DNA of 44,642 nt from Planctomycetota bacterium (GTDB taxonomy: Bacteria > Planctomycetota > SZUA-567): contig JAISYL010000025.1 in the NCBI GenBank assembly GCA_031269935.1, positions 1-44,642 on the forward strand. Direction: 5' to 3'. The number at the start of each line of letters is the position of its first letter. Positions within the stretch are counted from its first letter, which is position 1. Shown here one piece after another: positions 1 to 44,642 of this stretch. The notes beneath the pieces are model-generated. The model had not been told where the DNA came from. It ran no database searches and worked only from the letters and a program-made list of their open reading frames with translations. Position numbers and translations under genes: made by a program.

Positions 1-88
1 ATTTTTGCCTCGGACCGCCGGCAAAAATCATCCCGCCGGCGCCTTTTTCCTTGTCCAACCCGGACGATCCGGCATTTAACAACACGCT
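1..88 (+). repeat. Dispersed repeat R2, copy a (truncated by window edge)
   Basis: This stretch matches 42377-42484 and, more weakly, 3035-3104 in the same orientation. Positions 43-77 are identical to 42425-42459 over 35 bases. The 5' part forms a hairpin: ATTTTTGCC at 1-9 pairs perfectly with GGCAAAAAT at 20-28; the arm may continue outside the window. The repeat ends at the stop codon of purL (90-92), so in the direction of purL transcription it forms the immediate 3' flank. No long U-tract follows a hairpin inside the window, so I do not call it a terminator. Confidence 0.8.
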
Positions 89-89
89 C

Positions 90-3011
90 TCAGAGGATGC
101 CGGGAAGCGGGGCCTGCCAGGCCGTTTTCAGTTCGCGAAGCGGAATGTCCACCAATTTCTCCCCGCCGTCGCGGATGATCAGGTTGGGAGCCTCGGTCGT
201 CAGGCCCAGCCGGGCGTAGGGAATGCCGGACGACTCGAAAAACGCCTCCGCGGCGCCGCGTTTTTCCTCCTCCACCTCGAACAGCAGGCGGCTGGGAGTT
301 TCGGAAAAAAGCCGGGCGGCGGCGGTCAATTCCCCCTCGGCCGGGATAAGGGCCACATCCGCCTCCAGCCCCAGGCCGCCGGCGAAGGCCATTTCGGCCA
401 GGGCGACCGCGAGTCCGCCCTCGGAGCAGTCGTGGCAGGCGGCCAGCAGGCCGGCCGCCGCCGCCCGGTTGAGGGCCTGGAAAATCCTCAGGCCGAGTTC
501 CGGTTTGACGACGGGGACATTCGCGCCCAGTTCATTGCGGAGCGCGTAGTATTGCGTCCCCCCCAGTTCGTTCCGGGTCGGGCCGGCCAGGTAGATTCCG
601 CTGCCGATCCCCTTGACGTCCATGCTCAGGGCCAGGCGGCAATCGGGCATGACCGAGAGGGCGCTGATTAGCAGGGTGCCGGGAATGGCCAGGGAATCCC
701 CCCCGGCCGAGAATTCGTTGTTCAGGGAATCCTTGCCCGAGATGAAGGGCGTTCCGTAGGCGATCGCCAGGTCCCGGCAGGCCCGGGCCGCCCGCACCAG
801 GCCGCCCAGCCGGTCGGGCTTGTCGCAGTTTCCCCAGCAGAAGTTGTCCAGCAGGGCCGCCCGTTCCACCGGGGCGCCCACCGCCACCAGGTTCCGGAGC
901 GCCTCGTCAATGGCCAGGGCCGCCATCCGGTAGGGGTCGAGATCGGAAAAACGGGGCTGGATGCCGTTGGCCACCGCCACCGCCCGCGTTTCCCCCAACA
1001 GCGGGGTGATGACCACGGCGTCTCCGGGGCCGTCGTGCCGGACCCCCACCAGGGGCTTGATTACCGAGGCGCCCTGCACCTCGTGATCGTATTGGCGGAT
1101 AACCCATTCCTTCGAGCAGATGTCCCAGGACGAGAGCAGGGCCAACAGGGTATTTTCGTAATTTTCGTCCGGAACGGGTTCCGGTTCCCGCAAGGCGGGC
1201 GGATTCCATTCCGACTCCCGCTCCGGACGGGGGCGGCCGTGGTGGAGGAAATCCATTTCCAATTGCGCCACCCGATGGCCCCAGAAGTTCAAAACAAGCC
1301 TGCCGTCGTCGGTGAACTCGGCCACCCTGGTTACCTCGACATTCTCGACGCGGGCCAAGTCCAGAAGGGCGGGGAGCTTTTCCGGTTCGCAGGCGATGAC
1401 CATCCGTTCCTGGGCTTCGCTGATCCAGATTTCGGAATGGGTGAGGCCGCGGTATTTCAGGGGCACCCGGTCGAGATCGACCCTTACCCCGCAATCCTCC
1501 CCCATCTCCCCCAGGGCCGACGAGAGTCCGCCGGCGCCGCAATCGGTTATGCAGGAATAAAGGCCGGCGTCCCGGGCCCGGAGCAGGAAGTCGACCACCT
1601 TCTTCTCTTCGATGGGATTGCCGATCTGGACCGCCCCCGAAGAGACCACCTCCGACTTTTCGTCCAGTTCAACCGAGGAAAAAGTGGCTCCGTGAATGCC
1701 GTCCCTTCCGGTGCGGCCGCCGACCACCAGGGCGATGTTCCCGGGTTTCGGACGCCGGCGGGCCGCCCGATCCCCGGGAATCAAGGCTAGGTTGCCGCAG
1801 AACACCAGCGGATTGCCGACGAACCGCCGATCGAAGCAGATGGCCCCGTTGGCGGTGGGAATGCCCATGCGGTTGCCGTAATCGCGGACGCCGGCCACCA
1901 CCCCCTTGAAAATCCGCCGGGGATGCATGACCCCGGGCGGGAGATCCTCCCGGGGCAGATCGGGGGGGCCGAAACAGAACACGTCGGTGTTGAGGATGGG
2001 CTTGCCGCCGAGGCCGGTTCCCAGGGGATCGCGGATCACCCCGCCGATGCCGGTCTCCGCCCCCCCGTAGGGCTCGATGGCCGAGGGATGGTTGTGGGTT
2101 TCAACCTTGAAGGCCAGGCCATACTCGCCGTTGAAGTCGATTACCCCCGAGTTGTCCTCGAAAACCGACCGGCACCAGGGGCGGTCCAGTTGGCGGGTGG
2201 CCTGGACGATGGTGGTTTGGAGCAGGTTATCGATGATTTCCACCCGTCCCCCCTCCCGGTGCCGCACCCTGCCCCGAAAGGTTTTGTGGCTGCAATGCTC
2301 GCTCCAGGTTTGGGCGATGGTTTCCATTTCCACCTCGGCCGGATTGCGGCCGAGAAGGGCGAAATGGCCTTGAATGGCCCGCATTTCCTCAAGGGAAAGA
2401 TAAAACTGGCCGGAACGCGCCAATTCCATCAGTTCCCGATCGCCGAGGTTTAGTATATTAATCTCCCGTTGGTCGTCGAAGGAGGTGAGATGTTCGCCCG
2501 CCGTCAAATCCAGTTCGCTGTCCAGGGTCACCTGTTCGATAATCGGGTTGGCGAGAATGCGGGTGACGGCGGTGTAAAGGGCGTTCTTTCCCACCGGACC
2601 GGTGAGGATGAAGCGGCGTCCCCGCCTGGCCCCGTCCGCCCGGTAGCCCAATTCCGCGATCCCCTTGAGGAGGGAGGCCTCGGCCGGCTCCATGACCCGG
2701 GGGCGGCGGGCGATTTCGACTATGTGCGACGACTTTCCCCGGTCGGGAAAAAGGCTTTGGTTGATCGAGAACATTTCCACCACCGGATCGCAAAGAAATT
2801 CGGCGGCGACGCGATCCATTTCCCGGAGCGAGAATCTTCCCCGGATAAAGTAAATTTTCAGGGATCTGGCCAGGGTCAATTCCCGCAAGCCGTATTCCTG
2901 GAGATCGTGGAGCGCGTTCCGGGCCTCGAAGTCGTTTTCCGAATTCTGGGCCGCCACCTCCACCCGGAAAAAACGCGGTTCCGAATCCTCTCCGCCGTTC
3001 AAGTCAAACAT
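90..3011 (-). CDS. purL: Phosphoribosylformylglycinamidine synthase, fused PurS-PurL form
   Basis: This enzyme catalyses the ATP-dependent conversion of FGAR to FGAM in purine synthesis, in the cytoplasm. The protein is 973 residues. About 200 N-terminal residues form two PurS-like segments in tandem (about 15-90 and 95-170), followed by the synthetase core with the motifs WSEHCSHKTFRG, KVETHNHPSAIEP and GGxxGRDGIHGATFSS. It lacks the C-terminal glutaminase domain of the roughly 1300-residue enterobacterial enzyme, so a separate PurQ must supply ammonia; none is in the window, although it could lie beyond position 1. I chose the ATG at 3011 (AGG seven bases upstream) over an in-frame TTG five codons earlier. 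R2 repeat copies flank the gene on both sides. Confidence 0.96.
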   Translation of the reverse strand: MFDLNGGEDSEPRFFRVEVAAQNSENDFEARNALHDLQEYGLRELTLARSLKIYFIRGRFSLREMDRVAAEFLCDPVVEMFSINQSLFPDRGKSSHIVEIARRPRVMEPAEASLLKGIAELGYRADGARRGRRFILTGPVGKNALYTAVTRILANPIIEQVTLDSELDLTAGEHLTSFDDQREINILNLGDRELMELARSGQFYLSLEEMRAIQGHFALLGRNPAEVEMETIAQTWSEHCSHKTFRGRVRHREGGRVEIIDNLLQTTIVQATRQLDRPWCRSVFEDNSGVIDFNGEYGLAFKVETHNHPSAIEPYGGAETGIGGVIRDPLGTGLGGKPILNTDVFCFGPPDLPREDLPPGVMHPRRIFKGVVAGVRDYGNRMGIPTANGAICFDRRFVGNPLVFCGNLALIPGDRAARRRPKPGNIALVVGGRTGRDGIHGATFSSVELDEKSEVVSSGAVQIGNPIEEKKVVDFLLRARDAGLYSCITDCGAGGLSSALGEMGEDCGVRVDLDRVPLKYRGLTHSEIWISEAQERMVIACEPEKLPALLDLARVENVEVTRVAEFTDDGRLVLNFWGHRVAQLEMDFLHHGRPRPERESEWNPPALREPEPVPDENYENTLLALLSSWDICSKEWVIRQYDHEVQGASVIKPLVGVRHDGPGDAVVITPLLGETRAVAVANGIQPRFSDLDPYRMAALAIDEALRNLVAVGAPVERAALLDNFCWGNCDKPDRLGGLVRAARACRDLAIAYGTPFISGKDSLNNEFSAGGDSLAIPGTLLISALSVMPDCRLALSMDVKGIGSGIYLAGPTRNELGGTQYYALRNELGANVPVVKPELGLRIFQALNRAAAAGLLAACHDCSEGGLAVALAEMAFAGGLGLEADVALIPAEGELTAAARLFSETPSRLLFEVEEEKRGAAEAFFESSGIPYARLGLTTEAPNLIIRDGGEKLVDIPLRELKTAWQAPLPGIL

Positions 3012-3034
3012 GGTGGCGCCTGTCAAAAAAAGTC

Positions 3035-3104
3035 GTTTTTTTCCTGGCCGCCGGGAAAATCGTCCGGCCCGGCGTCTTTCCCCTTGTGATTCGTCCGCCG
3101 GCTT
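3035..3104 (+). repeat. Dispersed repeat R2, copy b (diverged)
   Basis: The gap between purL and the RND gene holds a diverged R2 copy in the same orientation as copies a and c. It shares CCTGGCCGCCGG exactly with copy c, then AAAATC, GCGTCTTT and CCTTGT blocks in the same order and spacing, and ends at the RND stop codon. Copies a and b are therefore direct repeats bracketing purL. The hairpin is retained only imperfectly. Confidence 0.6.
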
Positions 3105-6026
3105 TCAACGATCGCCGGGAGGCGTCTCGACCGGGGCGTAACAGAGCCGCATCAGGGGCGGGGTGATGAACAGGCTGGCGAACAGCACCCATCCCAGGGC
3201 GACGATGAATAGCCTTCCCAGGCTCGCCACCCCCTCGTAGCCGCTGACCGCCAGGGAGCCGAAACCGGCGAAATCGGTAAGCGCCGTCACCACCAGGGCG
3301 CGGCCGGTGTCGGAGACGATGATCGCGGCCCGGCGCCCGGATTCGAAAAACCGCTCGCTCAAGTGTATTCCGTTGTCGATGCCCAGGCCGATTAGGATGG
3401 GTATGACCATGATGTTGACGAAATTGAAGTTGAGGCCGGTGAAGTTCATGGTTCCCAGCAGCAGGATCAGGCCCGCGAGAATGGGCGACAGGCTCCAAAG
3501 AAAGCGGCTGGGATGGCGGATGAAGAATATCAGGATGATTAGGGCGCAAACGGCGAACACCGCCAGGGACATCCGGCGAAAATCCTGCTTGACGATGCCG
3601 GCCAGGTCGTGGGCCAGGATCGGCATGCCGGCGAGGGCCGCCCGGCCGCCCCCGGCGGAATCCACGCCCAGGCGTTCGCGCACCGCCGCCAGCCAGGCGT
3701 CGCCCATCGCGGGTTCGCCTTTTTCGCCGGCCGGAGGCGGATAAACCGATATTTTAACCGCCCAGCCCGAAGGTTCGAACACCGTCACCCGTTTCACCTG
3801 ATCCTGCCAGTCCCGGCGGGGTGAATCATAGAGGGCGAGAAGCCCCTCCCGATCAAAAACCTCGCCGGCTTCGGCCGCGGCCTCTTCCCGCCGATTCAGC
3901 GCCGGGGCGGCCAGGCGGACGGGAAACCGGAGATCCCCCGGCAGATCGACCCGCAGATCGATTTGCCGCCGGCGCCGCGAAATGAACCGCCGAAGATAGC
4001 GCCACAGGGGAGTGGCCGCCAGATCGGAGGGGAGAACCACCAGTTCCCGCTCGGCCCGCCGGCGATGCTCCTCCAGGAGGGTAAGGGTGAAGGCGAAGTA
4101 ATCCTCGTCCAATCCCTCCTCCTCCAGGGCCAGCCGGAATTCGGCGGCGGTTTGTCCGAGATTCGCCTCCCTTAGCGCTTCCAGCATCCGCGACTGCACC
4201 GAGGGCGGAGGCAGATAGCGGAGGAATGATTCATGCGCCGTGAGCAGCGGTCCGGCCCCCGTCCCGGGATCGGCTTTTTCCATCCCCAGGCAAATGTCCT
4301 GGAGGCGCGCCGCCTCCTCCACCGCCGCCGTCTCGGTCTCGCCGTAGGCCAACAGCATAAGGGAATTCGGATTGCGGTTGGAAAAGGCCCTGGCGATTTC
4401 CCCCGCCAAGTCGAAAACCCGTTCCGGCGGCCGGAGGCTGGCCACCCGCTCGTCGAAGAGGATGTAATCGGGGCGGCTCAGCAGCCGCCAGCCGCACAAG
4501 CCGAGAATTGCCAGCCCGAATCCCGCGAAGACGCCGGGACGGCGCTCGATCAGGCGCCCAAGCCGGTCCAGCCCCAGGCCGAGCGGCTTAAGAGAAACCC
4601 GGCGTTCCCCGTTCTTCCGGTAACGCCAGACGATCAGGGCGGGAAGGACGAAAATCATCACCGGGGCGGAAAGGAAAATTCCCGTTCCGGCCAGCAGTCC
4701 GAATTCCGCCAATTGGCTGAACCGGGTGGCTCCGAGGGCGAAAAAGGCGAAGGCGGTGGTGATCATGCCGATAATCACCCCCCAGCCGGTGTTTTCCAGG
4801 GCGATGGCGAAGGCCTCCTCCAGCGACTCCCCCTTGGCCCTTTCCCCGATGTAGCGGTTGTAGATGTGGATGGCGTAATCAATCCCCAGAGCCACCAGCA
4901 CGGCGGCGAAACTGGCGGAAATGAGGTTCAATTGCCCGAACATCAGCCAGCCGAGGCCGATGGTCCAGGAAACGACCAGAACCAGGGGAATCCCGATGTA
5001 GAGGAGAACCCCCACCCGCTTGAAAATCACCCCGAAAATCGCCAGCACCCCGATTAGGCTGGTGGCCAGGGTCGAGAGGAGGTTGGAATTGACGTGGCTG
5101 GTATATCCCATCGCCGCTTCATAGCCGCCGCCGAACTCCAGGCGGATGCCGTTCCGGGCCGCCGCCGGGAGCAGGTCGTCGTAAAGGGCGGTCGCGGCCT
5201 CCCGGATGGCCAGGGAGATGTCCCGGGCGAAATCAATGCTTTGGGCCGGGCGGTCCGGTTGGATGACGGCAATCAGCATGGTGCGGTCGCGGTCGACCAG
5301 ATAGCCGCCGTCCGGCCGCCGCCCCTCGTCGGCCGCCACCCCGTACCGCGCCAGGGCGCGCTGGAAAACGGCGCCCAGGCCAATCGCGTCCAGAAGCAGC
5401 CATTCGTCCAGATCGACGGCCCCGGACATGGCTCCGACCAGCTTGGACTTGAGCATCGCCAGGGAACGCCGGACCGACTCGGGGGACATCAGTTCCCTGA
5501 CCCTGGGTATTTCATCCTCCCCGAGCAGGAGGAGCCCGTAGGAGGGGATGGCGTCGTAAAGCAGGTAATTCCTGTCCTCGGGCCGGAAACGGCGGCAGAA
5601 GGCGCCGCTGATCCGCGGATCCGCCTGAAGCCTTTCCACCAGGGCGTCGGCCACCCGGCCGGCCGTGGCGACATGGCGCGTCCTGGCCTCCCGGCGCCTC
5701 GCTTTGGCTTCCTCCCCGGCCAATTCCGGCCGGCGGGCCAGTTCGGCCGCCCCGGGTTCGCGTTCGTCCGGCTCCCCCAGCCAAAAAACCACCACCGCCT
5801 CGTCGATTGATTCAAAGTCCACCAGGGCGCGGGTGAAATCGCGGGCCGCCGGCACATCCGCCGGCAGCATGGCGGCAAGATCGAAAGGGGCGTGGAACCC
5901 GCCTCCGAAATAGCTGACCAGGGGCGGAGCCCAGGAGGCCAGGGTAAGGAAAACCGCGGACCATAAAACCGCTACATACCGCCGGCAGGCGATCCCGGCC
6001 ACGGATCGAAGGATTTTCCTTTGCAT
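3105..6026 (-). CDS. RND-superfamily (MMPL-like) exporter
   Basis: A 973-residue inner-membrane protein with the duplicated RND layout: a hydrophobic N-terminal helix, a large periplasmic region, a block of several membrane helices, then a second such unit. The helix-4 motifs are visible in both halves (ALGIDYAIHIYNRY in the first, GLGIDNGIHLSERF in the second), as in the MMPL/HpnN/sterol-sensing branch of the family. Such proteins use the proton gradient to export lipids or other hydrophobic compounds; the substrate here is unknown. The start is the ATG at 6026, just before the first hydrophobic helix; a GGAGG lies about 15 bases upstream, which is long. It sits 28 bp after a lipoprotein gene and is probably co-transcribed with it. 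Confidence 0.88.
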   Translation of the reverse strand: MQRKILRSVAGIACRRYVAVLWSAVFLTLASWAPPLVSYFGGGFHAPFDLAAMLPADVPAARDFTRALVDFESIDEAVVVFWLGEPDEREPGAAELARRPELAGEEAKARRREARTRHVATAGRVADALVERLQADPRISGAFCRRFRPEDRNYLLYDAIPSYGLLLLGEDEIPRVRELMSPESVRRSLAMLKSKLVGAMSGAVDLDEWLLLDAIGLGAVFQRALARYGVAADEGRRPDGGYLVDRDRTMLIAVIQPDRPAQSIDFARDISLAIREAATALYDDLLPAAARNGIRLEFGGGYEAAMGYTSHVNSNLLSTLATSLIGVLAIFGVIFKRVGVLLYIGIPLVLVVSWTIGLGWLMFGQLNLISASFAAVLVALGIDYAIHIYNRYIGERAKGESLEEAFAIALENTGWGVIIGMITTAFAFFALGATRFSQLAEFGLLAGTGIFLSAPVMIFVLPALIVWRYRKNGERRVSLKPLGLGLDRLGRLIERRPGVFAGFGLAILGLCGWRLLSRPDYILFDERVASLRPPERVFDLAGEIARAFSNRNPNSLMLLAYGETETAAVEEAARLQDICLGMEKADPGTGAGPLLTAHESFLRYLPPPSVQSRMLEALREANLGQTAAEFRLALEEEGLDEDYFAFTLTLLEEHRRRAERELVVLPSDLAATPLWRYLRRFISRRRRQIDLRVDLPGDLRFPVRLAAPALNRREEAAAEAGEVFDREGLLALYDSPRRDWQDQVKRVTVFEPSGWAVKISVYPPPAGEKGEPAMGDAWLAAVRERLGVDSAGGGRAALAGMPILAHDLAGIVKQDFRRMSLAVFAVCALIILIFFIRHPSRFLWSLSPILAGLILLLGTMNFTGLNFNFVNIMVIPILIGLGIDNGIHLSERFFESGRRAAIIVSDTGRALVVTALTDFAGFGSLAVSGYEGVASLGRLFIVALGWVLFASLFITPPLMRLCYAPVETPPGDR

Positions 6027-6054
6027 GGTTGGTTGTTTTCGCCTCCGCCGCCGG

Positions 6055-6972
6055 TCAGGACGACGGCAGGTTTGCCAGGGCCAGGGGTGGGGAGGCAAGC
6101 GCCACCGGGGATTCGGTTGATTCGGATTCCATTTCGGCTTCGCTTAACGGCAGGTATTTGGTGTCGGCCGAGGCGGCGATGTCGAAATCCTCGTCCAGCA
6201 CCACCGCGTTTCCCTCAACCGTCCGGAAACGCATTTCCATCAAGCGGTTGTCCCGCGGCCAGGCAAAGGAAATCAGGTAGGGGAACACCGGTCCGGCTTT
6301 CCGGCGGGATCCCGCGCCCACCCCGCCGTCGAGGCCGCGGTAGTCGCCGTAACTCCGGACGAGGATCGGGTCCCCCCCGGAATCAAGCTGGACGAGGGAG
6401 GCTATCCTGCCGGTGCGGCGTTCCAGGGTCAGGCGGAGGCGCGGGCGGTTGCCGGGAACATCCTCCTCCATGACCAGGGACTCCCCGGAATCGCCGGCCC
6501 GGGAGGCGGCGTGTCTCCACTTTTTTATCAATAGGGAAGTGTCGGGCCGGAGCATCTGCCGCAGCACCTCGTCCGGATCGAAACGGAAGGCGAAATAGCG
6601 CAAATCCTCGACTTTGCCGTGGTACAGGGTTCGTTGCGACGGCACGTAGAACCCGATGTCGTCCCCAAGTTTGACCACGTCGAACGCCTGGACGGCCCCG
6701 GCCAGTTTGTCGGCCCGGATGCGCAGGCGATCGGATTCGTCGGCCAATACGGCGGCATTGACGGTGAGCCCGAAGCGGTTTGGCTTGTCGACGATGCGCA
6801 TGACGCCCGAACCGGCCAGGCTGGACAGGCTGGCCCGGTTTTCCACCGCGTTTTTAACCAGGAGGTCGGGCGGGGCGTTTTCGTCGATCGGCCCGGACGA
6901 AACCGGGGAATCGCCGGTTGAGCATCCAGCCACCAGAATCAGGGACAGAACCAGCGGCAGACGGTACGTCAT
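6055..6972 (-). CDS. Outer-envelope lipoprotein (LolA/LolB- or DUF4292-like)
   Basis: A 305-residue protein starting MTYRLPLVLSLILVAGCS, a signal peptide with lipobox VAGC, so the mature protein would be lipid-anchored at Cys15. The body resembles envelope lipoproteins of the LolA/LolB and DUF4292 type: a long beta-rich half with repeated short strands (for example RLRIRADKLAGAVQAFDVV and DDIGFYVPSQRTLYHG). The start is supported by AAGGA upstream of the ATG. It lies directly upstream of the RND exporter, and lipid-carrier-like lipoproteins often work with such exporters in moving lipid to the outer membrane. The function is inferred from this pairing and not from catalytic residues. Confidence 0.75.
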   Translation of the reverse strand: MTYRLPLVLSLILVAGCSTGDSPVSSGPIDENAPPDLLVKNAVENRASLSSLAGSGVMRIVDKPNRFGLTVNAAVLADESDRLRIRADKLAGAVQAFDVVKLGDDIGFYVPSQRTLYHGKVEDLRYFAFRFDPDEVLRQMLRPDTSLLIKKWRHAASRAGDSGESLVMEEDVPGNRPRLRLTLERRTGRIASLVQLDSGGDPILVRSYGDYRGLDGGVGAGSRRKAGPVFPYLISFAWPRDNRLMEMRFRTVEGNAVVLDEDFDIAASADTKYLPLSEAEMESESTESPVALASPPLALANLPSS

Positions 6973-7091
6973 GACTGGAATTCCTTGCCTTCGAGGCCAT
7001 GAAAAATTCCGGGGCGGGCGCCGGAAATAAACCCGCTTCCGCGCCGGGTTTTTCCCGGGGAACCCCGTCCCGATTCGGCGCCATGATATTT

Positions 7092-7120
7092 TATTTTTTT
7101 TCCGGCCGGGCACAAGTCAA
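7092..7120 (-). promoter_or_regulatory. Possible promoter for the lipoprotein-RND(-purL) genes
   Basis: On the minus strand TTGACT (7115-7120) is followed after 17 bp by the weak element AAAATA (7092-7097) inside an A/T run. The -35 is good and the -10 poor. It is the best candidate upstream of the ATG at 6972. Confidence 0.35.
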
Positions 7121-7161
7121 TCCCTGGAAACGAAGCCGTCGAATCGGCCCCAAAAGCGTCC

Positions 7162-7190
7162 TTGACGTCCTCCCCCGAATTCGCTATAGT
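7162..7190 (+). promoter_or_regulatory. Sigma70-type promoter of the TRAP binding-protein gene
   Basis: TTGACG (7162-7167), a 17-bp spacer and TATAGT (7185-7190) give a near-consensus promoter. Transcription should begin near 7197, about 93 bases before the ATG at 7290. The 317-bp gap between the divergent genes (6973-7289) otherwise holds a short GC-rich hairpin around CCGGGTTTTTCCCGG and no gene. Confidence 0.8.
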
Positions 7191-7289
7191 GGCGCCGCTT
7201 GAATTTTCACTCCATTGGATGGCCTTGACCGGGGGAAGGGCCGATTCGTCCATCGTCAATTCTTCCCGAAAACGCCGAAGGACAAGCCG

Positions 7290-8303
7290 ATGCGTAAACT
7301 TTGCGCGATTGCCGTATCGCTGTTCGTGGTCTGCTCGTCCCGGTGGCTGGTTTTCGGCGGGGCGGAAATAATTTTCCGGGCCGGCAACATCCAGCCGGAA
7401 AGTTCCCCATGGAATCAGGGGCTGGACCGGTTGCGGGAATTGGTTGGCCGGTACACCGGGGGGCGAATCGAACTCATCGTCTACCCCAACGCCACTTTCG
7501 CCGCGGATCCCAATCTCATCAGACATTGCCAGGAGGGAACGCTTGACATGTATGTGGGCGATCCCGCCGCCGGCACCTCCGCTTTGGCCAAGGAACTCGA
7601 GCTTTTCGCCCTTCCCTTCCTGTTCCGGGATTACGAGCATTGGAAAAATGCCCTGGACGGCCCTCCCGGGCAGAAATATTCGCGGATAATCGAAGAGAAA
7701 ACCGGCCTGCGCATTGTCGGCTACTGGGGAGGCTCCTCCCGGAATCTCATCGCCGTCAACAAGCCGGTGGCCTCGATTGACGACCTGAAGGAATTCCGGA
7801 TCCGGCTGACCCCCTCGCTAATCAAGTTTCAGGTTTGGCAGGCCATCGGGACGCGGCCGGTGAACATCGTCTTCGGCGAAGCCTATGACGCCATGATTAA
7901 CGGCTTCTGCGACGGCATGGAAAACGAATTGTCGGCCATCATCGTCAACAAGCTCTATGAACCGGCCCGCTTCCTGACCATGACCGAGCACGAAATAACC
8001 GTCCGGCCGGTTTTCATCAACGCCAAAAGCATGGACCGGCTGTCCCCCCAGATAAAGGCCGCCTTTATGCTGGCGATGGTCGAGGCGACCGACCATGCCC
8101 GCCGGGTGGAAAAGGAGATCGATGATCGCGCGATCAGCGACTTGACCGGGAAATTCGGAATGATCCTGACGAGAATTGATCGGGAACCGTTCAAAAAAGC
8201 CACCGCGGACATAATCCGGCGGTTCGGGGAGGAAACCGGTTTGACCGGCCTGATCCAGGAATTGAAGACCTTCCCCCGGGAATCGGGGTCGCCGACCGGG
8301 TGA
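7290..8303 (+). CDS. TRAP transporter solute-binding protein, DctP family
   Basis: A 337-residue periplasmic protein with an N-terminal signal peptide (residues 1 to about 24). The family pattern is clear: an early FRAGNIQPESSPWNQGL segment, RIELIVYPNATFA, IVGYWGGSSRNL, the DDLKEFRIRL segment carrying the conserved ligand-binding arginine, and a long C-terminal helix. Such proteins capture organic acids, often carboxylates, for a DctQM permease. No DctQ or DctM gene is adjacent, so it either works with a permease encoded elsewhere or serves in sensing. The start is fixed by AAGGA eight bases upstream and by the signal peptide. It has its own promoter and converges on the phosphorelay operon. 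Confidence 0.9.
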   Translation: MRKLCAIAVSLFVVCSSRWLVFGGAEIIFRAGNIQPESSPWNQGLDRLRELVGRYTGGRIELIVYPNATFAADPNLIRHCQEGTLDMYVGDPAAGTSALAKELELFALPFLFRDYEHWKNALDGPPGQKYSRIIEEKTGLRIVGYWGGSSRNLIAVNKPVASIDDLKEFRIRLTPSLIKFQVWQAIGTRPVNIVFGEAYDAMINGFCDGMENELSAIIVNKLYEPARFLTMTEHEITVRPVFINAKSMDRLSPQIKAAFMLAMVEATDHARRVEKEIDDRAISDLTGKFGMILTRIDREPFKKATADIIRRFGEETGLTGLIQELKTFPRESGSPTG

Positions 8304-8320
8304 GGGATTGCGGGCGGGCC

Positions 8321-8340
8321 AGGGACTCGTAGGGACTCGT
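8321..8340 (+). repeat. Tandem 10-bp repeat
   Basis: AGGGACTCGT occurs twice in tandem in the 50-bp gap between the convergent TRAP binding-protein and tandem-receiver genes. No function can be assigned. Confidence 0.7.
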
Positions 8341-8353
8341 AAAGATCCTTGTC

Positions 8354-9250
8354 TCACTCCTGCAGCAACAAACCCATCGCGGCTTCGGCCGCCAGCGCTT
8401 GGTAATCGATTTCGTTGGAGGGTTTGCGCAGGCAGGCGTCGACCCCGTTGCCGGGCGCCATGACTTTTTCGATTTTGTCGTCGTTGGCGGTGCAAATGAT
8501 GAAACGGCAGGGAATGAGCTTGTGGTTTGTTTTCAAGTCGCGGCAGAATTCCACCCCGTTCTTGCCTTCCATTTCCAAATCGCTGATAATCGCCCGGGGC
8601 CGAAGCTTCAGCGCCAATTCCAGGCCGTCCCCCGGGTTCCCCGCCGATTCGGCGTGAAATCCGTGGTTTTCCAGAAGCGTTTTCAGCGAATCGCGCTGGT
8701 AGGCCGAATCCGAGACGATGAGGGCCTCGCGCCTTTGCTCGGCGGGGGGGGTGGAGAGAAGATAGGAAATCAGCTTGTAATTGGCCGCCAGCTTGGCCGC
8801 CAGCTTCTTGAAATCGCTTTCCAGCCGATTCAGGCCGTTCGGGTTTTCCGCTTGCGTACGGGAACGGGAGGGTCCGCTCAGGGCCCGGTCGATATAGTTG
8901 GCCAGGGACTCCGGATTGACCGGTTTGGCCAGGACCGCCGAGGCGCCTTCGTTCATCGCCATGATTATGTGCGGGATATCGGCTTCCCGGGGCAGGATGA
9001 AAATAAACTTCGGGGGGTTGCCGCCTTCGCTCACGGCCTGAAGAAGCTTGACGCCGGCGGCGTCCTCGACCTGGTAGTCTAGCACGACCACGGCCGCGCC
9101 GGAGCCGGCCACGGCCGCGGCGGCCTTTTGGGGATGATCGAAGGCGGCCAGGGGCGGCAAGAGACCGACCTGATGCTTTCTTTGCCGCAAATCGTCCGCC
9201 AGCCTCCGTTGTTCGACCTCGTCGGCCAGGCTTATCGATATGTTGGCCAT
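8354..9250 (-). CDS. Tandem-receiver response regulator without output domain
   Basis: A 298-residue protein with two CheY-like receiver domains. The first (about 1-124) has Asp58 in VVVLDYQ and Lys109 in VLAKP. The second (about 175-295) has Asp181 in the acidic pocket, Asp224 in IISDLEM, Thr254 and Lys276 in LRKP. The domains are joined by a helical linker (about 130-170). The first receiver has a weaker acidic pocket than usual (ADE near residue 10). There is no DNA-binding, enzymatic or PilZ domain, so it acts either as a phosphate sink or by protein contacts. It is the last gene of the CheY-CheA operon, seven bases after the kinase stop codon. Confidence 0.85.
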   Translation of the reverse strand: MANISISLADEVEQRRLADDLRQRKHQVGLLPPLAAFDHPQKAAAAVAGSGAAVVVLDYQVEDAAGVKLLQAVSEGGNPPKFIFILPREADIPHIIMAMNEGASAVLAKPVNPESLANYIDRALSGPSRSRTQAENPNGLNRLESDFKKLAAKLAANYKLISYLLSTPPAEQRREALIVSDSAYQRDSLKTLLENHGFHAESAGNPGDGLELALKLRPRAIISDLEMEGKNGVEFCRDLKTNHKLIPCRFIICTANDDKIEKVMAPGNGVDACLRKPSNEIDYQALAAEAAMGLLLQE

Positions 9251-9257
9251 GGGCGTC

Positions 9258-11420
9258 TCATTTCATAAGCATGTTTTCAAAGGATCCCACGAAATAATGG
9301 CGCTGGAGCTGGTTTTTGAAAAAGCGGTTGATGTCATCCAGGGGCAGCCGGGAGGCGAACATGATCTTGATCTTGTCCTTGACGACCCCCTTTTCGATGC
9401 GTTCCAGCGAAGGAACGGAATCGATGAGATCGGCCACCTCGGTCAGGCGGCGGATTATCAGGTAGGCCGAAAGGGAGGATTCCTGGAACGAGGGGAGCAG
9501 CCGCAGCAGGCTCTGGAAGACGTATACCCCCGGGGTTTTCATTTTGGCGTGGAAGACGAGGTTCCCCAGGGAGGAGAAATTGAAGGGCAGGTCGGCGGCG
9601 TCGCCCTCCTCGTCGCCCTCCCGCGAAACGGCTTCATGCTGGCGGTGGCTCCGCAGGGTCGCGAGAAGCTCGCCGTCGTTGATTTCGTAGCTTCGGCCGG
9701 CGCGGATTTCCGCCAATCCGGTTTCCAGGCTCTTGGCCGCGTCGAGCAGCAAATCGACGATTCCCTGGTCCACTTCCAGGGTCTTCTCCCGGATCCGGTC
9801 CAGGACGGATTCCACCTCGTGGACGAAAGCGCCCACATTGGCGAAGCCGGTCATCATGAAATTTCCCTTGATGGAATGGAAATGCCTGAAAATGGTGTTG
9901 ATGCGCGGGAGGCTGCCCGGCTCCTTTTCCAGCTGGAAAATGTCCTCGTTAAGTTCCTTCAGGATATCGTGGATCTCCACGAAAAACTGTTCGGCCAGGC
10001 CGTCGCCCGCCTCCAGGCCGGGTTTGGCGGTCGCCGGCGCCGGTTTTCCGCCCTGGCGATCGGGACCGGCGGCCGGGGCCGGATCCGATTCGGCTTCCCG
10101 GGCCGGACGCTCGACTTCGACCTCCACCGAATTGGCCGGATTGTAGGCGTTGGCGTCCAGGGAAGTGCCGCAGGCCATGGCGATCAGCTGGAAGGGGTCG
10201 ATGATCATGCCCAGTTGGCTGCCGCCCAGGATGGTGGTTCCGGATATGCCATTGGCCTTGAAGCCCTCGGGCAGGGGGATGAGAACCAGTTTCTGGGGGC
10301 GGATGAATTCCGAAACCTTGCAGGCGATGCGCCCGTTTTTGGCCTCTATTATCACGATGGAGACGGATTCGGCTTGCCGCTCTTCGGGCAGGGGGGTGCC
10401 TGACAACAGCCCCAGGAGATCGTGGAGGGGCAGGATCGAATCAAGATACAATATGCTCTCGCTTCGGCCCATGGTGGTGTTGATTTCGCTTTTCCGGATG
10501 GAATGGGTGGCGACCACGTTGCCCACCGGGATGGCGAAAAAACCCGAACCGGCCCGGATGATCACCGCGTCGGTGATGTTTACGGCGGAGAGTTGGGGAA
10601 TTTTATAGGTGAAGGTGGATCCTTTTCCGGGGGCGGATTCGATGACGACCTCCCCCCCCAGCGATTCGATGGTGGACTTGACCACATCCATCCCCACCCC
10701 CCGGCCGGAAATTTCCGTCGCCACCCTGGTGGTGGAAAAGCCGGGAGTCATGATCAGGTTTTTGCATTCGTCCGGCGACAGGGCGGCCCCCGGGGGAATA
10801 AGGCCTTTTTCGCCGGCGATTTCCCGGATTAGGCCGAAATCCAGGCCCCGGCCGTCGTCTTCCACCGATACATAGGTGAACTCTTCCTTCTTGTGGGCGG
10901 AGAGGATCAGCTTGCCGGTGGGATCCTTGCCGACATGCTGGCGCTCGAGGGGGTCCTCCAGGCCGTGATCCATGGCGTTGCGTATTTGGTGAGCCAGCGG
11001 TTCATAGAGGCGTTCGGCCACCGTTTTGTCAACCAGGGTGTCTTCCCCCACGATTTCGAAGTTTACCTGCCGTCCGCGCTTTTTGGCGATATCCCGCACC
11101 AGCCGGCGGAACCGGAGAAACGTCTCCTTGATGGGCACCATCCGGATGTCCATCACCAGATGATGCAGATCGGACGAGATGCGGCTGGTGCTCAGGGTGG
11201 CCAGCTTGACCATATCCATGGTTTCCTTGTCCACTTCGGCGGCTTTCCCGGTAAGGTGGCGTTGGAGAATGGATATGTTGGAGGCGGCGATGATGATTTC
11301 CCCGGTCAGGCCCAACAGGGTGTCGAGGTGGGAAATCTTGACTTGCATGCGATCAAGTTCCGGCGCTCCCTTGGCGTCCGGTTTTTCCTTGTCGCCAACG
11401 CGTTTCGGGTCACCATTCAT
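9258..11420 (-). CDS. CheA-type histidine kinase with permuted domain order
   Basis: A 720-residue kinase. In order it has a CheA dimerisation domain (about 25-120; LDTLLGLTGEIIIAASNIS), a catalytic HATPase domain (about 125-275; N box HQIRNAMDHG at 144-153, G1 VEDDGRGLD, G2 GRGVGMDVV), a CheW-like coupling domain (about 278-420), a Pro/Ala-rich linker (about 430-475), then the phosphotransfer Hpt domain (about 476-595) with the phospho-histidine His515 in FRHFHSIKG. The last segment (about 610-720) resembles the P2-like module that normally follows Hpt (ADLIDSVPSLERIEKG). Standard CheA begins with Hpt; here the Hpt half has moved to the C-terminus. All kinase motifs are intact. The start ATG overlaps the end of cheY by 11 bp. 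No receptor, CheR or CheB gene is in the window. Confidence 0.92.
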   Translation of the reverse strand: MNGDPKRVGDKEKPDAKGAPELDRMQVKISHLDTLLGLTGEIIIAASNISILQRHLTGKAAEVDKETMDMVKLATLSTSRISSDLHHLVMDIRMVPIKETFLRFRRLVRDIAKKRGRQVNFEIVGEDTLVDKTVAERLYEPLAHQIRNAMDHGLEDPLERQHVGKDPTGKLILSAHKKEEFTYVSVEDDGRGLDFGLIREIAGEKGLIPPGAALSPDECKNLIMTPGFSTTRVATEISGRGVGMDVVKSTIESLGGEVVIESAPGKGSTFTYKIPQLSAVNITDAVIIRAGSGFFAIPVGNVVATHSIRKSEINTTMGRSESILYLDSILPLHDLLGLLSGTPLPEERQAESVSIVIIEAKNGRIACKVSEFIRPQKLVLIPLPEGFKANGISGTTILGGSQLGMIIDPFQLIAMACGTSLDANAYNPANSVEVEVERPAREAESDPAPAAGPDRQGGKPAPATAKPGLEAGDGLAEQFFVEIHDILKELNEDIFQLEKEPGSLPRINTIFRHFHSIKGNFMMTGFANVGAFVHEVESVLDRIREKTLEVDQGIVDLLLDAAKSLETGLAEIRAGRSYEINDGELLATLRSHRQHEAVSREGDEEGDAADLPFNFSSLGNLVFHAKMKTPGVYVFQSLLRLLPSFQESSLSAYLIIRRLTEVADLIDSVPSLERIEKGVVKDKIKIMFASRLPLDDINRFFKNQLQRHYFVGSFENMLMK

Positions 11421-11814
11421 GATCGAATATCCTGACCAGGACAGTTTTAAGCATCTCCACGGACGGGGGCTTTACGATGTAATCGTCGGCCCCGAGGTGG
11501 AGGGCGCGGAAAATGTATTTGGCGTCGTCGTGGGTGGAGATAATCACCAAGGGAAGAGAGCGGTGGTTGGGCGAATTGCGGATGGCCTCGGTTAATTCAA
11601 ACCCGTCCATTTCCGGCATTACCAAATCGCTTACGACTAGGTCGAACTTGCCGTTTTTCAGGATCTCCAGGGCTTCCAATCCGTTTTTCGCCTCCCGGGC
11701 GGAAGCCCCCAGCCCAGTCACGATATCCTTGATGGCTTTGCGTACCGCCGGATAGTCGTCGACAATGAGGATCGACTTGTCTTTCCAGGGGATTCCGGAA
11801 TCGGTTGCGTTCAT
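11410..11814 (-). CDS. CheY-like single-domain response regulator
   Basis: A 134-residue receiver domain: acidic pair Asp19-Asp20 in ILIVDDYP, phospho-acceptor Asp63 in VVSDLVMPEMDG, switch residue Thr94 in IISTHDD, and Lys115 in IVKPP. It has no output domain. I start it at the ATG at 11814, preceded by a GGAAAG; an upstream in-frame extension to 11898 is low-quality sequence without a ribosome site. It is the first gene of the operon with the permuted CheA, which is its likely phosphodonor. Its target could be a flagellar switch or another protein; neither flagellar nor pilus genes are visible here. Confidence 0.93.
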   Translation of the reverse strand: MNATDSGIPWKDKSILIVDDYPAVRKAIKDIVTGLGASAREAKNGLEALEILKNGKFDLVVSDLVMPEMDGFELTEAIRNSPNHRSLPLVIISTHDDAKYIFRALHLGADDYIVKPPSVEMLKTVLVRIFDHEW

Positions 11815-11911
11815 CTTGGCTTTCCGCTGTTTAAAGACGCGGGATGAAACTTCCCCCGTCACCGCCGGCGCCAACGGCCCGGAAAATTTTGCCCGCAAGG
11901 TTCACTGTGAA

Positions 11912-11940
11912 AGTATAACCCATATTTTCCCATTTGTCTA
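11912..11940 (-). promoter_or_regulatory. Sigma70-type promoter of the cheY-cheA operon
   Basis: On the minus strand TAGACA (11935-11940), a 17-bp spacer and TATACT (11912-11917) form a strong promoter. Transcription should start near 11905, about 90 bases before the cheY ATG. Confidence 0.8.
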
Positions 11941-11978
11941 CGTAAAACGGCAAGGTGGGGGGAGAAGGCTCCGGTAAT

Positions 11979-12434
11979 TCAGATCGTCTCCGGTGTTTGT
12001 CCGGTTTCGGCCTGGAGAGCGGCCCTCATAAAAATCTCCAGGAAGCGCGGATCCGGGCGAATCGCCGCCAGATCCGGATCGTTAAGCATATTCCCGCAAT
12101 CATGATAACCGTTGTCAACCGCCCGATCCAGTTGGTGGAGGGCTTCTTCCCGGTTGCCGGTCAGGGCCAGGCTGCAGGAAAGATTGTAAATTACCCCGGG
12201 ATCCCCGGGGAAGATGTCGGCCAACCGCCGATCCAGGGCCAATCCGTCGGCAAAGTATCCTAGGCTGGTGAAATGCTGGGCCGCCACCGCCATGGCTTCC
12301 GGATGCCCGGGCCGGCGTTCCAGGATGTGATCGCAAAATTCCAGGCAAAACAGGAGATAGGCATGCTCTTCCTCGCTTTTGATCCGCCGCCGGCGTTCCT
12401 GATCCTGCTCTCCGGAGGGGGGAAAGATGGGCAA
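11979..12434 (-). CDS. Small tetratricopeptide-repeat protein
   Basis: A 151-residue protein made of paired helices with TPR-like spacing: AYLLFCLEFCDHILERRPGH, YFADGLALDRRLADIFPGDP, then NLSCSLALTGNREEALHQLD, closing with a DPDLAAIRPDPRF capping segment common at the end of TPR arrays. It has no signal peptide and is probably a cytosolic scaffold. The start is TTG at 12434, chosen because a strong GGGAGGT lies five bases upstream and no ATG gives the same reading frame. It ends 38 bp before the promoter of the cheY operon, so it is a separate unit pointing the same way; a role in that pathway is only a guess. Confidence 0.75.
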   Translation of the reverse strand: MPIFPPSGEQDQERRRRIKSEEEHAYLLFCLEFCDHILERRPGHPEAMAVAAQHFTSLGYFADGLALDRRLADIFPGDPGVIYNLSCSLALTGNREEALHQLDRAVDNGYHDCGNMLNDPDLAAIRPDPRFLEIFMRAALQAETGQTPETI

Positions 12435-12452
12435 GGCGACCTCCCTGGGGCT

Positions 12453-12570
12453 CCGCCAAGCCTAAATCGAAAATTTAGGCTTGGCGGGGGAGCGCCCCCG
12501 GTTCATCCAGTTTCCGCCTTCGGGAAAACGAATCCCCTTTCGGCGCTAGCAAGGTTGGTTCCGCAACGCC
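12453..12570 (+). repeat. Dispersed repeat R1, copy A, with 15-bp hairpin
   Basis: The element opens with a perfect 15-bp stem (12453-12467 with 12473-12487) closed by a CGAAA loop. The following sequence (GGGGGAGCGCCCCCGG, TTTCCGCCTTCGGG, GAATCCCC, AGGTTG, ending CGCAACGCC) matches copy B at 36303-36437 block by block, and its last nine bases match the outer end of copy C. It has lost an internal segment present in B and C. Here it lies upstream of the TPR gene, in opposite orientation. Confidence 0.8.
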
Positions 12571-12602
12571 ATGTTTGTGGCGGATCGCGCCACAAATATG
12601 GC
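12568..12602. repeat. 15-bp inverted repeat with one G/T position
   Basis: The left arm GCCATGTTTGTGGCG (12568-12582) pairs with CGCCACAAATATGGC (12588-12602) over a five-base loop, with a single G-T wobble. It shares the core CCATATTTG with the next palindrome. It follows directly on R1 copy A. Confidence 0.8.
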
Positions 12603-12671
12603 ATGCGTAACAGGTTGTGATGTTTCGGCTGTTGATTGGGAAAAACAGTTGTGCCGTTGCCAATTCCTTAT

Positions 12672-12713
12672 CCTTGCCATATTTGCGAAGTAATTCCCGC
12701 AAATATGGCAAGG
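12672..12713. repeat. Perfect 16-bp inverted repeat
   Basis: CCTTGCCATATTTGCG (12672-12687) and its exact complement (12698-12713) are separated by ten bases. Together with the hairpins at 12453 and 12568 it fills the 298-bp gap between the TPR gene and the next gene. No convincing gene lies in this gap; a short minus-strand frame reading CHICGNYF arises from the palindrome itself. Confidence 0.85.
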
Positions 12714-12732
12714 CAGGATTAGGCCGGACCCG

Positions 12733-13095
12733 TCAATTGGTCTGTTCTTCCTCAAGTTCCAGTTCGTCCTCCCCATTCATTGATCCGATGCTTACCGAAC
12801 CGGCATCGTCCCCGGCCGCCGTTCGCGCCAATTCGGCCGGACTGGCGGCCGAGCCGTGCACATAGGATCCCTCCTCCCCGAAAAAGTCCAGTATTTCCAG
12901 GAAGGCGGCGGATTCCCTGGGGGTGCGAATGTTGAATTCGGCCGCCGCCTTGAGGCCGCCGCCGTGCACGACTTCCAGCTTGGCGTTGACCCGGCGCAGG
13001 ATATTGAACGGCAAACGTTCGCACTCCCCGTAGGTGAAGTTGACTACGGCCAAATAGTTGCCGCCACGCCGGTCGCTTATCTTGATGCTGCTCAT
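12733..13095 (-). CDS. Unrecognised 120-residue acidic-tailed protein
   Basis: I do not recognise this protein. It is 120 residues, mixed alpha/beta in its first 75 (MSSIKISDRRGGNYLAVVNF..., ending FLEILDFFGEEGSYVHG), then a low-complexity acidic tail (NGEDELELEEEQTN). It has no signal peptide or membrane segment. The start is the ATG at 13095 with AAAGG eight bases upstream; a GTG two codons earlier lies too close to that site. A TATAAT at 13124-13129 on the minus strand could be its -10 element, but no good -35 accompanies it. It follows the MEMO gene by 63 bp. Base composition is like its neighbours, so I believe it is a real gene. Confidence 0.65.
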   Translation of the reverse strand: MSSIKISDRRGGNYLAVVNFTYGECERLPFNILRRVNAKLEVVHGGGLKAAAEFNIRTPRESAAFLEILDFFGEEGSYVHGSAASPAELARTAAGDDAGSVSIGSMNGEDELELEEEQTN

Positions 13096-13158
13096 AATCA
13101 CCGCCTTTCGTAAAAAGTCCCGTATTATATACCCAAGTACACGGTAAATCCGGTAATT

Positions 13159-14037
13159 CTAAACCTCGGCCTTTACGGCGTAAGCCAGGGCGGCATAACC
13201 GACAATATGATCCGCCCGGCCGCCCGGCGCCGCCTCGTGGCTGTCGGTCCGGGCTAGCAGCCGCCCGGCCCGGCAACCCCGGAATCCGGCCCAACCCGCG
13301 GCGGCGGCGGCGGCTCCCGCCCCGCAGGCGCTATGATCCCGTTCGGCGGTCGGGACTATCGCCGCCAAGTCCATTTCCAGCAGTTTTTCAAGAAAACGCC
13401 GATCATTGTCGCGGGTCCAGGCCAGCGCCGATTCGCCGACTCCGGCCGGCATAAGCCCAAAGGCGGCGCCGTAATGGGTCAAATCGGTCGAAGCCAGGGC
13501 GATGACCCGGCGGCCGGCCGCCGCCGCCGCCAACCCGCCCAGGCGGTGGGCGTCCGGCCGGAACGGCATGGCGACGGGAACCAGCCCGGCTTCGGGAAAC
13601 AGCCGGCGGATGAAGGGAATCTGCAATTCAATGGCGTTGTCTCCCGCGTGGGGCCGTTCGTCCGCCCGGCCGACGCCGGCTTCGATCAGGATGTCCGCCA
13701 GTTTCTCGTCCACCCGCACCGATCCCAGAGGCGTTTCCCAGGCACCCCTGGCCCAAATGGCTGGAATGCCTGGATTCACCCGGTGGCAGGCGCCGAACAC
13801 CACGAAGGTCTCCACTTCCGTTCCCGCCCGGCGCAGCCAGTTGAAGACAGCCGCGGCCACGGCCCCCGAATAGGCCAATCCGGCGTGGGGAAGCACCGCC
13901 GCCGCCGGTTCCCCTTCGGGCCGGGCGGAACCGTAAAGCCGTTCCGCTTGCCGAAGGCAAGCGTCAAGCGCGGCCGCCAATTCCTCCGCCTCTCCGGGAT
14001 ACCAGGAACCCGCCAAGACGGCTGGACGATTCGGCAT
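13159..14037 (-). CDS. MEMO family protein (AmmeMemoRadiSam system protein B)
   Basis: A 292-residue protein of the MEMO/UPF0103 family, related in fold to class III non-haem iron dioxygenases. The conserved features are RPAVLAGSWYPG at the start, PHAGLAYSG, GACHRVNPG, STDLTHYG and HSACG, which place the family's metal-site histidines and cysteine. In many prokaryotes it is encoded with an AMMECR1 protein and a radical SAM enzyme; neither partner is adjacent here. The biochemical role is not established. The ATG has GAGGAA seven bases upstream. It is the last gene of the apparent five-gene minus-strand operon that begins at 17815. Confidence 0.92.
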   Translation of the reverse strand: MPNRPAVLAGSWYPGEAEELAAALDACLRQAERLYGSARPEGEPAAAVLPHAGLAYSGAVAAAVFNWLRRAGTEVETFVVFGACHRVNPGIPAIWARGAWETPLGSVRVDEKLADILIEAGVGRADERPHAGDNAIELQIPFIRRLFPEAGLVPVAMPFRPDAHRLGGLAAAAAGRRVIALASTDLTHYGAAFGLMPAGVGESALAWTRDNDRRFLEKLLEMDLAAIVPTAERDHSACGAGAAAAAAGWAGFRGCRAGRLLARTDSHEAAPGGRADHIVGYAALAYAVKAEV

Positions 14038-14067
14038 CTTGTTCCTCGCGAAGCCCTAGGGCGGCAA

Positions 14068-14814
14068 TCAGGCCTTGCCGCCGGGTTGAAGCAACAACGG
14101 TCGCCCGAAATTCCGGGCCGCCCGCGCCGCCAAGGCCGAACGCGCGTCCGGCAGGGGGACCCCCCGGATTGTTTCCGGCCAGGCCGGTGAGGTCATGTTC
14201 GCCCAGACTCGGGCAACGGCCGCGAATCCCCGGGGGTCGGGGAGCGTGGTCAGGGCTTCGGCCGCCTGGAGGCGAATTTCCGGTTCCGGATGCCGGGTCA
14301 GCGGTTCAATGTCCCCGAAAGCCCCTTGGGGATCCAGGAAAGCCAGAGCCAGGGCTGAATGTCCGGGCATTTCCCCGGCCGCGATGCGATTTCGAAGAAA
14401 ATCGATCGTTTTTCCCCCCAAGGTTCCAAGGGCCGGGGCGCAGACCCGGACAAGGCAAAGCCGGATGCCCGCATTCCTTTCCGCCGCATAGCGGCGGAAA
14501 ACCGTTTCCCCCAGTTCGATCGCCTCGGCGGTTCGTCCCGCCCGCCAGGCCTGTCCGGCTTGGTGGGAGACAAGGCGAAGGGCGATCAACCGCTTGGCCG
14601 GATCCTGGCTGTTGACATCCCTCAGGATTTCCCGAAGTTCCCTTCCGGCCAATTCGACCGCCGGGCGGCCGTCGGGGCGCTCCGGCCAAGCATCTCCGCA
14701 ACCCGGCGCCGCCAGCCCGCCGGCCATGGCCAGGCCAGCGGCCAGCGCCAGGGCGAGTTCCGGCGATTTTCCGGGGGATATGCGCTTTCGGGCGGCGGCC
14801 GAACCGGCCGTCAC
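14068..14814 (-). CDS. Exported HEAT-like repeat protein
   Basis: A 248-residue protein. Residues about 17-40 form a hydrophobic export signal (LALALAAGLAMAGGLAAPGC) that may end in a lipobox-like cysteine, though APGC is not an ideal lipobox. The rest is helical, with HEAT-like units visible in the second half: PLTRHPEPEIRLQAAEALTT and DPRGFAAVARVWANM. It begins at GTG 14814, overlapping the stop codon of the upstream gene as GTGA, which implies translational coupling. It is probably an envelope scaffold. No enzymatic motif is seen. Confidence 0.65.
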   Translation of the reverse strand: MTAGSAAARKRISPGKSPELALALAAGLAMAGGLAAPGCGDAWPERPDGRPAVELAGRELREILRDVNSQDPAKRLIALRLVSHQAGQAWRAGRTAEAIELGETVFRRYAAERNAGIRLCLVRVCAPALGTLGGKTIDFLRNRIAAGEMPGHSALALAFLDPQGAFGDIEPLTRHPEPEIRLQAAEALTTLPDPRGFAAVARVWANMTSPAWPETIRGVPLPDARSALAARAARNFGRPLLLQPGGKA

Positions 14815-15551
14815 CGCCAGCCCCTTTCCAGGGCGATGCGGAAATCGGCGGCCAGTAGGGGCAGGGCGAAATCGGCGAGATTGTCGTGGCCCGGATATCC
14901 GCCGCGATCCCCCAAAAGATGATTCTCCGCGCCGGGCAGGGGCATGCCCCGGCGGAGCCTGTCCCGATCCTGGTAATAGTTCACATGCCGCCAGAAACGC
15001 CGGCCATCGGGAAGGGGGGGGGAGTCATAAGCCAAAAAATTGGGTACGGCCACGGGCAGTCCCAGGGCGATGGCGTTTCCGGCGGCGCCGGCGGCGGCCT
15101 GGATGCGGCCGGTTTTGATCGCGTCGACGGTGAGCAGCAGGACCAGTTCCGCTTCCGCCTCGGCGGCGAGAATCGATTGGGCGAGGTCGCCCGCCACCCC
15201 TCCGCCTTCCCCGTGTCCGGCCAGGATCAGGCGGAGCGGATAACCGGAATTCCTCCTGGCCGCCAATTGTTCCCCAATCCATTCCCCCGCCTCCCTCTGC
15301 CGGGACCAATGAAAAACGGCCAGGGAACCCGGACCCGTACCCAGGGCGTGAAGGGCCGCCCTGGCCATGCCGTCCGGAAAGGGGGAATCGCCCGGCTGGG
15401 CGGCGACGAATATCGCCGTTACGCAACCGGCGGCGGTGTTTCGAAGCACCCGGGCGGACCCGTCCCCGGAAGCCGCCCCCGCCGCCCAGCCACTGAAAAG
15501 GGCGGCGGCCAGCCCGGCCAATACCGCCCGGGCGGCCTTATCCGCGATCAC
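14811..15551 (-). CDS. Exported protein with alpha/beta-hydrolase-like fold, nucleophile apparently lost
   Basis: A 246-residue protein with a signal peptide (KAARAVLAGLAAALFSGWAAGAA). The segment YPLRLILAGHGEGGGVAGDL has the form of a lipase nucleophile elbow (strand, GHSxGG, helix), but glycine stands where the serine should be. Downstream are a strand with Asp (VLLLTVDAIKTG) and a histidine-containing segment (PGAENHLLGDRGGYPGHDNL) in the order of the other triad members. It may be a non-catalytic binding protein or use another mechanism. The GTG at 15551 is preceded by GGGGGAT and overlaps ubiB by 14 bp; an in-frame start at 15695 would lie wholly inside ubiB. The fold call is inference. 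Confidence 0.6.
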   Translation of the reverse strand: MIADKAARAVLAGLAAALFSGWAAGAASGDGSARVLRNTAAGCVTAIFVAAQPGDSPFPDGMARAALHALGTGPGSLAVFHWSRQREAGEWIGEQLAARRNSGYPLRLILAGHGEGGGVAGDLAQSILAAEAEAELVLLLTVDAIKTGRIQAAAGAAGNAIALGLPVAVPNFLAYDSPPLPDGRRFWRHVNYYQDRDRLRRGMPLPGAENHLLGDRGGYPGHDNLADFALPLLAADFRIALERGWR

Positions 15552-17265
15552 GGAATATCCCCCAGGCCACGCAGGCCGCCAGCAGCAGGGCCAGGGGAAA
15601 GCCGAGGCTGGCCAAGGCCATCGGCAGCGACACCCCCCCGAACAAGGGAATGATCCGCCCGGCCGCCAAGCCGCTTTGCCCGGCCGAAATGACAATGGAA
15701 CTGCCGATGATTAGGGCGGCGGAGATTATCCCCAGGGTCAGCCGGTCCATCGATCTGCCGGTGCGTTCAACCGAGGTCCGGAGGTTGTCGTGCCGGAAAA
15801 CGAAAGTGAGGTTGCCGGTCCTGGCCTTTTCCAGCAGATCCCGGAAGTCCTCGGGCAGGCGCTGCAACAGGGAAGTGAAGCGGGAAGCCGTCCGAAAGCC
15901 CCGGCGGGCCAGCGCGGCCGGCCGGCGCAGATTGAGCCCCAGCCGCTTGGCCGCCGGAATCACCGCCTCGTCCAGCCGGAAACCGGGGTCGAGTCCCCGG
16001 ATCAGATCCGCCACCAGCACCAGGCTTCGAATCAGGAGGACAAAATCCCGAGGGAGGAAAAGCCCGTTCTTCCTGGCCAGTTCCAGCGCCTCCCGGAACA
16101 TGGCGGCGAAATCGAGGCGATCGGCCGGGATGCCGTAATGCCGTTCCAGGAAATTGCCGAGATCGAAGCGGAAGTCCCGAATGCCCGAACCCGGAAAGAA
16201 TTCCCCCAACCCGGCGATCAGATCGGCGAGATCGTCGGTGTCGCCCTCCCGCAACGCGACCAGCATTCGGGAAAGTGCCAGGCGTAGGTCCCCGGACAGG
16301 CGGCCGGCCAGGCCGAAATCGATGATCGCGACCACCCCGTCCGGTCGGTAAAGGAAATTGCCGGCGTGGGGATCGGCGTGGAAAATGCCGGTTTCGAAAT
16401 ATTGCCGGATGAAGCAATCGGCCAGAATCCCGGCCACCCTTCGGCGTTCGTCCCCCGACAGGGCGCCGGGGTTGGTCAAGCCGACTCCGTTCACCAGTTC
16501 CATCACCAGGACGTCGTGGGAAACCAGATCCCAATGGATGTCCGGGACCATGATGTCGGGGTTTTCCCGCATGGAATCCCGAAACTTGGCGGCCCGGGCG
16601 GCTTCGCCGATGAAGTCGAGCTCGTTCCGGAGGGAGCGCCGAAGCTCCCCGACCAGCATCCGGGGACGGATGGCCGCCAGTTCGGGAAGGTGGCGATCGG
16701 CGAGATCGGCCAGGGCCTCCAGGAGGGCCAGGTCATCCTCAACCATCTTTTCCACGCCCGGGCGCCGGATTTTAACCATGACGGAGGAGCCGTCGAAAAG
16801 TTCCGCCTCGTGCGCCTGGCCGATGGAGCCCGCCGCCCGGGCTTCGGCGGAGAAGCGGCGGAAAACCCCGTCCAGCGGCCGGCGAAACGCCCGCTCCATG
16901 ACCGGTACGACCACCGTGTCCGGAAGCGGCGGCACCTGATCGCGCAACCGGCCGAAGGCGGCCATGAACGCCGGGGGAACCAGGTCCGGCCGCGCGGCCA
17001 GGAGCTGTCCCAGCTTGATGTACACCGGGCCGAGCTCCTCGAAGGCCAGAGCCAGGCGCTCGGGAATGTCCCGCCCGGCTTCCTCGGGCGGGGAATCGTC
17101 CGCCAGGCGGCTAAGCCACGGCAGCCGCTCGTGAATGTTCATCTTGTTGAGGAAGTGGGAAAAACCATGCCGCGCCAAAACAGCGACAATCTGCTTCAGG
17201 CGGCGGATATTGAGAAATGTCCGGCGAACGTCGAAAATATTCAAGCCGCCCGGCCTTTCATCCAC
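15538..17265 (-). CDS. ubiB: ABC1/UbiB family atypical kinase
   Basis: A 575-residue membrane-associated protein of the ADCK/UbiB family. Visible motifs are the family KxGQ signature (YIKLGQLLAARPDLVP), the Ala-rich loop AAGSIGQAHEAEL, catalytic Lys in VMVKIRRPG, HADPHAGNF, and the metal-binding IIDFGLAG. Two hydrophobic helices close the C-terminus (LGIISAALIIGSSIVISAG and MALASLGFPLALLLAACVAW). The family is needed for isoprenoid-quinone synthesis or lipid homeostasis; no quinone gene is nearby. The start is uncertain: GTG at 17265 gives 575 residues, whereas TTG at 17244 has a better spaced AAAGG. It is tightly linked to the winged-helix gene upstream (31 bp). Confidence 0.93.
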   Translation of the reverse strand: MDERPGGLNIFDVRRTFLNIRRLKQIVAVLARHGFSHFLNKMNIHERLPWLSRLADDSPPEEAGRDIPERLALAFEELGPVYIKLGQLLAARPDLVPPAFMAAFGRLRDQVPPLPDTVVVPVMERAFRRPLDGVFRRFSAEARAAGSIGQAHEAELFDGSSVMVKIRRPGVEKMVEDDLALLEALADLADRHLPELAAIRPRMLVGELRRSLRNELDFIGEAARAAKFRDSMRENPDIMVPDIHWDLVSHDVLVMELVNGVGLTNPGALSGDERRRVAGILADCFIRQYFETGIFHADPHAGNFLYRPDGVVAIIDFGLAGRLSGDLRLALSRMLVALREGDTDDLADLIAGLGEFFPGSGIRDFRFDLGNFLERHYGIPADRLDFAAMFREALELARKNGLFLPRDFVLLIRSLVLVADLIRGLDPGFRLDEAVIPAAKRLGLNLRRPAALARRGFRTASRFTSLLQRLPEDFRDLLEKARTGNLTFVFRHDNLRTSVERTGRSMDRLTLGIISAALIIGSSIVISAGQSGLAAGRIIPLFGGVSLPMALASLGFPLALLLAACVAWGIFRDRG

Positions 17266-17296
17266 CCGTGCCCGGCGCCGATTCGGCCGGGGCGTC

Positions 17297-17815
17297 TTAT
17301 TTTTTCAATTTGTAGAGGCCGCGCCCGGTCTGCTCGAAATAGCCGTTCTGGGTCGCCAGAAGAACCGAAATGCGCTTGCGCAGAGCCGGCACCCCCAAGG
17401 CTTTCACCCTGGTTTTGGGCAACCGCTCGACGATTTCCCTGGCCTTGAGCGGCTCTTCCGACTTGTCCAGGATTTTTCTGACTAGGCTGGCCAGGCTGCC
17501 GGGGGACGGCTTTCTCCCCTTTCTGGCGGAGTCGATCGGCTGATCGGCGGCCGGCGCCTCCCCCTCGGCCGGCTTGGCCCGGGCGGCCTTGGCGGCTTTC
17601 CCGGCGGATTTGCGCCGGACGGGCGGGGCCGGGGAAAAATCCGCCCCCGCGAGGGCGGCCAACCTCTGATCCAGCTTATCCAGCGTCTCCGCCAGCTTGG
17701 CGCGTTTCTTTTTCAATTCAACCGCCCTTTTTCCGCCGAGTTTCTTCAAACGGATGACTTCCCGGATGTCCCGATCCGAAAGTTGTCCGGCGATGATTTT
17801 CAGATTGCGTTTCAT
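17297..17815 (-). CDS. Winged-helix (HARE-HTH-like) protein with Lys/Ala-rich linker
   Basis: A 172-residue basic protein. The N-terminal half (to about 65) is a predicted coiled coil rich in Lys and Leu (IREVIRLKKLGGKRAVELKK, LAETLDKLDQRLAAL); a low-complexity Ala/Lys/Pro linker follows (about 70-105). The last 65 residues fit the HARE-type winged helix: LVRKILDKSEEPLKAREIVE, LRKRISVLLATQNGYFEQTG, ending GRGLYKLKK. It may bind DNA or be an architectural chromatin protein. The ATG is preceded by GGAG with a ten-base spacing. It is the first gene of the operon with ubiB, and is divergent from parA. The domain name is my reading and needs a profile search. Confidence 0.65.
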   Translation of the reverse strand: MKRNLKIIAGQLSDRDIREVIRLKKLGGKRAVELKKKRAKLAETLDKLDQRLAALAGADFSPAPPVRRKSAGKAAKAARAKPAEGEAPAADQPIDSARKGRKPSPGSLASLVRKILDKSEEPLKAREIVERLPKTRVKALGVPALRKRISVLLATQNGYFEQTGRGLYKLKK

Positions 17816-18062
17816 GATGAATTTTCTCCAAATTTTCGAATCACGAATTTCCCGAAAACTCTTTTGAGCACCCCCTGAATGTTCTTTATATTTTTTGCCC
17901 GCGATGCGATCCCCGGGGTTTCGGGCAAGACGAATCGCCGAAAAATCGGGCGAAACGCCGCCGTCGAAACGTTCCCCGACCGCGGAATGAAATGCCGATT
18001 CATATCTTGCAATTTCAATCCGGGAGGCGGCAAAAAACGAATTCAAGAACGACAAGGGAAAA

Positions 18063-18090
18063 ATTATAGGCATGAAAAACCCGGGGTAAA
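18063..18090 (-). promoter_or_regulatory. Probable promoter of the winged-helix-ubiB-MEMO operon
   Basis: On the minus strand TTTACC (18085-18090), a 16-bp spacer and a perfect TATAAT (18063-18068). The 5' leader to the ATG at 17815 would be about 240 bases. The 642-bp divergent gap (17816-18457) contains this and the parA promoter but no convincing gene. Confidence 0.55.
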
Positions 18091-18212
18091 GTATTTTTTG
18101 CCGTTCGCGGGGCGAATTCGGCGCGGTCGGAAGTTTGTCCGAAGGCGGGTTTGGTGTTCGGCCGGCCAAATTCGCCGCGAAGCGGGAGGGGGAGGAAAAA
18201 ACCTTTCTCAAT

Positions 18213-18241
18213 TTGACTTGTCCGGCGGTTGACCATATATT
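18213..18241 (+). promoter_or_regulatory. Sigma70-type promoter of parA
   Basis: TTGACT (18213-18218), a 17-bp spacer and TATATT (18236-18241). The leader to the parA ATG at 18458 would be about 210 bases and is very GC-rich (runs of GGCCGGCC near 18285-18300). Confidence 0.75.
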
Positions 18242-18457
18242 TAACTGTCCCCTTCGGGCCCGTTGCCGGGGGGGGAGCGACGACCCGCCGGCCGGCCGGC
18301 GATGGGGGGCTCGATGATTGCCGCCGGGAAAAGGCGCGGGGAGGGTTTTCCAAAATACGGCGGGGGCTGGGTTGAATTGTTGCCGGGGATTGCCCATCGG
18401 CCTGAAAAGCCGGCTTTGTCCGCGCCCTTCATTGGCCGAATCCCCGGGGAGTCGTTG

Positions 18458-19354
18458 ATGGCGGCCAAGATCGTGGCGATGATGAATCAGAAGGGTGGAG
18501 TGGGAAAAACCACCGCCACCGTGAACATCGGCGCTTTTCTGGCCCGGGAGAACCACAAACGGGTGTTGCTGGTCGATATCGATCCCCAGGGCAGCCTGTC
18601 GGAACATGTCGGCCTCCCCCCCCGGGACAACGAGGATTCGATTTATGACGTCTTGATTGAAGGAGTGGATCCCCGCCGGATAATCCGCCGGGTGCGGGGA
18701 TTCGAGGTTTTGCCGGCCAATCGGGACTTGTCGGGCGCGGATCTGGAATTGGCCAGGCTGCCGAACTGGCATCTGCGCCTTCGCGACGCCCTGGCCGGAA
18801 TCAGGGGCCAATATGATTTCATCCTCATGGACTATCCGCCCGGCCTGGGAGTGTTGACGGTTTCGGGATTGGCGGCGAGCGACGTGGTGGTGGTCCCGAT
18901 GGAGGCGGAGTATCTGGCCCTGCATGGGATGAGCCAGCTTCTGGATACGGTTGCCCAGGTTAGGGATCGCCTTAATCCCGGCCTGGAAATCGGCGGGATC
19001 ATTTTCTGCCGTTTCGACGGGCGCACCACCCTGGCCCGGGATGTCAAGGCGGAAATCGACAAATATTTTCCCGGCAAGGTGTTCGCCACCGCGGTTCGCC
19101 AGAACATCAAGCTGGCCGAGGCGCCGAGCCACCGGCTGACGATTTGCGAATACGATCCCAAATCGCCCGGGGCCGAGGATTACCGCCGGGTCGCGGCCGA
19201 ATTCCTTACCCGTTTCGGTTCCCCCGGCCCCGCCGGGTGCGGGACGGGGGCGGGGGCGATCATCCCGCCGGGGGATATCATGGCCGAGACGCCGATTGTT
19301 CCCGATGAGGCCACCGGCCGGGGGGAATGGCAGCGGCAGCCGGTTTGGCGATAG
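18458..19354 (+). CDS. parA: ParA/Soj family ATPase
   Basis: A 298-residue ParA-type P-loop ATPase. The deviant Walker A KGGVGKTT is at 12-19; VLLVDIDPQGSLSEH is Walker A', and ILMDYPPGLG is Walker B, with Tyr in the place of the more usual Cys or Thr. These proteins segregate chromosomes or plasmids or position large complexes, working with a ParB-like or other activator. No parB gene follows; the next gene is dinG, 28 bp on. The C-terminal 30 residues (after EFLTRFG) are low-complexity. The ATG at 18458 has GGGGAG upstream and begins exactly at the conserved domain, so a longer frame from 18263 was discarded. Confidence 0.9.
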   Translation: MAAKIVAMMNQKGGVGKTTATVNIGAFLARENHKRVLLVDIDPQGSLSEHVGLPPRDNEDSIYDVLIEGVDPRRIIRRVRGFEVLPANRDLSGADLELARLPNWHLRLRDALAGIRGQYDFILMDYPPGLGVLTVSGLAASDVVVVPMEAEYLALHGMSQLLDTVAQVRDRLNPGLEIGGIIFCRFDGRTTLARDVKAEIDKYFPGKVFATAVRQNIKLAEAPSHRLTICEYDPKSPGAEDYRRVAAEFLTRFGSPGPAGCGTGAGAIIPPGDIMAETPIVPDEATGRGEWQRQPVWR

Positions 19355-19382
19355 GCGCGGACAAGGCGCGGGGGGAGGTCCG

Positions 19383-22226
19383 ATGTATCAGGTGGTGGCG
19401 GCCATAGACTTGGAGACCACGGGGCCCGACCCCTACAAGGATCGCATAATCGAAGTGGGGGCGCTGATCCTCGAGGACGGAATGCCCGGCCGGGAATTTT
19501 CCGAACTTGTCGATCCGGAACGCCCCCTCGCCCCCGGCATCATCAAGCTTACCGGCATTACCCCGGCCCTGCTTCGGGGCGCCCGGGATCAGGCGGCGGT
19601 GCTGGAGGATTTTCTCGCCTTTCTCCCTCCCGGGGCGCTCTGCATCGCCCACAACGCCTCTTTTGATCGGCAATTCCTCCGGGTGGCCACCAAGGACAGG
19701 TTTTCCCACACCGTCCTGGACACCGTGGAATTGTCGCGCATCTGCTTTCCCGAACTCCACAGCCATAGCCTGGCCGTCCTCGCGGAGGAATTCGGATTCC
19801 GGCGGGACAAATCGTCGCACCGGGCCCTCGCCGACTGCGAAACCCTGACCCAGCTCTGGCTGACGATTCTGGAAAAGGCCGAGGAAATACCCTTGGCCGC
19901 GCTGGGGGAAATGAACCGCCTGCTGGCGGCCAATCCCCGGCATCCCTACCGCGATTTTTTCGCCCGCCTGGCGGCGAAACGCCTGTCGGAAGGCCTGGGC
20001 GCCGAAACCGATTTGGCCGCCCTCTTCGCCCCGGCGGGCAACTTCTCCCTCCGCCAACCCGCCGAGGGTTTCGAAGAGTCGAATAAACCGATCGAGGAGG
20101 AGGGGATACGGGATTTTTTCGCCCCCGGCGGAACCCTGGCCCGGATTTTCCCGGGGTATGAAAGCCGGGACGGGCAAATGGAAATGGCGGTTTCCGTCGC
20201 CCGGGCGCTTAACGCGGGCAAGCATCTCATGGTCGAGGCCGGGACCGGCATCGGCAAGAGCCTCGCCTATCTCGTCCCGGCGCTGGCCTTCGCGGTCCGC
20301 AACCGGGTCCCGGCGGTGGTGAGCACCAATACCAAGAATCTCCAGTCCCAACTCTTCGAAAAGGATCTGCCGCTGCTCCGGAAAGCCCTGGGGTTCGATT
20401 TCAAGGCCGCCCTTCTCAAGGGACGCGGGAATTACCTATGCCTCAGGAGGCTTCTCTACATTTTGGAGCAGATGGACGCCGAACTGGACGGCGAGGACCG
20501 CATGCGCCTGCTAAACCTCATCCCCTGGTCGGTGTGGACCCGGACGGGCGACATTTCGGAAAACATCGTCGCCGGCCGGCCCCATTTCGCGCCGCTCTGG
20601 GCCAAGCTCACCACGGTGGGCGACGAATGCCTCGGCCGGTCCTGCCGGAGATTCCGCCAGTGCTTTCTTTGGAAGGCCCGCTCGGCGGCCAGGGAGGCGG
20701 ATTTGGTGGTGGCGAACCATTCGCTGATCCTGGCGGACCTGGGCTCCAAAACCCCGGCCATACCCGAATACCAGTGCCTGGTTATCGACGAGGCCCACAA
20801 TTTGGAGGATTCCGCCACCAATCACCTGGCGGCGGAATTGACTCAAATCCGGATAGTGGTGGCGGTCAACCGTCTTCACCGCCCGGGCCGCAAGGGTTCG
20901 ACCGGCTTGACCGCTAGCTTGGAAAAGATCCTGGCCGCCGCCGGTCCCCCGGATTTCACCGAACCGGGATTGGGCTGTCTCGACGGCATCCGGGCGGCGG
21001 TGCTGAAGACGCACGAGGCCCTGCCCGGCTTTTTCCAGGCGCTGGACGCGGCGCTGGCCTCCAAAAAATCCGGCGACACCGCCCGGTTTCGCGCCGACGA
21101 CAAGCGCCTGGAGGTGTGGGAGCCGGTGGAGGCGGCCCGGCGCGCCCTTTTTTCCGCCCTGGCCGGAGTTTTGGCCGGAGTGGAGCGCCTTTCCGGGCTG
21201 CTCCGGGAGATGGACGAGGACACCCTTCCCCACCAAAGCGAATTCATTCGCGAATTGGAGGCCTCGGCGGCGTGGATCCGGGAAATAACCGAGGACGCGG
21301 CCTTCATCCTGGAGGCCGCCGGCGACAATTATGTTTACTGGCTGGAACGATCGGGAGGCAAAACCGGCCTGATCCGGGCGGTGGCGGCGCCAATCGAGGT
21401 GGGGCCGCTGCTTTTCGACCAGCTCTACCAGAAAAAGAGAAGCGTCGTCTTCTGTTCCGCCACCCTGACGGTCAGGAACCGCTTCGACTTCCTGGCCCGG
21501 CGGCTGGGGATATCCCTGATTCCCCCCGAACGCCTGGATTCCCTCGACGCCGGGACCCCCTTCGATTTTCCCGGCCAGTGCATGGCGGCGATCCCGATGT
21601 TCCTTCCGGATCCCGGAGTCCGGGATTCGGACTATGCCCGGGAATTGGCCGTGTTTCTTTCCGAGGTGTTCCGCCGTACCGAGGGGAGGGGCATGGCGCT
21701 TTTCACCAGTTACGACATGCTCACCCGGGTGGCGGACATGCTGGAGGAGGAATTTCTCGGCGACGGCATCAACCTCCTGGTCCAGGGCCGCTCGGGATCC
21801 CGGGAAAACATCACCGCGATGTTCAAGCGCGGCAACCGGGCGGTGCTGTTGGGAACCCACTCGTTTTGGGAGGGGGTCGACGTGGTCGGGGACGCCCTTT
21901 CCTGTCTGGTCATCGCCCGGCTGCCGTTCGGGGTGCAGACCGACCCGATCATCGAGGCGCGGTGCGGGAAGGTGGAGGCCGACGGCGGCAACGCGTTCAT
22001 GGAATACACCATTCCCTCGGCGGTGATCCGCTTCCGCCAGGGGTTCGGCCGGTTGATTCGCTCCCGCTCGGACCGGGGGGTGGCCATTGTGGCGGACCGC
22101 CGGATGGCGGTGAAGCGGTACGGCCAATGGTTCCGGGACTCCCTCCCGGTCCGGGCGGAAAATTATCCGGACCGGGAAAGACTGCTTGACGACATCCGGG
22201 AATTTCTGGCCCCGGGAGAAGATTGA
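19383..22226 (+). CDS. dinG: DinG-type DEDDh exonuclease-Fe-S helicase fusion
   Basis: A 947-residue protein. Residues 1 to about 190 are an EXOIII/DnaQ-like 3'-5' exonuclease with Asp9 and Glu11 in AIDLETTG, HNASFDRQF, and HRALADCETL. From about 250 comes an XPD-family superfamily-2 helicase: Walker A EAGTGIGKS, four cysteines of an Fe-S cluster (GRGNYLC, then CLGRSCRRFRQC), VIDEAHNLE, FCSATLT, and motif VI RFRQGFGRLIRS. This is the layout of Bacillus-type DinG. The exonuclease residues are all present, so both activities are expected, in DNA repair or replication. The ATG at 19383 has GGGGGAGG upstream. Confidence 0.93.
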   Translation: MYQVVAAIDLETTGPDPYKDRIIEVGALILEDGMPGREFSELVDPERPLAPGIIKLTGITPALLRGARDQAAVLEDFLAFLPPGALCIAHNASFDRQFLRVATKDRFSHTVLDTVELSRICFPELHSHSLAVLAEEFGFRRDKSSHRALADCETLTQLWLTILEKAEEIPLAALGEMNRLLAANPRHPYRDFFARLAAKRLSEGLGAETDLAALFAPAGNFSLRQPAEGFEESNKPIEEEGIRDFFAPGGTLARIFPGYESRDGQMEMAVSVARALNAGKHLMVEAGTGIGKSLAYLVPALAFAVRNRVPAVVSTNTKNLQSQLFEKDLPLLRKALGFDFKAALLKGRGNYLCLRRLLYILEQMDAELDGEDRMRLLNLIPWSVWTRTGDISENIVAGRPHFAPLWAKLTTVGDECLGRSCRRFRQCFLWKARSAAREADLVVANHSLILADLGSKTPAIPEYQCLVIDEAHNLEDSATNHLAAELTQIRIVVAVNRLHRPGRKGSTGLTASLEKILAAAGPPDFTEPGLGCLDGIRAAVLKTHEALPGFFQALDAALASKKSGDTARFRADDKRLEVWEPVEAARRALFSALAGVLAGVERLSGLLREMDEDTLPHQSEFIRELEASAAWIREITEDAAFILEAAGDNYVYWLERSGGKTGLIRAVAAPIEVGPLLFDQLYQKKRSVVFCSATLTVRNRFDFLARRLGISLIPPERLDSLDAGTPFDFPGQCMAAIPMFLPDPGVRDSDYARELAVFLSEVFRRTEGRGMALFTSYDMLTRVADMLEEEFLGDGINLLVQGRSGSRENITAMFKRGNRAVLLGTHSFWEGVDVVGDALSCLVIARLPFGVQTDPIIEARCGKVEADGGNAFMEYTIPSAVIRFRQGFGRLIRSRSDRGVAIVADRRMAVKRYGQWFRDSLPVRAENYPDRERLLDDIREFLAPGED

Positions 22227-22249
22227 GGTTCCCCCCCAAGGATATCCGC

Positions 22250-24079
22250 ATGCCGACCCGCATCGAGGACCTTCGCAACATCGCCATCATCGCCCACGTG
22301 GATCACGGCAAAACCACCCTGGTCGACGCCCTGCTCCGGCAATGCCACGTCTTCCGGCAAAACCAGGAGATGGTGGACTGCGTCCTGGATTCCAACGCCA
22401 TCGAGCGCGAACGGGGGATAACCATCTTTTCCAAGAACGCCTCCATCAATTACCGGGATGTCCGCATCAACGTCATCGACACCCCCGGGCACGCCGATTT
22501 CGGGGGCGAGGTGGAGCGGGTGCTCAACATGGCCGACGGCGTCCTTCTCCTGGTCGACGCCTTCGACGGCCCCATGCCCCAGACCCGCTTCGTGCTTCGC
22601 AAGGCGCTCCAGGCTGGCCTGAAGCCGCTGGTAGTAATCAACAAGATTGATCGTCCCGGCGCCCGCCCCCACGAGGCGCTGGACGAGGTGTTCGAACTGT
22701 TCCTGCAATTGGGCGCCGCGGAGGAACAGTTGGATTTCCCGGTGATCTACGCCTCCGGCCGGCAGGGGGTGGCCAAGCTGGAAATCGGCGACAGGTCCTC
22801 CGACTGCCGGCCGCTTCTGGACGCCATTATCCGGCATATTCCCCCGCCGGAGGCGGATCGGGACGGCCCCTTGCAGATGCAGGTGGCGGCCATAGACTAC
22901 AACGACTATGTCGGGCGCATCGCCATCGGGCGGGTGGGGCGCGGGCGGCTGCGGGAAAAAACCGAGGTGGCGGTGCTGTTCCGCGACGGGGGACGGCGGA
23001 CCGGGCGCGTCGAGCAGGTCCAGATTTTTTCCGGGATCGGCCGGACCGGGGCGGAAGAGGTGGGGGCCGGGGATATCGCCCTGGTGACGGGAATTCCCGA
23101 CATCGGCATTTACGACACCATCGCCGATCCGGATAATCCCGAGCCCCTGCCGGCCGTGTTGATTGACGAACCCACCCTGACCATGGAATTCCGCCCCAAC
23201 GACAGCCCCTTCCTCGGCCGGGAAGGGCGGTTCGTCACCAGCCGGCATTTGAAGGAACGCCTGGAGCGCGAACTCAGGAGCAATATCGCCCTCCGGCTGG
23301 AGCAGACTCCGGAGGGTTTTTTGGTGAGCGGACGGGGTTTGCTTCATCTGGGAATCGTTATCGAGACCATGCGCCGCGAAGGATACGAGTTCGCGGTGGG
23401 CCGTCCCCACGTGATTTTTCACGAACGGGACGGGGAGCGGCTGGAGCCGATCGAACTGCTTTCGGTCGACGTTCCCGAGGATATGGGCGGCAAGGCCATG
23501 GAACTGGCCGGTTCCCGCCGGGGAGTGCTGGAAAAGATGGATCGTCGCCCCGACGGCCTGCACCTGTCCTTCAAGATCCCCAGCCGGGGTTTGATCGGCC
23601 TGCGCGGGCGGCTGCTCACCGCCACCCGGGGGGAGGCGGTGATGCACCACGTCTTTTGGGATTACGAGGCGTACCGGGGGGAGGTGCCGGGCCGTCCCAA
23701 CGGCGTCCTGGTCTCGTCCTCCCGGGGCAAGTCCACCGCCTATGCCCTGGACGGCCTGCAGCTGAGGGGCCAATTTTTCATTCATCCCGCCACCGACGTC
23801 TACGAGGGGATGGTTGTGGGGGAAAATTCCCGTCCGGACGATTTGGAGGTCAATGTCTGCCGGGAAAAGAAATTGACCAACGTACGCGCTTCGGGTTCCC
23901 ATGATCGGAACGCCGATTTGGCCCCTCCCCGGGAATTCTCCCTGGAGGCGGCGCTTGAGTATCTCGAGGACGACGAATTGCTTGAGGTGACCCCGGCGAG
24001 CCTGCGCCTGCGCAAGCGCATACGTTCCGAGAATGATCGCCGCAAGGCGGTAAGGCTGGCCAAATCGGCGGGCGAATAG
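22250..24079 (+). CDS. typA: Ribosome-binding GTPase TypA/BipA
   Basis: A 609-residue translational GTPase. G1 is AHVDHGKT near residues 15-22, G2 [14 protein letters not shown]3 [10 protein letters not shown]4 NKIDRPGA. The C-terminal half carries the TypA-specific domain ([20 protein letters not shown] and [18 protein letters not shown]). TypA assists 50S assembly and growth under stress. The ATG at 22250 with AAGGA seven bases upstream is preferred to an earlier in-frame TTG at 22223. The gene follows dinG by 23 bp. Confidence 0.97.
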
Positions 24080-24209
24080 CGATCCCGCCCCAATGCGGCC
24101 GTCCCTGAAAAAATGCGGTCAACCCGCGGAATCACTTGAAAAACGAAGCCGGGGCGGGTATGCGGGAGCGGCTGGTCCAAAGGCGAACATCTTTTTGAAA
24201 ATCATAATG

Positions 24210-24240
24210 TTACAGCCGGATGGGCCGTAGGGTTTATATT
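24210..24240 (+). promoter_or_regulatory. Possible promoter of the anSME gene
   Basis: TTACAG (24210-24215) is followed after 17 bp by TTTATA (24233-24238), with TATATT overlapping at 24235-24240. It lies 40 bases before the ATG, in an AT-rich patch unlike the surroundings. Confidence 0.4.
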
Positions 24241-24279
24241 GGAACATCCGCTATGGCATGTTGTTCTGGCGGGAGATAT

Positions 24280-25440
24280 ATGGAATCCCTGTTCGTGCTG
24301 GTCAAGCCGGCGTCAAGCGCATGCAACATGCGTTGCCGTTATTGCTTCTACGCCGATGTCGCCGGACGCCGCTCAATTCGGAACTACGGTATGATGTCAC
24401 CGGACATCCTTGCCGCCCTGGTGGAGAAGGCGCTGGCCGAAACAACGAAGGCGTGTTCGTTCGGGTTCCAGGGCGGAGAGCCGACTCTGGCTGGGCTCGA
24501 CTTCTACCGCCACCTGATCGATCTTGAAGGATTCCACAACAAAAATAACGTCCGCATCTTCCACAGCATCCAGACAAATGGCTTGGCCGTGACTCCCGAA
24601 TGGGCGAAATTCTGGGCGAAAAACAATTTTCTCGTCGGGATCTCCCTCGACGCGGATAAGCGGCGCCACGACGAATTCCGGGTCGATGCCGCCGGAAAAG
24701 GCACGCACAACCGATGTCTCGCCGCCTGCCGCACGTTGAACGAGTACAAGGTTCCATACAACATCCTCGCCGTCGTAACCAGGGGACTCGCATCGCATCC
24801 GGACAAAACGTACTGGCACTACCGGGATCGCGGATTCCGCCACCTCCAGTTCATACCCTGCCTCGATGATTTGGGCGAAGGGCAATCCGGTTCGCCGCAC
24901 TCGCTCGACGCGGAGACGTACGGCAAATTTCTGTGCCGGCTGTTCGACCTCTGGTTGCGCGACTATATGAATGGGGATTTCGTTTCAATCCGAATCTTCG
25001 ACAACTGGATAGGCATGCTGCTTGGGCAGCCGCCGGAAAGTTGCGACCTGATCGGGCGCTGCCGGCCATACCTCCTCGTTGAAGGCGACGGAACCGTCTT
25101 TCCCTGCGATTTCTACGCGGTGGACAAGTACCGGTTGGGAAACATCGTCCGCGATTCCGTTGACGCCTTAATGAATTGCGAAGCGGCGAATCGCTTTGCC
25201 GCCGAATCCGTCCCCGTCCACCCCCGCTGTCGAAAATGCGAGTATTATTTCCTGTGCCGGGGAGGATGCCGCCGTCACCGTGAGCCGCTTTCCGAAGAAC
25301 CCTCCCTCGACATGTACTGCGAATCCCACCGTCGCTTTTTCGCCCATGCCCTGCCGGGTATGCGGATGGTGTTTGAACTCCTATCCCGGCGGGGAGGAGG
25401 CCTGGGTCACTCCCGCGCCCATACGGGCGGATCCTCTTGA
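24280..25440 (+). CDS. Anaerobic sulfatase-maturating radical SAM enzyme (anSME)
   Basis: A 386-residue radical SAM/SPASM enzyme. It converts an active-site Cys or Ser of sulfatases to formylglycine. Cys15, Cys19 and Cys22 (CNMRCRYCFY) bind the SAM cluster. FGFQGGEPTLAGLDFY, SIQTNG, LVGISLDA and FPCDFYAVDKYRLGNI follow, the last with the Asp assigned as catalytic base in characterised anSMEs. The C-terminal SPASM cysteines (CRKCEYYFLCRGGC) for two further clusters are present. The ATG at 24280 has GGGAG upstream; an in-frame start 60 bases earlier has no such site. No sulfatase is in the window. The gene stands alone, with 200 bp before and 573 bp after it, and its coding sequence looks less dominated by G/C runs than its neighbours. 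Confidence 0.94.
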   Translation: MESLFVLVKPASSACNMRCRYCFYADVAGRRSIRNYGMMSPDILAALVEKALAETTKACSFGFQGGEPTLAGLDFYRHLIDLEGFHNKNNVRIFHSIQTNGLAVTPEWAKFWAKNNFLVGISLDADKRRHDEFRVDAAGKGTHNRCLAACRTLNEYKVPYNILAVVTRGLASHPDKTYWHYRDRGFRHLQFIPCLDDLGEGQSGSPHSLDAETYGKFLCRLFDLWLRDYMNGDFVSIRIFDNWIGMLLGQPPESCDLIGRCRPYLLVEGDGTVFPCDFYAVDKYRLGNIVRDSVDALMNCEAANRFAAESVPVHPRCRKCEYYFLCRGGCRRHREPLSEEPSLDMYCESHRRFFAHALPGMRMVFELLSRRGGGLGHSRAHTGGSS

Positions 25441-26013
25441 AAAACCTTGTCCGCAATCAACTCCATCGAACCCGTCAACGCCGCCGAAGCGCCGCGGGAC
25501 GAGCGGACGATGCGGAGCGCGCCGCATATATACCCAAGCGCGCATGGGGTTCGGTTGTTTCTGTTTTCTAACCCTTGCGCGCGCTTGGGGCTTGGGACCA
25601 ACGTCGCTCCGAAAGCCAAAACGCTTCCGGCGCAGCGCTCTTGCCCTGTACGACGCCCGCCCCTTCCAACACCCAAGCGCGGGATTTTCGTGGAGTTTCT
25701 CAAAGTAAGTCAACGATCAGCCGATCAAATGTTTTACCCTGTTCCCGGCCGGGAAAATATTGGACTTTGAGGTCAAAGTCAATATATTAATGGGAATTTT
25801 TGGAAATCCGCGGGAGGGACCTCCGAAAATGCGAATTTTGCTTCACCGGAGAGAAACGGCTTGGCGATTGTGTTTTTTTAACATATTGCGAAATTTGGCG
25901 TTGGCAAAGATCTAAAGCCGAATCGCGGAGATCTGGACGGACAAGGGGACCATCTCCCCGGTTTCCCCTGAATTCAGGGCGGCTCCGTCCCGGGATCAAG
26001 GAAAGGACTGATC
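25441..26013. other. 573-bp gap with palindromes, no convincing gene
   Basis: This gap between anSME and asd holds an 11-bp inverted repeat, CCCAAGCGCGC (25533-25543) and GCGCGCTTGGG (25579-25589), with a third partial copy CCCAAGCGCG near 25672. An 8-bp palindrome GACTTTGA-GG-TCAAAGTC lies at 25763-25780 in AT-rich sequence. A 28-codon frame begins at an ATG at 25829 behind GGAGG but its coding status is doubtful. No clear riboswitch or terminator is seen. Confidence 0.6.
25763..25780. promoter_or_regulatory. Operator-like palindrome overlapping possible divergent promoters
   Basis: GACTTTGA-GG-TCAAAGTC is a perfect 8-bp dyad. On the minus strand TTGACT is followed after 17 bp by TATTTT; on the plus strand a weak TTGGAC is followed after 17 bp by TATATT. 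The dyad would sit between the promoter elements in either direction, a position suited to a dimeric repressor. Nothing identifies the regulator. Confidence 0.4.
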
Positions 26014-27012
26014 GTGGCGCTCAAGGTGGCGGTGGTGGGGGTGACCGGGGCGGTGGGGCGGGAAATGCTCGCCTGTCTCGAAAAGCGCGATTTCCCGGTG
26101 GGGGAAATCAAGGCTTTGGCCTCGAACCGTTCGATTGGGAAAACCTTGAAATTCAAGGGGCGGGAGCTTACGGTGGCCGAGGCTTCCTCCGCCTCGTTCG
26201 CCGGAGTCGATCTTGCCCTGATGGCCGTCGAAGCGGAACAGTCGCGCGAATTCAGCCCGGCCGCGGTCAAGGCGGGCGCGGTGGTCGTGGACAACTCCTC
26301 CGCCTACCGGATGGATCCCGATTGCCCGCTGGTGATCCCGGAGATCAATCCCGAAGCGGTCAATCGCCGGCCCAAGGGCATTATCGCCAACCCCAATTGC
26401 TCCACCATCATAATGAATCTTCCGGTTTGGCCCCTGCATCGGGCGAATCCGGCGCGGAGGATAATTGTCAGCACCTATCAGGCCGCCTCGGGCGCCTGCC
26501 GGCCGGCCATGGACGAGTTGGAGGCCTCCGCCCGCGACTGGGCGGCCGGCCGGGCCATCCAGCCCAGGGTTTTTCCGCATCAATTGTTGTTCAATGTTTT
26601 TTCCCACGACACCCCGGTGGGGAACAACGGGTATAATACCGAAGAGATGAAAATGGTTAACGAGACCAGGAAAATCTTTTCCCTTCCCGATCTCATGGTG
26701 GCGGCCACCTGCGTCCGGGTCCCGGTGTTGCGGGCGCATTGCGAGGCAATCGCGATCGAATTCTCCCGCCCCATGAGTTCCGGGGAGGCTACCGCCATCC
26801 TGGCCGGGGCGCCGGGGATCCGGGTGCTGGATGATCGGGCGGCCAACCGTTCGCCCCAGCCGCTGGACGCTTCCGGGCGGGACGAGGTGCTGGTTGGCCG
26901 GATTCGGGAGGATCTCAGCCTCCCCGGCCGCGGCCTCATGCTGTGGGCGGCCGGGGATCAATTGCTCAAGGGAGCCGCTCTGAACGCGGTCCAGATCGCC
27001 GAACTTTTATAG
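26014..27012 (+). CDS. asd: Aspartate-semialdehyde dehydrogenase
   Basis: A 332-residue NADP-dependent enzyme making aspartate semialdehyde from aspartyl phosphate, the product of LysC (encoded at 40747-42090). The dinucleotide-binding start VAVVGVTGAVGREM, catalytic cysteine in ANPNCSTI, STYQAASGAC, and the catalytic histidine in RVPVLRAHCEAI are all present. The start is GTG at 26014 with AAGGAAAGGA upstream. It leads a run of co-directional genes and is followed by hppA after only 14 bp. Confidence 0.96.
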   Translation: MALKVAVVGVTGAVGREMLACLEKRDFPVGEIKALASNRSIGKTLKFKGRELTVAEASSASFAGVDLALMAVEAEQSREFSPAAVKAGAVVVDNSSAYRMDPDCPLVIPEINPEAVNRRPKGIIANPNCSTIIMNLPVWPLHRANPARRIIVSTYQAASGACRPAMDELEASARDWAAGRAIQPRVFPHQLLFNVFSHDTPVGNNGYNTEEMKMVNETRKIFSLPDLMVAATCVRVPVLRAHCEAIAIEFSRPMSSGEATAILAGAPGIRVLDDRAANRSPQPLDASGRDEVLVGRIREDLSLPGRGLMLWAAGDQLLKGAALNAVQIAELL

Positions 27013-27026
27013 GAAAAGGGGAAAAA

Positions 27027-29543
27027 ATGGGGAAGACCGCAAGCCTTTTCGGCTTAACCCTCCTGGCGGCGTCCGGGGTCGCCCCCTCGGCCGACGCCTT
27101 GCCGGGCGCCGGAGGAGGGACGCTTCCGGAAATTCTTTTCTATTTAACCGTTCTTTGCAGCCTGGCCGGCCTTTTTTTCGCCTTCAAATTCTATCGGGAA
27201 ATGAAACAGGCGCCCGACGGAACCGATCGCATGCGGGAAATAGCCGGCTATGTCCGGGAAGGGGCCTATGCCTATCTTTACGCCCAATACAAGACGGTGG
27301 GTCTGGTTTTTGTCATCCTTTTTCTGGTCTTCCTCGGCCTGGCCAAGGCCGGGATCCAGAACCCCTTCGTCCCGGTGGCCTTCCTGACCGGCGGCTTTTT
27401 CTCCGGCCTGTGCGGTTTTCTGGGAATGAAGACCGCCACCCACGCCAGTTCCCGCACCGCCCAGGGCGCCTCGGAAAGCCTCAACCGCGGCCTGACCATA
27501 GCTTTTCGCTCGGGGGCGGTCATGGGGCTGGTGGTGGTGTCCTTCGGACTCCTGGACATTTGCATATGGTACTGGATACTCGACAATCTGGTTTACACGG
27601 CGGAAAACCTGCGGGACGGCTGGCAATTTTACACCTTGTGGATGGTTAATCCCGGCACCTCCATCGACCAGAAATACGTCGAGATCACCACCACCATGCT
27701 TACCTTCGGGATGGGCGCTTCGACCCAGGCCCTGTTCGCCCGGGTGGGCGGCGGCATTTACACCAAGGCGGCTGACGTCGGCGCCGACCTGGTGGGCAAG
27801 GTCGAGGCCGGCATCCCCGAGGACGACCCCCGGAACCCCGCCACCATCGCCGACAACGTGGGGGACAACGTGGGCGACGTCGCCGGCATGGGCGCCGATC
27901 TTTACGAATCCTATTGCGGCTCCATCCTGGCGACCGCCGCCCTGGGCGCCGCCATTCCCTCGCTCATTCCCGGACTGCCGGCCCTGGAGGGAATCGGCCT
28001 GATAGTCGCCCCCATGATTGTGGCCGGCTTGGGGACCGTTCTCTCCATCGTCGGTATTCACCTGGTCAGGACCGAGGAGAAGGCCGACATGTCGACCCTT
28101 CTCGCCGCCCTCGGGAAGGCCGTCAACTGGTCCTCGGGCCTGATTGTGATCGTGATGATCACGCTCTGGGCGCTGGGCATGATCGGCGCCGGCACCCTGG
28201 CCGCGGTCATTGTCGGCCTGCTGGTCGGAATTGTCATCGGCAAGTCGACGGAATACTACACCTCGGACGAATACGAGCCGACCCGTTCCATAGTCGAGCA
28301 GTGCAAGACCGGGCCGGCCACCTGCATCATCGCCGGCTTGGGGGTGGGCATGCTCTCGGCGGCCAAGCCGGTGGCGGTCACGGTCGCGGGCATTATCCTC
28401 TCCTACGGCTTCGCCGGGGGCTTTTCCGGCGACAATCCGGCCCTTGCCATGGCGAAAGGCCTATACGGCATCGGTTTCGCCGCCGTGGGGATGCTTGCCA
28501 CCCTGGGGATAACCCTGGCCACCGACGCCTACGGCCCCATCGCCGACAATGCCGGCGGCAACGCCGAGATGGCCGGCTTGGGGGAACAGGTAAGGGAAAG
28601 GACCGACGCGCTCGACATGCTGGGCAACACCACCGCCGCCACCGGCAAGGGCTTCGCCATAGGTTCGGCGGCTCTCACCGCCATGGCGCTGCTCGCCGCC
28701 TTTATCGAGGAGATTCGCGCCTGGATCGGGAAATTGGCTTTGGGCGGGGACGGGATGTACGCGGTCGGCAAGACCACCTTTTACACCCTTTCCTCCCTGG
28801 CGGCCCACGGTCTCGGGGAGGCCGACGCCCTGGCCAAGGGGTATGTCAACGTCTCCACCGCCGGCATCGCCGTCATAGCCGACGCCTACGACATCAGCAT
28901 CATGAACCCCAAGGTTCTAGGCGGGTTGTTTCTGGGATCGATGATGGTTTTGGTCATTTGCGCCCTGACCATGCGGGCGGTGGGCCGGGCGGCCTCCAAC
29001 ATGGTGTCCGAGGTCAGGCGGCAGTTCCGGGAGATCGCCGGCATCATGGACGGTTCCGGCAAACCGGATTACGCCAAGTGCGTCGCCATCTCCACCAAGG
29101 GCGCCCAGAAGGAAATGTTGATTCCCTCCCTGGCGGCCATAGTGGTCCCGGTGGCGGTCGGCATGGCCCTCGGCGTCCCCGGGGTCATGGGATTGCTGGC
29201 CGGCGGCCTGACCTCCGGCTTCGCCATAGCCTGTCTTCTCAACAATGCCGGCGGCGCTTGGGACAACGCCAAGAAGCACATCGAAAAGCAGGCCAGGACC
29301 TATGCCGACGGGGATCCCGAACGCCTCCGCCCCCTTACCGGGAAAGGGTCGGAACAGCACAAGGCCGGGGTGGTCGGCGACACGGTGGGGGATCCCTGCA
29401 AGGACACCTCCGGCCCCAGCCTGAACATCCTAATCAAGCTGATGTCCATGGTATGCGTGGTGTTTTCCGGGGTGATTGTCAAATACGGGGATAAAATCAT
29501 TCCCGCCCTTCAGCGGGCGGTTCAGGGCATGTTCAACAATTAA
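27027..29543 (+). CDS. hppA: Membrane-bound ion-translocating pyrophosphatase, K+-dependent type
   Basis: An 838-residue integral membrane protein with about 16 helices that couples pyrophosphate hydrolysis to H+ or Na+ export. The signature [20 protein letters not shown] is present, as are [20 protein letters not shown] and [16 protein letters not shown]. The motif [10 protein letters not shown] has Ala where K+-independent enzymes carry Lys (GNTTK), which marks the K+-dependent subfamily. Whether H+ or Na+ is moved cannot be decided by eye. The ATG at 27027 follows AGGAAAAGGGG. A pyrophosphate-driven pump fits an energy-limited organism. It is probably co-transcribed with asd. Confidence 0.96.
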
Positions 29544-29595
29544 GGATCCGCCCTTATTTCCGGGCGAGCCCCGACTCCGCCAAAAAAGGATGGGC

Positions 29596-30165
29596 ATGGA
29601 GGAAATCCTGAGGGGTGAATCGGTGATTCTTGGGGTCACCGGGAGCATCGCCGCCTACAAGGCGGCGGTTTTGGCCAGCGGCCTGACGCAGGCCGGGGCG
29701 CTGGTGGACGTGGTCATGACCGAGGCGGCCCGGGAATTTGTCACCCCGCTTACCTTTTCCGGTCTTACCCATCGCAAGACCTATACGGATATTTGGGAGG
29801 CGGAACGAAAGCCCGGGCATGTCGCCTTGGCGGAACGCCCGGATATTGTCGTGGTGGCGCCGGCCACCGCCAATACCATGGCCAAAATGGCCCAGGGTCT
29901 GGCCGACAATCTCCTGACCTCCATTCTTCTCGCCACCCGGAAACCCGTCCTTCTGGCTCCGGCCATGAATTCCGGCATGTGGGAAGCCCCGGCCACCGCC
30001 CGCAATCTGGAAAGATTGCGGGCCGACGGCATTCGGCTGGTCGGACCCAAAAGCGGGGGATTGGCCTGCGGGGATCGGGGGATCGGCCGGATGGCCGAAC
30101 CGGCGGAAATACTTGCCGCCATTGGGGAATGGCTGGCTGAAATCGCCGCCGCCCGGTGGTGTTGA
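29596..30165 (+). CDS. coaC: Phosphopantothenoylcysteine decarboxylase, stand-alone CoaC
   Basis: A 189-residue flavoprotein of the HFCD family that decarboxylates 4'-phosphopantothenoylcysteine in CoA synthesis. Visible are the FMN-binding start VILGVTGSIAAYKAA, the proton-donor histidine region with GHVALAERPDIVVVAPATANT, the substrate motif PAMNSGMW, and the cysteine flap GLACGDRGIGRM. The CoaB synthetase domain usually fused behind it is absent; the frame stops cleanly after EIAAARWC. The ATG at 29596 has AAGGA five bases upstream; the ATG two codons earlier overlaps that site. It lies between hppA and metH. Confidence 0.9.
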   Translation: MEEILRGESVILGVTGSIAAYKAAVLASGLTQAGALVDVVMTEAAREFVTPLTFSGLTHRKTYTDIWEAERKPGHVALAERPDIVVVAPATANTMAKMAQGLADNLLTSILLATRKPVLLAPAMNSGMWEAPATARNLERLRADGIRLVGPKSGGLACGDRGIGRMAEPAEILAAIGEWLAEIAAARWC

Positions 30166-30202
30166 GCCGGTACGGGGATTGGCCGGAAACGGGGCTTGCC
30201 TT

Positions 30203-32656
30203 ATGCGGCGGAGCGAATTTCGCGAACTTGCCGGGAAAAGAGTCCTGGTCCTGGACGGGGCGACCGGCACCGAATTGTTCAAATGCGGTTTGCCGCCGGG
30301 GGTTCCGCCGGAAGGATGGATTCTCGAAAATCCCGAAATCATCCGCCGCCTGCACCGGAATTATTACGCGGCCGGTTCCGATTTCGTCCTTGCCTGCACT
30401 TTCGGGGCCAACCGGATCAAATTGGCGCATCACGGCCTCGCCGGCGCCGCGGCGGACCTCAACCGGCGGCTGGTTGAAATCTCCCGCCGGGAGACCCCTC
30501 CCGGAAAGTTCATTCTTGGGGATATTTCCCCCACCGGGCAATTTGTCGAACCCTTCGGACCCCTGGCTTTCGACGAGGCGGCGGCGATATTCCGGGAACA
30601 GGCCGCCGCCCTTCTGGCCGGAGGGGCCGACGGCTTGTTCATTGAAACCATGATGGACATTCAGGAAGCCCGCGCCGCTTGTCTTGGGGCGAGGGAAGCT
30701 GGCCCGGACACCCCGATTCTGGTCAGCATGACCTACGAGGAAAACGGCAGGACCCTGGGCGGAACTCCCCCGGAGGCGGCTTTGGTCATCCTTCAGTCGC
30801 TGGGGGCGGACGCGGTGGGCTGCAACTGCTCCTCCGGGCCGGAGGGGATGCTGGCCCACCTGGAACGGATGCTGCCGCTGGCCCGGGTTCCGGTGTTCAT
30901 AAAGCCCAATGCCGGTCTGCCCAGGCTGGTGGACGGGGAAAACCGTTACGAAATGGCTCCGGAGCCGTTTTCCGAGGCGGTCATGCGGGGAGTGGAATTG
31001 GGGGCCGGCTTGGTGGGCGGCTGCTGCGGGACCTCCCCCGAACATATCCGGACCCTCCGGCGCCGCCTGGATCGCCGGGGGGGAACCGGGCCGCGCCCGG
31101 CCGGGCCGGCCGCCGTCCTGGCCTCGGCCAGGCGAAAGCTGGCCTTCGCCGACCCCGGCGGGAAGCTTCCGTTGCTGATGGTGGGGGAGAGGATCAACCC
31201 CACCGGGAAGAAGGCGTTCCAGGCCGAGTTGCTGTCCGGGGATTACAGCCGGGTGTTGACCTTCGCCGAAGAGCAGGAAAAATCGGGGGCGGAGCTCCTG
31301 GATGTCAACCTGGGACTGGGCGGCCTTGACGAGGCGATCGCCCTGCGGCGGGCGGTCGGCATGCTGGCCGCGGCCTCCCCCCTTCCCTTGGTGATCGACA
31401 CCGTCGATCCGGCCGCGATGGAGGCGGCTCTCCGCCTTTATCCCGGCCGGGCCCTGGTCAATTCGGTGTCGGGCGAGCAAAAGCGCCTGGAGGGGATTCT
31501 GCCCCTGGCCGCCGAATACGGCGCCATGATTATCGTGCTGCCGGTGGGGGACGGCTTCATTCCCGCCGGGGCGGGGGATCGCCTCAAGGTGGCCGAGGAA
31601 ATCGTCGGACGGGCCGGAGAGGCCGGGCTGGGCCCGGCCGATCTGCTGGTGGACGGGGTGGCGATGGCGGTGAGCGCCGATCCCCTGGCCGCCCTGGCCA
31701 CCCTTGAATTCATTTCGCTTTGCCGGGTTCGGGGGTGGTCGACCATTTTGGGGCTTTCCAACGTCTCCTTCGGGATGCCGGATCGCAAATGGATTAATTC
31801 CGCGTTTCTGGCCATGGCCATGGCCAACGGCCTGAACGCCGCCATAGTCAACCCGTCCTCCGACTTGTTGAGGGAAATCAAGGCGGCCGCCGATCTGCTT
31901 GCCGGCCGCCACGAGGCCGCCACCGCCTATATCGAGAAATTTTCCCGGCCGCCGGCCGGGACGGCCGATCGGGGCAAGGGGAGCCCGCCGCCGGGGGGAA
32001 CCGGGGAGGCGTCTCCCGAAGCCTTGGCGGCCCGGGCCATTCTCAAGGGCAACCTCAAGCAGGCGGCCGAATTGGCCCGCAAGGCGATCGACGCCGGGGT
32101 GGACGCGGGTCGCCTGGTGGCGGACAGCCTGGTGCCCGCCATTGTCGAGGCGGGGGAGCTTTTTGAACGGAAAATATATTATCTGCCGCAATTGATGCTG
32201 GCCGGCGAAGCCATGCGCCTGGCTTTGGCCGAGGTGGAGCCGGACCTGGCGAGGGAACGGGAAGGCGGGGCGGCGGCGGCCGACGGCCGGATAGTCATGG
32301 CCACCGTCCGGGGCGACGTTCACGACATCGGCAAAAACCTGGTTTCCCTGATGCTGAGAAATCACGGCTACGAGGTTCTTGATTTGGGCAAGGACGTTCC
32401 GGCGGCCGAGATCGTCCGGGGAATCCGGGAACACCGCGCCGCCATCGTCGGCTTGTCCGCCCTCATGACCACTTCCCTCTCCGCCATGCGGGAAGCCATC
32501 GGGATGATCCGGGAATCCTGTCCCGGGGTGGGCATAGTGGTGGGGGGGGCGGCGGTTACCCGGCATTTCGCCGACGAGGCGGGGGCCGACGGCTATTCCC
32601 CCGACGCCGTCTCGGCGGTCAGGCTGGCCGGGGAATTCCTTAAGGGGAGGGGCTGA
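30203..32656 (+). CDS. metH: Cobalamin-dependent methionine synthase, short form
   Basis: An 817-residue enzyme that transfers a methyl group from methyltetrahydrofolate to homocysteine through cobalamin. The homocysteine domain (about 1-295) has zinc ligands Cys207 (GCNCSSGPEG) and Cys274-Cys275 (GGCCGTSPEH). The pterin domain follows (about 320-575; MVGERINPTGKK, GLSNVSFGMP), then the cobalamin cap and Rossmann domain (from about 615), with the lower-axial His707 in DVHDIGKN. The C-terminal reactivation domain of enterobacterial MetH is absent, as in Thermotoga MetH, so a separate reductive activator is needed. The ATG at 30203 has only a weak GGGG upstream. The stop overlaps metF by one base. 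Confidence 0.95.
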   Translation: MRRSEFRELAGKRVLVLDGATGTELFKCGLPPGVPPEGWILENPEIIRRLHRNYYAAGSDFVLACTFGANRIKLAHHGLAGAAADLNRRLVEISRRETPPGKFILGDISPTGQFVEPFGPLAFDEAAAIFREQAAALLAGGADGLFIETMMDIQEARAACLGAREAGPDTPILVSMTYEENGRTLGGTPPEAALVILQSLGADAVGCNCSSGPEGMLAHLERMLPLARVPVFIKPNAGLPRLVDGENRYEMAPEPFSEAVMRGVELGAGLVGGCCGTSPEHIRTLRRRLDRRGGTGPRPAGPAAVLASARRKLAFADPGGKLPLLMVGERINPTGKKAFQAELLSGDYSRVLTFAEEQEKSGAELLDVNLGLGGLDEAIALRRAVGMLAAASPLPLVIDTVDPAAMEAALRLYPGRALVNSVSGEQKRLEGILPLAAEYGAMIIVLPVGDGFIPAGAGDRLKVAEEIVGRAGEAGLGPADLLVDGVAMAVSADPLAALATLEFISLCRVRGWSTILGLSNVSFGMPDRKWINSAFLAMAMANGLNAAIVNPSSDLLREIKAAADLLAGRHEAATAYIEKFSRPPAGTADRGKGSPPPGGTGEASPEALAARAILKGNLKQAAELARKAIDAGVDAGRLVADSLVPAIVEAGELFERKIYYLPQLMLAGEAMRLALAEVEPDLAREREGGAAAADGRIVMATVRGDVHDIGKNLVSLMLRNHGYEVLDLGKDVPAAEIVRGIREHRAAIVGLSALMTTSLSAMREAIGMIRESCPGVGIVVGGAAVTRHFADEAGADGYSPDAVSAVRLAGEFLKGRG

Positions 32657-33543
32657 TGGCCAAGAGCGCGGCGGCGGTCATGCACGAGCGCCTTTATCAC
32701 CGGGAACCGGTGTTTTCCTTCGAATTTTTCCCCCCGAAGGACGAAGCCGGCCGGCTGACCCTGGAGCGCTCCCTGGAGCGGCTGGCCCCCCTCAATCCGG
32801 CTTTTGTCTCGGTCACCTGCGGCGCGGCCGGCGGCACCCGGGATCTCACCCGGGATTTGGTGTTGTCCATGCAGGGGCGCTACGATTTCGCGGTGCTGGC
32901 CCATATAACCGCCACCGGCTACAGCAAGCGCGAATTGGCCGATTTGGTGGTCGACTATCGCCGGCGGGGCATAATGAATTTTCTCGCCCTGCGGGGGGAT
33001 CCTCCCCGGGATCGGCCGGATTGGCGGCCGCCCCCGGATCAGTACGCGCACGCCGCCGAGGTGGTGGAAGTGATTCGCGCCGCCGCGCCCGACGCCTCGA
33101 TTGGGGTGGCCGGCTATCCCGAGACGCATCCGGAGGCTCCGGACGCCCGGAGCGATTTGCTGAGGCTGGCGGAAAAAGTGGAGGCCGGGGCGGATTTTGT
33201 CATTACCCAGCTGTTTTTCGACAATGAACTGTATTTTGACTTTGTCGGCCGCGCCCGGAAGATCGGGGTCCGGGTTCCCATCCTCCCCGGCCTCATGCCG
33301 ATCACCCGGCCCGGGCAGGCGGAACGGTTCCGCGAACTCTGCCGGGTGGATGTCCCCGTTTCCCTGGCCGAGCTTTTGGCCCCGGGCGACGAGGCCTATG
33401 CCCGGGGCGTCGGCGTCTCCTACGCCGCGGCCCAGATGGCGGATCTTTTGCGCCGCGGCGCCTGCGGAATTCATCTCTACACCTTGAACCAATCCCGGAC
33501 CTCCCACGCCTTGTACCGGATAGCCAGGGGGCTGGGATGGTAG
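32656..33543 (+). CDS. metF: Methylenetetrahydrofolate reductase
   Basis: A 295-residue flavoprotein reducing 5,10-methylene- to 5-methyl-tetrahydrofolate, the methyl donor for MetH. It has FSFEFFPPK with catalytic Glu23, SVTCGAAGGTRD, ILALRGDPP-type segment (NFLALRGDPPRD), GVAGYPETHPEA and FVITQLFFDN. The TGATG junction with metH implies translational coupling. The length matches the bacterial MetF family. Confidence 0.96.
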   Translation: MAKSAAAVMHERLYHREPVFSFEFFPPKDEAGRLTLERSLERLAPLNPAFVSVTCGAAGGTRDLTRDLVLSMQGRYDFAVLAHITATGYSKRELADLVVDYRRRGIMNFLALRGDPPRDRPDWRPPPDQYAHAAEVVEVIRAAAPDASIGVAGYPETHPEAPDARSDLLRLAEKVEAGADFVITQLFFDNELYFDFVGRARKIGVRVPILPGLMPITRPGQAERFRELCRVDVPVSLAELLAPGDEAYARGVGVSYAAAQMADLLRRGACGIHLYTLNQSRTSHALYRIARGLGW

Positions 33544-33557
33544 GGATCCGAAAAGGC

Positions 33558-33654
33558 CGGCGTTGCGAACGCCGAAGTCCATTCGCTTCAGAATCCACCT
33601 CCGTCGCCAAGGGGGAACTCGCTCCCCCGGAGGCTGAAACCGGATTTCCCCGGG
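33558..33654 (-). repeat. Dispersed repeat R1, copy C (inverted, lacks first hairpin)
   Basis: Read on the minus strand this matches copy B closely over about 75 bases: CCTCCGGGG, a TTCCCC block, GGAGGTGGATTCTGAAGC and GGACTTCGGCGTTCGCAA, in the same order. It ends with a perfect small hairpin, GGCGTT-CGC-AACGCC (33559-33573). The long 5' hairpin of copies A and B is missing; the element stops just before the next gene. It occupies nearly the whole 123-bp gap after metF. Confidence 0.78.
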
Positions 33655-33666
33655 AGTGCCGCCGCC

Positions 33667-34254
33667 ATGATGGACGCCATCGGCAAGATGACCATTTCCG
33701 AAATCACGCTTCTTTTCGTTCTGTTGTTCGTCCTGCCGGGAATGGCCGGTCTCCTTTTCCGCCTGCGCGAGTACGAGTCGCGGTCGGGGGATCCCCGGGG
33801 CTCGAAAAAGGGTAAAAGAAGGGAGCCGCCGCCCCCCCCGCCCCCGGCAGATCGGGTTCCCGACGATGTTTTCCCCTATCGGCGGCGGCCCTTCCTGTCG
33901 CCGCCGGAATTGGCCTGTCTAGCCGCCCTGCGGGAGGCGCTGGCGGCCGACGAGGTCGATGTTTTCCCCAAGGTTGGCCTATGGGAACTGGTGGAACCGA
34001 CCGACAAGAACCCCGGTTACGCCGCGCGTTTGTCCGCCCTGGACTTCGATTTCCTGGTCTGCGAGCGGCAAACCAGCCAGCCGATTGTCGCCATCCTGTT
34101 CACTCCCGCCCGGGACAGGCCCGCCGGACCGGCGGGCCTGCGGGAAAAAATCTGCAAGGCCGCCGGCATCGACGCGGTTTTCATTGATTTGGAGGAGAAA
34201 TACGAGGTGAAAAGGCTCAAGGAGGTTTTGGGCATAGCCGAAGCGAATTTGTGA
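33667..34254 (+). CDS. Membrane-anchored DUF2726-like protein, degenerate active site
   Basis: A 195-residue protein: an N-terminal membrane helix (about 11-32), a charged and proline-rich linker (about 38-62 with a seven-proline run), and a C-terminal domain (about 77-190) resembling DUF2726, a restriction-endonuclease-like fold. Family landmarks are FLSPPELACLAALREAL, VFPKVGLWELVEP and LDFDFLVCERQTSQPIVAIL. The acidic ELDD-like stretch that normally follows the last strand is replaced by FTPARDRP, so nuclease activity is doubtful. Function unknown. It is followed after 4 bp by the lipid A acyltransferase. Confidence 0.7.
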   Translation: MMDAIGKMTISEITLLFVLLFVLPGMAGLLFRLREYESRSGDPRGSKKGKRREPPPPPPPADRVPDDVFPYRRRPFLSPPELACLAALREALAADEVDVFPKVGLWELVEPTDKNPGYAARLSALDFDFLVCERQTSQPIVAILFTPARDRPAGPAGLREKICKAAGIDAVFIDLEEKYEVKRLKEVLGIAEANL

Positions 34255-34258
34255 GGCC

Positions 34259-35149
34259 ATGCGGATATACCTGCGTTACCTCTTGTTTCGGGTCCTGATA
34301 GCGCTCTGCGATCTGCTGCCCCAGCGCTTCCTCTATTTTGCCGCCCTGCGCCTGGCCGATTTGAATTATTATTGGCTGGATCGCCGGGGCGGGCGGGCGG
34401 TGGAGGACAATTTGCGGGTGGTCCTGCCCGAAGCCTCCCCGGAGCGCCTGGCCAAGGAAGCCCGATGGGTGTTTCGCAATTTCGCCAAGTATCTGACCGA
34501 ATTTTTCCGCTTTCGCCATTTCGGACCGGCTTTTTTCCGGACCAACATGGCGATGTTCGGCCTGGAGCATATTGAAGCCGCCCTCGCCGCCGGCCGGGGC
34601 TGCGTCGTTTCCTCCGCCCATTTGTCCAATTGGGAATTGGGCGCGGCCGGACTGTCGATAATGGAGGGGAAGAAAATGACCGTGTCGGTGGCCATGCACC
34701 GCTACGGCAGGATAAACGACCTTTTCATGCGCGAGAGGGAGCGGATGGGCCTGCGGGTGGCGGACATGGAAAGGGACGCCGCCAGGGCGCTGCTCCGCGC
34801 CTTGCGCCGGAACGAGGTGGTGGGGGTCATGGGCGACCGGGATCCGACCGAGCAGGGGGTGATCATCCGCTTTTTCGGGCGGCCCTGCCGTTTCCCCCAG
34901 GGTCCGGCCCGGCTTTCGCTGGCGACCGGGGCGCCGCTCGTTCCCGCCTTTTGCCTGAGGCGTTCCAACGACAGCTTCTCCTGCGTGTTCCATCCCCCCA
35001 TCCCGATACCCGCGGCCGGGGATCGCGCGGAAAAGGTTTGCCGGATGACCCAGGCTTTCGCCGACGTCATCGCCGAGACCATCCGCCTGCACCCCGAGCA
35101 ATGGGCGGTGTTCTATCCGTTTTGGGAGGGCAATTGGCGGCCGGAATAG
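34259..35149 (+). CDS. Lipid A biosynthesis acyltransferase, LpxL/HtrB family
   Basis: A 296-residue inner-membrane acyltransferase. It has an N-terminal hydrophobic segment (YLRYLLFRVLIALCDLLP), the catalytic HxxxxE motif in SSAHLSNWEL, MGDRDPTEQG and the FPQGPARLSLATGAPLVPAF block typical of the LpxL/LpxM group. It would add secondary acyl chains to the lipid A precursor. The lpxK gene at 36485 belongs to the same pathway. The ATG is preceded by GTGAGG, 4 bp behind the DUF2726-like gene. Confidence 0.9.
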   Translation: MRIYLRYLLFRVLIALCDLLPQRFLYFAALRLADLNYYWLDRRGGRAVEDNLRVVLPEASPERLAKEARWVFRNFAKYLTEFFRFRHFGPAFFRTNMAMFGLEHIEAALAAGRGCVVSSAHLSNWELGAAGLSIMEGKKMTVSVAMHRYGRINDLFMRERERMGLRVADMERDAARALLRALRRNEVVGVMGDRDPTEQGVIIRFFGRPCRFPQGPARLSLATGAPLVPAFCLRRSNDSFSCVFHPPIPIPAAGDRAEKVCRMTQAFADVIAETIRLHPEQWAVFYPFWEGNWRPE

Positions 35150-35295
35150 AGGCAAGCCGCCTCGCCAAGGGCATGCCGCGAATCGGGAAAAATGTTCAAT
35201 TCATCCCTTGCCAAGATTTTTTTTTCCGATAGGGTACGCCGTTGCGGCGGGCGGGTCATCGGGCCGATTTTCGCGGATTCAAGGGGAGGGGGGAA

Positions 35296-35634
35296 ATGGA
35301 AAGCTGCGTATTCTGCCGGATCGCCAGGGGGGAAATTCCGGCCGAGGTGGTTTACGAGGATGCCGGCAACCTGGTTTTCCGGGACATCAAACCGGCCGCG
35401 CCCGTTCATCTGCTGGCCATTCCCCGGCGGCATGTCGCCCGGCTGGCCGATTGTTCCGGGAAGGACGCCGATTTGCTGGCCGCCCTTTTCCTGGCGGTCA
35501 ACCGGGCGGCGGCGGCGGAAAAACTCCGGGATTTCCGCCTGATTGTCAATAACGGGGCCGGGGCGGGGCAAACCGTGTTCCATCTCCATGCCCATATCCT
35601 CGCGGGCGGGAATATGTCGGAAAAACTGCTGTAG
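35296..35634 (+). CDS. HIT family (HINT-like) nucleotide hydrolase
   Basis: A 112-residue protein with the histidine-triad signature HLHAHIL near the C-terminus, and the N-terminal CVFCRIARGEIPAEVVYED typical of HINT-type proteins, whose CxxC may bind zinc. These hydrolyse purine nucleoside phosphoramidates such as AMP-lysine. The ATG has AGGGGGG upstream. The 145 bp before it show no other gene. Confidence 0.94.
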   Translation: MESCVFCRIARGEIPAEVVYEDAGNLVFRDIKPAAPVHLLAIPRRHVARLADCSGKDADLLAALFLAVNRAAAAEKLRDFRLIVNNGAGAGQTVFHLHAHILAGGNMSEKLL

Positions 35635-35709
35635 AATCCCCCTTCGGCGTCCCCGGAACTCGTTTTCGGATAATCTTGTCAAGGTTTTTGGCATCGGGAG
35701 GGGAGTATC

Positions 35710-36297
35710 ATGTCTAGCGCCAATGTGGTCGGGCAGCGCATCCGGGGCATCCGGGAAGGCAGGCAAATGACGGTGGACGAACTTGCCGCCGCCATTCCCG
35801 GAGAGAAGGCCGCCAACATGAAACTGGTTGACAGCCTCGAACAGGGGGAGCTGGTGCCGTCGCTGACCCCGCTTCTCCAGATAGCCCGGGCCCTGGGAGT
35901 CCGTCTGGGCAGTTTCCTGGACGATCAGGCCGGCCAGCCCCTGGTATTGACCCGGGCCGGCAATCTGGCGACCGCCACCCGTTTCGTCGGTTCCAACCTG
36001 GGCAAGGCCAAGGCGGAACTGAATTTCCACTCCCTGGCCGCCAACAAGAACGACCGGCATATGGAACCTTTCCTGATCGACGTCAATCCGCATGACGGGG
36101 AACCGGTCCTTTCCTCCCACGAGGGGGAGGAGTTCATCCATGTGCTTGCCGGGGAGATCGAGATTTCCTACGGCAAGGACAAATTCCGGGTGGGGACCGG
36201 GGATTCCATCTATTACGATTCCATTGTACCCCACCACCTTCATTCCGCCGACGGTCGGAAGGCGAAAATCCTGGCCGTGGTTTACGCTCCGTTCTAG
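35710..36297 (+). CDS. XRE-family regulator with C-terminal cupin domain
   Basis: A 195-residue protein. Residues about 6-65 form an XRE-type helix-turn-helix (VGQRIRGIREGRQMTVDELA, SLTPLLQIARALGVRLGSFL); residues about 110-195 form a cupin barrel (EEFIHVLAGEIEISYGKDKF, GDSIYYDSIVPHHLHS). Such regulators sense a small ligand and usually control a nearby metabolic or transport operon. The ATG is preceded by a strong GGGAGGGGAG. R1 copy B begins five bases after its stop codon. Confidence 0.93.
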   Translation: MSSANVVGQRIRGIREGRQMTVDELAAAIPGEKAANMKLVDSLEQGELVPSLTPLLQIARALGVRLGSFLDDQAGQPLVLTRAGNLATATRFVGSNLGKAKAELNFHSLAANKNDRHMEPFLIDVNPHDGEPVLSSHEGEEFIHVLAGEIEISYGKDKFRVGTGDSIYYDSIVPHHLHSADGRKAKILAVVYAPF

Positions 36298-36302
36298 TGT
36301 TA

Positions 36303-36437
36303 CGTAAAGTCCAAATCCTTGATTTGGACTTTACGGGGAGCGGCCCCGGTTCAGCCGAATTCCGCCTCCGGGGAAGTGAATTCCCCTCCGGCCTTGGAGG
36401 TTGATTCTGGAGCAAACGGACTTCGGCATTCGTAAAA
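36303..36437 (+). repeat. Dispersed repeat R1, copy B, with 14-bp hairpin
   Basis: The element starts with a perfect 14-bp stem (36303-36316 with 36322-36335) around a CCTTG loop. The next 60 bases match copy A after its hairpin, and 36360-36437 match copy C. Compared with copy A the inner stem AAGTCCAAAT (AAGCCTAAAT in A) differs at two positions, and both changes are compensated in the opposite arm. A second weak hairpin, GGGGAA...TTCCCC, follows at about 36370. No U-tract follows, so it is not a classic terminator. Confidence 0.85.
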
Positions 36438-36484
36438 TCAATCTTTCCGGACCACTAGGCGTGGACGAGCATGCCGTTCGCCTC

Positions 36485-37513
36485 ATGCTGGAAGGCGGGG
36501 GTGGCGCGGCGGGCCGCCTGCTCCGGGCCGGCCTTTGGTTTCCGGGCCGGGTTTACGGGGCCGCGATGCGCTTGCGGGCCGCGGCCTATCGCCGGGGGTG
36601 GCTGCCTTCGGAACGCCTGCCCGTCCCGGTCGTGAGCGTGGGAAACCTCACCGCCGGCGGTTCGGGGAAAACCCCGTTCACCATCATGCTGGTTCGGGAA
36701 TTGGCGGCCCGCGGCTGGCGTCCTGGGGTTCTGTTGCGTGGCTATCGGCGAGACGCGGAGGGGATTTCCGACGAGGGAGTCCTCTATTCCCGCCTAGTTC
36801 CGGGGACGGTGGTCCGGGCGAATCCGGACCGGTTGGCTGCGGCCAGGTCGGCGATGGCGGGCGGTGCCTCCATCCTGGTGTTGGATGACGGGTTCCAGCA
36901 TCTTCGCCTCCGGCGGGACATGGATATTGTCCTGGTTGACGCCACGGCGCCCTGGGGGGGGGGCAATTGCCTGCCGGGAGGGTTGTTGCGCGAACCGAAA
37001 GCCGCTTTGAGCCGGGCCCGGGCGGTAATCCTGACCCGCTCGGACCAGGCGGACCGGGGCAAGGCGCTTGAACTGCGGCGGGAAATCGGCGCCCTGGCTC
37101 CCGCCGCCGCTTTTTTCGAGGCCCGGCATCGCCCCGCCCGGCTTTACCGCCTTGACGGTGCCAAGCTGGCTTGGGAATCCCTGCGCGCCCGGGAGGCGGC
37201 GGCCCTTTCCGGAATAGCCAGGCCGGAGGCGTTCCGGCGGACGCTTGCCGATTTGGGCGCCCGGGTGGTTCTCGCCTTTTCCCGGGGGGATCACCGGAGT
37301 TTCGGACGGGAATATCTCGCCCGGGCCTTGGCCGAGGCGGAACGCCGGGGAATTCCGCTGATCATTACGGAAAAAGATTACGGGAAGAAGATTTTTCGGG
37401 AAATCGCCGATAACAAGGCCAAGGGCGGCAAAAACATCTGGGTGCTTGGAGTCGACCTGGAAGTCGAGGGATTGGACGGCTTGCTGGGACAGTTGGAATT
37501 GGCGGTCAAATGA
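36485..37513 (+). CDS. lpxK: Tetraacyldisaccharide 4'-kinase
   Basis: A 342-residue membrane-associated kinase that phosphorylates the 4' position of the lipid A disaccharide. It has VVSVGNLTAGGSGKTP with the P-loop, VLLRGYRRD, LVLDDGFQHLRLRRD, LLPGG-type segment CLPGGLLREP and ALSGIARPEAFRRTL. I start at the ATG at 36485, which places the P-loop about 60 residues in, as in known LpxK; the in-frame extension to 36401 reads through repeat R1. No strong ribosome site is visible before 36485, and the GTG at 36461 remains possible. Confidence 0.94.
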   Translation: MLEGGGGAAGRLLRAGLWFPGRVYGAAMRLRAAAYRRGWLPSERLPVPVVSVGNLTAGGSGKTPFTIMLVRELAARGWRPGVLLRGYRRDAEGISDEGVLYSRLVPGTVVRANPDRLAAARSAMAGGASILVLDDGFQHLRLRRDMDIVLVDATAPWGGGNCLPGGLLREPKAALSRARAVILTRSDQADRGKALELRREIGALAPAAAFFEARHRPARLYRLDGAKLAWESLRAREAAALSGIARPEAFRRTLADLGARVVLAFSRGDHRSFGREYLARALAEAERRGIPLIITEKDYGKKIFREIADNKAKGGKNIWVLGVDLEVEGLDGLLGQLELAVK

Positions 37514-37639
37514 AAAACATGCTTGCTTTTTGCCGCCCCCGTCGCGATATTATATACGCGCGGGCGATTTGTCAACTAGCTTTCAGGAAGCGGGCTGGCG
37601 AATGTCATCCATTTCCGCGCCCTTAGGAGAAATGTCCGT

Positions 37640-38104
37640 ATGTCCTCCCAACCCTTGGAGTTGCGGCCGGAACCGCCGCCGGCCAGCCTGGATCAGGCGA
37701 TCGACCGGGTCATCGCCCGCTTCAAGGAACGCGGACGCATCGACATGGGGCCGGAAATCATCCGCGCCGCCCTGCGGGATCGCTTGGCCCGGGCCGGCTT
37801 CGAGGAAAGGGAAATGCGCCTGCTGGAAGTCAACCTGCTGGGCAACCTTTCCGGCTGGATGGAGTTCATCCTGGAAGAGCGCCGCCTCGGCCGCAACCTG
37901 ATCCCGGATTTCGCCCGCCATCTCCGCACCGCCTTCCTGGCCCACTGCCGGGAGCACAAGACCGATCCCGAGGATTCCCTGACCATGTCCGTGGAATTGG
38001 CCACCTCCATCATGGAACTGGCCTGCGCTTTCCGGCGCCAGTTTTCCATCGGCTCCTCCGGCATTGACGCCGCGGCCGGCAGGGAAAACAAAGCCAATGG
38101 ATGA
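37640..38104 (+). CDS. Unrecognised helical protein, 154 residues
   Basis: I do not recognise this protein. It appears all-helical and soluble, with charged amphipathic segments (LDQAIDRVIARFKERG, IIRAALRDRLARAGFEEREM, SLTMSVELATSIMELACAFR). No signal peptide, membrane helix or known motif is seen. The ATG has AGGAG ten bases upstream; an earlier ATG is too near that site. An AT-rich TATTATATA at 37548-37556 may be its -10 region. It overlaps the next gene by 8 bp and belongs to the unit leading to pyrH and frr. Confidence 0.75.
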   Translation: MSSQPLELRPEPPPASLDQAIDRVIARFKERGRIDMGPEIIRAALRDRLARAGFEEREMRLLEVNLLGNLSGWMEFILEERRLGRNLIPDFARHLRTAFLAHCREHKTDPEDSLTMSVELATSIMELACAFRRQFSIGSSGIDAAAGRENKANG

Positions 38105-38606
38105 CCGCCTTGGCCGGCGGGATGAGGTCAAAGCCGCCCGCCAGGGAGACCCCGGGACGATCGAGGAGGAAGTTTCGGCCCTGCTGGCGGCCGGCGCCGG
38201 GGCCGGAAACCGGGCCGGAATGTGGGCTTTTCTGGCTTTTTTGATCCTGGCCGCGGCCGTCCTGCATTTTTATTTCTCCGATTCCGGGGGGAATTCCTTT
38301 TTACTCCGTCTGGACGCCGATCTCCTGGCCCAGGCCCGGCTGTCCCTGGCTGCGGCGGAAGCCGAGTCGCGCCTGGTGGTGACGCCGTCCTGGCCGTTCG
38401 AGCTTTATTGGTCCCTTCGGCGGGAGATGTTTTTTTACCTGGCCGCCGTGTCCCTGGCCGCGGTTTTCGGCTTCCTGTCGGTCCGTTCCCGGGCCAGGCG
38501 GGACGCCTACCTGGCCCATGAAAGGTTTTCCGCCGAGCTGGCCAGGCTGCGCCCGGGCCGCTCCGAAGTTTCCGAATCCCGGGGGGACGGCCAGGCGAAA
38601 GGATGA
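38097..38606 (+). CDS. Unrecognised two-helix membrane protein, 169 residues
   Basis: The family is not recognised. Two membrane helices (about 42-60, MWAFLAFLILAAAVLHFYF; and about 111-129, MFFYLAAVSLAAVFGFLSV) enclose a roughly 50-residue loop rich in acidic and Ala residues; both termini are charged and probably cytoplasmic. It overlaps the preceding gene by 8 bp and ends 3 bp before pyrH, so the three are almost surely co-transcribed. Where rpsB and tsf often precede pyrH in bacteria, these two unknown genes stand instead. Confidence 0.75.
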   Translation: MDDRLGRRDEVKAARQGDPGTIEEEVSALLAAGAGAGNRAGMWAFLAFLILAAAVLHFYFSDSGGNSFLLRLDADLLAQARLSLAAAEAESRLVVTPSWPFELYWSLRREMFFYLAAVSLAAVFGFLSVRSRARRDAYLAHERFSAELARLRPGRSEVSESRGDGQAKG

Positions 38607-38609
38607 CCG

Positions 38610-39323
38610 GTGGCAGCCTATAAGCGCATTCTGTTGAAGTTGTCGGGAGAGGCCCTGGGGGGCGAATCCGCCCGGGGGCTCGACAAGGCTGCCCTGCAAA
38701 TGGCGGCGGGCGAGATCCGCGACGTCTGCTCGGCCGGCATCGAATTGGCGGTGGTGGTCGGGGCCGGCAATTTCGTCCGGGGGGCCGAGAGTGCCGCCCT
38801 GGGGATCGAGCGGGCCACGGCGGATTACATGGGCATGGCCGCCACGCTTCTCAACGCCCTGGCCCTCCAATCGGCGGTGGAGGCCATGGGCTATTCCACC
38901 CGGGTTCTCACCGCCATCAAGGCGGACGAGATGGCGGAGCCCTATATCCGCCGCCGGGCCATGCGCCACATGGAAAAGGGCCGGGTGGTGATCCTGGCCG
39001 GGGGGACCGGCAATCCCTATTGCACCACCGACACCGCCGCCGCCCTCCGGGCCATCGAACTCGACTGCAAGGCCATCCTCAAGGCCACCAAGGTCGACGG
39101 CGTCTACACCAACGATCCGCTGACCAATCCCAACGCCCTGCGTTACGATAGCATCAGCTATTCCCAGGCGATCAGGGAAAATCTCAGGATCATGGATTCC
39201 ACCGCCTTCACCATGTGCCAGGAAAATCGCGTCCCCATCATAGTTTATTCCATGAAGATTCCCGGGAACACCATCAAGGCCGCCATCGGCCAAACCATTG
39301 GAACCACGGTGGCGGGCGGTTGA
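38610..39323 (+). CDS. pyrH: UMP kinase
   Basis: A 237-residue cytosolic hexameric kinase (amino acid kinase fold) that makes UDP from UMP. It has RILLKLSGEALGG, VVVGAGNFVRG, ADYMGMAATLLNALALQ and AGGTGNPYCTTDTAA, where Phe-Phe or Phe-Phe-like residues are more common than Tyr-Cys. The start is GTG at 38610 with AAAGGA eight bases upstream. The frr gene follows, a common bacterial pairing. Confidence 0.97.
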   Translation: MAAYKRILLKLSGEALGGESARGLDKAALQMAAGEIRDVCSAGIELAVVVGAGNFVRGAESAALGIERATADYMGMAATLLNALALQSAVEAMGYSTRVLTAIKADEMAEPYIRRRAMRHMEKGRVVILAGGTGNPYCTTDTAAALRAIELDCKAILKATKVDGVYTNDPLTNPNALRYDSISYSQAIRENLRIMDSTAFTMCQENRVPIIVYSMKIPGNTIKAAIGQTIGTTVAGG

Positions 39324-39416
39324 CCGCCCGGCGCCGTCAAGGCGGCGGGGATTGCCGTTCCCGCCCGTCCGGGCCGGGAAGCGTTCCGGACATCAATTAT
39401 TGAAAGGAGAGCGTAC

Positions 39417-39977
39417 ATGCCGGGGGACAGCGTTTTGGCGACCGTCAGGGACGGCATGGAGAAGGCCCTGTCCCATCTCCAGAAGGAGTTGCGCCTAACC
39501 CGCACCGGCAGGCCGAATCCGATTCTGCTTGACGGCATCCGGGTAAACGCCTACGGTTCGCAGGTTCCGGTGAAGCAGTGCGCCAGCATATCGGTTCCCG
39601 AGGCTAGGCAGCTGCTGCTGAAGCCTTTCGATTTGGGCCTGCTCAAGGAAATTGAAAAAGCCCTGCTTTCCTCGGACCTGGGGGTCACTCCCCAGAATGA
39701 CGGCAAGCTGATTCGCCTGATCTTCCCCCCCCTGACCGAGGATCGCCGGAAAAAACTGGCCCAGGAGGTGAAATCCAAGGGGGAGGACGCCAAGGTGGCG
39801 GTGCGCGGCGCGCGCCGGGACGGCATCAAGCTTCTGGAGGACGCCCAGAAAAGGAAGGCCCTTAGCGAGGACGAGCTGAAGCGCCAGAAGGACAAGGTTC
39901 AGGATCTGCTCAAGGATTACGAGAAGAAAATCGATCGGGAAGCGGATCAAAAAGCCAAAGAGATAATGGAAATTTGA
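39417..39977 (+). CDS. frr: Ribosome recycling factor
   Basis: A 186-residue protein that with EF-G splits post-termination ribosomes. It shows the family layout: N-terminal helix MEKALSHLQKELRLTRTGRP (RTGR in the usual RTGRA position), the beta domain with GSQVPVKQCASISVPEARQL, and the long helices with LTEDRRKKLAQEVK and SEDELKRQKDKVQDL. Length matches the family. The ATG has AAAGGAG ahead of it. Its stop codon overlaps the start of the next gene (TTGA). Confidence 0.98.
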   Translation: MPGDSVLATVRDGMEKALSHLQKELRLTRTGRPNPILLDGIRVNAYGSQVPVKQCASISVPEARQLLLKPFDLGLLKEIEKALLSSDLGVTPQNDGKLIRLIFPPLTEDRRKKLAQEVKSKGEDAKVAVRGARRDGIKLLEDAQKRKALSEDELKRQKDKVQDLLKDYEKKIDREADQKAKEIMEI

Positions 39978-40750
39978 AAGCGGTTTTGGAATTTCTCGGC
40001 AGCGGCACCTCCACCGGGGTTCCGGTTCCCGGCTGCCGATGCCGGGTGTGCCGGTCGCCCGATCCCCGGGACCGGCGGCTTCGTTCCAGCGTCCTGATTT
40101 CCCTCGGCAAGCGGCGCCTGGTCGTCGACACCGGACCCGAATTCCGCATCCAATGCCTCAGGGCCGGGGTGGAGCGGGTCGACGCGGTTCTCGTCACCCA
40201 CCACCACGCGGATCATCTTTACGGCCTGGACGACATTCGGGCCTACTCCTTTTTCAAGCGCCGAACCATTCCGGTGTGGGCCGCCCCCGCCACCCTGCGG
40301 GAAATCCGGAGGCATTTCGCTTATATTTGGCGATCAAGCCAGATCGGCGGCGGTTTGCCGGACATCGAACTGCGCCCGGTCGAGGGCGGATTCAAGGCAA
40401 TCGGCATCGACATCGTTCCCATCCCCATCAAGCACGGGGAGTTGGACATCCTCGGGTACCGGCTGGGCAATCTGGCCTATATGACCGATATCTCCCGCCT
40501 GCCCCCGGCTTCCCTGCCGCTCCTGGAAAACCTGGACGCCATGGTGGTGAGTTGCGTCCGCTGCCATTCGCATCCCACCCATTTGAGCCTGATCGAGGTT
40601 AAGCGGCTGCACCGGCTTCTGCGTCCGCGCCGCACCCTCCTAACCCATCTGGCGCACCGGTTTTCCCACCGTGAACTGCTGATGGAACTGGCCCGTTTCG
40701 ACATCTTCCCGGCCTATGACGGATTGAGGATAAACCTGGACGGGGTCTAA
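39974..40750 (+). CDS. Metallo-beta-lactamase-fold hydrolase, PhnP-like
   Basis: A 258-residue metal-dependent hydrolase. The dinuclear metal motif THHHADHLYGLDDIR, SSVLISLGKRRLVVDTGPEF, and late histidines (RCHSHPTHLS, LTHLAHRFSH) are visible. The start VLEFLGSGTSTGVPVPGCRC is typical of the PhnP/cyclic-phosphate phosphodiesterase branch, and the CxCxVC cluster may bind a structural zinc. The substrate is not known. The start is a TTG overlapping the frr stop, supported by the position of the conserved N-terminal strand. Its 3' end overlaps lysC tail to tail by 4 bp. Confidence 0.88.
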   Translation: MKAVLEFLGSGTSTGVPVPGCRCRVCRSPDPRDRRLRSSVLISLGKRRLVVDTGPEFRIQCLRAGVERVDAVLVTHHHADHLYGLDDIRAYSFFKRRTIPVWAAPATLREIRRHFAYIWRSSQIGGGLPDIELRPVEGGFKAIGIDIVPIPIKHGELDILGYRLGNLAYMTDISRLPPASLPLLENLDAMVVSCVRCHSHPTHLSLIEVKRLHRLLRPRRTLLTHLAHRFSHRELLMELARFDIFPAYDGLRINLDGV

Positions 40751-42090
40751 CCGAAAAATTCCCGGTGCAATTCGGTTATCGCCCGCTTCATCTGGGAGTC
40801 TCCCACCACCAGGGCTATGTTGATTTCGCTGGCTCCCTGGCTAATCATGCGGATGTTGATTCCCCCGGCCGCCATCGCCCTGGTCACCCGGGCCGCCACC
40901 CCGGGGGTGCCGCGCATCAATTCCCCCACCACCGACACCAGGGAGAAGCCGCGTTCGACCTTCACCTCGGCGAAATTACGGATGGCTTCGGCCGCCGATT
41001 CGATGTTTTCCGAATCGGGGGTGGTGACGCTGACGGTCACCTCGGAGGTCGCGATCATGTGTACATCCACCGAATGGCGATTGAACACCTCGAAAATTTT
41101 GGACATGAACCCATGGGAGCCGAACATCCGGCCGGTGGTGACGGTGATCATCGCCATTCCCTTCAGTACGGCCAGCGACTTGACGATGTCGGCGTTCCGC
41201 CGGGAGGGAATGCGCTTGCGGATGATCGTTCCCGGGTGGTCGGGGGCGGAGGTGTTTTTGACCAGGACCGGGATGTCGCTTTCAATGGCGGGGATCATGG
41301 TGGCGGGGTGCAATACCTTGGCGCCGTACCAGGCCAATTCCGACGCCTCCATGAAGGTGAGTTCCGGAATGCTCCTGGCTTCCGGCGCCAGGCGGGGGTC
41401 GGCGGTCATCACCCCCGACACGTCGGTCCAAATCTGCACCTCCTCGGCGCCGACGATGGCCCCGAAAATGGTGGCCGAATAGTCGGAGCCTCCCCGCCCC
41501 AGGGTGGTTATCTGGCCGTCGCGGGTCGAGGCGATGAAGCCGGTGGTGACCAGCGCCTCGAAATCGAGGCCGGCGATTTGCTTGGCCACCGCCGGGTAGC
41601 AGTCCGGATCGGGATGGGCGGCGCCGAAATTGGCGTCGGTCCTCAGCCCAAGGCTGATGGAGGAGCGGTAGACGGATCGGATTCCGAAGTCCCGGCCGAG
41701 CACTTCGTTCAGGACCCGGCCGGACATTCTTTCCCCGAAGCTCATCACCACATCCATGGTTCGGGGGGTCAATTCCCCAATCATGGCTATTCCGGAAAGC
41801 AGCTTGTCGAATTGATCCAGGAGGAAGTCGATGCCGGCGGCGGCCGAATCGATCCCCAATTCCCCGCAAAGGCGGCGTTGGGCGGTGAAAATCAGCTGGG
41901 AATCCGGCTTGCCGTCGCGGGCCGATTTGGCCGCGGCCACCAGGGCGTCGGTCATCCTGAATTCCGGCGAATTATGGGCCGACACGATTACCAGCGGCTT
42001 GCGCTTCAACTCGGCCCCGATCAACCGGCAGGCCTGGCGGATGTTGACGGCGGTGCCGACGCTGGTGCCGCCGAATTTCATGGCAATCAT
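40747..42090 (-). CDS. lysC: Aspartate kinase
   Basis: A 447-residue monofunctional aspartokinase, first enzyme of the Lys/Thr/Met branch; its product feeds Asd (26014-27012). Motifs are AMKFGGTSVG, SFGERMSGRVL, TTLGRGGSDYSAT and WTDVSGVMTADPR. Two ACT domains follow (MAMITVTTGRMFGSHGFM onward, and FSLVSVVGELMRGTPGVAAR), so feedback inhibition by an amino acid is expected. The ATG at 42090 has AAAGGAA upstream. It has its own promoter at 42135-42163. Confidence 0.97.
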   Translation of the reverse strand: MIAMKFGGTSVGTAVNIRQACRLIGAELKRKPLVIVSAHNSPEFRMTDALVAAAKSARDGKPDSQLIFTAQRRLCGELGIDSAAAGIDFLLDQFDKLLSGIAMIGELTPRTMDVVMSFGERMSGRVLNEVLGRDFGIRSVYRSSISLGLRTDANFGAAHPDPDCYPAVAKQIAGLDFEALVTTGFIASTRDGQITTLGRGGSDYSATIFGAIVGAEEVQIWTDVSGVMTADPRLAPEARSIPELTFMEASELAWYGAKVLHPATMIPAIESDIPVLVKNTSAPDHPGTIIRKRIPSRRNADIVKSLAVLKGMAMITVTTGRMFGSHGFMSKIFEVFNRHSVDVHMIATSEVTVSVTTPDSENIESAAEAIRNFAEVKVERGFSLVSVVGELMRGTPGVAARVTRAMAAGGINIRMISQGASEINIALVVGDSQMKRAITELHREFFG

Positions 42091-42134
42091 GGCGGGGGTT
42101 TCCTTTCCCGGGCGCCCGCGAACCTTCCCCGTTT

Positions 42135-42163
42135 ACTTTAGCTTGCCGGGGACGGGACGTCAA
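42135..42163 (-). promoter_or_regulatory. Promoter of lysC
   Basis: On the minus strand TTGACG (42158-42163), a 17-bp spacer and TAAAGT (42135-42140). The start would be near 42128, giving a leader of about 38 bases, too short for a leader-based switch. Confidence 0.65.
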
Positions 42164-42266
42164 ACCCAAATTTCCCGATCCCGATTATCCCGCGGAAATC
42201 CCCGGAGGGGAGGGTCCCCCGGCAAGATTGGGCGGCTTCGAAAAAGACGGGCGCCGGGGATCCGGC

Positions 42267-42294
42267 TTGACCGGCCGGGGGGGAAGGATATAAT
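42267..42294 (+). promoter_or_regulatory. Promoter of ilvC
   Basis: TTGACC (42267-42272), a 16-bp spacer and a perfect TATAAT (42289-42294). Transcription should start near 42301, leaving a 230-base leader that includes repeat R2 copy c. The 441-bp gap between lysC and ilvC contains only these two promoters and the repeat. Confidence 0.75.
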
Positions 42295-42376
42295 TTTCAT
42301 CTTTTCCGAATCCGGTTTGAGAGGGTGTGGTTGAATGCCGTCTCGTCGGGTCATACGGCGTCAAAAGCCGCTTCCC

Positions 42377-42484
42377 GGATGATTTTCGCCCCTGGCCGCC
42401 GGCCAAAAATCATCCCGCCAGCGTCTTTTTCCTTGTCCAACCCGGACGATCCGGCATTTGGCAACACCCTCCGAGGGCCGGGGG
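42377..42484 (+). repeat. Dispersed repeat R2, copy c, in the ilvC leader
   Basis: This matches copy a at 1-88, with 35 identical bases (42425-42459). Its 5' part folds as GGATGATTTT (42377-42386) with AAAATCATCC (42406-42415), with an inner GGCC/GGCC stem (42394-42397, 42401-42404). The second half has a CCGGA-CGA-TCCGG dyad. The copy lies between the ilvC promoter and its ribosome site, so it is transcribed as part of the leader. Confidence 0.8.
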
Positions 42485-42531
42485 AAATGGTTTTCGGACT
42501 GGCTGGAGGTTTCAAGAACAGGAGCGGCATT

Positions 42532-43533
42532 ATGGCGACGATCTATTACGAAAAAGATGTCGAACGGGGCGTTCTCGAGGGCAAAACCATCGCGATCATA
42601 GGGTATGGCTCGCAGGGCCACGCCCACGCCCAAAATCTTCGGGATTCCGGATTCAAGGTCGTGGTGGCCAACCGGCCGGGCAGCCGGAACGCCCGCCTGG
42701 CGGAGGACCACGGCTTCACGGTCCACACGGCGGCGGCGGCGGCGGAGCAGGCCGACGTCGTCATGATGCTGGTGCCGGATCAGCATCAGGCCGCGGTTTA
42801 CCGCCAGGACATCCTGCCCCACCTCAAGGAGGGGAAAACCCTCATGTTTTCCCACGGCTTCAACATCCATTTCGGGCAAATCGTCCCCCCGGAATTTGTC
42901 GACGTCTCCATGATAGCCCCCAAGGGGCCGGGCCACTTGGTGCGCTCGGAGTTTGAAAAGGGCGCCGGAGTGGCCTGCCTGATAGCCGTTCACAACAATT
43001 ATTCCGGCAACGCCCGGAAAATATCCCTGGCCTACGGCCTCGGCATCGGCGGAGCCCGGGCCGGCATCATTGAAACCAGCTTCCGGGAGGAAACCGAAAC
43101 CGACCTGTTCGGGGAGCAGACCGTCCTTTGCGGAGGGGTGTCGGAACTGGTGCGGAGCGCCTTCGAAATCATGGTCGAAAACGGTTACCAGCCGGAAATC
43201 GCCTATTTCGAGGTGCTCCATGAGTTGAAGCTGATTGTCGACCTCTTCTACCAGGGCGGCCTGAGCTACATGAACTACTCGGTCTCCGACACGGCGGAAT
43301 ACGGCGGCCATACCAGGGGGCCGCGGGTGATTGGCGAGGCGTCCCGCGACGCCATGCGGGAGATCCTGGAGGAAATCCAGAACGGTTCCTTCGCCCGCGA
43401 ATGGCTTCTCGAATGCCTGGTCGACACCCCGGTGCTCAGGAAGATGCGGGAGCGGGATCATGTCCATCCGGCCGAGGTGGTGGGCCGGAAGCTTCGCAAG
43501 ATGATGCCCTTCGTCAATCCCAAGGAGGTTTGA
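42532..43533 (+). CDS. ilvC: Ketol-acid reductoisomerase, class I
   Basis: A 333-residue NADPH- and Mg2+-dependent enzyme of valine, leucine and isoleucine synthesis. It shows [20 protein letters not shown] (nucleotide fold), [29 protein letters not shown] with the metal-binding Asp and Glu, and [16 protein letters not shown]. Length is that of the short class I form. The ATG at 42532 has GGAG eight bases upstream; the longer in-frame reading from 42325 passes through repeat R2 and was rejected. Other ilv genes are not in the window. Confidence 0.97.
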
Positions 43534-43538
43534 GCGAG

Positions 43539-44027
43539 TTGACCGCCGCCCCGGGGCCAATCATTTTCGGACGGGCGGAGCTTTCCGATCAGGGGAGGCT
43601 CGCCCCCCTGCTGTTGGAGGTTTACGGCCCGGCCCTGACCCCGGAAAACCTGGCCGCCGCCCGGGCCCGGTTTCCCGTCTCCGGCCTGGAGGAGGAATTC
43701 CTGGCGGCGGACGACTTCTATTTCAGTTCCATAGGCCTCATGGACTGTTGCTGGCTGGCCCGCGACGGCGAGGAACTGGCCGGCGCCGCCTGCGTCAACC
43801 CCTTCGTCAACGAGTTGCACTACGTGGCGGTGAGGCCGGCTTGGCGCCGGCGGGGAATCGGCCGCAAGCTGGCGGAATTGGCCCTGGCCGAATTGGCCCG
43901 CCGCGGATCCGATCACGCCAGGCTGGAGGCGTCGCTGGCCCTGGCCGACGCCGGGGGGCGGACATTCGCCGAGCGCCTGGGATTCCATTTGGTGAGGCGG
44001 ACGGAGATCATGGGCCGCGGGATTTGA
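43539..44027 (+). CDS. GNAT family N-acetyltransferase
   Basis: A 162-residue acetyltransferase. The acetyl-CoA-binding motif A is VAVRPAWRRRGIGRKLAELA, followed by motif B around FAERLGFHLVRRTEIM. The substrate is unknown. The start TTG at 43539 is ten bases after AAGGAGG; an earlier TTG at 43530 is too close to that site. It begins 5 bp after ilvC and is probably co-transcribed with it. Confidence 0.82.
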   Translation: MTAAPGPIIFGRAELSDQGRLAPLLLEVYGPALTPENLAAARARFPVSGLEEEFLAADDFYFSSIGLMDCCWLARDGEELAGAACVNPFVNELHYVAVRPAWRRRGIGRKLAELALAELARRGSDHARLEASLALADAGGRTFAERLGFHLVRRTEIMGRGI

Positions 44028-44087
44028 ATTTGGGGTCGTCGAAAAATAGCCGCGGCATGTTTATACCGCGTCACCAACGCCGCTCCC

Positions 44088-44121
44088 GTAAATTTTAGTC
44101 CAGCCACGGGCGAAAATTTAC
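44088..44121. repeat. Inverted repeat between convergent genes
   Basis: GTAAATTTT (44088-44096) and AAAATTTAC (44113-44121) are perfect complements around a 16-base loop, midway between the convergent GNAT and M50 genes. The T-rich left arm and A-rich right arm could serve as a bidirectional terminator, but the stem is AT-rich and weak. Confidence 0.55.
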
Positions 44122-44175
44122 CGCCGCGACTTCGCGCCTTGTCTAAGCGGGCAGTACTTGTTTTTCGATGGTTCC

Positions 44176-44642
44176 TTAGCCGGCGAAACGGTAAAGGGCG
44201 TTGAGAAAGGCCAGAAACACCGGCTCGAACAGCCTGGGGAAAAGCCGCCAGGCGACCAGGATCCCGATCAGGGAATAGGAGGCGAAGAGCCGCTTCCAGC
44301 GGAAGCGCTCCTCTTCCCTCCCGATGAACAGGTACCAGACTTCCGAACCGTCCATGGGGGGAAGCGGAATAAGGTTGAAAACGAAGAGCACCAGGTTCAG
44401 GCGGAACATGACGTCGACGACGGTGGCCGCGATTGAGCCGACCGCGCCGGAGTGGGCCGGCGCCACTAGGGCGTTGACGCCCGCGAAGAGGCCGGGAACG
44501 AAAACGCCCGTCCGCAGGCCGAGTGCCATCAGGCTCCAGGCCGCCAGGGCGAGCGCCAGGTTGGCCAGCGGGCCGGCCAGCGACATGAGGAAGGCGGATC
44601 GCGGCTTTCTGGCCGCCCACAGGGGATTGTAGGGGACGCTGG
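44176..44642 (-). CDS. M50 site-2-protease-like membrane metalloprotease (N-terminus beyond window)
   Basis: The C-terminal part of an M50 family intramembrane protease. The frame continues through the window edge; the sequence upstream of an internal ATG at 44586 (VPYNPLWAARKP, then LMSLAGPLANLALALAAW) is family-typical and shows that this ATG is not the start. The motif NLIPLPPMDGS carries the third metal ligand; the HExxH motif would lie outside the window. Four hydrophobic segments are visible. Such proteases cut membrane proteins in regulated proteolysis; the substrate is unknown. Confidence 0.88.
   Translation of the reverse strand, partial: SVPYNPLWAARKPRSAFLMSLAGPLANLALALAAWSLMALGLRTGVFVPGLFAGVNALVAPAHSGAVGSIAATVVDVMFRLNLVLFVFNLIPLPPMDGSEVWYLFIGREEERFRWKRLFASYSLIGILVAWRLFPRLFEPVFLAFLNALYRFAG

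Follow-up and report, generated by a model that had tools for sequence, protein, structure and literature searches.

Domain architecture of CheA kinases

Canonical CheA kinases, as those from E. coli, T. maritima, and B. subtilis, follow the domain order P1-P2-P3-P4-P5, with P1 and P2 located N-terminal of the P3-P4-P5 core. A survey of 13,673 CheAs (Berry et al. 2023; PMC10782961) describes in its text several variations, including (i) loss of P2, (ii) duplicated Hpt, CheW, or P2 domains, (iii) fused receivers, present in ~34% of CheAs and mostly C-terminal or beyond CheW, (iv) CheC or CheX fusions, and (v) bipartite CheAs.

The CheA-family protein described here is encoded in a stretch of 44,642 nucleotides from a Planctomycetota bacterium (assembly GCA_031269935.1, contig JAISYL010000025.1), hereafter the window, and displays the order P3-P4-P5-P1-P2. 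It shares with the canonical enzymes all five domains, the P4 boxes, the P1 phosphorylation network, and a T. maritima-type P2 (Pfam P2), but differs in the domain order, in the loss of the charged hallmarks of P5, and in being flanked only by receiver genes. In bipartite CheAs, such as CheA3/CheA4 from R. sphaeroides with its separate Hpt gene, P1 is likewise uncoupled from the N-terminus of P3, whereas the permuted CheA carries P1-P2 at the opposite end, covalently joined within a single chain. CheAs with a C-terminal receiver, comprising CheAY of Helicobacter and Campylobacter and the Tfp and ACF classes, also carry domains after P5; nevertheless, the permuted CheA appends the phosphodonor P1-P2 and not a receiver. 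On the other hand, a CheA from the same Planctomycetota family with the organization Hpt-Hpt-P2-P3-P4-P5 preserves the standard order and occurs in genera where the permuted gene was not found; in one genome (G007), it shares its contig stretch with an MCP and a CheW domain.

No report of the P3-P4-P5-P1-P2 order was found in the open-access literature, the paper retrieved with "circular permutation" and CheA (PMC2829493) being concerned with gene order and not with domains. A C-terminal Hpt-P2 is not described in the survey text, which addresses the domain composition of RefSeq bacteria and where absence is no proof (PMC10782961). The existence of many described CheAs with this order, named beforehand in the initial annotation as evidence against a permutation, has no counterpart in that text, and the permuted order extends the rules of CheA architecture as laid out there.

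Overall architecture of the permuted CheA

The best explanation of the locus, at a probability of roughly 0.78, is that the P1-P2 half moved once to the C-terminus, giving rise to a CheA-family kinase that serves the adjacent receivers. The open reading frame starts with ATG and its features are collected in Table 1.

Table 1. Features of the permuted cheA gene and the flanking receiver genes, in window coordinates
Feature	Position	Strand	Basis or remark
CheY-like single receiver	11410..11814	(-)	overlaps cheA start by 11 bases
Permuted CheA, 720 aa, P3-P4-P5-linker-P1(Hpt)-P2	9258..11420	(-)	ORF list, Pfam
P3 / H-kinase_dim, residues 26-92	11145..11345	(-)	Pfam, 22.6 bits (threshold 23)
P4 / HATPase_c, residues 137-276, catalytic boxes intact	10593..11012	(-)	Pfam, alignment
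P5 / CheW-like, residues 285-414, divergent	10179..10568	(-)	Pfam, alignment
Pro/Ala-rich linker, residues 417-470, 35% P+A, fast evolving	10011..10172	(-)	sequence, dN/dS
P1 / Hpt, residues 475-565	9726..9998	(-)	Pfam, PDB profile, AlphaFold
Phosphorylation site His515 (in P1)	9876-9878	(-)	
P2 response-regulator-binding domain, residues 647-703	9312..9482	(-)	Pfam, profiles
Double-receiver protein	8354..9250	(-)	7 bases downstream of cheA stop

The order dimerization-HATPase-CheW-linker-Hpt-P2, originally read from the sequence, is recovered by Pfam in the window copy and in all six intact homologues, each of which contains the five domain families. In the window copy HATPase_c, CheW, Hpt, and P2 pass their cut-offs, the exception being H-kinase_dim, which falls 0.4 bits short and reaches 24.9 bits, above the cut-off, in the most distant homologue. 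A profile search against solved structures aligns residues 24-409 with P3-P4-P5 of CheA from T. maritima (1b3q and others) and residues 483-580 with CheA P1. The protein consequently holds in one chain the P3-P4-P5 core and an Hpt with a phosphorylatable histidine, but departs from the canonical architecture, in which P1 and P2 precede the core. An N-terminal Hpt, also named in advance as counter-evidence, is absent by Pfam: the segment ahead of P3 comprises only 25 residues, and the upstream gene encodes a lone receiver. According to the same scan, the protein contains neither a receiver domain nor a second Hpt.

The pairwise dN/dS values comprise 0.02-0.11 for P3, 0.07-0.15 for P4, 0.04-0.18 for P5, 0.04-0.22 for Hpt, and 0-0.33 for P2, with 0.11-1.24 for the linker. 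All domains are under purifying selection and the linker drifts; the long linker to which the initial annotation drew attention spans 54 aa and evolves fast compared with the constrained domains on either side.

The permuted order occurs in nine other genome assemblies and therefore does not stem from an assembly join. It is very improbable that the protein stems from faulty assembly or gene calling, or that its gene is decaying: although all the sources are draft metagenome-assembled genomes and three of the ten copies are interrupted, seven uninterrupted copies come from separate assemblies, the others being ~66-75% identical over the full length to the window copy, and the dN/dS values disclose strong purifying selection. 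As for the description as a working circular permutation, the permuted order and five intact, constrained domains are borne out; "working" is a reading of this conservation, set against the interruption of 3/10 copies.

The interruptions lie in the P3-P4 region of draft assemblies and comprise two frameshifts at different places (G001 C176, L018; G003 C360, L019) and one in-frame TAG (G004 C255, L012); they may reflect draft error or decay.

The phosphotransfer domains

P1 keeps the residues His515, Lys518, His534, and Glu537, with His515 being the histidine of the HxxKG motif (FRHFHSIKGN), as assigned from the outset. The checked residues of the N, G1, F, and G2 boxes of P4 are kept in 7/7 permuted copies, so that the early statement that all catalytic residues are retained holds for the P1 set and for these box residues. 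More broadly, 52 columns reach a conservation of at least 85% across 52 standard CheA cores; the permuted copies preserve 43 of them, including the P4 catalytic boxes.

The segment first described as P2-like is a real P2: the Pfam family is found in the 6/6 homologues, the top PDB match of its profile is P2 of CheA from T. maritima (1u0s, E 0.029), and the profile also matches the P2 located between Hpt and P3 of a standard Clostridial CheA (5.5e-6). An AlphaFold model of the C-terminal half, computed from an alignment that included standard P1-P2 rows, without E. coli CheA, displays the Hpt helices at pLDDT ~95, and the fold that matches them best in the PDB is CheA P1. P2 has no confident fold in this model, and its assignment therefore relies on the profiles. 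A full-length model built from six sequences was too poor for use (pLDDT 43).

Hybrid kinases usually have a C-terminal Hpt. The possibility that the C-terminal Hpt is a phosphorelay domain of the ArcB/BarA type, instead of the substrate of the kinase itself, draws on this general resemblance and appears improbable, since (i) the best sequence and fold matches among natural proteins of solved structure are to CheA P1, (ii) it retains the CheA P1 set of His, Lys, His, and Glu, and (iii) the Hpt is followed by P2, in a protein without a receiver domain or another Hpt.

The P5 domain and array coupling

Five of the nine conserved columns that are changed in the permuted CheA fall in P5. Specifically, Ala304, Leu326, Ser370, and Gly400 replace Glu, Arg, Asp, and Asp, respectively; the replacements are invariant in 7/7 permuted copies, and the original residues are present in 45-48 of 52 standard CheA rows (87-92%). 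In the alignment, Ala304 and Leu326 take the positions of Glu38 and Arg62 in E. coli CheW; the salt bridge between the latter two is reported to maintain the alignment of the receptor site with the kinase site in CheW (PMC3828127). The permuted P5 consequently lacks both the Glu-Arg pair of the CheW fold and the two Asp residues of array-forming CheA P5, and its match to the CheW profile, at 36-50 bits, is one of the weakest for full-length P5 domains in these genomes.

According to the initial annotation, an altered array geometry must follow from CheW no longer being the last domain of the chain. This argument is weak, given that ~34% of CheAs carry a receiver, mostly C-terminal according to the survey text, and a P5 away from the chain end is therefore common (PMC10782961). 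It is the loss of the four conserved P5 residues that renders array coupling of the permuted CheA doubtful, as judged from the alignment.

How far this change extends is weighed in two ways. A kinase that operates outside the receptor arrays, with P5 bound to a new partner and the cassette acting as a separate two-component module driven by a CheA engine, is a serious contender at somewhat less than even odds. It would account for the loss of Glu, Arg, Asp, and Asp in 7/7 copies of a domain that is nonetheless constrained (dN/dS 0.04-0.18), for the low CheW-profile score, and for the lack of a recognizable MCP or CheW gene beside the cassette in genomes that encode MCPs and standard CheAs elsewhere. 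However, 9/52 standard rows, gapped ones counted, are likewise without an intact Glu/Arg pair, the R62A substitution in CheW does not abolish CheA or receptor binding (PMC3828127), and P5 is still a recognizable CheW fold. Those nine rows keep both Asp where the residues are present. A tentative, slightly less favored proposal is that the permuted CheA left or rewired its place in the array: P5 would have given up its contacts with CheW and receptors in favor of a different partner, and the kinase would act as a private line to the two neighboring receivers. Given the relocated P1-P2 half, the matched loss of hallmark residues in P5 points to a possible co-evolution of tether position and array coupling.

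The neighboring receivers

The CheY-like receiver preserves Asp63, Thr94, Tyr112, and Lys115, invariant among relatives, in agreement with the initial assignment of Asp63 as the candidate acceptor. The double receiver, which was found alongside the permuted CheA in those relatives that were examined, has two invariant residues, Asp58 and Asp224, and its first domain, REC1, is devoid of the conserved Lys; REC1 is possibly a pseudo-receiver. The usual acidic pair is also absent from REC1, as read from the sequence.

The three-gene cassette, with cheY and cheA overlapping and cheA separated by a few bases from the double-receiver gene, is kept in relatives in which the other neighbors differ. No MCP, CheW, CheR, or CheB gene was recognized beside the cassette, and only receiver genes are common to the loci; the locus accordingly falls outside the chemosensory gene clusters defined by such genes next to cheA.

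Proposed mechanism

Judging from the conservation pattern, the permuted protein is probably functional as a CheA-type kinase and dedicated to the receivers encoded next to it. In the scheme that we infer for its kinase activity, phosphotransfer partners, rearrangement, and output, (i) P1-P2 would have moved from the N- to the C-terminus in a single event that predates the divergence of three related Planctomycetota genera; (ii) the P3-P4-P5 core would dimerize and bind ATP; (iii) P4 would phosphorylate, presumably in trans like standard CheA, His515 of P1, which a flexible linker suspends from P5; (iv) P2 would recruit the receivers encoded on either side of cheA; and (v) the phosphoryl group would pass to Asp63 of the CheY-like protein and/or to Asp224 (Asp58) of the double receiver. 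P5 would be retained in altered form, its partner being either a standard CheW/receptor array or something else.

In standard CheA, P1 and P2 are carried on long disordered linkers, and liberated P1 is functional, as stated in the texts of PMC10653900 and PMC10782961; the new tether point is mechanically plausible for these reasons. Two models of CheA control are under debate: P1 may be sequestered beneath P3-P4, or regulation may act on ATP binding (PMC10653900). A naturally occurring kinase whose P1 hangs from P5 and not from P3 could help to separate them because it reveals whether the attachment site makes a difference.

Distribution

The permuted cheA gene was found in 10 of the 18 genomes of the GTDB order, all within three genera of a single Planctomycetota family. 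A search of 392 genomes of the phylum with the C-terminal half of the protein retrieved the ten genomes at 295-656 bits and all other matches at no more than 72 bits; the best of these other Hpt matches, where examined, are located N-terminal of the core. Collecting homologues by domain order, as initially recommended, yields the permuted order, among the open reading frames retrieved, in this family only: Hpt is N-terminal in 90 retrieved open reading frames that combine Hpt and core, and the 18 exceptions are permuted-family copies, some counted twice. Plasmid-borne CheAs from Pseudomonas HR96, Bacilli, and Clostridia, which cover most of the query, display the standard order.

A wider scan with family-specific motifs, comprising one genome per species from 84,980 species, identified nine orthologs, all from metagenome-assembled genomes named Planctomycetota or Planctomycetaceae, together with one weak cyanobacterial Hpt match. 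The isolate codes suggest a termite gut habitat for the orthologs. Genomes with the permuted CheA also encode standard-order CheAs, MCPs, CheW, and, where searched, FliM; within the genus of the window, the number of MCPs ranges from 9 to 36 per genome.

Phylogeny and origin

The permuted copies form one clade with support of 100/100 and a long stem. With more references, this clade joins the standard Hpt-Hpt-P2-P3-P4-P5 clade of the same family (96/76), suggesting that the latter is its nearest relative among the sequences compared. The standard clade comprises four proteins with two Hpt domains and P2 (G007 C20, L055; G011 C40, L081; G013 C43, L064; G037 C2, L086), with P2 above the Pfam cut-off in the first three. 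The permuted gene and the Hpt-Hpt-P2 standard CheA do not coexist in any genome among those examined, a complementary distribution that, in few genomes, suggests the replacement of one CheA type by the other. The P2 match had also raised an origin from a Clostridial (F1-type) CheA; the tree places the clade nearer to the standard CheA of its own family, though not firmly.

Regarding the route of rearrangement, the permuted gene may have arisen by fusion of an already split CheA, with the core gene followed by a separate Hpt-P2 gene, instead of by tandem duplication and trimming. Such a fusion is conceivable, with odds of about one in three: the survey text documents bipartite CheAs whose Hpt is encoded by a distinct gene of the same operon (PMC10782961), and the boundary falls exactly at the junction of core and P1-P2 module. 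Nevertheless, no Hpt-P2 gene beside a core-only CheA was recognized in the 18 genomes of the order, in which short and contig-end frames were partly covered, and the nearest standard clade is a fused Hpt-Hpt-P2-P3-P4-P5 protein, at a support (96/76) that is not firm.

Other features of the window

An Rfam scan of the window gave no match. Several long open frames (611, 538, 579, 933, 329, and 376 aa) in positions 17297-23902 and 29765-36243 have no Pfam match, and some of them may represent the wrong strand of G+C-rich coding sequence. Directly beyond the cassette, on the opposite strand, lies a gene for a TRAP-type DctP solute-binding protein (7215-8303, +).
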